Assembly: GCF_016595415.1 (NCBI RefSeq)
Contig: NZ_JAENIO010000034.1
Location: 1 to 45,565, forward strand
DNA from: Roseibacillus ishigakijimensis
GTDB lineage: Bacteria > Verrucomicrobiota > Verrucomicrobiia > Verrucomicrobiales > Akkermansiaceae
DNA length: 45,565 bases
Direction: 5' to 3'
The notes under the pieces: generated by a model
The model's input: only the letters and a program-made list of their open reading frames with translations
Databases searched by the model: none
What the model was told of the DNA's origin: nothing
Made by a program: the position numbers and the translations under genes
Shown: positions 1 through 45,565 of the stretch, piece after piece
Layout of the letters: every line of letters starts with the position of its first letter
Numbering within the stretch: the first letter of the stretch is position 1

Positions 1-470
1 AGGTCGCAGCCGGTTCAGGTTGGTTTCTCGTGAGCCGCATCTCGCGGCGGGGCGCGAAGCTAGTCACGAACCCGGCAGACGTCAACATCATTCCGTTCAA
101 AAATCACCCTTTCGCCCCTTTCCCTGAGGAACAAAATAGCAAATTTGGTTTCACCGTCAGTATTTTAGCAAACAGGAAACATCCTAAAGGACTGGATAAG
201 AGACTTTAATCATTATCTCACACCAATTCCTCCACTCGCTTTCGATTCGCAAGAGCTGAGAACGTTTTTAGCAAACCATTCCGAATTTGGGGCTGATTTC
301 TAGCAAAGAGCGTGATTTAGCGGTTCAACACCGCAGTTTTGCGGCTCCCTTTTACCCTCGTCCGGGGTCCTCACCTTTAAGAAAGAGCCATTCTTGGAAA
401 CACCGGGTCCGCAAAATGGCACCGGCAGTGATTTGACTCGATTGGCAAAGTCACTAGGCTTCCCTCCATC
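1..470. other. Upstream non-coding region with repeated AGCAAA motifs
   Basis: I see no convincing gene here. A frame open from the window edge to a TAA at 207-209 has no recognisable motif and is probably chance. The visible structure is a direct repeat TTTTAGCAAAC at 163-173 and 266-276. Two shorter AGCAAA copies lie at 138-143 and 302-307, all within AT-rich DNA upstream of the MntR-type regulator gene. A short hairpin CCGCA-GTTT-TGCGG lies near 329-342. The repeats could be regulator binding sites, but no function is shown. Confidence 0.4.
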
Positions 471-920
471 GTGACTCGACCATCCTCCAGCAGCCCCGCC
501 CGCATCGGCTCCATTGCGATGGAGGATTACCTCGAGCAAATCTCCGGTCTCATTGCCGAAAAGGGCTACGCCCGGGTGGTGGATATCGCGGAACGCCTCT
601 CGGTCTCGCAGGCTAGCGTGACCAATATGATTAAGCGACTCGATGGCGAGGGGCTGGTGAACTACGAACGCTATCGGGGCACCACCTTGACCGAGCGGGG
701 ACAAGAAGTCGCCGACTACATCATCCGCCGCCACGACATCCTCACCCGCCTCTTGCAGCTTTTCGACATCGACGACGCTACCATCTACGACGACGTGGAG
801 GGAATGGAACATCACGTGTCCAGTCCCACCATGCGCGTTTTTGAAGCTCTCGTCAGTGAGCTGGAGGCTTCTCCCGAAGCGGTTACCCGGATCCGGACCA
901 AGTTGAAAAGTCAGGATTGA
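471..920 (+). CDS. mntR: MntR-type manganese-responsive transcriptional regulator (DtxR family)
   Basis: This is a cytoplasmic metal-dependent repressor that in characterised relatives represses Mn uptake genes when Mn(II) is bound. The 149-aa protein has an N-terminal winged helix (about residues 17-75, with SVSQASVTNMIKRL as recognition region) and a C-terminal dimerisation helix set. All the ligands of the Bacillus subtilis MntR metal site appear, at a constant offset of 11: D19, E22, H88, E110, E113 and H114, the last three inside DVEGMEHH. There is no SH3-like third domain, so it is MntR rather than the iron-type DtxR/IdeR. The GTG start at 471 adds about 11 residues compared with B. subtilis MntR; the internal ATG at 519 (MEDYLEQI) would give a shorter version and cannot be excluded. 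No transporter gene lies beside it, so its targets are elsewhere or are its own promoter. Confidence 0.9.
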   Translation: MTRPSSSSPARIGSIAMEDYLEQISGLIAEKGYARVVDIAERLSVSQASVTNMIKRLDGEGLVNYERYRGTTLTERGQEVADYIIRRHDILTRLLQLFDIDDATIYDDVEGMEHHVSSPTMRVFEALVSELEASPEAVTRIRTKLKSQD

Positions 921-979
921 GCTGCTCTTCCCGAGTTCTTTTTCTCTGACCACCCTCTAGTGAAGTCATTATTAGAGTC

Positions 980-1700
980 TCAAGTGCAGATTCTCCCGGC
1001 TGAGCCTTTTGGTCTCCCTCTCAATCTATTTCCCCCTTTCAGCCCAGACTCCCTCTCCTCCCGATTGGCGATTCGGGAACCAACAAGTGGATAGCGCCAC
1101 CTACTAGAGCCTCGTCTTCACCACTATTCCCGGGGTCGTTCATCGCCTCGAGCGCAGTCCGGATTTACAAAACTGGCAGACAGTCACGGAAGACATCACT
1201 GGTCTCGGACAGGACTACACCCTTGCTCTTCTGGAGATTGAACCCGCACCCTCCAACAGTCCGTCCCCCGGCTCTGGCCCACCCACCTCAAATCCGCCCG
1301 GATCGATTCGCTCGGTCTCCGTCGCTCTCCGCCCGGCCACCCCCTCCGGCATCGTGATTAGTTGGTTCGATAGCGCGGCAGGCCATACCCATGAAAGCTG
1401 GATCTCCGTGCCACTGGAGTCGCCACCACTTTTTTGCTTCCACCGAACCAGGTGCAGTCAGCGCGCGCTACTGGATCATGGAGCCACCGCATGGCTCAAA
1501 TGACTACGTTCTTCATTCTCCCGCTGACCCCTGCAGCACTACCGCCTCTTGCGAACGACTTCCTTTTCACGAATGGCGACGACGTGGCCCGTAGTCCCAA
1601 CACCAGCCTCATATTCGCCCATCCTCCCCCAAACACCATCAAAAGAACTAAGGGGAGAAGAGGCCAGAACACCGGACTGTCCAAAAGGACTTTGACCGCA
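980..1700 (+). pseudogene. Decayed secreted-protein gene with Verrucomicrobial 'LxxSxDLxxW' module
   Basis: No intact frame spans this stretch, but one plus-strand frame reads as protein. It begins with a signal-peptide-like segment (RLSLLVSLSIYFPLSAQ, about 994-1044) and runs to an in-frame TAG at 1105-1107. After the stop it continues at once as SLVFTTIPGVVHRLERSPDL and QNWQTV (1108-1180), then reads on in the same frame to about 1500. The 'RLERSPDLQNWQ' core is typical of repeat modules in secreted Verrucomicrobial proteins; an intact related version ends the PATR protein at 6632-6800. The likely codons later move to another frame. I infer a gene killed by a nonsense mutation plus at least one frameshift. 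No obvious ATG start remains. Confidence 0.5.
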
Positions 1701-1849
1701 GGATCGGCCCCATCGAGACATTCATGGTGAGGATACTACGAATAGAAACCCTCCCTCCTCAACTCCCATCCGAGAGCAAGCCCACAAAAATGCGGAAGGG
1801 AGAGAGCCCCTGAAGCGTAAGACGAAGCCAAGAGTCTTTTCTTTTCATC

Positions 1850-4800
1850 ATGAATCGCTTTGCCCTGCTCCTGCCCTTGCTACTCTCCTTTTCCACCTTC
1901 TTTGCGGCCAAGCGAGATTGGCAGGAACAGGAGAAAAAGGGCTCTGCACCTTGGGAGACCCGGTGGCTGACCCGCGAATTCCATGCCGAGGGGGCCGGGG
2001 TGGGAGATATCGATGGAGATGGCACGGCCGACCTCTCCTACGGCCCCTTCTGGTGGGCAGGCCCGGACTACTCCCAGGTTCATCGCTTTGCCGAAGGGGG
2101 AGCGCTTGATGGTTCGCAAGGATACGCCAACAACTTTTTTTCCCACATAGTCGACGCCGACCGGGATGGTGACGGAGACATTCTCGTCATTGGCTTTCCC
2201 GGGCAGGAGGCTCGCCTCTATCGCAATCCCGGGCCCGCAAGCGAGGAGCCCCTCTGGGAAGTCTTTCCTATCGCGGAGATTATCAACAACGAGTCTCCAC
2301 ACTTCGTCGATCTCGCCGCTGGCGGGCTCCCCGAGCTGGTCTGCTCGCGGGACGGCGAATACGGCTACTACCAGGCCGGTGAAGATCCCTTTGCCAAATG
2401 GAAGTGGCAGGCGATCTCGGAGAAAGGAGACGCCGGCGGTCGTTACGAGCACGGCCTGGGCGTGGGCGATATGAACAGCGACGGCCTCGATGATGTGGTC
2501 GCCAGCCACTTTTGGTTCGAAAACCCCGGCACCCAAGGACTCTGGAAAAAGCACCGCTGGAATGAGGCCTCCTTTCCGGGAGGCTCCCAAATCCTCGTGC
2601 ACGACTATGATGGCGATGGCGACAGCGATGTGGTGACCTCCCTCGCCGCACACGGGTATGGGCTCTCCTGGTTCGAGCAAACCGCACCCGGCCAATTCAC
2701 CGCCCACGCCATCATGGGCGAAAGCTCCACCAACAATCCTTTCGGAGTTTGCTTTTCACAAACCCATGCCATGGCCCGGGCCGATATTGATGGCGACGGT
2801 CGCGAAGACTTCGTCACGGGCAAGCGCTACTACGCCCATCAGGGCAAGGACCCGGGCGGCTTGGAGGCTCCCGTGCTCTACTGGTTCCGCAACACGCCGA
2901 CAAAAGAAGGAATCGAGTTCGTCCCTCACCTCGTTGACCAAGCATCCGGGGTCGGGGTCGAAATCAAGGTCGCTGATTTGAATGACGACCAACGCCCGGA
3001 CCTGATCACCAGCAACAAACATGGATTGGCTCTGCATTTCCAAAAAGGGAAGAGTCCAGTCACGAGCAACCCCTCCTTACGCTGGAAAGTCCCCGCCGGC
3101 AGGCCGCAGGAAGACTATGGCTCGAATCTCACCCCGGAAGAAGCGCGCGACAAATTCGAACTTCCGGACGGCTTCACGATGGATCTCATTGCGGCCGAAC
3201 CCGAAATCACCCAACCGATTGCGATAACTTTCGATGCCCGGGGTCGCCTGTGGGTGCTGGAGGGGCGCACTTATCCCGAACGAGCGCCGGAGGGAAAAGG
3301 GCAGGATCGGGTTGTCATTCTGGAGGACAAAGATGGAAATGGCAGCTTTGAATCCCGAACCGTTTTTGCGGAAAACCTCAATCTTGCCAGCGGGATAGCC
3401 GTCGGCTTCGGCGGGGTCTATGTCGGAGCAGCCCCCCATTTGCTCTTTCTTCCCGACCGGGATCAAGACGATCGTCCAGACGGACCGGCAGAAATCTTGT
3501 TAGATGGATGGGGTTACCAAGACACTCACGAAACGCTCAATTCCTTCACCTGGGGACCAGACGGTTGGCTCTATGGTTGCCACGGCGTCTTTACGCATTC
3601 ACTCGTAGGCAAACCGGGAACAGCGGACGAGGATCGCACTCCTCTGAATGCAGCGGTCTGGCGCTATCACCCCGAGAGCCAGGATTTTGAGATTTTTGCC
3701 CATGGCACGAGCAATCCCTGGGGTCTCGACTTCGATGAGCACGGCGAATTCTTCATCAGTGCCTGCGTCATTCCCCACTTCTATCACCTCAGCCCCGGAG
3801 GCCGCTACCAGCGACAGGCCGGGCAGCACTTCGAGCCCTGGGTCTACGACGACATCAAGACCATCGCGGATCACGCCCATTACGCAGGAAAAATCAGCGA
3901 CCATGCCTTTTGGGGGGACAACTTCACTTCGCGTCCGGCCGCGCCGGCGGACACCTCCGCGCTGGGAGGAGGGCACGCCCATTGTGGACTGGTCTACTAT
4001 GATGCTCCCGAGTTTCCGCCTGCTTGGCGTCGACAGATGTTTTTCCACAACCTGCACGGCCACCGCATTGTCAGTGAAGCCATCGAGAAAAAGGGCTCTG
4101 GCTACATCGCCCGTCACCGGCCCGACTTTGCCCTTTCTCACAATCATCAGTTTGTGGGGGTTGCTCTCCTGCAAGGGCCCGATGGCGCGCTCTATTTCTC
4201 CGACTGGGTCGATTCCCAGACTTGCCACCACCGCGATGTCGAAATCTGGGATCGCAGCAATGGCCGCATCTTTCGCGCCCGCTATGGCGACGCCAAAAAC
4301 ACCACTCTCACTCTTCCCTCCCAGAGTGACAGCGAACTGGTCATCACCCTGGCCCACCCCAATTCCTTTCATGCCCGCCAAGCACAACGGCTCCTGCAGG
4401 AACGGAAGCACTTTGGCGCTCTTCATCGCGAAGAAACCGCCACCGCCTTGGAACAATTCGAACACACTCATGCCAAGCAGCCGGAGCTCTTGCTGCGCGC
4501 GCTATGGGCCCGCCACGTCGCTGGCCTTCTTTCCTCCGAGCAATTGCGGGAGACTCTTGCTCATCGGGACGAAACCCTCCGCGCTTGGGCTGTGCGCTTG
4601 GCCCCCGCCGACTCCGCATTCCACTCGGCCCTCACCAAAATGGCGCGCAACGAGACCTCCCTGCGGGTGCGTCGCTCCCTTGCCAGCAAGCTGCAAAGCC
4701 TTCCCGAAGAACTGCGCTGGAGCCTGGCGGAAGGGCTCAGCACCCACGAACTCAGTGCGCAAGACAGCAACATCCCCCTCCTCGTCTGGTATGGTCTCGC

Positions 4801-6514
4801 GCCCTTGTTGGAAAGCGACCCCGAGCGCGCCTTGGCTTTGGGAGAAAAGTCACCATGGCCACGCTTGCGCCAGTCTCTCTTCCGTCGCGCCACCGAAATT
4901 CCCGCTGGCCGCTCCGCTGTTATGAGCCGTTTGTCCCGCAGCAACAACGCAGCCGAATTCACTCGCCTGGCCGGGCAGCTCCTATCCGGCTTGGCGGGAG
5001 CGACCACCACGCCTCCGCCCCAAGGCTGGCAGGCGGCCAAAGAGCATGCCCGCACACTCGGCGACGATCCAGCCCTCGCCTCCATTCTGCGAGAACTGGG
5101 CACCCGATTCGGAGACGAGGAATTTTTTCCCCAGCTCCGGGCTTTGCTTGGCGACGAGACCAAAGACGCCAAAGCTCGCCTCCGGGCCTTGGAGCTTCTC
5201 ACTCTAGGAGCCGATCCCAAGCTGGCCCCTGCTGCCCGCCGAGCGCTCTCCTCCCCACCCCTGCAAGAAGCCGCCGTCGCTGCCCTGCGGGATTTCCCGG
5301 GTCCCGAGACCGCCCGGGCCCTCGTTGCCATTCTGCCGGAACTCAGCCTTTCCACCCGCCATGCCGCCATCAATACCCTCGCCTCCCGAGCCGATATGGC
5401 CCTGATCCTACTCACTGCCATTGATGAAGGGGACCTCGACTCCGCTCTCCTCTCTCCCGTGATGCTGGATCAATTTGAGCGATTCGAGAACGAGGCTCTT
5501 TCCGCCCTCATCGCCCGGAATTGGAGCCGGGGCCAAGCCTTGCTGAGCCCGGAGGCCTTGGCCGAAGCCACCGCCCGCTGGGAACAAGTCCTCTCGCCCG
5601 ACCACCTGGCGGCCGCCGATGCCTCCCGGGGACGTGAGGTCTTCGACAGAACCTGCGGAACCTGCCATCAACTTTTTGGGGAAGGAATCGCCCTCGGCCC
5701 CGACCTCACCGGCTCCAACCGGGCGGATTTGGGCTATTTGCTGGAAAACGTCCTCGCACCAGGCGCTATCGTTGGTAAAGCCTACCAGCTCAATATCATC
5801 ACCTTGGCCGATGGTTCCACCCTCAGTGGAATGGTGACCCGTGAGTCCGCCCATCAATTCGAGCTCACCCTCCCCGGCGGCACCACGCGAGCTGTCGCCA
5901 AAGACGAAGTCACTAAAAGAGAAGAACTAACCCAATCTCTGATGCCAGCGGGATTATTCGAGACTTTGGAAATCCAGGAAGTCACCGACCTGGTGAAGTA
6001 TCTCGCCAGCTCGCAACAAGTTCCACTTCCTTCCGAGAAGGACAAAAATCGCGCCATTCCCAAGCCCGCTCCAGGAGTGATTCGCTTGGAAGGCGAGGAC
6101 TTGGTCTCGGCGGCCTCGACGGAGCACGGACAGGTTTCCGCCCAAGGGATGGGCGGCTTTTCTGATCACTGGAGCGGGGACAGCCAGCTGTGGTGGCGGG
6201 GCGCGAACCCCGGCGCCGTCCTCACGCTGAAAATCGAGGACTTGGCGGCGGGGACGAAAAAGCTCATTCTCTTTCCCACCACCGCCCGCGATTACGCCAC
6301 AGTGCGCGTGGTCATCAATGGCCAGATCCGGGAAGTCGACCTCTACACCACCGAAGTTAAGCAGGGCCTTCCCTTGTATTTTCCAAACGTCACCATCGCC
6401 CCAAAAGAGCCACTGCAAATCGACATCCACTTGACGGGCAAGAATGCAGCCGCCGCGCCGGGCTACATGTTTGGCTTGGATCGCATCGAGATCGAAGAGA
6501 GCCGGGCAAAATAA
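1850..6514 (+). CDS. Secreted FG-GAP / PVC-type membrane-bound dehydrogenase / cytochrome c fusion
   Basis: A predicted exported redox enzyme of 1554 aa, of a type expanded in Planctomycetes and Verrucomicrobia; its substrate is unknown, with sugars or alcohols suspected for the family. Order of parts: signal peptide (1-20); six FG-GAP/VCBS-like Ca-binding loops of the DxDGDGxxD kind near residues 53, 102, 206, 251, 311 and 375 (predicted beta-propeller); the PVC dehydrogenase propeller from about 436 (FELPDGFTMDLIAAEPEI onward); an alpha-helical HEAT-like stretch about 820-1240; and a cytochrome c domain with a CGTCH haem site at C1269-H1273, followed by the Planctomycete-type GPDLTGSNR segment. 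A C-terminal beta-rich domain (about 1405-1554, opening GVIRLEGEDL) resembles a carbohydrate-binding module. An N-terminal FG-GAP propeller fused to this enzyme is less common than the PVC-HEAT-haem core alone. It converges on the PATR gene. Confidence 0.9.
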   Translation: MNRFALLLPLLLSFSTFFAAKRDWQEQEKKGSAPWETRWLTREFHAEGAGVGDIDGDGTADLSYGPFWWAGPDYSQVHRFAEGGALDGSQGYANNFFSHIVDADRDGDGDILVIGFPGQEARLYRNPGPASEEPLWEVFPIAEIINNESPHFVDLAAGGLPELVCSRDGEYGYYQAGEDPFAKWKWQAISEKGDAGGRYEHGLGVGDMNSDGLDDVVASHFWFENPGTQGLWKKHRWNEASFPGGSQILVHDYDGDGDSDVVTSLAAHGYGLSWFEQTAPGQFTAHAIMGESSTNNPFGVCFSQTHAMARADIDGDGREDFVTGKRYYAHQGKDPGGLEAPVLYWFRNTPTKEGIEFVPHLVDQASGVGVEIKVADLNDDQRPDLITSNKHGLALHFQKGKSPVTSNPSLRWKVPAGRPQEDYGSNLTPEEARDKFELPDGFTMDLIAAEPEITQPIAITFDARGRLWVLEGRTYPERAPEGKGQDRVVILEDKDGNGSFESRTVFAENLNLASGIAVGFGGVYVGAAPHLLFLPDRDQDDRPDGPAEILLDGWGYQDTHETLNSFTWGPDGWLYGCHGVFTHSLVGKPGTADEDRTPLNAAVWRYHPESQDFEIFAHGTSNPWGLDFDEHGEFFISACVIPHFYHLSPGGRYQRQAGQHFEPWVYDDIKTIADHAHYAGKISDHAFWGDNFTSRPAAPADTSALGGGHAHCGLVYYDAPEFPPAWRRQMFFHNLHGHRIVSEAIEKKGSGYIARHRPDFALSHNHQFVGVALLQGPDGALYFSDWVDSQTCHHRDVEIWDRSNGRIFRARYGDAKNTTLTLPSQSDSELVITLAHPNSFHARQAQRLLQERKHFGALHREETATALEQFEHTHAKQPELLLRALWARHVAGLLSSEQLRETLAHRDETLRAWAVRLAPADSAFHSALTKMARNETSLRVRRSLASKLQSLPEELRWSLAEGLSTHELSAQDSNIPLLVWYGLAPLLESDPERALALGEKSPWPRLRQSLFRRATEIPAGRSAVMSRLSRSNNAAEFTRLAGQLLSGLAGATTTPPPQGWQAAKEHARTLGDDPALASILRELGTRFGDEEFFPQLRALLGDETKDAKARLRALELLTLGADPKLAPAARRALSSPPLQEAAVAALRDFPGPETARALVAILPELSLSTRHAAINTLASRADMALILLTAIDEGDLDSALLSPVMLDQFERFENEALSALIARNWSRGQALLSPEALAEATARWEQVLSPDHLAAADASRGREVFDRTCGTCHQLFGEGIALGPDLTGSNRADLGYLLENVLAPGAIVGKAYQLNIITLADGSTLSGMVTRESAHQFELTLPGGTTRAVAKDEVTKREELTQSLMPAGLFETLEIQEVTDLVKYLASSQQVPLPSEKDKNRAIPKPAPGVIRLEGEDLVSAASTEHGQVSAQGMGGFSDHWSGDSQLWWRGANPGAVLTLKIEDLAAGTKKLILFPTTARDYATVRVVINGQIREVDLYTTEVKQGLPLYFPNVTIAPKEPLQIDIHLTGKNAAAAPGYMFGLDRIEIEESRAK

Positions 6515-6570
6515 AGCAGGCGCAAAAGCCAGGCAGAGCGCCTCTTTCCGCGGCCCTCCCCGGCAGCACC

Positions 6571-6602
6571 AAAAAAAGGCTCCCGGGGAAGGGAGCCTTT
6601 CT
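6571..6602. terminator. Bidirectional Rho-independent terminator
   Basis: An 8-bp stem AGGCTCCC/GGGAGCCT (6577-6584 and 6591-6598) with a 6-base loop is flanked by seven A on the left and a T-rich tail on the right. It sits between the ends of two convergent genes, so it can stop transcription from either side. Confidence 0.85.
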
Positions 6603-6631
6603 TGCTGAAATATCTGTTTTCCCGGGGAAAA

Positions 6632-9133
6632 TCAGGGCACTTCGTAGAGCTGGTAGAAGGCTTTTTCCTCGGAAGGAGCCGCGTCCACGAAGGTGTTGGT
6701 GGCTGCTCCGGTGAAGGTGTCCCCGACATCGATGGTGAAGGGGCTGCTCAGGTCGGTGGACTTCTTCAGCTGATAAGTCGTTCCCGGGCTGAGGTTGATG
6801 AACGTCACTTCGAACCCGCCAGTTTCATTGAATCCGCAAGACTCAAGCGCCACTTCTTCCTCCGGCACCTCGAAGGGTTCACCCACAAAGAGCGTGTAGC
6901 TGGCTTCTTCAAAGGTCAGGTCCACCCCCTCATAAGTCAGCGTCCAAATGCCGGGGCTGCTCTCTGTGAAGGAGCGAGGCTCGTCAAAATCGCCCACTCC
7001 GAAGTTCTCGCCGAAGTTCACAGCCGCGAGGTGACTGTCATCAATCACCTTCCAGTAATTTCCTTCCGTCAAGTCCGCGTCGGAAAGATTGAAGGCAAGT
7101 TCGGCATTCAAAGTGAAAGTGCCGGTTCCTGTCGCGGCATCACCCGAGACCATGCCAATGGTGGCATTTTCGCGAGGATAGAACATCATGTAAGCAGTCT
7201 CCCCCACGACCTCGAAGGTGCCGTCCTCGACGACGGTATTGCCGCGATGCTCCACTCCAACCGTGAAAGTCTGGGTGCCCGTGCCCACCTTGCGGAGATT
7301 TCCGTCATGGTATTGCAACACCTCCCCGGTCTCTCCATCAATGTTGGCCGGAGTATTGGTGACCACGCCAGCAAAGGAGCCCGAGGCATCGCCCAAGCCG
7401 ATCACTGCCTCCACATAACCGGCACCTGTGAAACCAGTGGAAAATTCTCCTGCCCCGGTCAGAGCCCCGAAGCGGACGTTTCCTTCCACTCCCGCAAAGA
7501 CGGCTCCTTCGGCCACAAAGAGATCGGAAGCGTTGTTGGTCCAAATCTCGCTTCCGCCCGTGCCCCCGGCACTCCCCGTGAAGCGTCCTCCCAGAACTTC
7601 AATCAAGGAGCCCGCCGCCAGCTGGAAGTTACCGGTGGTGTAGGACAAATTGCCCGTGCCCGACTTCCGCAGGGTTCCTAGCCCCGTATAGACAATGGTG
7701 CCTCGGCGGCGTGCACTGCCTTCAAGGGCGATCTCCACCGTGGCTCCCGCCGAAATATCGACGGCGGAAGAGTCAAAGTGATTCGCCAGGACGAGGGTTC
7801 CACCCGAGATGTAGGATTGGCCCGTAAAAGTGCTGTTCCCGTTCAAAGTGAGCAGATTGTCTCCGGCCTTTTCAAAAATCCCCCCACCCGAGATGATGCC
7901 ATCATAGGTGGTATCACCCGCGCTGGTGTCGTAGATGACTTCTCCGCTTGCCACGAGACTGGGCGAGCTCAAGATCGTCTGGTGAGTGTCGTCACCAAGC
8001 TGAAGAAAGTAATCAGCTCCGATCACGGTGTTTCCCTCGTAGATATGGGTGCCAAGAAGGGTCAAAGCTCCGGTCCCAGTGGCCTCCAGGTGAGTGGCCG
8101 CCCCTACGATTCCCGAAGAATCGGTACTTGTGATGGTGTAATCGACACTGTCATTCACAAAGGACAGAATGCTCGCTGTCGGCTGGGCATCTGCCGGGAT
8201 GGTCAAGTCAGTGGTCGCCACCGCAGTGCTGGTATCATTGGCGAAATATTCATCCGCGAAAGTCGCCAAGCCCCCATTGGCATTGACGTTGTTCAGATTG
8301 CCCGGCTCCAGTGCAGCCGCCGGATCGTTCAACGCAAAATTGTTGGTAAGGTTGTCCAGGCTGCCGTCCGTCAATCCCGTCCAATACTTGGGCTCGGGAT
8401 CGGGATCGGGCAGGATTTCGCCAATAGCCCGCAACTGGATGGCATTGATGTGGATACGCCCGTTGTCACTGAAGGTGGTGCCTCCATTGTTCGAACCCAA
8501 TTGCTCGAAAGATTGCACGGAGGAATCGGCGGTGAAGGTGCCAATGATGTAATCGCCCTGCTCAGGTCCCTCGGGATCATTTTCGGGTTCGACAGGGGAA
8601 TTGTTCAGCTCGAGAACTCCCGCCAACTGGACATAACCCTCGTCTTCCGCAGGAAGCCCATTGCTCAATGCGGTCTGAAAATTGCGCGTGCGACTCGTCC
8701 GGGCATCATTGGAGAAAACCTGGATTTCATACTCTTGACCCACCACCAGATTGGTGAAGGTCGTCACGGCAGGAGTCGTAGAGGAACCCCAAAATCCGCT
8801 CACAATCAGATCAGAAAGCTCGTCGACCTCAGTATTTGGCAGGGAACCTCGAGCAAAAGCCCCATAAGTGCCGGTAAGAGTGGTCTGGAAGGGAAGCAGA
8901 GTCGTCGAGACGGCAGGTGGATTGGCCACCCCTTGAAAAGTGACGCCATTGACTGTGAAGTCGGTGCCGGAGGATGCATTGATGGCCAGACGCAACTCGC
9001 CATTGGTGGAGACATCGCTGTCGCCACTCATGTCCATTGACGACTGCCAAGTGATCTCCGCAGCTTGCCCCGGGAGGGAGGCGAAGACGAGAGACATCAA
9101 GGAAGCCCCAAGAATTCGGTTCGGATTTTTCAT
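6632..9133 (-). CDS. PATR-repeat (autotransporter-associated beta strand) secreted protein
   Basis: An 833-aa predicted exported or cell-surface protein of unknown exact role. The chosen ATG at 9133 gives a clear signal peptide (basic MKNPNR, then a hydrophobic core ending PGQAA at about residue 25). A longer reading with a TTG/GTG start at up to 9367 has no such signal and is rejected. The first 300 residues are beta-rich, Ser/Thr/Asn-rich and low in cysteine. Around residues 409-451 lies the diagnostic PATR core (GIISGGGIFEKAGDNLLTL, then FTGQSYISGGTLVLAN). The last about 70 residues hold TTYQLKKSTDLSSPF, the Verrucomicrobial C-terminal module also seen in decayed form at 1108-1180. No autotransporter barrel is present, so the name refers to the passenger-type repeats only. 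It stands as a single gene. Confidence 0.85.
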   Translation of the reverse strand: MKNPNRILGASLMSLVFASLPGQAAEITWQSSMDMSGDSDVSTNGELRLAINASSGTDFTVNGVTFQGVANPPAVSTTLLPFQTTLTGTYGAFARGSLPNTEVDELSDLIVSGFWGSSTTPAVTTFTNLVVGQEYEIQVFSNDARTSRTRNFQTALSNGLPAEDEGYVQLAGVLELNNSPVEPENDPEGPEQGDYIIGTFTADSSVQSFEQLGSNNGGTTFSDNGRIHINAIQLRAIGEILPDPDPEPKYWTGLTDGSLDNLTNNFALNDPAAALEPGNLNNVNANGGLATFADEYFANDTSTAVATTDLTIPADAQPTASILSFVNDSVDYTITSTDSSGIVGAATHLEATGTGALTLLGTHIYEGNTVIGADYFLQLGDDTHQTILSSPSLVASGEVIYDTSAGDTTYDGIISGGGIFEKAGDNLLTLNGNSTFTGQSYISGGTLVLANHFDSSAVDISAGATVEIALEGSARRRGTIVYTGLGTLRKSGTGNLSYTTGNFQLAAGSLIEVLGGRFTGSAGGTGGSEIWTNNASDLFVAEGAVFAGVEGNVRFGALTGAGEFSTGFTGAGYVEAVIGLGDASGSFAGVVTNTPANIDGETGEVLQYHDGNLRKVGTGTQTFTVGVEHRGNTVVEDGTFEVVGETAYMMFYPRENATIGMVSGDAATGTGTFTLNAELAFNLSDADLTEGNYWKVIDDSHLAAVNFGENFGVGDFDEPRSFTESSPGIWTLTYEGVDLTFEEASYTLFVGEPFEVPEEEVALESCGFNETGGFEVTFINLSPGTTYQLKKSTDLSSPFTIDVGDTFTGAATNTFVDAAPSEEKAFYQLYEVP

Positions 9134-9686
9134 GATAGATTGGTTAGGGATGGGAAGCCGCCGAGGAAGGCGGTCAGTCTCTAAAGAAATAAGGGAAGCC
9201 TTTTTTGAGTCAAAAAATAACAAATTCTGCCCCCTTCCATCGGCTCGATTCTGGTGGTTTCGGCCCCTCCCAGGACTCGCCGCTGCTCCTTCGCTGAGAA
9301 AATCCGCCGCCCAATTTTTCCCAATTTCGGAAAGGCCTCCCTCTTGAACAAAGACTATTCTCAGCACTGCCCGGCCCCAACCAACAAGAACAGAAACAAC
9401 TATAAATAAACTTTTTATGAGTCATACTTCACCTGCCAACAACTTGACCGATCCTGAATCACACCAACCTCCAGACGACGAGTTCGCGAGCGAGAGGTTT
9501 TCTTTTCTACCAACGCCGACGACACGCCCTTTTTAGTCAACTGGGAAACTATCTTCCCGCCCCTTTAGAGCCCCAATTTGACGAAAAAAGACAAGAGCGA
9601 TTCCCCCTCGCCACAAAAAAGCCCCGGGATGGCCCGGGGCTTTTGCGAAGATTCGATGCCTTTGACGGCGAAAGCCAACGATCGCT
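9134..9686. other. Intergenic region with a possible broken short ORF
   Basis: This gap separates the start of the PATR gene from the end of the symporter gene. An ORF from ATG 9417 to TAG 9534-9536 on the plus strand encodes 39 residues (starts MSHTSPANNLTDPESHQPPDDEF) after an AT-rich stretch ACTATAAATAAAC. Its acidic DDEF beginning is reminiscent of the N-termini of ECF sigma factors. A second frame then reads FYQRRRHALFSQLGNYLP, so a frameshifted sigma-factor remnant is conceivable but unproven. Nothing else coding is seen apart from the symporter terminator. Confidence 0.25.
9615..9644 (-). terminator. Rho-independent terminator of the symporter gene
   Basis: Stem GCCCCGGG (9621-9628) pairs with CCCGGGGC (9633-9640) around a 4-base loop. 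On the minus strand it is followed by six T (9615-9620 read in reverse). It lies about 45 bases past the symporter stop codon. The plus-strand side also has four T, so it may act both ways. Confidence 0.9.
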
Positions 9687-11684
9687 TTACCAGAAGATGG
9701 CGTAGAGGGCGATGGTGGCCACAATGACTCCAATCCCCACCATCTTGGCCCCTTTAGAGGACTCCAAGGCGATGACTTTGTTCTCGGGCATTTCCACCGG
9801 ATGGGCCAATGGCCGCAGCTTGGTCAACACCCCGCCCACGATGAGAACGAGGAAGAAGCAAATGGCCATGCGATCGAGGAAAGCCATTTCCTCCGAATAC
9901 CAGAGGCCATTCTTGGTGAGCACTGGCCCGATGAACCACTTGAGCGCGCCGTAGGCCACGACATTGGTGACGATGCCCACCACGCCGAAGAAGCGGGGAG
10001 TGCGGGGCGAGAAGAAGCCCAGGATGAAGACAGCCAGAATACCGGGGGAAATGAAGCCCTGGAACTCCTGAATGTAAGCGAAAATACTGGTGAAGTTATC
10101 GAGTTTGGGGGCCAGCAGCGCGGCCAGAATCACGAAAAGAACCACGAAGATCCGACCCACTTTCACGAGATGATCAGAGTCCTTGTTGCCAGTGAAATTC
10201 GAATACAAATCCATGGTGGCAATGGTCGACGCCGAGTTCAGCATGGAGGCCAGGGAGCTGATCACCGCGCCACAGAGCGCCGCCAGCACAAACCAGGAAA
10301 TCCACGGCATGGGGCTGATGAGATTGCGCACCAAAACCGGGAAAGCGGCATCATAGTCGTAGGCTTTGAGAGTCGAGGAGCTGCCCAGAGTGGAGTCCTT
10401 GTCCTTCTTCTTCTGCTCATCAAGCTTGGCCGCCAAACCATTGATTTCAGCCGCTTTTTCTGCCGGGGTCACACCCTCCATCACCAGATTGGGGGTGCCC
10501 AAAAGGGTCGCATTGGTGACAAAGGCTGCCCGGGCATGCTCAGGCTCCAGCTCGACGAACTTCTCCTGCACGGTGAAGTAGTCGCCCGGCTTGGCGTCTG
10601 CCAGGAAGGTCTCATTCTTGGCCATCGCGGAGCTCCGCAAGTCGCCGGAAAAGAGGTTGAAGGCCAGAATGCCGGGAATGACCACGATGAAGGGAATAAT
10701 CAGCTTCAGGGCAGCGGCAAAGACGATCCCCTTCTGCCCCTCGGCGAGAGATTTGGAGCCCAAGGTCCGCTGCACGATGTATTGGTTGAGACCCCAATAG
10801 AAGAAGTTGGGAATCCAGAGTCCGACGAGGAGGGCCGTCCAAGGGATGTCAGAATCCTCTTTGGGACGCACCATGTGGACTTTACCGCCCGAGAGGTTGT
10901 CGCCATTCCGCGCCACAGCCTCGCCGTTTTTCCCATCATTGAGCAACATGAAGCGCTCCCAAGCCCCGGCCGACTCGATATCGGCCGCCGTCGCGTCGGA
11001 GTTCTCCACTTTGGTCAAGATCAGCTCCTCGGCAGGCTTATCCGCCAGAGTGGAAAAGGCGAACCACATCACGATAGCTCCTCCCAGGATGAGGGCCCCG
11101 CCCCAAATCAGGTCGGTCCAGGCACAAGCTTTGAGACCACCAACAAACACATAAACCGCAGCCAGGGCGGCGATGGCCCAGCACATGGCGGTCAAGTTGC
11201 TGATCACAGGCACATCGTTGTAGTATTCCGAAACAAATTTGGCTCCGGAGAAAATCACAGAAGAAGTGGTCACGAATACCAAAGTCACAATCGCCGGGAT
11301 AGCCATCGCCAGTCGAGCAGTGCCATCGAAGCGGTACTGCAGAAACTCTGGAATGGTGTAGAGGCCGGACTTGAGGAATCGCGGGAGGAAGAAGAAGGCC
11401 ACGAGCACGAGGGTGACCGCCGCAATCCACTCATAAGAAGCGATTGCCATCCCCAGCCAGTCCGCCGCCGAGCCCGACATCCCCACGAACTGTTCCGTCG
11501 AGATATTGGCCGCGATGAGGGAAAAGCCCACCAGCCACCAGGTCAGGCCCCGGCCCGCGAGGAAGTAATCGGCGGCCTCTCCGCCAGCTTCACTTTTTGA
11601 TTCGTCTTTTTTGGCTTTCCAAATTCCCAGGGCAATGACGCCGACGACAGCGACAATGAATAGGATAACTTCAACAGCTTGCAT
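9687..11684 (-). CDS. Sodium/solute symporter (SSS/SGLT family) with two large loop insertions
   Basis: A 665-aa inner-membrane Na+-coupled transporter, probably for a sugar or related solute. The start was set at ATG 11684 (MQAVEVILFIVAVVGV), which opens directly into the first membrane helix; an upstream TTG at 11726 adds a poor hydrophilic stretch. Family signatures are ADYFLAGRGLTWW, LIAANISTEQFVGMSG and the WGLNQYIVQRTLGSKS segment typical of SGLT-like proteins. About 13-14 hydrophobic helices are visible. Two hydrophilic insertions stand out: about residues 215-281 (rich in Asp/Glu/Asn) and about 345-448 (with a Lys/Asp/Glu-rich LDEQKKKDKDS run). Ordinary members have only short loops there. 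It is a single gene with its own terminator, divergent from rlmH. Confidence 0.9.
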   Translation of the reverse strand: MQAVEVILFIVAVVGVIALGIWKAKKDESKSEAGGEAADYFLAGRGLTWWLVGFSLIAANISTEQFVGMSGSAADWLGMAIASYEWIAAVTLVLVAFFFLPRFLKSGLYTIPEFLQYRFDGTARLAMAIPAIVTLVFVTTSSVIFSGAKFVSEYYNDVPVISNLTAMCWAIAALAAVYVFVGGLKACAWTDLIWGGALILGGAIVMWFAFSTLADKPAEELILTKVENSDATAADIESAGAWERFMLLNDGKNGEAVARNGDNLSGGKVHMVRPKEDSDIPWTALLVGLWIPNFFYWGLNQYIVQRTLGSKSLAEGQKGIVFAAALKLIIPFIVVIPGILAFNLFSGDLRSSAMAKNETFLADAKPGDYFTVQEKFVELEPEHARAAFVTNATLLGTPNLVMEGVTPAEKAAEINGLAAKLDEQKKKDKDSTLGSSSTLKAYDYDAAFPVLVRNLISPMPWISWFVLAALCGAVISSLASMLNSASTIATMDLYSNFTGNKDSDHLVKVGRIFVVLFVILAALLAPKLDNFTSIFAYIQEFQGFISPGILAVFILGFFSPRTPRFFGVVGIVTNVVAYGALKWFIGPVLTKNGLWYSEEMAFLDRMAICFFLVLIVGGVLTKLRPLAHPVEMPENKVIALESSKGAKMVGIGVIVATIALYAIFW

Positions 11685-11798
11685 AAGTTGGATTTTGTGT
11701 GTTGCGCACTCGCATGGCCTTGCCACGGAGTGTAGGACACTCTAGCGGGTGCGACTTACGCTTGGAAAGGGTGAAATTTAGCGCCAATCTCCCCTCCT

Positions 11799-12242
11799 GT
11801 GACCCATCGCCTTCTCGTGGTCGGAAAACCGGCCCTCCCCTTTGCCAAAAACGGCCTCAACGACTACCTGCGCCGCCTCCAACGCTACGGCAAATACTCG
11901 CTGGAAACCCTCAAGGACGGCCCCGCCGAGCAGGTTTCCCAGCGCCTGCTGGCGGCCAGTGAGCGGAGCTTCCGCATCGTCCTCGACGAGCGCGGCCAGT
12001 CCCCCACCACCCGCCAACTGGCCGATCTCATGAAGTCGTGGATTGAGCGCCCCGACATCAAGGAGATTTCCTACCTCATCGGGCCCTCCGATGGCCATCT
12101 CCCCGCCACCCGCGCCGCCGCCGACTACACCCTGGCGCTGTCCAGCCTGGTGCTGCAGCACGAGCTGGCCACCCTCATGCTGGCTGAGCAACTCTACCGC
12201 CTGGCCACTATCCACGCGGGGACGCCCTACCACCGCGATTAA
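11799..12242 (+). CDS. rlmH: 23S rRNA (pseudouridine1915-N3)-methyltransferase RlmH
   Basis: A SPOUT-fold methyltransferase that uses S-adenosylmethionine to methylate pseudouridine 1915 in helix 69 of 23S rRNA on the assembled 70S ribosome. The 147-aa length is close to the family's usual length (about 155). The SAM-binding knot is visible as LIGPSDGH (normally GPEGG/GxxGH) and the C-terminal segment LMLAEQLYRLATIHAGTPYHRD carries the conserved EQLYRA and PYH tail. The canonical LSLSxxTLPH is here LALSSLVLQHELA, slightly divergent. The start is GTG 11799. It is divergent from the symporter and followed, after a palindrome, by the repair unit at 12329. Confidence 0.93.
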   Translation: MTHRLLVVGKPALPFAKNGLNDYLRRLQRYGKYSLETLKDGPAEQVSQRLLAASERSFRIVLDERGQSPTTRQLADLMKSWIERPDIKEISYLIGPSDGHLPATRAAADYTLALSSLVLQHELATLMLAEQLYRLATIHAGTPYHRD

Positions 12243-12289
12243 AGAGCACAAAACTTCCCCTGCCCGCATTTTCAAACTTGCCAGAAAGA

Positions 12290-12315
12290 AACTTTTGAAC
12301 AACTATTCAAAAGTT
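12290..12315. promoter_or_regulatory. Perfect 10-bp palindrome upstream of the repair genes (candidate operator)
   Basis: AACTTTTGAA (12290-12299) is the exact inverted repeat of TTCAAAAGTT (12306-12315) with a 6-base spacer CAACTA. It lies 13 bases upstream of the TTG start at 12329. There is no T-run, so it is not a standard terminator. The position and AT-rich symmetry suit a repressor site; an SOS (LexA-type) role is only an inference from the repair genes that follow. Confidence 0.5.
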
Positions 12316-12328
12316 CCTCCCGCTCGTT

Positions 12329-13597
12329 TTGATTCTGCATAAAAAACTCTCCATCCTCGCAGACGCGGCCAAATACGATGCCTCCTGCTCCAGCAGTGGC
12401 GGCCAAAAGCGCGATTCCACCGGCCCCGGTTCCTCCGCGCTGGGCTCCACGGGCGGAGCCGGTATCTGCCACAGCTACACCCCGGACGGCCGCTGCGTTT
12501 CCCTCCTCAAGATTCTCCTCACCAACGCCTGCATCTACGATTGCCACTACTGCATCAACCGGCGCTCCAGCAACACCCCGCGCGCCCGTTTCACCCCACA
12601 GGAGGTGGTGCAGCTCACTCTCGACTTCTACAAGCGCAACTACATCGAGGGGCTCTTCCTCAGCTCGGGCATCATTCGCAACCCCGACTACACCATGGAG
12701 CAAGTGGTGGAAGTGGCCCGCTCCCTGCGGGAAGACCACCACTTCCGCGGTTACCTCCATCTCAAGACCATTCCCGAGGCCTCTGCCGGGCTCATCGAAA
12801 AGGCCGGTCAATACGCGGACCGCATCAGCATCAATATCGAACTTCCCACCCAGCAGAGCCTCAACACCCTGGCCCCCGAGAAAAACCTCCGCCGCACCCG
12901 CCAGGCCATGGGGGGCATCCGCCTGCGCATTGAGGAGAATCAGGAAGCGCGCCGCGACAAGACCGTGCGGGAGGGCCAACGACCCGCCCCCTTTTCCCCC
13001 GCTGGTCAATCCACCCAAATGATCATCGGAGCCGACGATTCCTCCGATCACGAGATCCTTCATCGCAGCAACGAACTTTATAGTAGCTACAAGATGCGCC
13101 GGGTCTACTACTCGGCCTTCAGCCCCATTCCGGATTCCTCCCCCCTTCTGCCCGCCAAGTCCCCACCCCTCGTGCGCGAGCATCGCCTCTATCAAGCCGA
13201 CTGGCTCCTCCGCTACTACGGCTATTCCGTGGGAGAAATCGCAGATGAGAAAAACCCCTCCCTGGACTTGGAGCTCGACCCCAAGCTCTCGTGGGCTCTG
13301 CGCAATCGCAGCCTTTTTCCGGTCGATGTCAATCGGGCCGCCCGGGAGGATCTGCTGCGCATCCCCGGCATTGGCGTGCGTTCCGTGCAGCGCATTCTCT
13401 CCAGCCGCCGCCATCATCCCCTGCGCCTTGAGCACCTCCAGCGCCTCGGAGTTTCGCTGAAAAAGTGCCGCCCCTTCCTCACCACCCTCGACTACTCTCC
13501 CGCCCCCAGCTTGCTGGAAAGCGAGCAACTGCGGCGCCACTTCCTCCCCCCGCCCGCCCAACTGGAACTCGACTTCGCTCCCTCCGAAACCGCTTGA
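12329..13597 (+). CDS. Putative DNA modification/repair radical SAM protein (UDG-linked) with HhH
   Basis: A 422-aa radical S-adenosylmethionine protein of the family found next to UdgX-type uracil-DNA glycosylases; the reaction is unknown. The [4Fe-4S] cysteines are C68, C72 and C75 in CIYDCHYC. The N-terminal KYDASCSSSG and GICHSY segments are family hallmarks and contribute two further cysteines (C20, C47). A helix-hairpin-helix DNA-binding motif (LLRIPGIGVRSVQRIL) lies near residues 345-360. The start is TTG 12329 (reads M-I-L-H-K-K-L); no better ATG precedes the conserved KYDASC. It is followed after 7 bases by the UdgX fusion gene, so the two are almost certainly co-transcribed. The family and its linkage are known; a joint role in DNA repair or modification is inferred. 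Confidence 0.9.
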   Translation: MILHKKLSILADAAKYDASCSSSGGQKRDSTGPGSSALGSTGGAGICHSYTPDGRCVSLLKILLTNACIYDCHYCINRRSSNTPRARFTPQEVVQLTLDFYKRNYIEGLFLSSGIIRNPDYTMEQVVEVARSLREDHHFRGYLHLKTIPEASAGLIEKAGQYADRISINIELPTQQSLNTLAPEKNLRRTRQAMGGIRLRIEENQEARRDKTVREGQRPAPFSPAGQSTQMIIGADDSSDHEILHRSNELYSSYKMRRVYYSAFSPIPDSSPLLPAKSPPLVREHRLYQADWLLRYYGYSVGEIADEKNPSLDLELDPKLSWALRNRSLFPVDVNRAAREDLLRIPGIGVRSVQRILSSRRHHPLRLEHLQRLGVSLKKCRPFLTTLDYSPAPSLLESEQLRRHFLPPPAQLELDFAPSETA

Positions 13598-13604
13598 AGC
13601 CCCC

Positions 13605-15089
13605 ATGATCACGCGATTCATTCGACCCGAACTGGCTTCCTGGCGCGAGGCCGCCCGGGATTTGCTGTTGCAACAGGTGCCCCCGGGCGAAGTTCTCTTC
13701 GATGACGGCAGCGCCACCGCCTCCCTTTTTCTCGCGGAAGAAACAGCGGCCTACTCGTCCCGACCCCATTATAACCCCAGGGACTTGCCCGATCTCCGCA
13801 TCCCCCAGCGCTTCCTCGACCTCGCCACCTTGGCCAGCTGCCACCGCGAGGCGAATCGGTGGAACCTGCTCTACGAAGCCGTTTACCGTCTCAATCACGG
13901 CGAACGACATCTCTTGGGCAATCAAGCCGACCCGGCGGTGCGCACGCTCTCCCGCCTGGCCAAAGCGGTCTCGCGCGACCGCCACAAAATGAAAGCCTTC
14001 GTTCGCTTTCGCAAAGTGGGAGAACATCCCGACAGCGGTCGCGAGCAATTCGCGGCCTGGTTCGAGCCCGAGCACCACATCGTCGAACTCACCGCTCCTT
14101 TTTTTGCCAAACGCTTCGCCTCTTTCGACTGGTCGATCCTCACTCCCGACCGCTGCGCTCATTGGGAGAAGGAAAAGCTGCACTTCACCGCCGGAGTGGA
14201 GGTCGGCGCCGCCCCCGCCGATGACGAGCTGGAGGAATTCTGGCGCACCTACTACGCCAGCATCTTCAATCCCGCCCGCCTCAAACTGCAGGCCATGCAA
14301 AGCGAGATGCCCAAGAAATATTGGAAGAATCTCCCCGAAACGCCCCTCATCTCCAGGTTGACCGCCAGCGCCTCGAACCGCTCCAGCGAGATGGTCGAGA
14401 AAGGGCCGAATCACGAGCGGGGGCACGTCTCCGCAAACACCCCGCGAGGCGCCCTCCATCCCGACACGGACCAGCCCGGACTCTCGCCCGTCGCAGCCCT
14501 CGCCCAAGCGCACGACCTCTCCCTGACTCAGATTGACGAAGCCGCCACCGCCTGCCGGTCCTGCCCCCTCTACGAAGCTGCCACCCAGACCGTTTTTGGC
14601 GAAGGCCCCCCCAACGCCCGCGTCATGGTCATTGGCGAACAACCCGGGGATCAGGAGGACATTGCCGGAAGACCCTTCGTCGGCCCGGCAGGAAAACTCC
14701 TCGACCGGGCCCTCGAAACCGCAGGCCTGGACCGCAAGGCGCTCTACCTCACCAACACCGTCAAACATTTCAAATTCAAGATCCAAGGAAAGCGACGCCT
14801 CCACGAGCGCGCCAACGCGGAAGAAATCCATCACTGCAAGCCCTGGGTCCTCGCCGAAATCCTTAAAGTCAAACCCGAGGTCATCGTCTTGTTAGGAAAC
14901 ACCGCTGGCCAAGCACTCCTCGACCCCAGCTTTCGGGTTCTCAAGAATCGTGGTCCCATCAACGCCCCTCATCTCGCCCCCCAAGTCGTCGCCACCATCC
15001 ACCCCAGCTACCTGCTCCGCCTCCCCGACCCCGCCCAGGCCGACGCTGAATTCCAACAATTCGTCACCGACCTCAAGCTGGCTCTCTAG
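13605..15089 (+). CDS. udgX: DUF4130 - UdgX-type uracil-DNA glycosylase fusion protein
   Basis: A 494-aa two-domain repair protein. The N-terminal half (about 1-260) is the DUF4130 domain that accompanies the radical SAM partner (EANRWNLLYEAVYRLNHGERHLL, then RDRHKMKAFVRF and YWKNLPET). The C-terminal half (about 310-494) is a family-4-like uracil-DNA glycosylase: C-x2-C (CRSC), GEQPGDQEDIAGRPFVGPAG from residue 344, and HPSYLLRL at H466. The loop KRRLHER places His at residue 400. In Mycobacterium UdgX the matching His in KRRIH attacks the deoxyribose and leaves a covalent uracil-DNA adduct, so suicide-type chemistry is predicted. The linker (about 270-310) is low-complexity. It is 7 bases downstream of the radical SAM gene and ends 2 bases before the convergent RtcB-like gene. 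Confidence 0.93.
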   Translation: MITRFIRPELASWREAARDLLLQQVPPGEVLFDDGSATASLFLAEETAAYSSRPHYNPRDLPDLRIPQRFLDLATLASCHREANRWNLLYEAVYRLNHGERHLLGNQADPAVRTLSRLAKAVSRDRHKMKAFVRFRKVGEHPDSGREQFAAWFEPEHHIVELTAPFFAKRFASFDWSILTPDRCAHWEKEKLHFTAGVEVGAAPADDELEEFWRTYYASIFNPARLKLQAMQSEMPKKYWKNLPETPLISRLTASASNRSSEMVEKGPNHERGHVSANTPRGALHPDTDQPGLSPVAALAQAHDLSLTQIDEAATACRSCPLYEAATQTVFGEGPPNARVMVIGEQPGDQEDIAGRPFVGPAGKLLDRALETAGLDRKALYLTNTVKHFKFKIQGKRRLHERANAEEIHHCKPWVLAEILKVKPEVIVLLGNTAGQALLDPSFRVLKNRGPINAPHLAPQVVATIHPSYLLRLPDPAQADAEFQQFVTDLKLAL

Positions 15090-15091
15090 TC

Positions 15092-16684
15092 TCAATCCTC
15101 CCATTGGCTCAGGTCTTGTTTCGTGCGGCGGCGGTCGGCGCGGTGCTGGATTTGGCGCTTTTGCTTGGGGGTGAGTTCCTCGGCTTTGATCTCTTTCCAA
15201 CTGCGGCCCGAACTCCCGGCCATGATGCAGCCCAAGGGACGAATCTCGGCCACGATCTCCGCGAGCCCGAATTCCGCAATCTGCGCCCGCACCTGCTCCG
15301 CATCCTTGTAGGCCACGGGCGACTCACTCAGATCAGGCTGTCCACAGAACCAACGGACATCAATCCCCTGGGTGTGATGCTCCAAGACCTGGCGGCGGGT
15401 GGCGGCATCGGGGTAACGGCGCATCAACTTGGTGCGGGAAATATTACGGCCCGCGCCATGGGGAGCGAAGGAGAGGAACTCTTCGTTATCACGACCCAAG
15501 ACCATCAAAATGGGCTCCGCCATGTTCAGCGGAATGAGGCCTAACAGCGGCCGCCCTCCCGCATCCTTCCACGCCGGAGTCGCTCCCTTGCCATGCAAAA
15601 AAAGGTCGCCGCGTTGCCAGACGAAATTGTGCTCATTGCCGAAAGCCGCCACTTTTTCGGCCCCGATTCGTTCCAAAAAGCGCTCATGAATGGCCTCGTG
15701 ATTCGCCTTCGTCCAACGGGAGACATATTGCAAAGCCTCCCAATAGTGGCGGCCCTCCGACGAACGGGCATCCAACCAGGCCCCGGCCTCGGGAACATGA
15801 TCTCCCACCTTGGCGGTGTGCTTGAGGGCGACCCCTTGGCCCCGCTTGTAGAGGTGCGAGCCGATGCTGCGCGAACCATGATGAGTCACCAACACCCGCA
15901 GCTTCCGGGGCTGAGGCCTTCGGCGGCCGTCCGTGGCTGCCGCTTCCAGCGGCTCCCCTGGCTCCCCGGCCAGCTCATTGGCAAGCACCCCGTAACCGAC
16001 CTTCCGCAAACTCTCAATGAGGTCTTCATCCACCGTCACCTCACCGAGAAAGGCGAAGTGATTGCCATCCCCCTGGTCCGCGATGTGAATCACCCCCCGC
16101 TCCCGCAATCCAGAAAGAAAAGGGTTGTCCCAGACATCCTCATCGAGAACCGGATGCGGCACGAGGTCATCATAGTGCCGCCCCCCGGGTCCGAAGCGGG
16201 TTGCGGTAGTGAGACTATCCAGCTCATTGGCCACGCTACTACGCTCCTCGTAAAAAGTAGCGAACAGCGAACAACAGATATCCGCGGAGTGCGCACTGGG
16301 AATGATGGCATTCTCCACCGCGATCACCCCACCGACAGGAATGACCGCCGGGCGGGGGCTGGTCGGACAGGCGTCGGGCATCACCGCCCCGCGCGCGATG
16401 ACGGGCACCTTCATCAATTGCTCCATCTTCTTGCGCACGGCAGCGACATTCTCTTTCTCTTCCTTACTTTCTCCCCGAATGGCTTCGGAGAAGGGAGCGG
16501 GCCTTTCCCGCATCTTCACCTTGGGTTCCGGGGCGCCGAAATCGCGGGAGAGCAACTTGAAGAGATACTTCCGGTCGCAGACTCCGCGTTCCTGCAGCGC
16601 GCGCACCTTCTCCATCATCTCCTCCAGCTGGGGGCCCTTGGGCCAACCGGCCTCAATGAGGTCCTTCTTTTTGAGCGTTTTCAT
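15092..16684 (-). CDS. RtcB-family RNA ligase
   Basis: A 530-aa member of the RtcB family, which joins 2',3'-cyclic phosphate or 3'-phosphate RNA ends to 5'-OH ends using GTP and Mn(II). The motifs are present but altered: HSADICCS (residues 132-139; normally VDIGCG), GDGNHF (205-210; normally GSGNHF), VTHHGSRSIG (267-275; normally HSGSRGLG), HNF (352), KGATPA (366-371) and PHGAGRNISR (408-417), which contains the guanylylated His409. It is longer than E. coli RtcB (408 aa), with extra N-terminal helices and a basic C-terminal tail (PKQKRQIQHRADRRR). It belongs to a divergent branch, so ligase activity is likely but unproven. ATG 16684 overlaps the upstream HNH gene by 32 bases, implying translational coupling. 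Confidence 0.88.
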   Translation of the reverse strand: MKTLKKKDLIEAGWPKGPQLEEMMEKVRALQERGVCDRKYLFKLLSRDFGAPEPKVKMRERPAPFSEAIRGESKEEKENVAAVRKKMEQLMKVPVIARGAVMPDACPTSPRPAVIPVGGVIAVENAIIPSAHSADICCSLFATFYEERSSVANELDSLTTATRFGPGGRHYDDLVPHPVLDEDVWDNPFLSGLRERGVIHIADQGDGNHFAFLGEVTVDEDLIESLRKVGYGVLANELAGEPGEPLEAAATDGRRRPQPRKLRVLVTHHGSRSIGSHLYKRGQGVALKHTAKVGDHVPEAGAWLDARSSEGRHYWEALQYVSRWTKANHEAIHERFLERIGAEKVAAFGNEHNFVWQRGDLFLHGKGATPAWKDAGGRPLLGLIPLNMAEPILMVLGRDNEEFLSFAPHGAGRNISRTKLMRRYPDAATRRQVLEHHTQGIDVRWFCGQPDLSESPVAYKDAEQVRAQIAEFGLAEIVAEIRPLGCIMAGSSGRSWKEIKAEELTPKQKRQIQHRADRRRTKQDLSQWED

Positions 16685-17279
16685 CTTCTGACTTGTTGGC
16701 GGGAAGGAAGTAGTTCCACTCCGCGATTTGATACGAATTTTCTAGTAAATGAGTCACGGGCACCACGGCCGGACGCTCCGGACGCCGGAGCAGGGTCAAT
16801 CCCGCTTCCTGGGGGGTACGGGCGGCCTTGCGGTTGTTCACCACCCGGTCCGAGAGCACGCAGTTTTCCCAAGAGGTCTCGCCGCCCCGCGACTGCGGAA
16901 TGACGTGGTCGATATTGCCTTCGCCTGCTTTGAGCACCCGTCCGGTGTATTGGCACCGGCCTCCATCGCGCTGCCAGAGACCCCGCAGCGAAAAACGGGG
17001 GCGCTTGAGGGGGACCCGGTCAAAGGAGCTCAGCACCATCACCAGAGGGATCCGGATGGGGCCGCTCACAGTTCCGACCGCGAAGTCATCCTCCCGCACC
17101 GGTAACCGAACCCAGTCCTCCCAAGGAACGGGCACCATCCAGTCGGGACCGTGGATATCGAGACCCACCGCGCCCTCCGCCATCATGGCGGCAAAGGCCT
17201 CGGCCGGCGTCACGGTATTGATCGCTTGCCAATTCCGGTTGAGCACCAGCACGATCGATTTATGAATTACGGTTTTCAT
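16653..17279 (-). CDS. HNH endonuclease
   Basis: A 208-aa HNH-family nuclease. The chosen ATG 17279 (MKTVIHKSIVLVLNRNWQAI) matches the usual beginning of this family ('VLVLNxNWxPI'); a longer frame to 17408 crosses a hairpin and is rejected. The nuclease core is CQYTGRVLKAGEGNIDHVIPQSRGGE, then SWENCVLSDRVVNNRKAARTP: metal-binding ID-H, the central N and the ending N-K. The first Cys pair is partly replaced (CQYT rather than CxxC). It overlaps the RtcB-like gene by 32 bases and lies about 150 bases downstream of the tRNA-Lys gene on the same strand, so cleavage and religation of RNA or DNA by this pair is a reasonable but untested guess. Confidence 0.88.
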   Translation of the reverse strand: MKTVIHKSIVLVLNRNWQAINTVTPAEAFAAMMAEGAVGLDIHGPDWMVPVPWEDWVRLPVREDDFAVGTVSGPIRIPLVMVLSSFDRVPLKRPRFSLRGLWQRDGGRCQYTGRVLKAGEGNIDHVIPQSRGGETSWENCVLSDRVVNNRKAARTPQEAGLTLLRRPERPAVVPVTHLLENSYQIAEWNYFLPANKSEDENAQKEGPH

Positions 17280-17366
17280 CGTTCTCAATTTGAGCTTCTT
17301 GCAACCTCCAGAATCATCGCAAGGTGCGCCGCTCTTCCCGGGAGTTTGTTCCTGAACAAGGGGCAA

Positions 17367-17399
17367 GTGGCGGGCAGACTGAGACCGTCCACCCGCCAC
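17367..17399 (-). other. Strong hairpin between tRNA-Lys and the HNH gene
   Basis: GTGGCGGG (17367-17374) pairs with CCCGCCAC (17392-17399). Inside, GGAC/GTCT can extend it to about 12 bp. There is no following T-run on the minus strand (TTGCCCC follows), so it is unlikely to be a classical terminator. It could be an RNA-processing or attenuation element between the tRNAs and the HNH-RtcB genes. Confidence 0.45.
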
Positions 17400-17429
17400 C
17401 ACACACACATCATGGCCAGCAGGAAAAAG

Positions 17430-17502
17430 TGGGTCCGCCGGGCCTCGAACCCGAATCGACCGGTTAAAAGCCGGTTGCTCTCGCCATTTGAGCTACAGAC
17501 CC
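17430..17502 (-). tRNA. tRNA-Lys(TTT)
   Basis: A canonical 73-base cloverleaf. The acceptor GGGTCTG/CGGACCC has one G-T pair; the D-arm contains the normal TAGCTCA; the anticodon stem ACCGG/CCGGT closes loop CTTTTAA (anticodon TTT); the T-loop is TTCGAGG. The discriminator is A and CCA is not encoded. It is the last of three minus-strand tRNA-type genes. Confidence 0.95.
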
Positions 17503-17511
17503 GAAAAGCTT

Positions 17512-17586
17512 TGGGGGGACCAACGGGATTCGCACCCGTTCCGCGACAATCACACTGTCGAATGCTGCTGATACACCATAGTCCCC
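17512..17586 (-). tRNA. tRNA-His(GTG), with encoded G-1 and CCA
   Basis: The anticodon loop GTGTGAT is closed by CGACA/TGTCG, giving anticodon GTG. The extra 5' G (position -1, complement of 17586) pairs with C73, the histidine identity element, and places the conserved U8 correctly. The acceptor is GGGACTA/TGGTCCC, the T-arm ACGGG/CCCGT, and CCA is encoded (17512-17514). It starts 16 bases downstream of the CAT tRNA. Confidence 0.93.
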
Positions 17587-17602
17587 ACTTCTGAAAAAGG
17601 GG

Positions 17603-17675
17603 TTGCGGGGGACGGAATCGAACCGACGGCGAAAGGCTTATGAGACCTTCCTGAGATACCAACACTCACCCCGCT
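17603..17675 (-). tRNA. Atypical tRNA(CAT), initiator-like ends but non-canonical arms
   Basis: The anticodon loop CTCATAA gives CAT. The acceptor CCCCGC pairs with GCGGGG, leaving A1-A72 unpaired, and the 3' end is ...CGCAA, both reminiscent of initiator tRNA-fMet. The T-arm GTCGG/CCGTC also matches fMet except for a T-T opposition at 50-64. The three G-C pairs of an initiator anticodon stem are absent (AAGGT/GCCTT instead), and the D-arm only fits if position 9 is missing and two extra bases lie before the anticodon stem. It could be a divergent Met or Ile2 tRNA or a decayed copy. Coordinates are best estimates. Confidence 0.65.
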
Positions 17676-18083
17676 CCTTGGAAAAAGACCCCTGACCAAC
17701 GCTCTCCAGGAACAAACACCGTCACCGTTCTCCCGAACCGTGGCCGCAGGAATTTCTCGGCGGACCTTGCGATGTTTCTCCAGGCACATCTTTTCCCTCG
17801 CCTTCCAGGCCCGAAAACAAGCACGACAAGCCCTTAACTCAACTCATCATCGAGTTAAGCTTACTCTGCCGAAAACACTATCTCTTCGCGCCCTGACTTC
17901 AGGCATCAGTTCCACGGAGTCGTGTCCGGTCATGCTGTCGGAAAAAGCCCCGGCAACGGCCGCAGGCTTTCCTCGTTTTCAGGATCTATTTTTTCATTCG
18001 CAATGGCATCCCTCCTTGTTTGGGGAGCGAGGGCGCTCCTCTTTGCATCGTTTTTTGATTGAATGGTTGAAAGCTGGGGGCAC

Positions 18084-18116
18084 AAAAAAGCCCTGATTCC
18101 CAGGAGGAAGCAGGGC
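18084..18116 (-). terminator. Rho-independent terminator, minus strand
   Basis: GCCCTG (18090-18095) pairs with CAGGGC (18111-18116), and inside it TTCC pairs with GGAA. On the minus strand the hairpin is followed by six T (18084-18089). No annotated large gene ends here, so it marks the 3' end of the small unit upstream. Confidence 0.8.
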
Positions 18117-18142
18117 GACGAAAGAGACTGTTAATCAGCCAA

Positions 18143-18352
18143 TCACATCATCCCACTTTCCTTCACGGCCAAACCTTTTGGCAGATGGCAAAAGGTCTTT
18201 CGCGCGCTCTTGGGGCTTGCCGAAGCCTCCATTTTTCCTCGATGGAGAGGCCCTGCCAGGAGGTCCCCGACCCATCCACGAAGATCGCTCGTCGGCGCCA
18301 AAACTACGGCGCTCGGCGAAGTGGAGACTATGGGGTTGGGTGAATAAGTCAT
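18143..18352 (-). CDS. Candidate small protein (69 aa), or small RNA, of unknown function
   Basis: I do not recognise the product. The case for a real gene is its signals. There is a promoter-like TTGACG - 17 bases - TAAATG (18426-18431 and 18403-18408) and an almost perfect Shine-Dalgarno AAAGGAGGT (18364-18372) 11 bases before ATG 18352. The 69-codon frame ends TGA, and a strong terminator lies about 27 bases further on. The protein is basic, with one Trp and one Cys (FCHLPKG), and has no membrane helix. The transcript also contains a hairpin (CCTTTTG/CAAAAGG), so a structured RNA is an alternative. The spacing from SD to ATG is rather long. Confidence 0.4.
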   Translation of the reverse strand: MTYSPNPIVSTSPSAVVLAPTSDLRGWVGDLLAGPLHRGKMEASASPKSARKTFCHLPKGLAVKESGMM

Positions 18353-18402
18353 GATTGAAACAGACCTCCTTTCAAATTGCCGCCTTCGTGACGACGGAGA
18401 AA

Positions 18403-18431
18403 CATTTAGTTAACCCTCCAACAAACGTCAA
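18403..18431 (-). promoter_or_regulatory. Candidate sigma-70-type promoter of the small unit
   Basis: TTGACG (-35) is separated by 17 bases from TAAATG (-10, three of six consensus bases) on the minus strand. It precedes the SD at 18364-18372. The -35 and spacing are good; the -10 is weak. Confidence 0.45.
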
Positions 18432-18578
18432 CCTATTTCTTTATCTTTTTTCCGAAGCCCTGCTTTCATTCCGGTCCGGAATTGCCGTCCGTGCTCCAGC
18501 GAGCGAATTTTCTCCAGCCCCTTCGCCTTTTATTGCAATTTTGTTGCGTTACTAGAAAACGCCACTAAATTGCAGGAA

Positions 18579-19169
18579 ATGACCGATGCTCACCACTCCA
18601 TCCGTCCTCTCCTCTTCCGGGATCTCGCTGACGGAATCCAGCAACAGATGTATTTCTGGGGTCAGGACGTTCTTCGCCCGGAAGGAAATTTTCTGGTCGC
18701 CCAGGGCTTTGCGCGCAGTCCGTCGACGGGCTTGCCGGGCACCAGTTGCTATCGCCGCGCGTGGCAGGGCGGGCACATCGAGCTCTATGGCTCCTGCGCC
18801 GGCTGGTATGGCGCTCGAGGAGGCTTCACCTTCATTCGCCCTTGGAAGCGTTGTGCCCGGTGGAAGGACGGAGCGACCACTCCCATCCCGGGGAGCTGGC
18901 AAAGGGAGCTCATCGACTTCACCACCAGCGGGGCGGATCTCTACGCGGCCTCTCTTCCTTTTCTTGACTGGCTCATCTCGCACGAATTCGCCGTTCTCTC
19001 CCGTTTCGGTCGGGCCTATCGCCAGAACACCTACTGGAAGTATAGTAAAATCCCCAAAGCTAAAGCCTGGCTCCCTCCGCAGGCGGCTTTGCAATGGTTC
19101 CAGGCTTACCGGGAACAACCCGATCAGCTGCCCCGCCCCAAACAGCTTTTAATTGCAAGCCATGGATAA
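18579..19169 (+). CDS. Conserved-looking hypothetical protein, first gene of metal operon
   Basis: I do not recognise this 196-aa protein. ATG 18579 is chosen; an in-frame TTG at 18570 would add three residues. It has no signal peptide, no membrane helix and no repeated motif. It is rich in Trp and Tyr, with a Gly/aromatic central block (GSCAGWYGARGGFTFIRP) and three cysteines (in SCYRR, GSCAGW and KRCARW). The C-terminal 40 residues are basic and Pro-rich. The last 8 bases overlap the start of the COG0523 GTPase gene, so translation is coupled and the protein probably works with it in metal handling. That role is inferred from position only. Confidence 0.7.
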   Translation: MTDAHHSIRPLLFRDLADGIQQQMYFWGQDVLRPEGNFLVAQGFARSPSTGLPGTSCYRRAWQGGHIELYGSCAGWYGARGGFTFIRPWKRCARWKDGATTPIPGSWQRELIDFTTSGADLYAASLPFLDWLISHEFAVLSRFGRAYRQNTYWKYSKIPKAKAWLPPQAALQWFQAYREQPDQLPRPKQLLIASHG

Positions 19170-20211
19170 GCCTCTCTCCCCCTCCTTACCATCGCTCCCG
19201 CCGGTGGCTGCGGTGCGCCCCCTACTGATGCTCACCGGATTCCTCGGTGCCGGGAAGACCACTTTCCTCCGTGCTCTTCTCGGCGACCTCACCGCGCGAG
19301 GGCATCTCGCCGATGTCATCCTTAACGACCGGGAAGATGCCCGGCTCGATCAGGCCGCCTTGCAGGATCACGCGGCTTCCGTGGAAGCCCTCACCGGTTC
19401 CTGCGTTTGCTGCGAGGGCACCGAGGAACTCTGCGACCTCATCCTCAGGGCCTCACAGAGTCCCCGGCGGGTGCTTTTATTGGAGTTCAATGGCACGGCC
19501 GATCCCATTCCCCTGCTCGAGACCTTTACGCTCTTGGAGAATAAATTCTGTCTGCGCCCGCGGTGGCAGGTCTGCATCCTGGATGCCCGCCACTTTGGCC
19601 GCCGGGGTCGTTTCGATGATTTGGAAAAGCTCCAGCTTGAGACCGCGAGTCATTACTTTCTCTCCCGCACGGCCGATCTCTCTGGCAAGGAAGAGCTCCG
19701 CCTGGAGAAAGCCATCCGCGCCATCAACCCGCAAGCCAGTCGCGCAACGCCCGCCACCTTAGCGGATTCTCTCAGCGAGGTGATCCGTCGCAACCGGCGC
19801 CACACGGTTTCCACCCGCCACCCCGCGGCCCGCCAGCCGGGCGGCAACTTTCGCCTCTCCCCCGCGCCAGCAGAGAAACACGTCGACCGCCATCGCCTCG
19901 CGCACGAGTTCACCGGATGCAACCTCCTCCTCCCGCCCGTCCTCCCGGCGGGGCGAATCACCCACTGGTTGCAGCAGCTGCCCGTCTCGGTCATTCGCGC
20001 CAAGGCCCTTGTCACTTTGGACACAGATCCAGATTGCCGCTTTCTTTTCGAGCGGGTCGGCATGGAGGTCAGCCCTTGGCCCCTACCAGTCAGCGGCATC
20101 AGCAAAGCCCCCTGCTCCGGTCTCTTCATCGGCCCGGATCTTCAGCCCGAGGCCCTTCTCCAGCTCACTCGCGAGCATCTCGATCCCGATTGCCACTTTG
20201 CCCACCCATGA
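19162..20211 (+). CDS. COG0523 / CobW-type metallochaperone GTPase (divergent)
   Basis: A 349-aa G3E-family GTPase of the COG0523 group, members of which deliver zinc or other metals in the cytoplasm, often under zinc starvation. Visible: Walker A GFLGAGKT (residues 26-33) and the CxCC metal motif C81-V-C83-C84 (normally CICC). The G4 motif NKxD is not found; the equivalent place reads FLSRTADL, so nucleotide specificity may be relaxed. The C-terminal CobW_C half is shorter and more divergent than in the second copy at 21776. ATG 19162 is preferred over TTG 19153. The stop overlaps the ATG of the next frame (ATGA), as throughout this operon. Confidence 0.85.
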   Translation: MDKPLSPSLPSLPPVAAVRPLLMLTGFLGAGKTTFLRALLGDLTARGHLADVILNDREDARLDQAALQDHAASVEALTGSCVCCEGTEELCDLILRASQSPRRVLLLEFNGTADPIPLLETFTLLENKFCLRPRWQVCILDARHFGRRGRFDDLEKLQLETASHYFLSRTADLSGKEELRLEKAIRAINPQASRATPATLADSLSEVIRRNRRHTVSTRHPAARQPGGNFRLSPAPAEKHVDRHRLAHEFTGCNLLLPPVLPAGRITHWLQQLPVSVIRAKALVTLDTDPDCRFLFERVGMEVSPWPLPVSGISKAPCSGLFIGPDLQPEALLQLTREHLDPDCHFAHP

Positions 20212-20577
20212 CACTCGCCGCCTCTCCTTCTCCTGCGAAAGAAAACCAAAAAGGAACCTCCCCTCGTCCCGCCCCCCTCCACACCTACGTGGTGTGCGGG
20301 GGGGAAAGCGTGGGCAAAACCCAGCTCCTCGCCTCCCTCACCGGCAAGCAACCCCTGCCCGAGAACTACCGGGGCTCGACCACTGTCTGCGAAACCTACC
20401 GCGATGGAGACCTCCGCTGGACCGATACTCCGGGCCTTTTGTGAAGAACGCCTCGCCGTCCTGGAGGACGAAACGGTCGCCGAAACCCGCGCCTTCATCC
20501 AGTCCTTCGGAGCCCCCTATCACCAGCAAGTCGTCACCTGGTTCCGCCAAGCCCTCACCGAACAAAAAGAAGCATGA
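20208..20577 (+). pseudogene. Broken FeoB-like small GTPase
   Basis: From ATG 20208 a 78-residue frame shows the first half of a FeoB-like G domain: G1 GGESVGKTQLLASLTG, a G2 Thr in NYRGSTTV and G3 DTPG. It then stops at TGA 20442 in CTTTTGTGA. In the +1 frame the sequence carries on as coding-like (CEERLAVLEDETVAETRAFI, then FGAPYHQQVV and WFRQAL) to TGA 20575-20577, which overlaps the next ATG. One base too many in the TTTT run would explain the frame change. Even when repaired (about 122 aa) the G4 and G5 motifs are missing, so there is probably also an internal deletion. A programmed +1 shift is a less likely alternative. Confidence 0.6.
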
Positions 20578-21779
20578 GTTCTCCCGCCATCACCCGAACC
20601 CGCGTCCTCATCGTCGGGGCCGGTCCCGCTGGTCTCGGCACGGCCCTCGCCTTGAAAAAAGCCGGGGTGAGCGATCCCCTCGTCGTCGATGCCCGCGAAG
20701 TCGGGGCCGCCTTTCGCGCCTGGCCCAAGGGCATGTCGCTCCTCACCCCTTCCTTCTTTGGCAACGCCTTTGGCCTCACCGACCTCAATTCCATCGACCC
20801 CGACTCCTCGCCCGCCGACTTTCTCCACACCCAGCATCCCACTGGCGCAGGCTATGCCCACTATCTGGAAGCCGTCGTGGCCCACTTCCAAATCCGTGTC
20901 CGCACCGGCGTTGCAGTCACCACGGTGGAAAAGAACACCGCAGGCTTCGTGGTCGAGACCTCGCAAGGCCCCATCCACGCCGACTTCCTCGTCTGGGCGG
21001 CCGGGCAATTCTTCTCTCCCCGCGAGCGGGACTTCCCCGGCTCCCAGCACGCCCTCCACAGTTCCCGGGTGAAGGACTGGTCGACCCTCGCAGGCGATCA
21101 CTTCACCATCATTGGCGGCTACGAAAGCGGAATCGATGCCGCTCTCAACCTCGTCAACAACGGCAAATCGGTCCGCCTCATCTCCCGGGGAGAGCCCTGG
21201 GCCTCGGACCATCCCGATCCCTCCCGCTCCCTCAGCCCCCGCACCCTGGACCGCTTGCGCGAATTACTCAAAAGCCCCGAGAAAGCCCGCCGCCTGGAGT
21301 TCATGAAGGACACCACCATTCACCGCATCGAGGCGGGCGACGGCTTCTGGACCCTGCGCGATCAAGACGACATCCCCCTCGCCGCGACGACCCGACCCAT
21401 CCTCGCCAACGGCTTCGAGAGTGGTCTCGGCATTGTCAGCGAGCTCTTTGCCCACAATCGCCACGGCAACCCCATTTTCACTGAAGAGGCAGACGAATCC
21501 ACCCTCACCCCCGGTCTCTTCTACAGTGGACCGGCTCTCGTTCACCGCAACGCCCTCTTCTGCTTCATCTACAAGTTCCGCGCCCGTTTCGGCGTGGTGG
21601 CAGGAGAGATTGCCCGGCGCCTCGGGGTCCCCGGGGTCGAGGAGAACCTCCAATCCTACACCAAGGCCGGCTTCCGCAACACCGACCTCGATTGCTGCAC
21701 CACCTGCGAGTGCGCCATCGAGCCCGACGAGTCCGCCCAAGCCCAGACTCCGCAACCCGCCTCCTTCGCCCAAGCATGA
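20574..21779 (+). CDS. FAD/NAD(P)-binding oxidoreductase (YpdA/flavin monooxygenase-like)
   Basis: A 401-aa cytoplasmic flavoprotein. The FAD Rossmann motif is VGAGPAGLG (residues 14-22), and a second dinucleotide site follows at [16 protein letters not shown] (GGxxSG instead of GxGxxG). The overall plan is that of the thioredoxin-reductase-like / CzcO-like flavoproteins, but no active-site CxxC sits between the two nucleotide sites. The C-terminus holds a Cys cluster (DCCTTCEC) that could bind metal. Its substrate is unknown. It lies between the broken GTPase and the second COG0523 gene with ATGA overlaps on both sides, so a metal-linked redox role is inferred. Confidence 0.85.
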
Positions 21780-22984
21780 GCCCCTCCTTCCAAAAGCTGC
21801 CAGTCACCGTCCTCTCCGGCTTCCTGGGCGCGGGAAAAACGACCCTTCTCAACCACATCCTCCGCAATCGCGAAGGAAAGCGAGTCGCCGTGATCGTCAA
21901 CGATATGTCGGAGGTCAATATCGATGCCGACCTCGTGCGCAATGGCGATGCCTCGCTCTCCCAAACGGAGGAAAAAATGGTCGAAATGTCCAATGGCTGC
22001 ATCTGCTGCACCCTGCGCGAAGACCTTCTGCTGGAAGTGGGCAAACTCGCCCGCGAAAACCGCTTCGATCACCTCGTCATCGAATCCACCGGAGTCTCCG
22101 AGCCCATGCCAGTGGCCGAAACTTTCACCTTCGCGGACGAAAACGGCCAATCCCTCGGCGACCTCGCCCAAATTGATACCATGGTCACCGTAGTCGATGC
22201 CCCCAATTTCCTGCGCGACTACGCCAGCTCCGATTCTCTTGAGGACCGCGATCAGGCCGTGGGCGAGGGAGACGAGCGCACCATCGTCGATCTCCTCAGC
22301 GACCAGATCGAATTCGCCGATGTCATCCTCGTCAACAAAAGCGATCTCGTCAGCGAAGCCGAGGTCCACAAAGTCCACGGCATGATTCGGGCCCTCAATC
22401 CCCAAGCCGTCATCCACGATACCGTCCAGTCCCAGGTTCCTCTCAATTCCGTCCTCGGCACCGGACTCTACAATCCCGATCGAGCCGCCGGCCACGAGGG
22501 CTGGCTCGATTCGCTTACCGAGCACACCCCCGAGACGGAAGAATACGGCATTGCCAACTTCATCTACGAGCGCCGCATTCCTTTCCATCCCCAGCGTTTC
22601 TATGACTGTCTGCAAAAAGAATGGCCCGGTGTCATCCGCTCAAAAGGCGTCTTCTGGCTCGCCACCCGGCTCAAGCTTGCGGGCTTCTGGTCCCAGGCCG
22701 GAGCGGTGGCCCACCACCAGTGCGCCGGCTACTTCTGGGCCGCCGTCCCCCGCTCACAATGGCCCGAAGATTCCACCCACATCGAGCGGGTCTGGAAGGG
22801 AGAGAACGGCGACTGCCGGCAGGAAATCGTCCTCATCGGGCAAAACATGGACCGCGAAGCCCTCACTGCCATGCTCGATCACTGCCTCCTCAGCGAGGAC
22901 GAATTGGCAAGCCAAGTGAAGTGCTGGCCCAAGAAATTCCCCGATCCCTTTCCCAAATGGAAGATGGGAGTGCGGGGTTTCTGA
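21776..22984 (+). CDS. COG0523 zinc-chaperone-type GTPase (YciC/ZigA-like)
   Basis: A 402-aa canonical COG0523 GTPase, predicted to hand zinc to client proteins in the cytoplasm. Motifs: Walker A GFLGAGKT (15-22), the metal-binding C75-I-C77-C78, ESTGVSEP switch region, NKSD for guanine (VILVNKSDL), and a full CobW_C domain ([18 protein letters not shown], then KGVFWLATR). An acidic insertion ([17 protein letters not shown]) precedes NKSD. ATG 21776 overlaps the stop of the flavoprotein gene; the frame upstream of it is a shadow. It is the last gene of the operon, and no terminator is seen before the convergent parvulin gene. Confidence 0.92.
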
Positions 22985-23093
22985 GGCCAAGGGGAGATTT
23001 TAGCTGATGAAATGAGCAAGTTTCAGGGTCTGCAGGGCGGAAAGGAAGGGGGCATCACGAGGAACTGACCACGGAAGCCTTGGGGCCCCCCGC

Positions 23094-24164
23094 TCAGAGG
23101 CTCCATGGCCGCTTGAGCACGTCGCGAAAGATCTCCAGATGATTTCCCTCCCGGCGCCGGAGGTTCTGCAGATACTCACGCACGCCATTCTCACGCTGGC
23201 GATTCGCCAAGGCCACTTGCAGCTCCTGCCGGATTTCCGCAAAGCTCCGCTCCCGGGCCGGCTTCCGCTCCAAGACCTCGACCAAGTGCCAGCCGAGGGA
23301 CGTGCGCACAAGGCTGGGCTCCTTCCCGGAAAGAGCAAACAAAGATTCCGCGAAATCCGCTGGCAAGCGCTCCCGGCTCATCCACCCCAAATCCCCTCCC
23401 CGCTGCCGACTGCTGGCATCCTCACTGAATTCCTCCGCCAGTTGGGCAAAATCCCGCCCGTCTCGGAGAAGCTCGCGGACTTCTTCCAACTCTTGCCGGG
23501 CTCCGGCGTCGCTCTTCTCTCCGCTCGCGGTGGCGATGAAGACGTGCCGGGCCCGCAAACGCTCCGGCAGTGTGAAGTGATGACGGTTTTCCTCGTAATA
23601 GGATCGAATCTCGCTCTCGGGAATTTCCAACGCAACATAGCGCTCCAGATAGGCCTCTTGTTCCAGTTTTGCCCGCACCCGGGCGATCAATTCCTCCTCG
23701 CCCTGCCACCCTTGCGCCGCCAGAGCCTCGCGCAGGACTTGCTCGTTCTCGAAGCGCGCTTTGAAGGCCCTCACCTCCGCCGCCAGCTTCTCCGGGGAAA
23801 CTGAAATTTCGGCCAAATTATGGCGCACCTTGATGCGCAGGAAGTGCTCATCAAAGAGCCGGTCCAAGGCCGCCAGACGGTGAAGAAACAACTCGTCGGC
23901 GGTCAGCTCGGCCGCCGCCCGCCCCTGCTTCCAGAGGCGGTCGCGCACCGCCCAATCCACCTGAGTCAGGAGAATGGGCTGATAATAAACCCGGGCCGCC
24001 ACCCCCCGCGCGGTCACCTCCGCCACCGCCTTTTCGCTTCGTGGATCGGAGTCCTTGAGCGCCCCCTGCAAGGGCCCCTTGAAGACGAACAGATCGAGAA
24101 AAAGATAGAGGAGAGCCAATCCGTAAAGAACGGCTCGAATGGGGGCTCCGGAATCCACTTTCAT
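23094..24164 (-). CDS. Parvulin-type peptidyl-prolyl cis-trans isomerase (SurA/PpiC-like)
   Basis: A 356-aa membrane-anchored folding catalyst, predicted to act on exported proteins in the periplasm. It has one N-terminal membrane segment (AVLYGLALLYLFLDLFVF, about residues 11-28), an alpha-helical SurA_N-like region (about 80-200) and the parvulin domain (about 205-310) with RARHVFIA, FAQLAEEFSEDASSRQRGG and SLGWHLVEV. The C-terminal tail is basic. It begins 3 bases after the end of the avtA-like gene on the same strand and is probably co-transcribed with it, with no clear functional link. Confidence 0.9.
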   Translation of the reverse strand: MKVDSGAPIRAVLYGLALLYLFLDLFVFKGPLQGALKDSDPRSEKAVAEVTARGVAARVYYQPILLTQVDWAVRDRLWKQGRAAAELTADELFLHRLAALDRLFDEHFLRIKVRHNLAEISVSPEKLAAEVRAFKARFENEQVLREALAAQGWQGEEELIARVRAKLEQEAYLERYVALEIPESEIRSYYEENRHHFTLPERLRARHVFIATASGEKSDAGARQELEEVRELLRDGRDFAQLAEEFSEDASSRQRGGDLGWMSRERLPADFAESLFALSGKEPSLVRTSLGWHLVEVLERKPARERSFAEIRQELQVALANRQRENGVREYLQNLRRREGNHLEIFRDVLKRPWSL

Positions 24165-24167
24165 TCC

Positions 24168-25430
24168 CTAGTCCTGATAGGCTGCGGCGACTTCTTCCGC
24201 GATGATGCGCAGGCCCTCCCGCACCACTTCGGCGGGCATGGTGAAGGTGACCCGAATGCACTCCCGCCCGTGGGCCCAATCCCTTTCTTCTCCGAAAAAG
24301 AAAAACTCTCCCGGCACCACCAGGACCCCTCTCCGCTGGCAGCGCTCGTAGAGCTCCCGCGAGCTAATGGGCAGCCCTTCAAACCAAAACCAGAGGAAGA
24401 GCGCCCCCTCGCTACGATGAAAATAGTAAGTAAGTTCGGACGGAAAAAACTCGCGGGCCCAAGCTTGGGCTTGTCGCGATTTTTCCTCATAGAAGGGCTT
24501 CATGACCTCGTTGGAAAGGCGGAGCAACTCGCCATTCCCGAGGAGAGGGGCGACGATGGCCTGGCCCACATTGTTGTTCGCGAGGCCCACCACCCCGGTC
24601 ATCTCGGCGAGAGCCCGGGCCACCTCCTCGCGTGCCACCACGATGCCGGTGCGGGTGCCGGGAAGGCCCAGCTTGGAAAGACTCATGGTCACAATCAAAT
24701 CCTCGTCCCAGACCGGGCTGGCTTCGCCAAAAATGACATTGGGAAAAGGGGCTCCGTAGGCATTGTCGATGATGAGCGGAATCCCGTGGGCGGCCGCGAG
24801 CTGACGCAGGCGATCGATTTCCTCATCGAGCAGGAGGTTGCCGGAGGGATTGGTGGGGCGGGAGACACAGATGGCCGCGACGTCATCGCCCACTTCCAGG
24901 GCATCGAAGTCGATGGTGTATTTGAATTCATGGGGCCCAGTTTTTTCGATGTGCGGGCGGAAAACCCGGAAAATATCGCTCCCCACCGACTGGTCGCTGT
25001 AGCCAATATATTCCGGCACGAGGGGAAGCAGGATTTTCTTCTGTCGCCCATCGGGCATCTGCCCCGCCAAGCTATTGAAGAGGAAAAAGAAAGCCGTCTG
25101 TCCCCCAGCGGTGACCGCGATATTCTCGGGCCCCACCGGCCAGCCGAACTCACGATTCAGCATCGCGGCGAGAGCCTCGCGGAAGGCTCCTCCTCCAGCC
25201 GGGGCTTCATAGCTGCCCAGGACTTTGCGCAGCTCGCCGGATTCCTGGATTTCGCGCCAGCGGCGTTCCCACACCGCCTCCACTTCGGGGATGTGGGCGG
25301 GTTGACCTCCGCCGAGCATCTTGATGTCGCCCCCACCGGCCATGGCCTCTCCCAGATTCGTCATCAGCTCGGCGATGCCACTGCCATTACCCAGGCGCTT
25401 GCCGAACTCGGACCATTCCCACGTCTTCAT
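24168..25430 (-). CDS. avtA: Valine-pyruvate aminotransferase (AvtA-like)
   Basis: A 420-aa fold-type I PLP enzyme of the AvtA group, which exchanges amino groups between valine and pyruvate to give alanine. Features match: the opening WSEFGKRLGNGSGIAELM, MLGGGQPAHIPEVE, the glycine-rich AVTAGGQTAFFFLFN, SRPTNPSGN, DNAYGAPFPN, the PLP lysine in SLSKLGLPGTRTG, and the C-terminal GEFFFFG and CIRVTFTMP. Length is typical. ATG 25430 is well supported by the conserved first residues. It is divergent from the peroxiredoxin gene. Confidence 0.93.
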   Translation of the reverse strand: MKTWEWSEFGKRLGNGSGIAELMTNLGEAMAGGGDIKMLGGGQPAHIPEVEAVWERRWREIQESGELRKVLGSYEAPAGGGAFREALAAMLNREFGWPVGPENIAVTAGGQTAFFFLFNSLAGQMPDGRQKKILLPLVPEYIGYSDQSVGSDIFRVFRPHIEKTGPHEFKYTIDFDALEVGDDVAAICVSRPTNPSGNLLLDEEIDRLRQLAAAHGIPLIIDNAYGAPFPNVIFGEASPVWDEDLIVTMSLSKLGLPGTRTGIVVAREEVARALAEMTGVVGLANNNVGQAIVAPLLGNGELLRLSNEVMKPFYEEKSRQAQAWAREFFPSELTYYFHRSEGALFLWFWFEGLPISSRELYERCQRRGVLVVPGEFFFFGEERDWAHGRECIRVTFTMPAEVVREGLRIIAEEVAAAYQD

Positions 25431-25524
25431 GGCGCAACGTCATATCCTTCCCCTTCCCGCTTGGCAAACCGAAGTCCTCCTTTAGACTGTCGGTGGTTCG
25501 AACAAGCAACCCATCTGACAAATT

Positions 25525-26019
25525 ATGGCACTTTCCACTGGCACTCCAGCACCCGATTTCACCCTCGTCACCAAAGGCGCGGACGGCCCCGAGCTCTTCA
25601 AGCTTTCCGAGCACATTGGGCAGAAAAACATCGTCCTCCTCTTTGTCCCCATGGCTTTCACGAGCGTGTGCACGGACGAGTTCTGCGATCTCAGCAACAA
25701 GCTCGGCGATTACGAAGCTCTCGACGCCACCGTGGTCGGCATCTCCGGCGACAGCCCCTTCGCCCAAGCGGAATGGGCGGCCAAGGAGGGCATCAAGCTT
25801 CCCCTCCTCTCCGACTACGAGCACGAGGTCGCCAAGGCTTACGATGTCGCTTACGAGCAGTTCCTCCCCGAGGCCAACCTCATCATGGGTGGCGTGGCCA
25901 AGCGCTCGGCCTTCGTCATCGATAAGGAGGGCATCATCCGCTATGCCGAAGCTCAGGACCATCCCAAGGATTTGCCCGACTTTGCCAAGGTGCAAGAGAC
26001 CCTCAAGTCCCTCTCCTGA
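25525..26019 (+). CDS. Peroxiredoxin (AhpE/AhpC-TSA type)
   Basis: A 164-aa thiol peroxidase that reduces hydrogen peroxide and organic peroxides in the cytoplasm. The active-site segment PMAFTSVCTDEFC gives the peroxidatic C49 with T46 and a possible resolving C53. GISGDSPFAQAEWAA and LLSDYEHEVAKAYDV are typical of the AhpE-like branch. It is a single gene with its own strong terminator. Confidence 0.93.
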   Translation: MALSTGTPAPDFTLVTKGADGPELFKLSEHIGQKNIVLLFVPMAFTSVCTDEFCDLSNKLGDYEALDATVVGISGDSPFAQAEWAAKEGIKLPLLSDYEHEVAKAYDVAYEQFLPEANLIMGGVAKRSAFVIDKEGIIRYAEAQDHPKDLPDFAKVQETLKSLS

Positions 26020-26045
26020 AGCCCGGCACACGACTCCTCTTCAGC

Positions 26046-26074
26046 AGGCGAACGGCTCCCCGTTCGCCTTTTTT
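26046..26074 (+). terminator. Rho-independent terminator of the peroxiredoxin gene
   Basis: A perfect 10-bp stem AGGCGAACGG/CCGTTCGCCT (26046-26055 and 26060-26069) with a 4-base loop is followed by a T-run (26070-26074). Confidence 0.95.
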
Positions 26075-26123
26075 ATGGAGCTAACTGCTTGCCTACATCC
26101 CCCGCTTTCCCGATGCTCTCAGC

Positions 26124-27257
26124 ATGAAGGTCCTCGGCATCCTCCTCCTCGCTCTCACCCTCCCCCTGCCGGCCTGCTACTGGGACCGCGACACCCTTCG
26201 CGCCGAACTGGGTGGTCACCTCGATACCGTCAAAACCCTCGTTGGCTGGTTCGACCGCTACCCGCCCCTTTACTACGAAATGAGACTGGCGCGGGTCACC
26301 GCCGAGCTAGCCAAGAATCCGGAGAAGGCCGCTCTCTACGATGATGCCGCCGTAGCCTGTGATCGACTGGGGCGCTCGGACGAAGCCATTGCCTGGATGG
26401 AAAAGAAGCAGCGCCGAGCCGAGGAGGAAGCCGTAGCCCCCGGCGCTCCCACCACCCGCTACAAAACCCTCGCCAACCTCGGCACCTTTCACGCCCATCG
26501 CTGGCTCAGTGCCAAGAAGGCCGACCCCGCCACCTCCCGCGCGGACTTGGACCGAGCGATTTCCTTCATTGAACAAGCCATCGCCGAGTATCCCGCGGCC
26601 CACTTCAACCGCGAGAAATATCAGCTCGAGGTCCTGCAATGGCTGGGTGGCGACGAGAATCGCCTCCCCTCTCGGCAAGAAATCTTCCCCGGGCGCAGCT
26701 CCCTCACAGCCAGCGAATTGGCGGAGAGGGAGGCAGGCTTTCTCGGTCTCATTCAACTCGGAGCCGCTTGGGAGAGCCCGGACCTCTTTCTCCTCCTGCA
26801 AAAAGTTTATCTCGCCCAAGAGAGAGCCCATCCCCGCCTCCTCGCCAACCTCCGGGTGGCCGAGCTCCTCCACGACGGAAAGACCCTTCTCCACCCCGGC
26901 CTCAAGCCCCTCTTTCGCGACCCGGCCGAGATTAGCAATGGAAGCACCTTCCTCGAGCCTCCCGCCTTCAATCAAACGCTGGCCTACTTTGAAAAAGCCC
27001 GGCGAGCGACCGAAGAGCGCGACCAAGCCCGGGGCCGCTATCTGCAAGCACGCCTGACCCAGGGCCAGCACCCCGACACCGATCCCGACTTCTGGCAACA
27101 CTGGCAAGAACCCGCCTTTCCGCCCCTTCCCGTGACCCTCACCAGCGGCTCAATTACCATTTGGATTTTTGCGGCAGGGGGAGTCCTCATCCTCGCCCTC
27201 GTCCCCGCTCTTCGTTGGAAGAAAGGCCTTTCCCTCCTCAATCCACAAGATCGGTGA
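26124..27257 (+). CDS. Helical-repeat (TPR-like) lipoprotein with C-terminal membrane helix
   Basis: A 377-aa exported protein. The signal peptide ends in the lipobox LPAC (Cys at about residue 18). The body is alpha-helical with TPR-like stretches (for example KAALYDDAAVACDRLGRSDE and the HLDTVKTLVGWFDRYPPLYY region), suggesting protein-protein contacts in the periplasm. A C-terminal hydrophobic helix (ITIWIFAAGGVLILALVPAL) near residue 350 is followed by a basic tail. The 3' end overlaps the convergent mutY gene by 20 bases. I do not recognise a specific family. Confidence 0.75.
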   Translation: MKVLGILLLALTLPLPACYWDRDTLRAELGGHLDTVKTLVGWFDRYPPLYYEMRLARVTAELAKNPEKAALYDDAAVACDRLGRSDEAIAWMEKKQRRAEEEAVAPGAPTTRYKTLANLGTFHAHRWLSAKKADPATSRADLDRAISFIEQAIAEYPAAHFNREKYQLEVLQWLGGDENRLPSRQEIFPGRSSLTASELAEREAGFLGLIQLGAAWESPDLFLLLQKVYLAQERAHPRLLANLRVAELLHDGKTLLHPGLKPLFRDPAEISNGSTFLEPPAFNQTLAYFEKARRATEERDQARGRYLQARLTQGQHPDTDPDFWQHWQEPAFPPLPVTLTSGSITIWIFAAGGVLILALVPALRWKKGLSLLNPQDR

Positions 27258-28260
27258 GCACTTTCTTCACCGGTGCCACCAGTGGCAACCTGGCAAGTTC
27301 TCCCACCGGAACCCACTCTTCCTCCTCCTGCCGCCGATCGGCAATCGCCCCCACGGCCGCATAAACCTGTAGGGTGACCCGGTGCTTGGTGATGGCATAC
27401 TTGCTGGTGTGGACTAGCTCCAAATCAGCCACTTCCTCCTCCTCGCGGAGGGGCAGGCGATAGAATCCCCGGCGCCGGCTACCCGACTCGCGAGCCAGAA
27501 GAATCTTTCCGGCCCGGCGAGCAAAAAGGGCATACTCCGTCACCACCACCGTCTTGGCTTTGCCCTTCTTGCGAGGCAACCCCTCCGGCTCCCGCGTTTG
27601 ACAAAATTCTGCCAGGGGGCAGCTCGCGCAAAACGGTTGCCGGGGACGGCAGAAGACCTGCCCCACCTCCATCAGAGCCGAATTATAAAGACGGGGGTGC
27701 TCCTTATCGAGAAGCAGTCCTGCCCACTCCCACAACTGCTTACGTCCAGCGGTGGTATCAATCTCGACCGCCGAATCAAACAACCTCGTCAGCACCCGGG
27801 CAATATTGCCATCGACAATGGGGGCCGCCTCATTGAAGGCGAAGCTGGCAATCGCACCCGCAGTATAAGGCCCCACCCCGGGCAGGGTCTCCAGCTCGGC
27901 CGCCGAACGGGGAAACTCTCCCCCCCAGTCAGCCAGCACGGCCCGCGCGGTCTTTTGCAGATTGCGAACCCGATTGTAGTAACCCAAGCCCTCCCAAGCC
28001 TTGAGCAACTGCTCCTCCGGCGCATCTCTGATAGATTGGAGATTAGGAAATTCCGCCAGAAACTTCTCAAACCGATTCCCAGCCCGCACAGAGGCCACCG
28101 TCGTTTGCTGCAGCATGATTTCAGAGATCAAAATCGCCCAAGGATCCCGGGTCTCACGCCAGGGATGAGCTAGCCCGTTGGCGAGAAACCAATTCCGTGC
28201 ATTATTCCGAAATTTTTCTCTTTCACTGAGTGTATTGTAGCGGCAAGGTGATTTCAACAC
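27238..28260 (-). CDS. mutY: A/G-specific adenine DNA glycosylase MutY
   Basis: A 340-aa base-excision enzyme that removes adenine opposite 8-oxoguanine. Visible: the catalytic Glu in ILISEIMLQQT, the helix-hairpin-helix LPGVGPYTAGAIASFAF with the following catalytic Asp in VDGNIARV, and the [4Fe-4S] cysteines of CRPRQPFCASCPLAEFC (C-x6-C-x2-C-x5-C). The C-terminal NUDIX-like domain that recognises 8-oxoG runs from about 225. The start is uncertain: GTG 28260 or TTG 28257 are both close. It overlaps the lipoprotein gene by 20 bases at the 3' ends. Confidence 0.95.
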   Translation of the reverse strand: MLKSPCRYNTLSEREKFRNNARNWFLANGLAHPWRETRDPWAILISEIMLQQTTVASVRAGNRFEKFLAEFPNLQSIRDAPEEQLLKAWEGLGYYNRVRNLQKTARAVLADWGGEFPRSAAELETLPGVGPYTAGAIASFAFNEAAPIVDGNIARVLTRLFDSAVEIDTTAGRKQLWEWAGLLLDKEHPRLYNSALMEVGQVFCRPRQPFCASCPLAEFCQTREPEGLPRKKGKAKTVVVTEYALFARRAGKILLARESGSRRRGFYRLPLREEEEVADLELVHTSKYAITKHRVTLQVYAAVGAIADRRQEEEEWVPVGELARLPLVAPVKKVLTDLVD

Positions 28261-28491
28261 GAGACCACCCCGGCATGCCTCCGAAGCGCTGAAAAGACAA
28301 GAACCATGTCACCAAGCGAAAAAAGTGATGGCCTTCCGGGGTTTTCTCCGCAAAATACCGAGCCGTAACGACAAACAACTATAAGATGCAAAAGTTTTGG
28401 CTAGCAATATGAGCTAACATGTGTTGCCTTCCTTAAAACAACATTGCCTCTTCGGCTGTTTCGAAACCAACCACACAAACCATTCTTTCCT

Positions 28492-28809
28492 ATGCCAACA
28501 GTAACAAAAAGAGATTTGGTCAATCGCATTAGCAACCTCACGGGCCTGACCCAGCAACAAGTCTTCGAAGTGGTGCAGACCACTCTCGACGAGATCACCA
28601 GCGACCTTTCCAAGGGCGACACCGTGGTGATGCGCAACTTCGGAACTTTCGAAGTGAAGGTCACCAAGGCAAAAGTCGGTCGCAACCCGAAGGATCCGGC
28701 CAAGGACGTGCCCATCCCTCCCCGCGCGGTGGTGAAGTTCAAGCCCGGTAAAGAGATGAAGGAGAAAGTCGCTCCCGTGCTTCCCATCGTGCAAGAACGC
28801 GGACAATAA
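28492..28809 (+). CDS. HU/IHF-family DNA-binding protein
   Basis: A 105-aa histone-like DNA-bending protein. ATG 28492 gives the usual start (MPTVTKRDLVNRISNLTGL); an in-frame extension to 28444 has no support. The dimerisation helices (QQQVFEVVQTTLDEITSDL), the RNFGTFEV turn and the DNA-binding arm (GRNPKDPAKDVPIPPRAVVKFKPGK) are all there. The last 15 residues (KEKVAPVLPIVQERGQ) exceed the usual 90 aa. It has about 230 bases of AT-rich upstream DNA that presumably holds its promoter. Confidence 0.95.
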   Translation: MPTVTKRDLVNRISNLTGLTQQQVFEVVQTTLDEITSDLSKGDTVVMRNFGTFEVKVTKAKVGRNPKDPAKDVPIPPRAVVKFKPGKEMKEKVAPVLPIVQERGQ

Positions 28810-28828
28810 GCGTCTCTCCCCTCTTGGC

Positions 28829-28854
28829 AGCGCGCGCCCCCGAGCGCGCTTTCT
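28829..28854 (+). terminator. Terminator-like hairpin after the HU-type gene
   Basis: AGCGCGC (28829-28835) pairs with GCGCGCT (28844-28850) around an 8-base loop, followed by TTTCT. The T-run is short. It would lie inside the SRPBCC frame if that started at 28824, which supports the later start used here. Confidence 0.6.
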
Positions 28855-28892
28855 CTGCCTCCTTGGAAGCCAACCCCGCTTCTCTATCTCTC

Positions 28893-29384
28893 TTGCCTCT
28901 CATCACTCTCACCACCAGGATCAAGGCCCCCATCAAGCGGGTTTTCGATCTCTCGCGCAGTATTGACCTGCATTTGCAACACTCCAGCCAACAGGGCGAG
29001 CTCGCGATCTGCAATCGCACCAGCGGCTTGATTGGCGAAGGAGAGGCCGTCACTTGGAAGGGCACCTTCCTCGGCTTCCGCCAATCCTTCACTCTCCGCA
29101 TCACGGAGATGGAAAGCCCCCATCACTTCACCGACGAAATGGTGAAAGGGCCCCTCCTCAGGATGAAGCACCTCCATCACTTCGAAGAGGAGAAAGGACG
29201 CACCCTCCTCACTGACGAATTCGACTTCCAATCCCGTGGCGGCTTCACCGGTTGGCTCCTCGAGAATTCTTTCCTCACCGCCTACTTCCGTCGGGGCCTC
29301 GCCGAACGCAGCGAGGTCATCAAGCGCGTGGCCGAGAGCGAGGACTGGAAGAAGTTCCTCCCCGCCGACACAGCCAGCGATTGA
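28893..29384 (+). CDS. SRPBCC-fold (START-like) ligand-binding protein
   Basis: A 163-aa protein of the family often annotated as a cell-division-inhibitor-like or polyketide-cyclase-like SRPBCC protein. The fold provides a hydrophobic pocket; no ligand is known. TTG 28893 (MPLITLTTRIKAPIKRVFDL) is preferred because it lines up with the usual family beginning MP-I-L-T-I-APxERVFDLSRSIDLH and because the alternative TTG 28824 lies across a terminator hairpin. The RSIDLH and TSGLIGEGEAVTWKGTF segments are typical. The C-terminal residues are helical (AYFRRGLAERSEVIKRVAES). No SD is obvious. Confidence 0.85.
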   Translation: MPLITLTTRIKAPIKRVFDLSRSIDLHLQHSSQQGELAICNRTSGLIGEGEAVTWKGTFLGFRQSFTLRITEMESPHHFTDEMVKGPLLRMKHLHHFEEEKGRTLLTDEFDFQSRGGFTGWLLENSFLTAYFRRGLAERSEVIKRVAESEDWKKFLPADTASD

Positions 29385-29415
29385 GTCCCCTTTTCCCGCC
29401 CGCTAGAGTGAGGCC

Positions 29416-29922
29416 ATGAAGCGAGCCTCCCTGATTCTTCTTCTCCTTCTGGTTGCCGGACTGAGCTCCTGCGGAAGAGGCGGTTACGAGGGTTACCAGA
29501 CGCGATCCTACACCATCCGAGGTGTTCGTTACCACCCCCTTCCGGTGGAGCAGGCCCTGCACTACAAAGAGCGCGGCATCGCCTCCTGGTATGACGAATC
29601 CTCCTTCCTCGGGCTCAAACGTGGCAACACCTCCCTGGGGGAAAAAGTGATGCCCTGGGATGTCTCCGGAGCCCACAAGACCCTACCCCTGCCCAGCCGG
29701 GTGAAGGTCACCAACTTGCAGAACGGCAAGGCTCTCAAGCTGCGCCTCAACGACCGCGGCCCCTTCATCCCCGGTCGCATCATCGACCTCACCCCCCGCG
29801 CCGCCCGCAAACTGGGCTTCCAAGAGCAGGGCCTCACCGAAGTCGAGGTCGAGGTCCTTTCTGTGGGTGACGGCTCCTACCAGCGCAAGGCCAAGCGAGG
29901 CTTTTCTTTTTGGCCATTCTAA
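29416..29922 (+). CDS. RlpA-like lipoprotein (septal ring lytic transglycosylase family)
   Basis: A 168-aa exported lipoprotein; RlpA in other bacteria is a peptidoglycan glycan-strand hydrolase that acts at the septum. The signal peptide ends with lipobox LSSC (Cys at residue 19). The double-psi beta-barrel core reads GIASWYDESSF, HKTLPLPSRVKVTNLQNGKAL, LNDRGPFIPGRIIDLTPRAA. The conserved NDRGPF Asp and the AHKTLP His are present, and the residue equivalent to the catalytic Glu is likely in TSLGEKVM. There is no SPOR domain. It overlaps no other gene. Confidence 0.9.
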   Translation: MKRASLILLLLLVAGLSSCGRGGYEGYQTRSYTIRGVRYHPLPVEQALHYKERGIASWYDESSFLGLKRGNTSLGEKVMPWDVSGAHKTLPLPSRVKVTNLQNGKALKLRLNDRGPFIPGRIIDLTPRAARKLGFQEQGLTEVEVEVLSVGDGSYQRKAKRGFSFWPF

Positions 29923-30040
29923 CCACAAAGAAGTCAAAACCCTTCGCGAAACCTCTTTTGTGCCTGTTGGGCAGGAAAAAACCGCTCTCTTTCCCCATTC
30001 TTCAAGTTGTCGCGCCCGATGGGAGCTGCTAAGGACCGCC

Positions 30041-31009
30041 ATGCCTGCGGCAAAATCTCACTCGGAAGTCACCGTCTTCGCGCCCGCCACCGTTGCCAAC
30101 GTGGCCTGCGGCTACGACGTGCTTGGATTCGCCATCGATGCCCCCGGGGACTACATCACCGCCCGTCACGCCGACAAGCCCGGCCTCCGCATCACCGCCA
30201 TCACCGGTGACGAGGGGAAATTGCCCCTCGATCCGCAGAAGAACACCGCCACCGTGGCCGCCCTCGACCTCCTCCACCACCTCGGGATGAGTGATCGCGG
30301 CATCGAGCTGGAGATCCACAAACGCATGCCCTTCGGTTCCGGGCTCGGCTCCTCCGCCGCCTCCGCCGTCGCAGGAGCCTACGCGGTCAACAAGCTCATC
30401 GGCGAACCCCTTTCCAAGAAGCAGCTCCTTCCCTTCGCCATGACGGGCGAGGCCTCCGCCGACGGGGCCTGGCATGCCGATAACGTGGGTCCCTGTCTCC
30501 TCGGGGGCATCGTCTTCATCCGCGACAATGACGAGCTCGACGTGGCCCAGCTGCCCGTGCCCGACAATCTCTGGGCCGCAGTGGTCCATCCCGACATCGA
30601 AATCCTGACCAAAGTGGCCCGCGAAATCCTGCCCAAGGAGATTCCCCTCGCCAATGCCACCCAGCAAATCGGCAATCTGGGCGGCCTCCTCTGCGGACTC
30701 ATCCAGTCCGACTACGGACTCATCAGCCGGAGCATCCACGACGTCATCGCCGAGCCCCGCCGCCAGAAGCTCATTCCCGATTTCTACAAGGCCAAGCGCG
30801 CCGCCATGGCCGCTGGCGCCCTCGGCTTCTCCATCAGCGGAGCGGGCCCCTCCGTTTTTGCCCTTTGCGAAGGCCAGGAGATTGCCGAGGAGGCGGGCGA
30901 GGCCATCGCCAAGGTCTTCAACGCCATCCCACTCAGCAACCAGGTCCACATTTCCCCCGTCAACCGGCAAGGGGTGCGGGTCGTGGACAAGGTGCCCGAA
31001 ATCGCGTAA
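30041..31009 (+). CDS. thrB: Homoserine kinase ThrB
   Basis: A 322-aa GHMP-family kinase: homoserine plus ATP gives O-phosphohomoserine, the substrate of ThrC. The start at ATG 30041 follows an SD-like TAAGGA and opens with TVFAPATVANVACGYDVLGFAI. The ATP-binding GHMP loop is PFGSGLGSSAASAVAGA and the C-terminal GFSISGAGPSVFAL is the third conserved motif. The upstream frame back to 29867 is a shadow. It is followed within 10 bases by a Uma2 gene and then thrC. Confidence 0.96.
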   Translation: MPAAKSHSEVTVFAPATVANVACGYDVLGFAIDAPGDYITARHADKPGLRITAITGDEGKLPLDPQKNTATVAALDLLHHLGMSDRGIELEIHKRMPFGSGLGSSAASAVAGAYAVNKLIGEPLSKKQLLPFAMTGEASADGAWHADNVGPCLLGGIVFIRDNDELDVAQLPVPDNLWAAVVHPDIEILTKVAREILPKEIPLANATQQIGNLGGLLCGLIQSDYGLISRSIHDVIAEPRRQKLIPDFYKAKRAAMAAGALGFSISGAGPSVFALCEGQEIAEEAGEAIAKVFNAIPLSNQVHISPVNRQGVRVVDKVPEIA

Positions 31010-31018
31010 TTTATCGGC

Positions 31019-31693
31019 ATGACGCCCCTCGAAGAACTGCTCGAACCCCTGCGGCACTCCCCCGAGCTGCCCCAGGTGGTGGACGCGCTCCAACGCCAGC
31101 TGGCTGAGGAACGCCAACGCCGCCAAGAGTTCTATCAAGAGATGACCCCCGAGGAAAAAACCGAGTTCATCGACGGCGAAGTCGTTCTCCATTCGCCCGC
31201 CAAGAACAAACATCTGGAAATCACGGGCAACATTTTCACCCTCCTCAAAACCTTCGTCAGCCTCTATCAGCTGGGTACCGTGAAGGCTGAGAAATGCCTC
31301 ACCGTCTTTCCCCGCAATGATTACGAACCCGATGTCGTCTTCTTCGGGCCGGAAAAAACCGCTACCTTGCGCGACGACACCATGCGCTTTCCCGTCCCCG
31401 ATCTGGTGGTGGAAGTGCTCTCCCCCTCTACCGAAGAACGCGATCGCGGCATCAAATACGCCGACTACGCCGCCAACTCGGTGGCCGAATACTGGATCAT
31501 CGATCCAGAGGCCGGGGTCCTGGAGCAATACCTCCTGCAGGATGGCCGCTACCAGCTGGCCCTCAAATCCGGCTCGGGCACGCTGAAGAGCACGGTCATC
31601 CCCGGCCTGCGCTTCCCCCTCGAAGCCGTCTTTTGCGAAGAAGACAATCTGGCCGCCCTGCGCGAAATGATGAAGCCCGTCTCCTCATCCTAA
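31019..31693 (+). CDS. Uma2-family (DUF820) PD-(D/E)XK endonuclease
   Basis: A 224-aa protein of the Uma2 family, restriction-endonuclease-like proteins of unknown function, frequent in cyanobacteria and the PVC group. The core reads IDGEVVLHSPAKN, then EPDVVFFG, PDLVVEVLSPST, RGIKYADYAANSVAEYWIIDPE. The acidic D/E and Lys of the PD-(D/E)XK site are in place. A helical N-terminal segment (PLEELLEPLRHS) precedes it. The location between thrB and thrC is unusual, but spacing (9 and 19 bases) suggests co-transcription. Any link to threonine synthesis is not evident. Confidence 0.9.
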   Translation: MTPLEELLEPLRHSPELPQVVDALQRQLAEERQRRQEFYQEMTPEEKTEFIDGEVVLHSPAKNKHLEITGNIFTLLKTFVSLYQLGTVKAEKCLTVFPRNDYEPDVVFFGPEKTATLRDDTMRFPVPDLVVEVLSPSTEERDRGIKYADYAANSVAEYWIIDPEAGVLEQYLLQDGRYQLALKSGSGTLKSTVIPGLRFPLEAVFCEEDNLAALREMMKPVSSS

Positions 31694-31712
31694 CCTTCTC
31701 CCACCACACCCG

Positions 31713-33041
31713 ATGCCAACCCAGTTTTATTCCACCAACGACCGCAACAATGTGCAGCCGCTCAGGGAGGCCGTGCTGCGCTCCCTCCCCGCCGACCGCG
31801 GCCTCTACATGCCCGAGGAAATCCGTCCCTTGCCAGAGAGTTTCTGGCAAAATTGGCGCGACCTCTCTCTGGGCGGACTCGGCTTCGAGGTCACCCGCCA
31901 CCTTCTGCAGGGCACCCTTCCCGAGGAGGAACTCAAGGCCCTGGTGGAAGAGGCCATCAATTTTCCCGCCCCCCTGCACCAGCTCACCGAGGACCTCTCC
32001 GTGCTGGAGCTCTTTCACGGCCCGACCCTGGCCTTCAAAGACTTCGGGGCCCGCTTCATGGCCCGCCTGATGGGCTTCCTCACCAAGGACGATGGCCGCG
32101 ACCTCACCGTCCTGGTAGCCACTTCGGGAGATACGGGAGGAGCCGTAGCCAGCGCCTTTCACAAGGTCCCCGGCACCAAGGTCGTCATCCTCTACCCCAA
32201 AGGCGGGGTCTCCGGTCTGCAGGAGAAACAGCTCACCACCCTGGGAGACAACATCACCGCCCTCGAGGTGGCGGGCACCTTTGACGACTGCCAACGTCTG
32301 GTGAAAGCCGCTTTTGCTGACCGGGAGCTTTCGGAGCGCCTCAATCTGACTTCGGCCAACTCCATCAACATTTCACGCCTCATTCCGCAGTCTTTCTACT
32401 ACTTCGAGGCCGCGCGCCAAGTGCCCGAAGGGCAAAAGCCTACCTTCATCGTGCCTTCGGGTAACTTCGGCAACCTCACCGCCGGTCTCCTCGCGCAAAG
32501 ACTGGGTCTGCCGGTGGAAAAATTCGTCGCCGCCACCAACACCAACGACGTCGTGCCCCGCTACCTCATGAATGGAAACTACGAGCCGCGTCCCAGCGTG
32601 GCCACCATTTCCAATGCCATGGACGTGGGCGCGCCTTCCAACTTTGCCCGCATGGTGGACCTCTTCGCCCGCCCCGGCAATCCCACCGCCCGGACTCTCA
32701 GCGACGCTGATGCTGCCGACGAGATGGCCCGCCAGCTCGAAGGCCTGGCCTACACCGACAAGGCTACCCGCCAAGCTATCCGCGAAGTGTGGGAAAACTA
32801 TCGCTACGCCCTCTGCCCCCACACCGCCGTGGCATACCTCGCAGCCAAGGATATCACCACCCCCGGCCACAAGGTCATCCTCTCCACCGCGCATCCTTCC
32901 AAATTCCTCCCCACCATGGAGGAGGAGCTGGGCAAAGGCGCGGTCACCGTCCCCGAGCGTCTCGCCTGCCTCGCGGAAGAGAAGAAAGTGGCGCAGGAAA
33001 TCGAGCCCGACGAAGCGACCTTCCTCACCTGGCTCGGCTAG
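31713..33041 (+). CDS. thrC: Threonine synthase ThrC
   Basis: A 442-aa PLP enzyme converting O-phosphohomoserine to threonine. It carries the gamma-type N-terminus (MPTQFYSTNDRNNVQPLREA), the PLP lysine in HGPTLAFKDFGARFMA, the phosphate loop ATSGDTGGAVASAF, SANSINISRLIPQ, and SGNFGNLTAGLLA. Length fits ThrC of the yeast/E. coli type. It ends the thrB-uma2-thrC unit and converges on the DUF3686 gene 56 bases away; no terminator is visible. Confidence 0.96.
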   Translation: MPTQFYSTNDRNNVQPLREAVLRSLPADRGLYMPEEIRPLPESFWQNWRDLSLGGLGFEVTRHLLQGTLPEEELKALVEEAINFPAPLHQLTEDLSVLELFHGPTLAFKDFGARFMARLMGFLTKDDGRDLTVLVATSGDTGGAVASAFHKVPGTKVVILYPKGGVSGLQEKQLTTLGDNITALEVAGTFDDCQRLVKAAFADRELSERLNLTSANSINISRLIPQSFYYFEAARQVPEGQKPTFIVPSGNFGNLTAGLLAQRLGLPVEKFVAATNTNDVVPRYLMNGNYEPRPSVATISNAMDVGAPSNFARMVDLFARPGNPTARTLSDADAADEMARQLEGLAYTDKATRQAIREVWENYRYALCPHTAVAYLAAKDITTPGHKVILSTAHPSKFLPTMEEELGKGAVTVPERLACLAEEKKVAQEIEPDEATFLTWLG

Positions 33042-33097
33042 CAGTCGGTTGAAAAAGGAGGGAATGAAAAACGGCGAGCCATGTTGTCGGCAGGCTG

Positions 33098-36000
33098 CTA
33101 ATCTCCCTGCTCCACGCTGGGCTGGATGTCGATGGGCGAAGCGCTCTTCTCAATGCTTTCAATAGAATCGTCCTCGTCCTGCACGGGAACGACCTTGATG
33201 TCGACCTGCACCGGCACCGCCCGCAGGCCCGAGATGATCTCGCGCAACTGAGCAACGGTTTCTTCCGTAAGAGACTGCGGCTTGGCGTAGTGGCTACCAG
33301 CTTGCATGATGCCCTGCTCGATGGAGGAAAGACCTTCGCGAAATTCCTGCAACTGGGCCACCACCCGGGCCACCGGGTCGTTTTCGCCCGCCCCTCCGAG
33401 GAGCTTCTGCTTGCGGAACTCTTTCTTGATCTCGGCCCACCGGGCCGCCTCTTTCTCGCTCAAGAGCCCTTCCATCTCCCGGAATTTCAACAAATTGGCC
33501 TCCGCTCCGGTGGTCAGGTTCTGGGCCTCATTTTCATAGTGGGAGACCACCAGTTCCTGCAGCTCCCCGTCCGTCATCAGGGGCACCACCTTCTCCGCGA
33601 TGCGGTTCATATTCCGATAGGAGCCCTGCAGTTTGAAGGCGGGCTCGGTGCGGTAGGCATCCTCCTGCGCGGCACTGGCGATGTATTCCAGATTCACCCG
33701 CAGAATGGTATCGCGCACCTGATAGAGCAACTTCATGCCGCGCACGAACTCTTCGATCTCACCTGGCGTATAATTGCTCTCGAAGTCCACTTCCTCCAGC
33801 TCGGCCCCCGCGGCCATCTTCATCACCGCCCGCACGTCCTTCAGCCCGCCCTGTGCCAGACTGGCCAGCGACTTGTTGGAGGTGAGACAGTTTTCAATAT
33901 AGCTGTCTTTGAAGGCCGACTCGTGGCTGCCGAGAATGTCGCCCAAGTTGTAGGTATCGGCCCGGTTGGCCAACATGTCGGGAATCTGGAACTTCCCCCC
34001 GCTCTCGGTGTAGGGATTGCCCGCCATCACCACCGCCACTTTTTTCCCCTTCAAGTCGTAGGTCTTAGCCCGCCCCTGATAGACCCCTTCGATCTTCCGC
34101 TGGGCATCACAGAGACTGATGAACTTCTGCAGGAACTCGGGGTTGAGATGCTGAATATCATCGAGATAGAGCATCACATTATCCCCCATTTCCAGGGCCA
34201 GGTTGAGCTTCTCGAGCTCTTCTCCCGCCGAGCGATCACCCGCCTGGGCGGGATCCAACGAGGTGACATGGTGCCCCAGAGCCGGTCCATTGACCTTCAC
34301 AAAAGTCAGCCCCAGGCGATTGGCCACATACTCCATCAGAGTGGTCTTTCCGTAGCCAGGCGGGGAAATCAAGAGCAAGAGCCCCATCCGATCGGTGCGG
34401 GAATCCGCGCCCGCCGTGCCAATTTGTTTGGCCAGATTGTCCCCGATGACCGGTAGGAAAACTTCATCTAACAAACGGTTACGAACGAAGGCACTCATCA
34501 CCTCGGGTTTGAGTTCCTCCAACTTCATCTCCTCCCGCTTGACCGCGATCAATTCCTTCTTGCGGGTTTGAAACTGGTGATAGAGGGGCAAGACTTCATC
34601 GCGGAAGTTGGCGACTCTTTCGCGAAAATCGTTGTAGTGAAGCTCCAGCACTCCCCCTTCAATCCGGGGATGGGAACCGCGCAGCCCTTCAATGGTCAGG
34701 GCCAAATCGAGATGGCGAACCTCCCGCTGCTCGTGGCCACCCCGGGCCAAATGAGCCGCCGCTTCCACGAGAATCCCCGTAGCGACCTCCTCCCCGGCCA
34801 CTCCCCGCAACCAATCCAGCGCCAGGGCATGGCGGGACTCGGCCCGGCTCAATTCCGCCAGTGCCTTATCAAAGTCCTCGCCCGCGCGCTTGGCGGTGAG
34901 CTCATGGCGCAAGTGTTTGATCACATCCGCAGCCCCTTGCGAAACGACAAAACCGTCCCCCTCCCGCAATTGGGCAAAGAGATATTCCGCCACCTGGGCC
35001 GCCGTCACCCGTCCGGCAAACCGCGATCGCGCCAATTGCCCGGCCAACTCGTCCGCCAGGGCCAGCTCCAGCTCGTGGCGACCCGCCCCCCGATCAGCAA
35101 AGACTTTCACTCGCCGGCCATGCCCCGCAATCAAGCGGGCAATCTCGGCCCGACCTTCCTGATCCCGATCGGTCCACAACACCATCCCGGCCCCCCGCAC
35201 CAGAGGGCTGAAGCGCAGCAGCCCAGCCTCCCGCGCAAGCGGCCAGAGGGCCGCCAGAATACGGGCGGCATCCTCGTCGTGAACCCCTTTGACATAGCCC
35301 TCGGCATAACGGGATTGCATGAAACCCTGCACCCCGGGCAGGAAGTCCGCGGCACTCTCCCCTTCCCACTCCTTATCTAACAGAAGGCTGACCAGCCACT
35401 CTCCCCGATAGAGGTCGGGACTCTCGCTGGCCACTTCCAGATTCCACACCGCCTTGCTTTCGGTGAAGGCCGCATCCTCAATCTTCTCAAAAAAATCGGT
35501 GCCCGCGAGATGAAACCACATTTCCCCGTCCCTCGGCACGATGGAGAGCTCGAGCTCGCGCGTATTGACCCCAAAGGCATGCTGGCCCAGCCGAATAACG
35601 TTCTGGCCATCCACATACAGCTCCTTGCGATCCTTCAGCTGGCGGGCGGCATCCTCACGGAGGGTTTTCAGCCGGGTGCGGAGATCATCCGCCTTCACCC
35701 GATCGCCGAGACCCTGCAAGTCCGCGACCACCCCGCGCACCTTTTCCACCATCAGGTCACCCGCAAAGTAACCATTGATCTCCTCCAGATTTTCAAAGGA
35801 CTCCAAGCGACGCTCAATGCCTCCCAGAATGCGCTCGGCAGACCGCAGGAGGGAGCCCGCGCGGCGATTGCGCTCATCGATCAGCTGCTGCTTGCGACCC
35901 TCAAAGGCTTCGTAAACTTCCTCGCGCTTACCGGCCAACTCCTCAACATAGTCATCAAACTCCGCGAAACGCCCCTCCAGCTCTTCGAGCTGAATCATCA

Positions 36001-38146
36001 GCTTGGTGAGCGACTCGTCACACTTCTCCGGGGTGTCGCAGACCTCCAGATAATTGACCACCGCTTGCGAGATCAGCTTCATCTGAGCGCTGAACTGGGC
36101 CACTCCCTCGGATTTGGCCAAGTCCGTGCGCTTGTTCTTCAGGTCCGCCCGCACCCCGTTCAACTCAGCGTAGATACTAGAAATGCCGTCGATAATGGCC
36201 GTGGTCTGGGTGGCGTCCTCGATCTTGAGATTGCCAACGATCTCGATGAGCAGCTCCAGCTCACTCCCGGCCTTATCGAGAGCCTCGGCCACCTCGTCCG
36301 CCTCAGTGACCTTCGCCAGATCGGGGATGCGCCGTCCCTGCTCAGTGACCGCCTCCCGGTAGGGCGAGAGGGCCTCCTCCTTGAGCAGGAAGGCCACCGT
36401 TTTCCCGGAAGTGGCTTCGCTGGCCTCCACCAGCCGGCTCTCCAAGTCGGAGATCACCTCCTCAGGAGCATAGCGCACCTCGCGCAGGCCAATGACCTCA
36501 CCCCGCCGGGTGCGCAGCTCCGAGAGATGATGAACGAAGCCGAAAATATCATCAGGCGCGGAGTGGCGCACTTTCCCCAAGAGCGCTTCCACCGCCTCCT
36601 TGACCTCCCGGGTGCGTTCGCTCGCCGCTTGCCGCTGGGCACGCACTTTGTCGAACTCGGCGAGCGCGGACTGGGCCGCCCCGTTGATTTCCCGCAGGGG
36701 CAAGGACAGCCGGGCCGTTTCCTCCTTATCCAACCAGAAATAGGAATCGAGGAGATCGTTGGTCCGCTTGACCAGGTCGAGATAGAGTCCACCGTAGTTG
36801 TCATCCTTGCCTAACAAAGTGAGCACCTCCCGGCACTCCGACATCCCGCGCACCAGGTCGGCATTGCCCACTTTGAAGAGATAGGAGCTCTGGTCCTGCT
36901 GCTGCCGGGCCAAGGCCTCCTCACTGAGATAGGGCGTGGTCCAGACTTGCAAGGAATGGTGCTTTTGGGCCGCCTCCTCGGTCTTGAAATAAACCAGTTC
37001 GCCATTGGGAAAGAGCGAATAGCCATTGCAAATGACGGGAGAATCGACGGTCTGGCTAATCAGGTTGTAGGAAAGGAGAACATAGTCACCACTGACCCGA
37101 TTATAGAACACAAAGAGCGTGTCCTCTCCATTGGCCGAGACCACGCGGCGCTCGAAGACCATGTTGGAGAGCGCGGTATCAAAGATCTTCACCTCCCCGG
37201 TCAGGAGGAGATAGCCATTGGAAAAAATGAGGCCCTGCTCGTCGGGCAACAGCACACAGGAATGCCCGATGGCATCGATGCGCTTCACCTCCCGGGTCTT
37301 TTCGTTAAAGACCAGATAGCGATGCGACTCCTCGCGATAAGGCAAAATCTTCAACAAGACCAAGGGGCCGACCTCGGCATAGAAGATTTCGGCATCGTCC
37401 AGAGACTGGTCCGCATCCTCCACCGGCTCGGCGTAGATCCCCTCACCGCTTTCGGTATTGTCCTCGATCTTGATGGTGAGGTCGCCGCCCACGGTTTCCA
37501 CAAAGACCCGGTCATTGATGGAGACATGGGGGTGAAGGCCCGCGCGCTGCATGTCGCGATGGGCTCGCTTCCACTCGAATTCCTGCTGGGGCGGGTATTG
37601 AAACTCGTGATCGAAACGATTCCCGAGATACTCAAGATGGCCGTCACCAGGGCGCAGCCACTTGAAGGTTTTGAAGTCGTCAACACTCTTGCCAATCCGC
37701 ATCTTGAGATAGAGATGCGGCCCGATCACCATGAATTTGTTAAAAACGGTCTCTTTGTAATACTTATAGAGATATTTGAAATCATCGGAAAAAGCCGAGT
37801 CGGAGAGAATCTCCTCAATGGGGAGAGGATGGAAATGATGCCCTTCCGGATCATACTCGTAGGCCGCGAAAACATCGGAAATCTCGGTGGTCTGTTTAAG
37901 CCCGAATTGAATATTGTAGCCGAAAAGAAAACGGTTTCCTCCCACCGCAATGAGGTCGCGGGGCACGCAATTGTGCTCGGTGGTCACCCTGTCGGTGGCC
38001 ACGAGAGCAGTTTCGATCGCGCCGAAGATCTCCTTGCGGGACTCATTGAGCTGGCCCAGGCGCGAGCGGAGGTCCTCGCCATGCTTCTCGAGCCGGGCCC
38101 GAATGACCTCATAACTCCCTCCTTCTAATTGTTCGGTATTTGACAT
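33098..38146 (-). CDS. Giant DUF3686-type AAA ATPase ('DNA repair ATPase')
   Basis: A 1682-aa protein; its relatives are labelled DNA-repair ATPases, but the real role is unknown. The N-terminal 450 residues (FGYNIQFGLKQTTEISDVFAAYE onward) form the DUF3686-like beta-rich part. Long coiled coils rich in Glu/Leu/Lys follow at about 480-870. The C-terminal AAA module has Walker A PPGYGKTTL near residue 1260, Walker B NVMLYLDDIQ near 1325, and a VMAGNPYTESGGKFQIPDMLANRADTYNLGDI stretch (sensor and arginine-finger region). There is no signal peptide. Close relatives are found next to flotillin and YqiJ-like genes, as here (38895 and 40953), so it may dock on a flotillin membrane scaffold. Confidence 0.88.
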   Translation of the reverse strand: MSNTEQLEGGSYEVIRARLEKHGEDLRSRLGQLNESRKEIFGAIETALVATDRVTTEHNCVPRDLIAVGGNRFLFGYNIQFGLKQTTEISDVFAAYEYDPEGHHFHPLPIEEILSDSAFSDDFKYLYKYYKETVFNKFMVIGPHLYLKMRIGKSVDDFKTFKWLRPGDGHLEYLGNRFDHEFQYPPQQEFEWKRAHRDMQRAGLHPHVSINDRVFVETVGGDLTIKIEDNTESGEGIYAEPVEDADQSLDDAEIFYAEVGPLVLLKILPYREESHRYLVFNEKTREVKRIDAIGHSCVLLPDEQGLIFSNGYLLLTGEVKIFDTALSNMVFERRVVSANGEDTLFVFYNRVSGDYVLLSYNLISQTVDSPVICNGYSLFPNGELVYFKTEEAAQKHHSLQVWTTPYLSEEALARQQQDQSSYLFKVGNADLVRGMSECREVLTLLGKDDNYGGLYLDLVKRTNDLLDSYFWLDKEETARLSLPLREINGAAQSALAEFDKVRAQRQAASERTREVKEAVEALLGKVRHSAPDDIFGFVHHLSELRTRRGEVIGLREVRYAPEEVISDLESRLVEASEATSGKTVAFLLKEEALSPYREAVTEQGRRIPDLAKVTEADEVAEALDKAGSELELLIEIVGNLKIEDATQTTAIIDGISSIYAELNGVRADLKNKRTDLAKSEGVAQFSAQMKLISQAVVNYLEVCDTPEKCDESLTKLMIQLEELEGRFAEFDDYVEELAGKREEVYEAFEGRKQQLIDERNRRAGSLLRSAERILGGIERRLESFENLEEINGYFAGDLMVEKVRGVVADLQGLGDRVKADDLRTRLKTLREDAARQLKDRKELYVDGQNVIRLGQHAFGVNTRELELSIVPRDGEMWFHLAGTDFFEKIEDAAFTESKAVWNLEVASESPDLYRGEWLVSLLLDKEWEGESAADFLPGVQGFMQSRYAEGYVKGVHDEDAARILAALWPLAREAGLLRFSPLVRGAGMVLWTDRDQEGRAEIARLIAGHGRRVKVFADRGAGRHELELALADELAGQLARSRFAGRVTAAQVAEYLFAQLREGDGFVVSQGAADVIKHLRHELTAKRAGEDFDKALAELSRAESRHALALDWLRGVAGEEVATGILVEAAAHLARGGHEQREVRHLDLALTIEGLRGSHPRIEGGVLELHYNDFRERVANFRDEVLPLYHQFQTRKKELIAVKREEMKLEELKPEVMSAFVRNRLLDEVFLPVIGDNLAKQIGTAGADSRTDRMGLLLLISPPGYGKTTLMEYVANRLGLTFVKVNGPALGHHVTSLDPAQAGDRSAGEELEKLNLALEMGDNVMLYLDDIQHLNPEFLQKFISLCDAQRKIEGVYQGRAKTYDLKGKKVAVVMAGNPYTESGGKFQIPDMLANRADTYNLGDILGSHESAFKDSYIENCLTSNKSLASLAQGGLKDVRAVMKMAAGAELEEVDFESNYTPGEIEEFVRGMKLLYQVRDTILRVNLEYIASAAQEDAYRTEPAFKLQGSYRNMNRIAEKVVPLMTDGELQELVVSHYENEAQNLTTGAEANLLKFREMEGLLSEKEAARWAEIKKEFRKQKLLGGAGENDPVARVVAQLQEFREGLSSIEQGIMQAGSHYAKPQSLTEETVAQLREIISGLRAVPVQVDIKVVPVQDEDDSIESIEKSASPIDIQPSVEQGD

Positions 38147-38196
38147 TGTTCAATCAGCCCTCCACGGGGCGGTAGCAGTTGCACATTCGAGCAGAA

Positions 38197-38256
38197 GTCC
38201 CGCAGGGACGGTCAGAAAGTAGCCGGGGGCAAGAGAGGCACGAACGCGGCCCCCGG
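38197..38256 (+). repeat. Left REP element of the RAYT unit
   Basis: A short hairpin GTCCCGCAGGGAC is followed by CAGAAAGTAGCCGGGGG (38213-38229). The tetranucleotide GTAG sits directly 5' of a stem CCGGGGGC...GCCCCCGG (38222-38230 with 38249-38256), the hallmark of REP sequences. The 17-base block is repeated in inverted orientation on the other side of the transposase gene. Confidence 0.8.
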
Positions 38257-38314
38257 TCCCCGTCGGAAAAAAGCACGTCCTCTGCAGGAGGACCAGAAGC
38301 GGGTAAATGAGCAT

Positions 38315-38764
38315 TCATCCCCAAAGGTAGCGTTCATCATACTCGACCAATCCTCTCCGCAAGAAGGCCAGATATTCGTCTTCAAAGCTCAGCTTCCGAT
38401 GGTGCTCCTCTTGGGAGAGAACATACTGGCGCACCTTCTCCAGATCGGGGGCCCCCACGGAAAAAGCACCATATCCAGATTGCCAACCGAAGGCCTTGCG
38501 TTGGAGCTTGCCTTTGATCCATTTCGAAGAATCAGCTTTCAGGTCTCTCATGAAGTCCGACAGGCAATGGGCAGGCCGCAACCCGACCAGAAGGTGAACG
38601 TGATCAGCCACTCCACCCACCGCATGAGGGACCCCTTTCAACCCTCTCACCACCCCTCCCAGATAGGCAAAAAGCGGCGGCCGAAAGTCCGCTTCAAACC
38701 AAGATTCCCGTTTCCGGGTGGAAAACACAAGATGATAGTGGAGAGAGGAATGTGTTGAGCCCAT
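38315..38764 (-). CDS. REP-associated tyrosine transposase (RAYT, IS200/IS605-like, Y1 HUH)
   Basis: A 149-aa single-domain Y1 transposase. It has the HUH motif in GVADHVHLLVGL, the opening SLHYHLVFSTRKR, and the C-terminal helix VRQYVLSQEEHH in which the catalytic Tyr of the family lies; FGWQSGYGAFSVG precedes it. It is intact. It is flanked by two inverted REP elements (38197-38256 and 38825-38884) with GTAG before the hairpin, the usual arrangement of RAYTs, which act on REPs in host genomes rather than as ordinary insertion sequences. It sits between the DUF3686 ATPase and flotillin genes, so it interrupts what is otherwise one locus. Confidence 0.92.
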   Translation of the reverse strand: MGSTHSSLHYHLVFSTRKRESWFEADFRPPLFAYLGGVVRGLKGVPHAVGGVADHVHLLVGLRPAHCLSDFMRDLKADSSKWIKGKLQRKAFGWQSGYGAFSVGAPDLEKVRQYVLSQEEHHRKLSFEDEYLAFLRRGLVEYDERYLWG

Positions 38765-38824
38765 CGATTCGTTATTCTTTACCTTCCAAGAGAGTTTCTT
38801 GCGCTCTTCCAGAGCGCGCTCTCT

Positions 38825-38884
38825 CCGGGGATTCTTTCCCCGGGGGCTTCACCCCCGGCTACTTTCTGCTGTTCCCTTCGGGAC
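38825..38884 (-). repeat. Right REP element of the RAYT unit
   Basis: On the minus strand it reads GTCCCGAAGGGAAC, then CAGAAAGTAGCCGGGGG (complement of 38852-38868), then a perfect hairpin CCGGGGG-TGAAG-CCCCCGG (38840-38858). The GTAG tetranucleotide lies at 38859-38862. It is closely similar to the left element in the same order of parts, but inverted. An overlapping alternative hairpin CCGGGG/CCCCGG lies at 38825-38843. Confidence 0.85.
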
Positions 38885-38894
38885 CTCATGGTTT

Positions 38895-40928
38895 TCACCC
38901 CAACTTTTTCATCACCTCCCCGGCCTTGGCGTCGGAGAGGCCAAAGCGCTCGGCGGCACCCAACATCCCGATGAGACTGGTGCGCTTCTCGCCGCTGGAT
39001 TCACTGATGAGCTTGCTCAAGAGCGCGGACAGGGAAAGGTTCTTGAGGTCCTCGGAATCGACGCCGAAATCCTGGATCCATCCGCCCAACTGGCTCTTGA
39101 AATAATCGGGATCGCCATTGAAGAAGGTCTCCTTGACGTCGTCGATGACCCGGCTGTTGTCCACCACCCGGTCGACCACTTTGCCCGTGGTGATGGCGCG
39201 GGTGATGCGATCGAAGAACTCGGTCTCGCCTCCCACGATATCGATCTTGGCGCTCTTGAGAGCCTCGCCCACCACCTTGGCCTGCTCGGCGGCAATCTGG
39301 CGCTGGACATCGATCTCGGCCAGTTCGACCGCTTTCTCTTTCTCCAGCTCAAGCTTGAACTCTTCGTGCTCTTGGCCCGCTTCTTCGAAGAGCTTCATGG
39401 CGGCAGCCTTCAGCTCGATAGCTTCGGCGTCGGCCAGGCCCTTGGCCTTGAGCACTTCCGCTTCGCCCAGCCCCATAGCGGCGGCTTCCTTGGCAATCGC
39501 TTCCGCCAACAACTTCTTGGCGGCGGCCTCCTTGGCGGAAGCCGTCTCCTCCGCTTCGGCCGCGATGATGCGCTGCTCGGCCTTCATTTCGGCCGCCTGA
39601 CGACCAGCTTCGGCCTCCTTGAGCACCTCGTAGGCTTTCTCGTCGGCCGCAAATTGCGCCGCTTCCTTCTGGGCTTCGGCTTCCTTGATGCGGCCAATGA
39701 GTTTCTCCTGCGCCATCGCTTCGGCAAGGGTGACAGTGACCTGCTTCTGCCGATCGGCGGTGGCAAATTCCTCGGTGTCCTTGATGCGTTGTTGCTCTTC
39801 AACGACCGTTTTCTCGACCGCCACCCGCTCGCGGATAACTTCCTGGATTTCCTTCTTCTGCACCTCGACCGCTTTCTCAGCTTCGATGCGCTTCAGTTCG
39901 GTGACCCGCTCGCGTTCGATTTCCTCCAACTTGCGCTCGCGTTCGACGCGCTCCAGCTCGACCGCATCGGTGCGCTCTTTGTTGCGCAGGGCGACGAGAA
40001 CCTGACGTTGCTTGTTCTCGTCGGCGATCATGATCTCCTCTTCAGCCGCGATGCGGGCCTGTTCGCTGCGCTGACGCTGCTCTTCGCGAATCTTGGCCGT
40101 TTCCGCCTCTTCGCGGGCGCGCACGGTTTCCACTTCGCGCTGCTGCTTGGCTTCAGTCTCGGCCAGTTGACGCTCCAGTTCGAGAATGGCTTCGCGGGCT
40201 TCCACATCCTGTTGCTTGATGACGCGCTCCTTGTCGCGCTCGATGTGGTTGGAGAGCTTCTTCTGCTCGGCAGTGAGGTGGGTGATTTTCTTAATCCCCT
40301 CGGCATCCAGAATGTTGTCCGGATCGAGCATCTCCACCGGAGTCTGTTCCAAGAAGTCGATGGCCGCGTCATCGAGAATGAAGCCATTGAGGTCGGTGCC
40401 AATCACCTTCAGGATCTCATCGCGGAAAGTGTCGCGATCTTCATAAAGCGAGATGAATTCGAAGCGTTTCCCGACGGTCTTGAGGGCTTCCGAGAACTTG
40501 GCATCAAAGAGCTTGCGAATCTCGTCCTCGGAGGAAGCCCGATCGCAGCCCACACTCTCAGCCACCCGCAGGACATCCTCGGAAGCATGATTGACGCGCA
40601 CGAAGAAGGCGACCTTGATGTCGGCCCGCATGTTGTCCTTACAAATGAGTCCGTTACGACCCGTGCGATCAATTTCGATGCGCTTGAGGGAGATATCCAT
40701 GTAGTCGGCGCGATGGAGAACGGGCACGACGAGACCGGCATTGAAGATCACCTTGGTGCCGCCCTGACCGGTGCGAATGAGGGCCGTGCCTTTCTCCACC
40801 TTCCGGTAGAAACTGGTCACGACAAAAATGCCGAGGGCAAGGATTCCCAAAACGGCCAGGATGACCACGAGGACGATGGAGCCTCCCAAATCCGGCAGGA
40901 AGGCCAAGTGCAGCATTGATGTTTTCAT
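38895..40928 (-). CDS. Flotillin-like SPFH/Band 7 membrane protein (YqiK-like)
   Basis: A 677-aa scaffold protein of membrane microdomains. There is one N-terminal membrane helix (IVLVVILAVLGILALGIFVV, about residues 16-36), then the SPFH/Band 7 domain (about 38-230; GTALIRTGQGGTKVIFNAG, LKRIEIDRTGRNG, RADIKVAFFVRVNHASEDVL), and a very long Glu/Ala/Lys/Arg-rich coiled coil (about 240-590). The C-terminal part (EALKSAKIDIVGGETEFF) is the usual flotillin tail. It begins 24 bases after the YqiJ-like gene and is upstream of the RAYT and the DUF3686 ATPase. A membrane scaffold for the giant ATPase is the simplest hypothesis. Confidence 0.93.
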   Translation of the reverse strand: MKTSMLHLAFLPDLGGSIVLVVILAVLGILALGIFVVTSFYRKVEKGTALIRTGQGGTKVIFNAGLVVPVLHRADYMDISLKRIEIDRTGRNGLICKDNMRADIKVAFFVRVNHASEDVLRVAESVGCDRASSEDEIRKLFDAKFSEALKTVGKRFEFISLYEDRDTFRDEILKVIGTDLNGFILDDAAIDFLEQTPVEMLDPDNILDAEGIKKITHLTAEQKKLSNHIERDKERVIKQQDVEAREAILELERQLAETEAKQQREVETVRAREEAETAKIREEQRQRSEQARIAAEEEIMIADENKQRQVLVALRNKERTDAVELERVERERKLEEIERERVTELKRIEAEKAVEVQKKEIQEVIRERVAVEKTVVEEQQRIKDTEEFATADRQKQVTVTLAEAMAQEKLIGRIKEAEAQKEAAQFAADEKAYEVLKEAEAGRQAAEMKAEQRIIAAEAEETASAKEAAAKKLLAEAIAKEAAAMGLGEAEVLKAKGLADAEAIELKAAAMKLFEEAGQEHEEFKLELEKEKAVELAEIDVQRQIAAEQAKVVGEALKSAKIDIVGGETEFFDRITRAITTGKVVDRVVDNSRVIDDVKETFFNGDPDYFKSQLGGWIQDFGVDSEDLKNLSLSALLSKLISESSGEKRTSLIGMLGAAERFGLSDAKAGEVMKKLG

Positions 40929-40952
40929 AGTTTGATAAAGTTTGCGGTCTAG

Positions 40953-41603
40953 TTACGAGAGGTCACCTTCCTCAAAGGCCCGGACGAGATACTTGTCACG
41001 CTCCGGATCGTAGTCGTAGACCAGAATGCGATCGCCCCGCACAAGGGAATCGCGGCCTTCGGGAAGAATGGCGTTCAGCAAGGCCGGAGCCCCTTGTCCG
41101 CGGGGAACCTCCACTTGTCCGAAATCGGCATCCAGCACTCGGCTCTTCACGGTCCCGGAAAGGCCGATGAGCGGCTCCTGGTGCTCGTCGTCATACTTCA
41201 ACGAGCGCAAAAATGGACGTAAAGGCTGGGTCACTCCTTTCACCAGCAGCGCGCTAAGGATGAAATTCGGCAGCAGCAATCCGACGGCCACCAACCCGCT
41301 TTCACCCGGATTGAGGCTCGCATTGGCAAAGATCGAGAGGGCCCACATGAAGAGAATGAGCAGGCTCAAGACGATCATGAGGGGCACATCCTGCGCATTG
41401 ACGAAGCGGAGGAGGAAACCGAGGAAGCCATCACCTCCGGCACTGGCGGAATCGCCTTCGGTATCGGCATCCAGATCGAAATCAAAGCTATCGAGATCGA
41501 CGGCCCCGGCCGCGCTGAGGACCCAGTAGAGACCGACTACAAACAACAGTCCGGTCAATGGTAAATTATAGCCTAACAACGAATGCTCCCAAAGCTCTAT
41601 CAC
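40953..41603 (-). CDS. YqiJ-like membrane protein with OB-fold/NfeD-type soluble domain
   Basis: A 216-aa partner protein that in other bacteria is encoded beside YqiK-type flotillins. It has three hydrophobic segments (LPLTGLLFVVGLYWVLSAAG; PLMIVLSLLILFMWALSIFA; SGLVAVGLLLPNFILSALLV), an acidic loop between the first two (FDFDLDADTEGDS), and a C-terminal soluble part (about 140-216; LIGLSGTVKSRVLDADFGQVE) that fits an NfeD-like OB-fold. GTG 41603 is used as start because no ATG precedes the first helix. It is the first gene of the flotillin locus. Confidence 0.85.
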   Translation of the reverse strand: MIELWEHSLLGYNLPLTGLLFVVGLYWVLSAAGAVDLDSFDFDLDADTEGDSASAGGDGFLGFLLRFVNAQDVPLMIVLSLLILFMWALSIFANASLNPGESGLVAVGLLLPNFILSALLVKGVTQPLRPFLRSLKYDDEHQEPLIGLSGTVKSRVLDADFGQVEVPRGQGAPALLNAILPEGRDSLVRGDRILVYDYDPERDKYLVRAFEEGDLS

Positions 41604-41683
41604 GATGGGAGCATTGAAGGGAGAAAGTCACCGGAAGACGATTACAAAGCGCATAAAGTTTTGCAGCGCGGAAAATGGGAAAA

Positions 41684-42424
41684 CTAGCGCCGGGCCCGGG
41701 GATTGACGAAGGGATTGTTAGAGCCATAGAGGCACCAGGGGCCCCGGGGCACGTGCTCAATCTCGACAAAACGCCAGTGCACCTTTTGCCCGGACTTGAG
41801 GCCCATGTAATCGCGCACGGCGGGAGAAACATCGATGCCAGCGCCACCATTCTTGGTGTTTTTGGGAGGCTTGTTCATGAAGACAAACTCCCAGTCGGTG
41901 GTGTTGAAAGGCCCGCAATCTTCCCATTGGGCATAGCAAACCTTGCCATTGCGCGCGATCTCCACCCAGCGGCCGCGGCAGACCGTCTTGCCCGGTTCAG
42001 GGCGATAGCGGGCGAACCAGGGAATGACCTTGGAGGCCTCGGGCTTGTGCATGCGATGGTTCACCACATCATTGTAGGGCAGGGCGATATAGAAAGGGTT
42101 GAGCTTGGGAGTGAAGGCCTTGGGGAGATAGCCACGCCGGGCCGAGGGATCAGGATCGTCGTAGCCGCCGTAGTTGGCCTGCCAATTGACATCCCAAGAG
42201 GACTTGTTGTTCGGGGTGGGATTGCGCGAAGTGGGCTTTTCCCCAATCCAGAAAATGGTAGCCGTAGTCCCGAGGTGCCAGGGGTAGCGCGGGATGCCCC
42301 CCTGCATGGCGGGAGCCTGGGAAGCCCGCCGGTGAGCACTGGGAGCGGTCACGGTCGGCCCCTGGGATTGACCCCAAAGAGGAAGAACGGTCAGGAGCAA
42401 AAGGAAAAATTGACGAGACGGCAT
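41684..42424 (-). CDS. Secreted protein with RlpA-like double-psi beta-barrel features
   Basis: A 246-aa exported protein. ATG 42424 gives a good signal peptide (MPSRQFFLLLLTVLPLWGQ); a TTG 9 bases earlier is less likely. The mature part opens HLGTTATIFWIGEKPT, has FYIALPYND, then a Cys pair (TVCRGRWVEI and KVCYAQWEDCGPF), and GIDVSPAVRDYMGL. The NPFYIALPYNDV and ID(V/L)SP-A segments recall double-psi barrels such as RlpA, but the NDRGPF motif is absent (the similar spot is WEDCGPF). Hydrolase activity is not claimed. It is divergent from the cytochrome gene at 42465. Confidence 0.65.
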   Translation of the reverse strand: MPSRQFFLLLLTVLPLWGQSQGPTVTAPSAHRRASQAPAMQGGIPRYPWHLGTTATIFWIGEKPTSRNPTPNNKSSWDVNWQANYGGYDDPDPSARRGYLPKAFTPKLNPFYIALPYNDVVNHRMHKPEASKVIPWFARYRPEPGKTVCRGRWVEIARNGKVCYAQWEDCGPFNTTDWEFVFMNKPPKNTKNGGAGIDVSPAVRDYMGLKSGQKVHWRFVEIEHVPRGPWCLYGSNNPFVNPRARR

Positions 42425-42464
42425 GCTGGGCAAGTAGGATTTCCGTGATTATAACAGCGAACAG

Positions 42465-42905
42465 ATGAGAGCGACAACCAGCATTCTGATGGCCGGCGGC
42501 CTGCTATTGGCCTCCTGCGGACCCAACGATGATTCCGAGAGCAAGCTCAAAAGTCGTCCAGTCCTCAGTCCCCGACTGCAAGCTGAGACTCAGTCTTACC
42601 TCGATTTCGCCCGTCATGTGAAGCCCATTTTGGAAGAGCGTTGCGTTTGGTGCCACGATGGCAGCGACAAGAAGATGCCCTACTCGCTGGTCAATCGGGA
42701 AAAAGCCTTTGCCGGCAAGCGCATCGTGCCCGGCCAGCCGGAAAAAAGCCTCCTTTACCTCGCCGCCAGTGGAGAGCACCCCACCCTACAGATGCCGGCG
42801 GTGGGCGTGCAGGTAGCCGCTACGGACCTGGAGGTGCTGCGACGTTGGATTGCCACCGGCGCAGTCTGGCCCATGGGAAGCGCGGGCGAATTGAGAGGAC
42901 GCTGA
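42465..42905 (+). CDS. Small lipoprotein cytochrome c (planctomycete-type)
   Basis: A 146-aa exported haem protein. The signal peptide ends in lipobox LASC (Cys at residue 18). The haem site is C-V-W-C-H in ILEERCVWCHDGS, followed by KKMPYSLVNREKAFAGKRIVPGQPEKSLLYL and MPAVGVQVAATDLEVLRRWI, the layout of planctomycete cytochrome C (PSCyt1-like) domains, with Met in LQMPA as a possible second ligand. It may pass electrons from periplasmic dehydrogenases. Seven bases separate it from the DUF971 gene, so they probably form one transcript. Confidence 0.88.
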   Translation: MRATTSILMAGGLLLASCGPNDDSESKLKSRPVLSPRLQAETQSYLDFARHVKPILEERCVWCHDGSDKKMPYSLVNREKAFAGKRIVPGQPEKSLLYLAASGEHPTLQMPAVGVQVAATDLEVLRRWIATGAVWPMGSAGELRGR

Positions 42906-42912
42906 AGAAGTC

Positions 42913-43224
42913 ATGGAAACCACCCAAATCAAGAACCTGGCTCTCATCGGAGACGAACTCGCCCTCGCCTGGTCCGATGGCCAGGAGAGCTATTTCAACC
43001 TCGCGACCCTGCGCAAGGCCTGCCCCTGCGCGAACTGTCAGGGGGAGCCGGACGCCCTCGGCCGCGTCATTCGCCCCACCGTCACCCACGGCCCGCGCGC
43101 CTACGAGCTCGTCAGCTGGGAGATTGTCGGCGGCTACGCCCTGCAACTGCGCTGGGGGGACGGCCATGCCACCGGACTCTACACCTTCTCCTACCTGCGC
43201 TCGCTGACACAGGAGCCAAGCTGA
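42913..43224 (+). CDS. DUF971 domain protein
   Basis: A 103-aa DUF971 (gamma-butyrobetaine hydroxylase N-terminal-like) protein. Visible core: LRKACPCANC with its CxC-x2-C set, and the C-terminal GGYALQLRWGDGHATGLYTFSYLR, which carries the H of the zinc-type site. Proteins with this domain are found near iron-sulfur and metal genes, but the function is unknown. It is co-directional with the small cytochrome c and, after an 84-base gap, the mannose-1-phosphate guanylyltransferase gene. Confidence 0.92.
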   Translation: METTQIKNLALIGDELALAWSDGQESYFNLATLRKACPCANCQGEPDALGRVIRPTVTHGPRAYELVSWEIVGGYALQLRWGDGHATGLYTFSYLRSLTQEPS

Positions 43225-43308
43225 CGCCTTTTCCTGAATTTCTGGCGATTTTTTCTCCCTCCCGATTGGGGCTTCAAATGGAGGCGGGCTTTTGTAGTAT
43301 CCCGCGCG

Positions 43309-44379
43309 ATGTCCAATTACGCACTCATTCTAGCCGGTGGCTCCGGCACCCGGTTCTGGCCTCTTTCCCGCAACCGGCAACCGAAACAACTCCTCGATCT
43401 CTTTGGCGACGGCACTCTGCTGGAGCAGACCATTGCCCGCTTGGAGGGCCTCGTGCCCCATGAAAACATCTTCATCCTGACCAATGAGGTGCAGGAAGCG
43501 AAGACCCGCGAAGTCGCCTCCATGCTGCCAGCGGAGAACATCTTTGCCGAGCCCGCCAAACGCGACACCGCTCCCGCAGTCGCTCTCGGCATCGGACTCA
43601 TCGCGGCCCGCGATCCCGATGCCACCATGATGGTCTTACCCGCCGACCAGCTCATCCGCGATACCGCCGCCTACCAACAAGTGATGCGCGACGCGGTTGC
43701 GGTCGCCGCCCAGACCGAAGCCCTCGTCACCGTCGGCATCAAGCCCACCTGGCCATGCCCGAGCTACGGCTACATCGAGCGCGGCAACAAGGCCACCATC
43801 ACCGGCTGCGAAGTCCAGAACGCACCCTACGAGGTGAGCCGTTTCCGCGAAAAGCCCGCCCCGGAACTCGCTGAGAAATTCCTCAAAGCCGGCAATTTCG
43901 CCTGGAATGCCGGAATGTTCATCTGGTCGGTGCCCACCGTCCTTGCCCAGCTGGAAAAACACGCTCCCGAGTTGCGCAAGTTTGTGAAGGAGCTTTGCCG
44001 TTCCTCCGACCTCACTGCCACAGTGGCAGCCCAGTTCCCGGAGCTGACCCCGATTTCCATCGACTACGCCCTCATGGAAAAAGCGGAGCGGGTGCTCAAT
44101 ATCGAAGCCACCTTCGACTGGGATGATGTCGGCTCTTGGATCTCGGTCGCCAAATACCTCGACCAGCAGGGCGAGACCAATGCCACCAACACCGACCTGG
44201 CACTGATTGAGGCGGAGAACAACATTGTCTTCAACAATAACAAAGGGGTGAAAGTCGCTCTCCTCGGCGTCAATGACCTCATTGTGGTGCAAACGGAAGA
44301 CGCCCTTCTCGTCGCCAACCGCCATCAGGCCGACGCCATTAAAAAGCTCTCCGACCAACTGCCCGAAGGACTGCTGTAG
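43309..44379 (+). CDS. manC: Mannose-1-phosphate guanylyltransferase (ManC/CpsB family)
   Basis: A 356-aa nucleotidyltransferase that makes GDP-mannose from mannose-1-phosphate and GTP for surface polysaccharides. The signature LAGGSGTRFWPLSR lies at residues 8-21, with VLPADQLI, FREKPAPELAEKFL, WNAGMFIWSVPTVL and DWDDVGSW in order. It lacks the C-terminal phosphomannose isomerase domain of bifunctional forms. ATG 43309 is used. It has its own terminator. Confidence 0.95.
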   Translation: MSNYALILAGGSGTRFWPLSRNRQPKQLLDLFGDGTLLEQTIARLEGLVPHENIFILTNEVQEAKTREVASMLPAENIFAEPAKRDTAPAVALGIGLIAARDPDATMMVLPADQLIRDTAAYQQVMRDAVAVAAQTEALVTVGIKPTWPCPSYGYIERGNKATITGCEVQNAPYEVSRFREKPAPELAEKFLKAGNFAWNAGMFIWSVPTVLAQLEKHAPELRKFVKELCRSSDLTATVAAQFPELTPISIDYALMEKAERVLNIEATFDWDDVGSWISVAKYLDQQGETNATNTDLALIEAENNIVFNNNKGVKVALLGVNDLIVVQTEDALLVANRHQADAIKKLSDQLPEGLL

Positions 44380-44437
44380 GCAGGGCGACAGGGAGGTGAA
44401 TCTCCCGCACCACCCTCCAGAAACTGAAAAAAGCATG

Positions 44438-44476
44438 GAAAAAGGTCCGGCGGGAAACTGCTCGGACCTTTCTTTT
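44438..44476 (+). terminator. Rho-independent terminator of manC
   Basis: AAAGGTCCG (44441-44449) pairs with CGGACCTTT (44463-44471), 13-base loop, followed by a T-rich tail CTTTTT. It lies about 60 bases past the stop codon. Confidence 0.9.
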
Positions 44477-44477
44477 T

Positions 44478-44640
44478 GGGCCCTTCGACACCATCGCCGC
44501 CCTCTTCGAAATCAGCGATGCCCCCGTGCAGACTTACGACAAACTCGTCCTCCGCCCCACCTGGAGGTCAAGATATCCGACTATTCCGCAATGCCTGACA
44601 ATCGACCCGTTCCAAGATTTTCGGATCAGGAAGAGAAACG
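44478..44640 (+). pseudogene. Protein-like gene fragment after the manC terminator
   Basis: A plus-strand frame from about 44478 reads GPFDTIAALFEISDAP and then VQTYDKLVLRPTW before losing coding character. It has the look of a decayed gene (even codon use, proper GC), but I do not recognise a family. It has no start and may continue nowhere. It marks the border of the AT-rich right end. Confidence 0.3.
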
Positions 44641-44860
44641 ATAACGATTTCTTTCGTCTTGCGGCAGCATCGGGAAATCAGTAAATTAAGCTTTGAATCA
44701 GAGACTTCCGCAAATGACTAACACCAAGCCCCCAACACCCACCCAAATAACGGACATTCTCAACAACCGTCCTGCTTCTATCGCAGCATCGTCGTGCTAA
44801 GAATGACTTTTCGACTAAAAATATTCTAAGGGAATCTAAACTCGAGTGTCCTACTATTGT
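44641..44860. other. AT-rich spacer before the right-end gene
   Basis: No clear gene. A 28-residue ORF (ATG 44714, MTNTKPPTPTQITDILNNRP onward) is too short to judge and could be the 5' remnant of a gene. The base composition falls sharply here, as in the adjacent coding region. Confidence 0.3.
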
Positions 44861-45421
44861 ATGAAAATCATCATGTTAATAGCAATTGTCTCTCTTTTGG
44901 CTCCACAGGGTCTAGCACAAGATACATTGAAGAGCTTTAGAGCGCTCTCACAAGAGAATATTGGAGGTGGAGTTGACGGTCGGAAAGAGTGGGCGAAGGA
45001 GAAGGCGCATCCTGGTTATGTTTGCGTTTCTACTAGTGGAATTGCTTGGGTCTATAAGTCTCCACCTTATACTGGAGGTGGACATGGCGATGGTATTTCT
45101 CCACTAAAATTTTATGGTCGAGTCGTGGATTCCGAGCTCAATCCATTGAAGGGTGCTTCTGTCGCAGAGAAACCTGTCGATCTTGGAGATGGAAGATTAT
45201 CCCTCTCTAAGAAGGTTATGACAGACTCAAAGGGAGCCTTTCTCCTTGGGTCCTTCGTTGGTGCTGCGCTTTCATTGGGAGAATATGAGGGTGATGTCTA
45301 TCAGTCAGATTTTAAGACGTTTGTTGTGAGCTGTGAGGGATATGAGAACCTTGAAATTACTGTTGGATTTGGTTGTCCTGAAGTCTTTATTCAACTAACG
45401 CCTATCAAGGTTGACGACTAA
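44861..45421 (+). CDS. AT-rich secreted protein with carboxypeptidase-regulatory-like domain
   Basis: A 186-aa exported protein of unknown function. ATG 44861 gives a signal peptide (MKIIMLIAIVSLLAPQGLAQ); GTG 44846 would add five residues. The mature part contains a Gly/His-rich stretch (PPYTGGGHGDGISPLKFY) and a segment FYGRVVDSELNPLKGASVAE...DSKGAFLLGS that resembles carboxypeptidase regulatory-like (beta-sandwich) domains. Its codons favour A/T at third positions, unlike the GC-rich neighbours, so recent transfer is likely. Confidence 0.7.
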   Translation: MKIIMLIAIVSLLAPQGLAQDTLKSFRALSQENIGGGVDGRKEWAKEKAHPGYVCVSTSGIAWVYKSPPYTGGGHGDGISPLKFYGRVVDSELNPLKGASVAEKPVDLGDGRLSLSKKVMTDSKGAFLLGSFVGAALSLGEYEGDVYQSDFKTFVVSCEGYENLEITVGFGCPEVFIQLTPIKVDD

Positions 45422-45468
45422 TTAAGCCGATGCCGAACAAACCACTGAGGCCAACTGACAAGTGATTT

Positions 45469-45565
45469 TTAGGAAAACTGTTCACCGAGTTTGGGGTGGG
45501 TTTTCTTGATTGTTTCGATGGTTTTGAGGAGTGGGCTGTTTGATTTTTCCAGGGCTTTGAGGTAG
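45469..45565 (-). CDS. C-terminal end of an unidentified gene (cut by window edge)
   Basis: On the minus strand the last 31 codons before TAA (complement of 45469-45471) read as a lysine-rich helix: LKALEKSNSPLLKTIETIKK, then THPKLGEQFS. The gene continues beyond the window. It converges on the AT-rich secreted protein and shares its composition. The product cannot be told from this piece. Confidence 0.45.
   Translation of the reverse strand, partial: YLKALEKSNSPLLKTIETIKKTHPKLGEQFS

Follow-up and report, generated by a model that had tools for sequence, protein, structure and literature searches.

Gene sets that combine a YqiJ-type membrane protein, a flotillin and a large AAA+ ATPase have been described before: in the excerpts consulted, Ravi et al. 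2024 (PMC11237479) report this trio either together with PspA or as 'abbreviated' operons, propose a role in the assembly of membrane-linked complexes, and suggest that the abbreviated operons might work with PspA encoded elsewhere in the genome. The association is therefore already published and not new here. In E. coli, YqiJ likewise adjoins an SPFH protein, both being homologous by hhalign to the proteins considered below; however, no such ATPase gene adjoins yqiJ-yqiK in strain K-12, and E. coli YqiK has a Flot C-terminal domain, whereas none was detected in the present flotillin. The S. aureus FloA-NfeD system is similar in joining an SPFH protein to an NfeD-type membrane partner, but it is an ATP-independent holdase that stabilises unfolded proteins at the membrane, with no dedicated motor described in the excerpts consulted (PMC11222466). 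A pairing of SPFH scaffold and AAA motor is also seen in HflK/C-FtsH, although FtsH is a membrane-bound protease, whereas the present ATPase shows no hydrophobic segment by hydropathy and no match to a Pfam protease family. Prohibitins form another FtsH-linked partnership of this kind, and YbbK with FtsH, according to an excerpt of PMC2636767, a further one. In P. aeruginosa, bacA mutants and bacB mutants have biofilm defects (excerpts of PMC10948618); bacB is PspA-like, its operon also has NfeD and SPFH genes (identities from excerpts of PMC13086221), and bacE may, at a guess, belong to the present ATPase family. Our literature search found no experiment on the giant ATPase.

The window, that is, the whole 45,565-nucleotide stretch analysed (R. 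ishigakijimensis contig NZ_JAENIO010000034.1), contains the following features, with open reading frames taken from the ORF list.

33098-38146, minus strand: ORF of the giant AAA+ protein, 1682 aa
33464-34537, minus strand: AAA+ motor, aa 1204-1561 (Pfam and predicted fold; nearest solved folds CbbQ and NorQ)
34157-34174, minus strand: Walker B, aa 1325-1330, ending in Asp-Asp (D1329 and D1330)
34340-34363, minus strand: Walker A, PPGYGKTT, aa 1262-1269
About aa 914-1134 of the ATPase: helical middle
35618-36922, minus strand: predicted helical/coiled-coil arm, aa 409-843, containing DUF7902 (Pfam and predicted fold)
36932-38014, minus strand: predicted beta-propeller, aa 45-405, most of DUF3686 (best fold match DCAF1 WD40)
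38194-38887, no strand: likely extent of a transposase insert, bounded by 36-nt inverted repeats that are 83% complementary
38315-38764, minus strand: IS200/Y1 transposase gene (Pfam Y1_Tnp, 6.6e-21)
38895-40928, minus strand: ORF of the YqiK-like SPFH/flotillin protein, 677 aa, with one N-terminal membrane region
38898-39416, minus strand: flotillin C-terminal part, aa 505-677
40269-40826, minus strand: SPFH domain of the flotillin, aa 35-220
40953-41603, minus strand: ORF of the YqiJ/NfeD-like protein, 216 aa, GTG start

The three products, a three-TM YqiJ-type, a TM-SPFH and a propeller-coiled-coil-AAA+ protein encoded together, correspond to the abbreviated flotillin-YqiJ-AAA operon. A preliminary description of this DNA had placed YqiJ, flotillin and ATPase genes in order on one strand, which the reading frames bear out; it had overlooked the IS200-type transposase between flotillin and ATPase. 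The present copy differs in this insertion from the abbreviated operon of Ravi et al. 2024. Among three same-genus relatives, the gap holds a transposase in L035 (76% identical) and none in L036 and L039, and given its absence from this gap in two of the three, the transposase was ruled out as a machine component. Promoter and terminator scans stayed at shuffle level (2 vs 2.4 and 9 vs 9.9), and Rfam gave no match at the gathering threshold over 32900-42600. The near neighbours in the window look, by eye, like housekeeping genes.

The same description held that the association recurs in other bacteria, and this is what we found: of the 62 loci that have 4 kb or more of upstream DNA, 56 show YqiJ, flotillin and ATPase in this order on the same strand. 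These 62 are what remained of the best 80 of at least 536 confirmed matches, which are not a random sample, after the 18 with less than 4 kb upstream had been excluded. The broken order in the remaining 6/62 counts against reading the three products as one machine. ATPase and flotillin frames overlap in 3 of the 69 pairs measured. Of 29 other relatives with a match, 27 were taken, the short contigs of G004 and G039 being excluded; judged by length, this set has at least two contigs in common with the 80 loci (L036/L067 and L037/L061). Across 189 genomes of the order, the ATPase is patchy (75/189) and the flotillin follows it closely, occurring in 74 of the 75 ATPase genomes and in 0/114 of the others (counted at E ≤ 1e-60); YqiJ is found in 68/75 vs 2/114 (1e-15). 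PF12458 is absent from all 14 control genomes. Joint gain and loss of the genes could follow from physical linkage alone, which weighs against the machine reading.

Both membrane proteins are easier to recognise by profile comparison than by Pfam, and in each case the identity first proposed was upheld in this way. For the three-helix YqiJ/NfeD-like protein, the three helices are hydrophobic segments by hydropathy alone (aa 14-37, 67-98 and 101-125); Pfam YqiJ_N reaches 21.9 bits, below its cut-off of 23, and matches 11 of 21 family members at E ≤ 1 (best 2.4e-6), while hhalign aligns the protein with E. coli YqiJ as far as its C-terminal part (prob 91, E 1e-6). That tail is expected to be OB-like; Pfam YqiJ_OB gave no match on the 216-aa protein. 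Internal stops in YqiJ matches are weak evidence of decay, because they occur in trio genomes too. The flotillin has a single N-terminal hydrophobic region by hydropathy and aligns with E. coli YqiK (hhalign prob 100, E 1.2e-39), as does its SPFH part by itself (prob 99.9, E 3.3e-32). At E ≤ 1, neither Pfam Band_7 nor Flot matches any of 23 aligned flotillins, nor does Pfam find an SPFH domain in those of L113, L121 and L144, and the relative on pQBR103 does match Band_7 (9.3e-11). The flotillin subfamily of the trio is thus mostly missed by Pfam, and a diverged copy of the Flot domain (PF15975), unmatched in 23/23, could escape detection. Compared with PDB sequences, flotillin and YqiJ yielded only QmcA, at E 0.007 and outside the SPFH part. 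The C-terminal part of the flotillin has no counterpart in YqiK (hhalign prob 9.8) and keeps I564, G566, G567, F571, D586 and S592 invariant in 50/50 sequences; we regard it as a candidate dock for the ATPase.

Of the label 'DUF3686 ATPase', the AAA protein stands and DUF3686 as the motor does not: DUF3686 (aa 25-470) is predicted to form a beta-propeller and is widely separated from the AAA domain at aa 1204-1561. The propeller match has a modest Z (9.8). Taken as a whole, the model scores low in Foldseek (TM-scores of 0.20 or less by query length), because single domains match. The Walker sites were described from the outset as intact, and they are: in 62/62 aligned ATPases Walker A and the two acids of Walker B are invariant, as are N1377, R1395 and R1511, which by position we take to be sensor 1, arginine finger and sensor 2, respectively. 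Most AAA+ motors have Glu as the second Walker B acid, and the Asp found here could make hydrolysis slow or absent, a point against the machine reading. Pfam AAA_5 scores 25.7, above its cut-off of 22. By predicted fold the motor is nearest to the MoxR AAA+ proteins CbbQ2 (Z 17.0, rmsd 3.8, 253 aligned) and NorQ (Z 16.3, rmsd 4.0, 242 aligned), with dynein AAA1 a small gap behind (Z 15.3) and all of them distant at 13-14% identity. CbbQ and NorQ chains, however, are of about 250-270 residues, and NorQ was solved with the NorD VWA domain, whereas the present motor forms a single domain within 1682 residues. A VWA partner is usual for MoxR proteins; among the gene families that recur in at least four loci we noticed none.

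The function we infer for the trio, to which we give a rough probability of 0.55, is the remodelling of stressed membrane proteins by an AAA+ machine anchored through flotillin. YqiJ, with its three helices and tail, and the YqiK-like SPFH protein would form an oligomeric scaffold at the cytoplasmic face of the inner membrane, whose SPFH protein would dock the giant ATPase through its C-terminal part. Substrate would be recognised by the N-terminal beta-propeller and coiled-coil arm, and the MoxR/dynein-like AAA+ ring, presumed hexameric by analogy and powered by ATP, would pull apart or free damaged or mis-assembled membrane proteins under envelope stress. PspA polymers, where present, would be a plausible substrate or co-worker and not an obligatory one. 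The membrane-anchored AAA machine of the preliminary description is well supported at the level of sequence, by the flotillin-ATPase coupling, the membrane segment of the scaffold and the intact motor, and the choice that it left undecided between membrane stress, DNA repair and defence becomes narrower. The balance tips towards membrane stress because, among the best 80 of at least 536 matches, 19 loci, all Bacteroidota, have PspA on the same strand upstream of the trio and 18 have a CesT/Tir gene with it, in Bacteroidota operons (the genus Dokdonia, in L109, carries the full operon), because the trio on pQBR103 ends a row of YjfI, PspA and polyamine-type genes, and because of the operons of Ravi et al. 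2024 (PMC11237479); DNA repair and defence find little backing. The excerpts of PMC13086221 count against the machine reading, since P. aeruginosa SPFH deletions, including that of PaFlo3, which adjoins an NfeD gene, gave no pronounced phenotype.

The same PspA neighbourhoods, and the PspA that, as PMC11237479 (in the excerpts consulted) suggests, may lie elsewhere in genomes with abbreviated operons, could also mean that the main job of the ATPase is that of a Vps4 analogue disassembling ESCRT-III-like PspA polymers at flotillin patches, a PSP/ESCRT-type module that we consider unlikely. R. ishigakijimensis has a divergent PspA on a separate contig, C137 (34.6 bits; cut-off 33.9), and in this distance and divergence differs from the abbreviated operon in the excerpts of Ravi et al. 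2024; the window holds no full PSP operon, the PspA and CesT/Tir profiles giving no match on its ORFs at 1e-8. Among 58 relatives, own-type PspA is enriched in trio genomes (21/30 vs 11/28, p 0.03), and 22/30 carry PspA once a classical one is included (p 0.02), whereas over the 189 genomes of the order (counted at 1e-10) it occurs in 35/75 trio genomes and also in 33/114 others (OR 2.1, p 0.02; all by Fisher's test with relatedness ignored). It is missing from 27 of 28 trio genomes of family f4, of which G038, G042, G046 and G049 also lack a PF04012 match at 1e-5; an own-type query can overlook a classical PspA, as in G040. PspA therefore looks optional, and the counts suggest that the PspA link seen in the excerpts of Ravi et al. 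2024 is not obligatory in the present order; an obligate partnership was rejected on the same counts. The motor, moreover, is nearer to MoxR and dynein than to other AAA folds in the aligned set.

Somewhat less probable still is that the ATPase governs how the flotillin scaffold is built and renewed, and hence membrane fluidity, with no other client. ATPase and flotillin are indeed the tightest pair in the order, but the large conserved propeller and arm would suggest a reader of clients, and a YqiJ-YqiK pair exists in E. coli K-12 without the ATPase gene adjoining it, PF12458 being missing from the control genomes. A role against phages or mobile elements is very improbable. The patchy presence of the ATPase, its occurrence in 12 plasmid records (several chromosome-sized) among 72,556 and a PADLOC match of the ATPase to LmuB (E 8.3e-7) would fit such a role, but that match is confined to aa 561-851, within the predicted coiled-coil arm, and 50,697 phage records gave no match at 1e-10, on which grounds phage defence was rejected; PADLOC at E ≤ 1 gave no match in the four other proteins tested, so that no Lamassu system is called. 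The housekeeping look of the near neighbours and the recurrent operon partners, which are envelope-stress genes, also speak against defence. Least credible of all is a DNA-repair ATPase, rejected as resting on the name (Pfam 'ATPase involved in DNA repair' and, for plasmid copies, RefSeq 'DNA repair ATPase') and a RuvB_N match below threshold (24.1 bits; cut-off 27), whereas the partners are membrane proteins, DUF3686 is a predicted propeller, and our literature search found no paper with 'DUF3686', nor one with 'DNA repair ATPase' together with 'flotillin'.

Within the favoured reading of a flotillin-anchored remodeller, we put forward tentatively a more specific form, which we hold to be rather doubtful as a whole: a PspA-independent, ATP-driven flotillin machine whose non-proteolytic MoxR/dynein-like motor, docked through its propeller reader on the trio-specific flotillin C-terminal domain, would empty a flotillin holding site. 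With similar reserve, and as far as excerpts of the sources go, this might be an SPFH-AAA partnership beside those of the FtsH-linked HflK/C and YbbK. A dedicated ATPase would then supply energy to a holding system like the FloA-NfeD described in the excerpts of PMC11222466, offering a model, open to testing, for the clearance or reuse of proteins held by flotillins, and a widespread protein would lose its misleading database name, 'DNA repair ATPase'.

The three genes named in the preliminary description are found as open reading frames in the window, within the span and all on one strand, as it had proposed, with a transposase gene lying among them:

40953-41603, minus strand, YqiJ-like membrane protein of 216 aa (open reading frame)
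38895-40928, minus strand, scaffold (SPFH/flotillin) protein of 677 aa (open reading frame)
38315-38764, minus strand, IS200/Y1 transposase of 149 aa between the scaffold and ATPase genes (Pfam Y1_Tnp, 6.6e-21)
33098-38146, minus strand, ATPase of 1682 aa (open reading frame)

We read the IS200/Y1 transposase as an insert that stands outside the machine. The insert (likely extent 38194-38887) is flanked by 36-nt inverted repeats, and a like insert, with a transposase protein 76% identical, occupies the same gap in the same-genus locus L035; no counterpart was found in this gap of two other same-genus relatives, L036 and L039. The 28-base hairpin sequence from the insert edge occurs as a single copy genome-wide when up to 2 mismatches are allowed, so that no spread REP family with that pattern was found. 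The flotillin-ATPase gap is a recurrent landing site. A small gene was also observed in this gap in eight other loci carrying ATPase relatives (L031, L040, L042, L043, L044, L045, L046 and L050), with remnants in L032 and L047. The copy in L045 matches PDDEXK_3 (3.1e-36), the other copies being assigned by eye, and in the three loci tested (L042, L043, L045) the gene is flanked by 23-33-nt inverted repeats of short CCACGRA-like units; this small-gene element looks mobile. Elsewhere in the window are a 494-aa protein with a DUF4130 followed by a uracil-DNA-glycosylase domain (13605-15089) and a 1554-aa protein that combines a cytochrome c domain with DUF7133 and FG-GAP repeats (1850-6514).

Twenty-nine other relatives carry the ATPase, and the loci of 27 were fetched. 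In every one of these the flotillin gene lies upstream of the ATPase on the same strand, two copies being partial where the contig ends; YqiJ was detected in 23, the misses being three loci at contig ends and L057. The best 80 of 536 loci, which are not a random sample, come according to record titles from Verrucomicrobiota, Bacteroidota, Planctomycetota, Desulfobacterales, Kiritimatiellota, Clostridia and others. Upstream sequence of 4 kb or more is available for 62 of these 80, of which 56 keep the full order on one strand; this bears out the claim that the association recurs in other bacteria. As exceptions, no flotillin was found in L071 and L097 and no YqiJ in L086, L119 and L123, and in L117 the scaffold genes are on the opposite strand. 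In 69 measured pairs from the best 80 loci, the flotillin and ATPase frames overlap in 3, and the median gap is 108 bases when first possible starts are used.

The same pairing is seen across 189 genomes of the order, where the ATPase is present in 75, flotillin in 74, all within those 75, and YqiJ in 70, with 68 within the 75. The sole ATPase genome lacking flotillin at the threshold used (E<=1e-60), G143, is in ~540 contigs. Chromosomal linkage contributes to this co-occurrence pattern. YqiJ-like matches with internal stops occur in two genomes where flotillin and ATPase matches are absent (G023:C43:46909-47250 and G045:C4:58988-59638); these are possibly remnants of a lost trio, stops being reported in some trio genomes too. 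Genus g3, of the same family and with small, nearly complete genomes, accounts for 19 of the 20 ATPase-free genomes listed (out of 114) and is absent from the 75 that have the ATPase.

Neither Pfam Band_7 nor Flot was matched by any of 23 aligned scaffold members at E<=1, nor by the scaffolds of L113, L121 and L144; E. coli YqiK matches both, and a relative of the scaffold on plasmid pQBR103 matches Band_7 at 9.3e-11. In profile comparison, the SPFH part taken by itself gives a 185-column alignment with YqiK (32% identity, prob 99.9, E 3.3e-32), and the coiled coil is therefore not the cause of the match; this comparison settles the identification as a flotillin. For scaffold aa 470-677 no counterpart in YqiK was found by the same method (prob 9.8), and residues invariant in 50 of 50 are present within the C-terminal part of the scaffold. 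The 216-aa protein has three hydrophobic segments by hydropathy and aligns to E. coli YqiJ (profile comparison, prob 91, E 1e-6).

The Pfam matches in the ATPase are DUF3686 (aa 25-470, E 3.1e-186), DUF7902 (aa 591-674) and, from aa 1257 on, AAA. Folded as two halves with AlphaFold2 (mean pLDDT 86.8 and 86.5, pTM 0.63 and 0.76), the protein is predicted to consist, in order, of a beta-propeller (~aa 45-405), a long helical arm, a helical middle part and a motor (aa 1204-1561). The nearest listed fold to the predicted propeller is the WD40 of DCAF1 (Z 9.8, rmsd 6.0, 224 aligned, 6% identity). Among solved structures the motor comes closest to two MoxR proteins, CbbQ2 (Z 17.0) and NorQ (Z 16.3), ahead of dynein AAA1 (Z 15.3) and ClpA (Z 13.7). 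In the model two strands precede the sensor-1 strand, consistent with a pre-sensor-1 hairpin; the motor is probably MoxR/dynein-like. The Walker sites are intact, as had been proposed, with Walker A and both Walker B acids invariant in 62 of 62 aligned sequences, as are N1377, R1395 and R1511. Walker B (window 34157-34174) ends Asp-Asp, its second Asp likewise invariant (62 of 62), at a position held by Glu in most AAA+ motors.

In S. aureus, FloA acts with NfeD at the membrane to stabilise unfolded proteins, independently of ATP (PMC11222466), and HflK/C is described as assembling with the AAA protease FtsH. By analogy, we read the trio as a putative scaffold of the FloA-NfeD or HflK/C-FtsH type with its own motor. 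Clients would be kept at the membrane by YqiJ and the SPFH protein, recognised through the ATPase's propeller and arm, and remodelled or freed by the AAA+ ring; how the trio assembles and docks, its client and its stress role are what we infer. The support for DNA repair consists of database names and a sub-threshold RuvB_N match, that for defence of a coiled-coil match, and both were rejected.

RT-PCR defines a six-gene bac operon in P. aeruginosa; its first two genes code for a type-III-chaperone-like protein and a homologue of PspA, and mutants of both are biofilm-defective (PMC10948618). BacD is the SPFH protein PaFlo3, encoded next to an NfeD gene, and no pronounced phenotype was seen on deletion of P. 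aeruginosa SPFH genes (PMC13086221). In the best 80 of 536 loci, the trio is preceded on its own strand by PspA in 19 and by CesT/Tir in 18, these being Bacteroidota loci; at L113 the matches are to PF04012 (4.4e-42) and CesT_Tir_1 (7.3e-56). The operon picture obtained here agrees with that of Ravi et al. 2024 (PMC11237479). The pQBR103 row (L142 1-13190) runs YjfI, PspA, rhomboid protease, DUF2491, DUF350, DUF1190, glutathionylspermidine synthase, a 217-aa unannotated protein, the SPFH gene and the ATPase, the SPFH-ATPase pair sharing this plasmid-borne row with YjfI-PspA, polyamine-type genes and the rhomboid protease.

The PspA of the window genome is divergent and lies on another contig, C137 (L059 6973-7740), scoring 33.3 and 34.6 bits against a Pfam cut-off of 33.9; its relatives are 55-87% identical in most matching genomes of the order, and such a gene is easily missed by annotation. 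With this own-type query, PspA was found in 21 of 30 trio genomes vs 11 of 28 others among 58 relatives (p 0.03), and in 35 of 75 vs 33 of 114 among the 189 genomes (p 0.02; both Fisher, relatedness ignored). Family f4 has it in 1 of 28 trio genomes, and nine genomes of family f3 have it, the trio being present in no f3 genome. The association is therefore weak and strict dependence is absent as far as the own-type query sees; PspA looks optional.

Searches of the literature found no mention of 'DUF3686', none of 'DNA repair ATPase' together with 'flotillin', and none joining MoxR, AAA+, membrane and flotillin; the Ravi paper was among the literature joining flotillin, propeller, AAA+ and bacteria, another paper with these terms dealing with different proteins. 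The locus is real and well conserved, and its kind is already described, experimental tests of the kind not being found in the searched literature. What is added here is the near-perfect pairing of the ATPase with one flotillin subfamily mostly missed by Pfam, together with the Walker B Asp, the assignment of the motor as probably MoxR/dynein-like, and PspA counts suggesting optionality.
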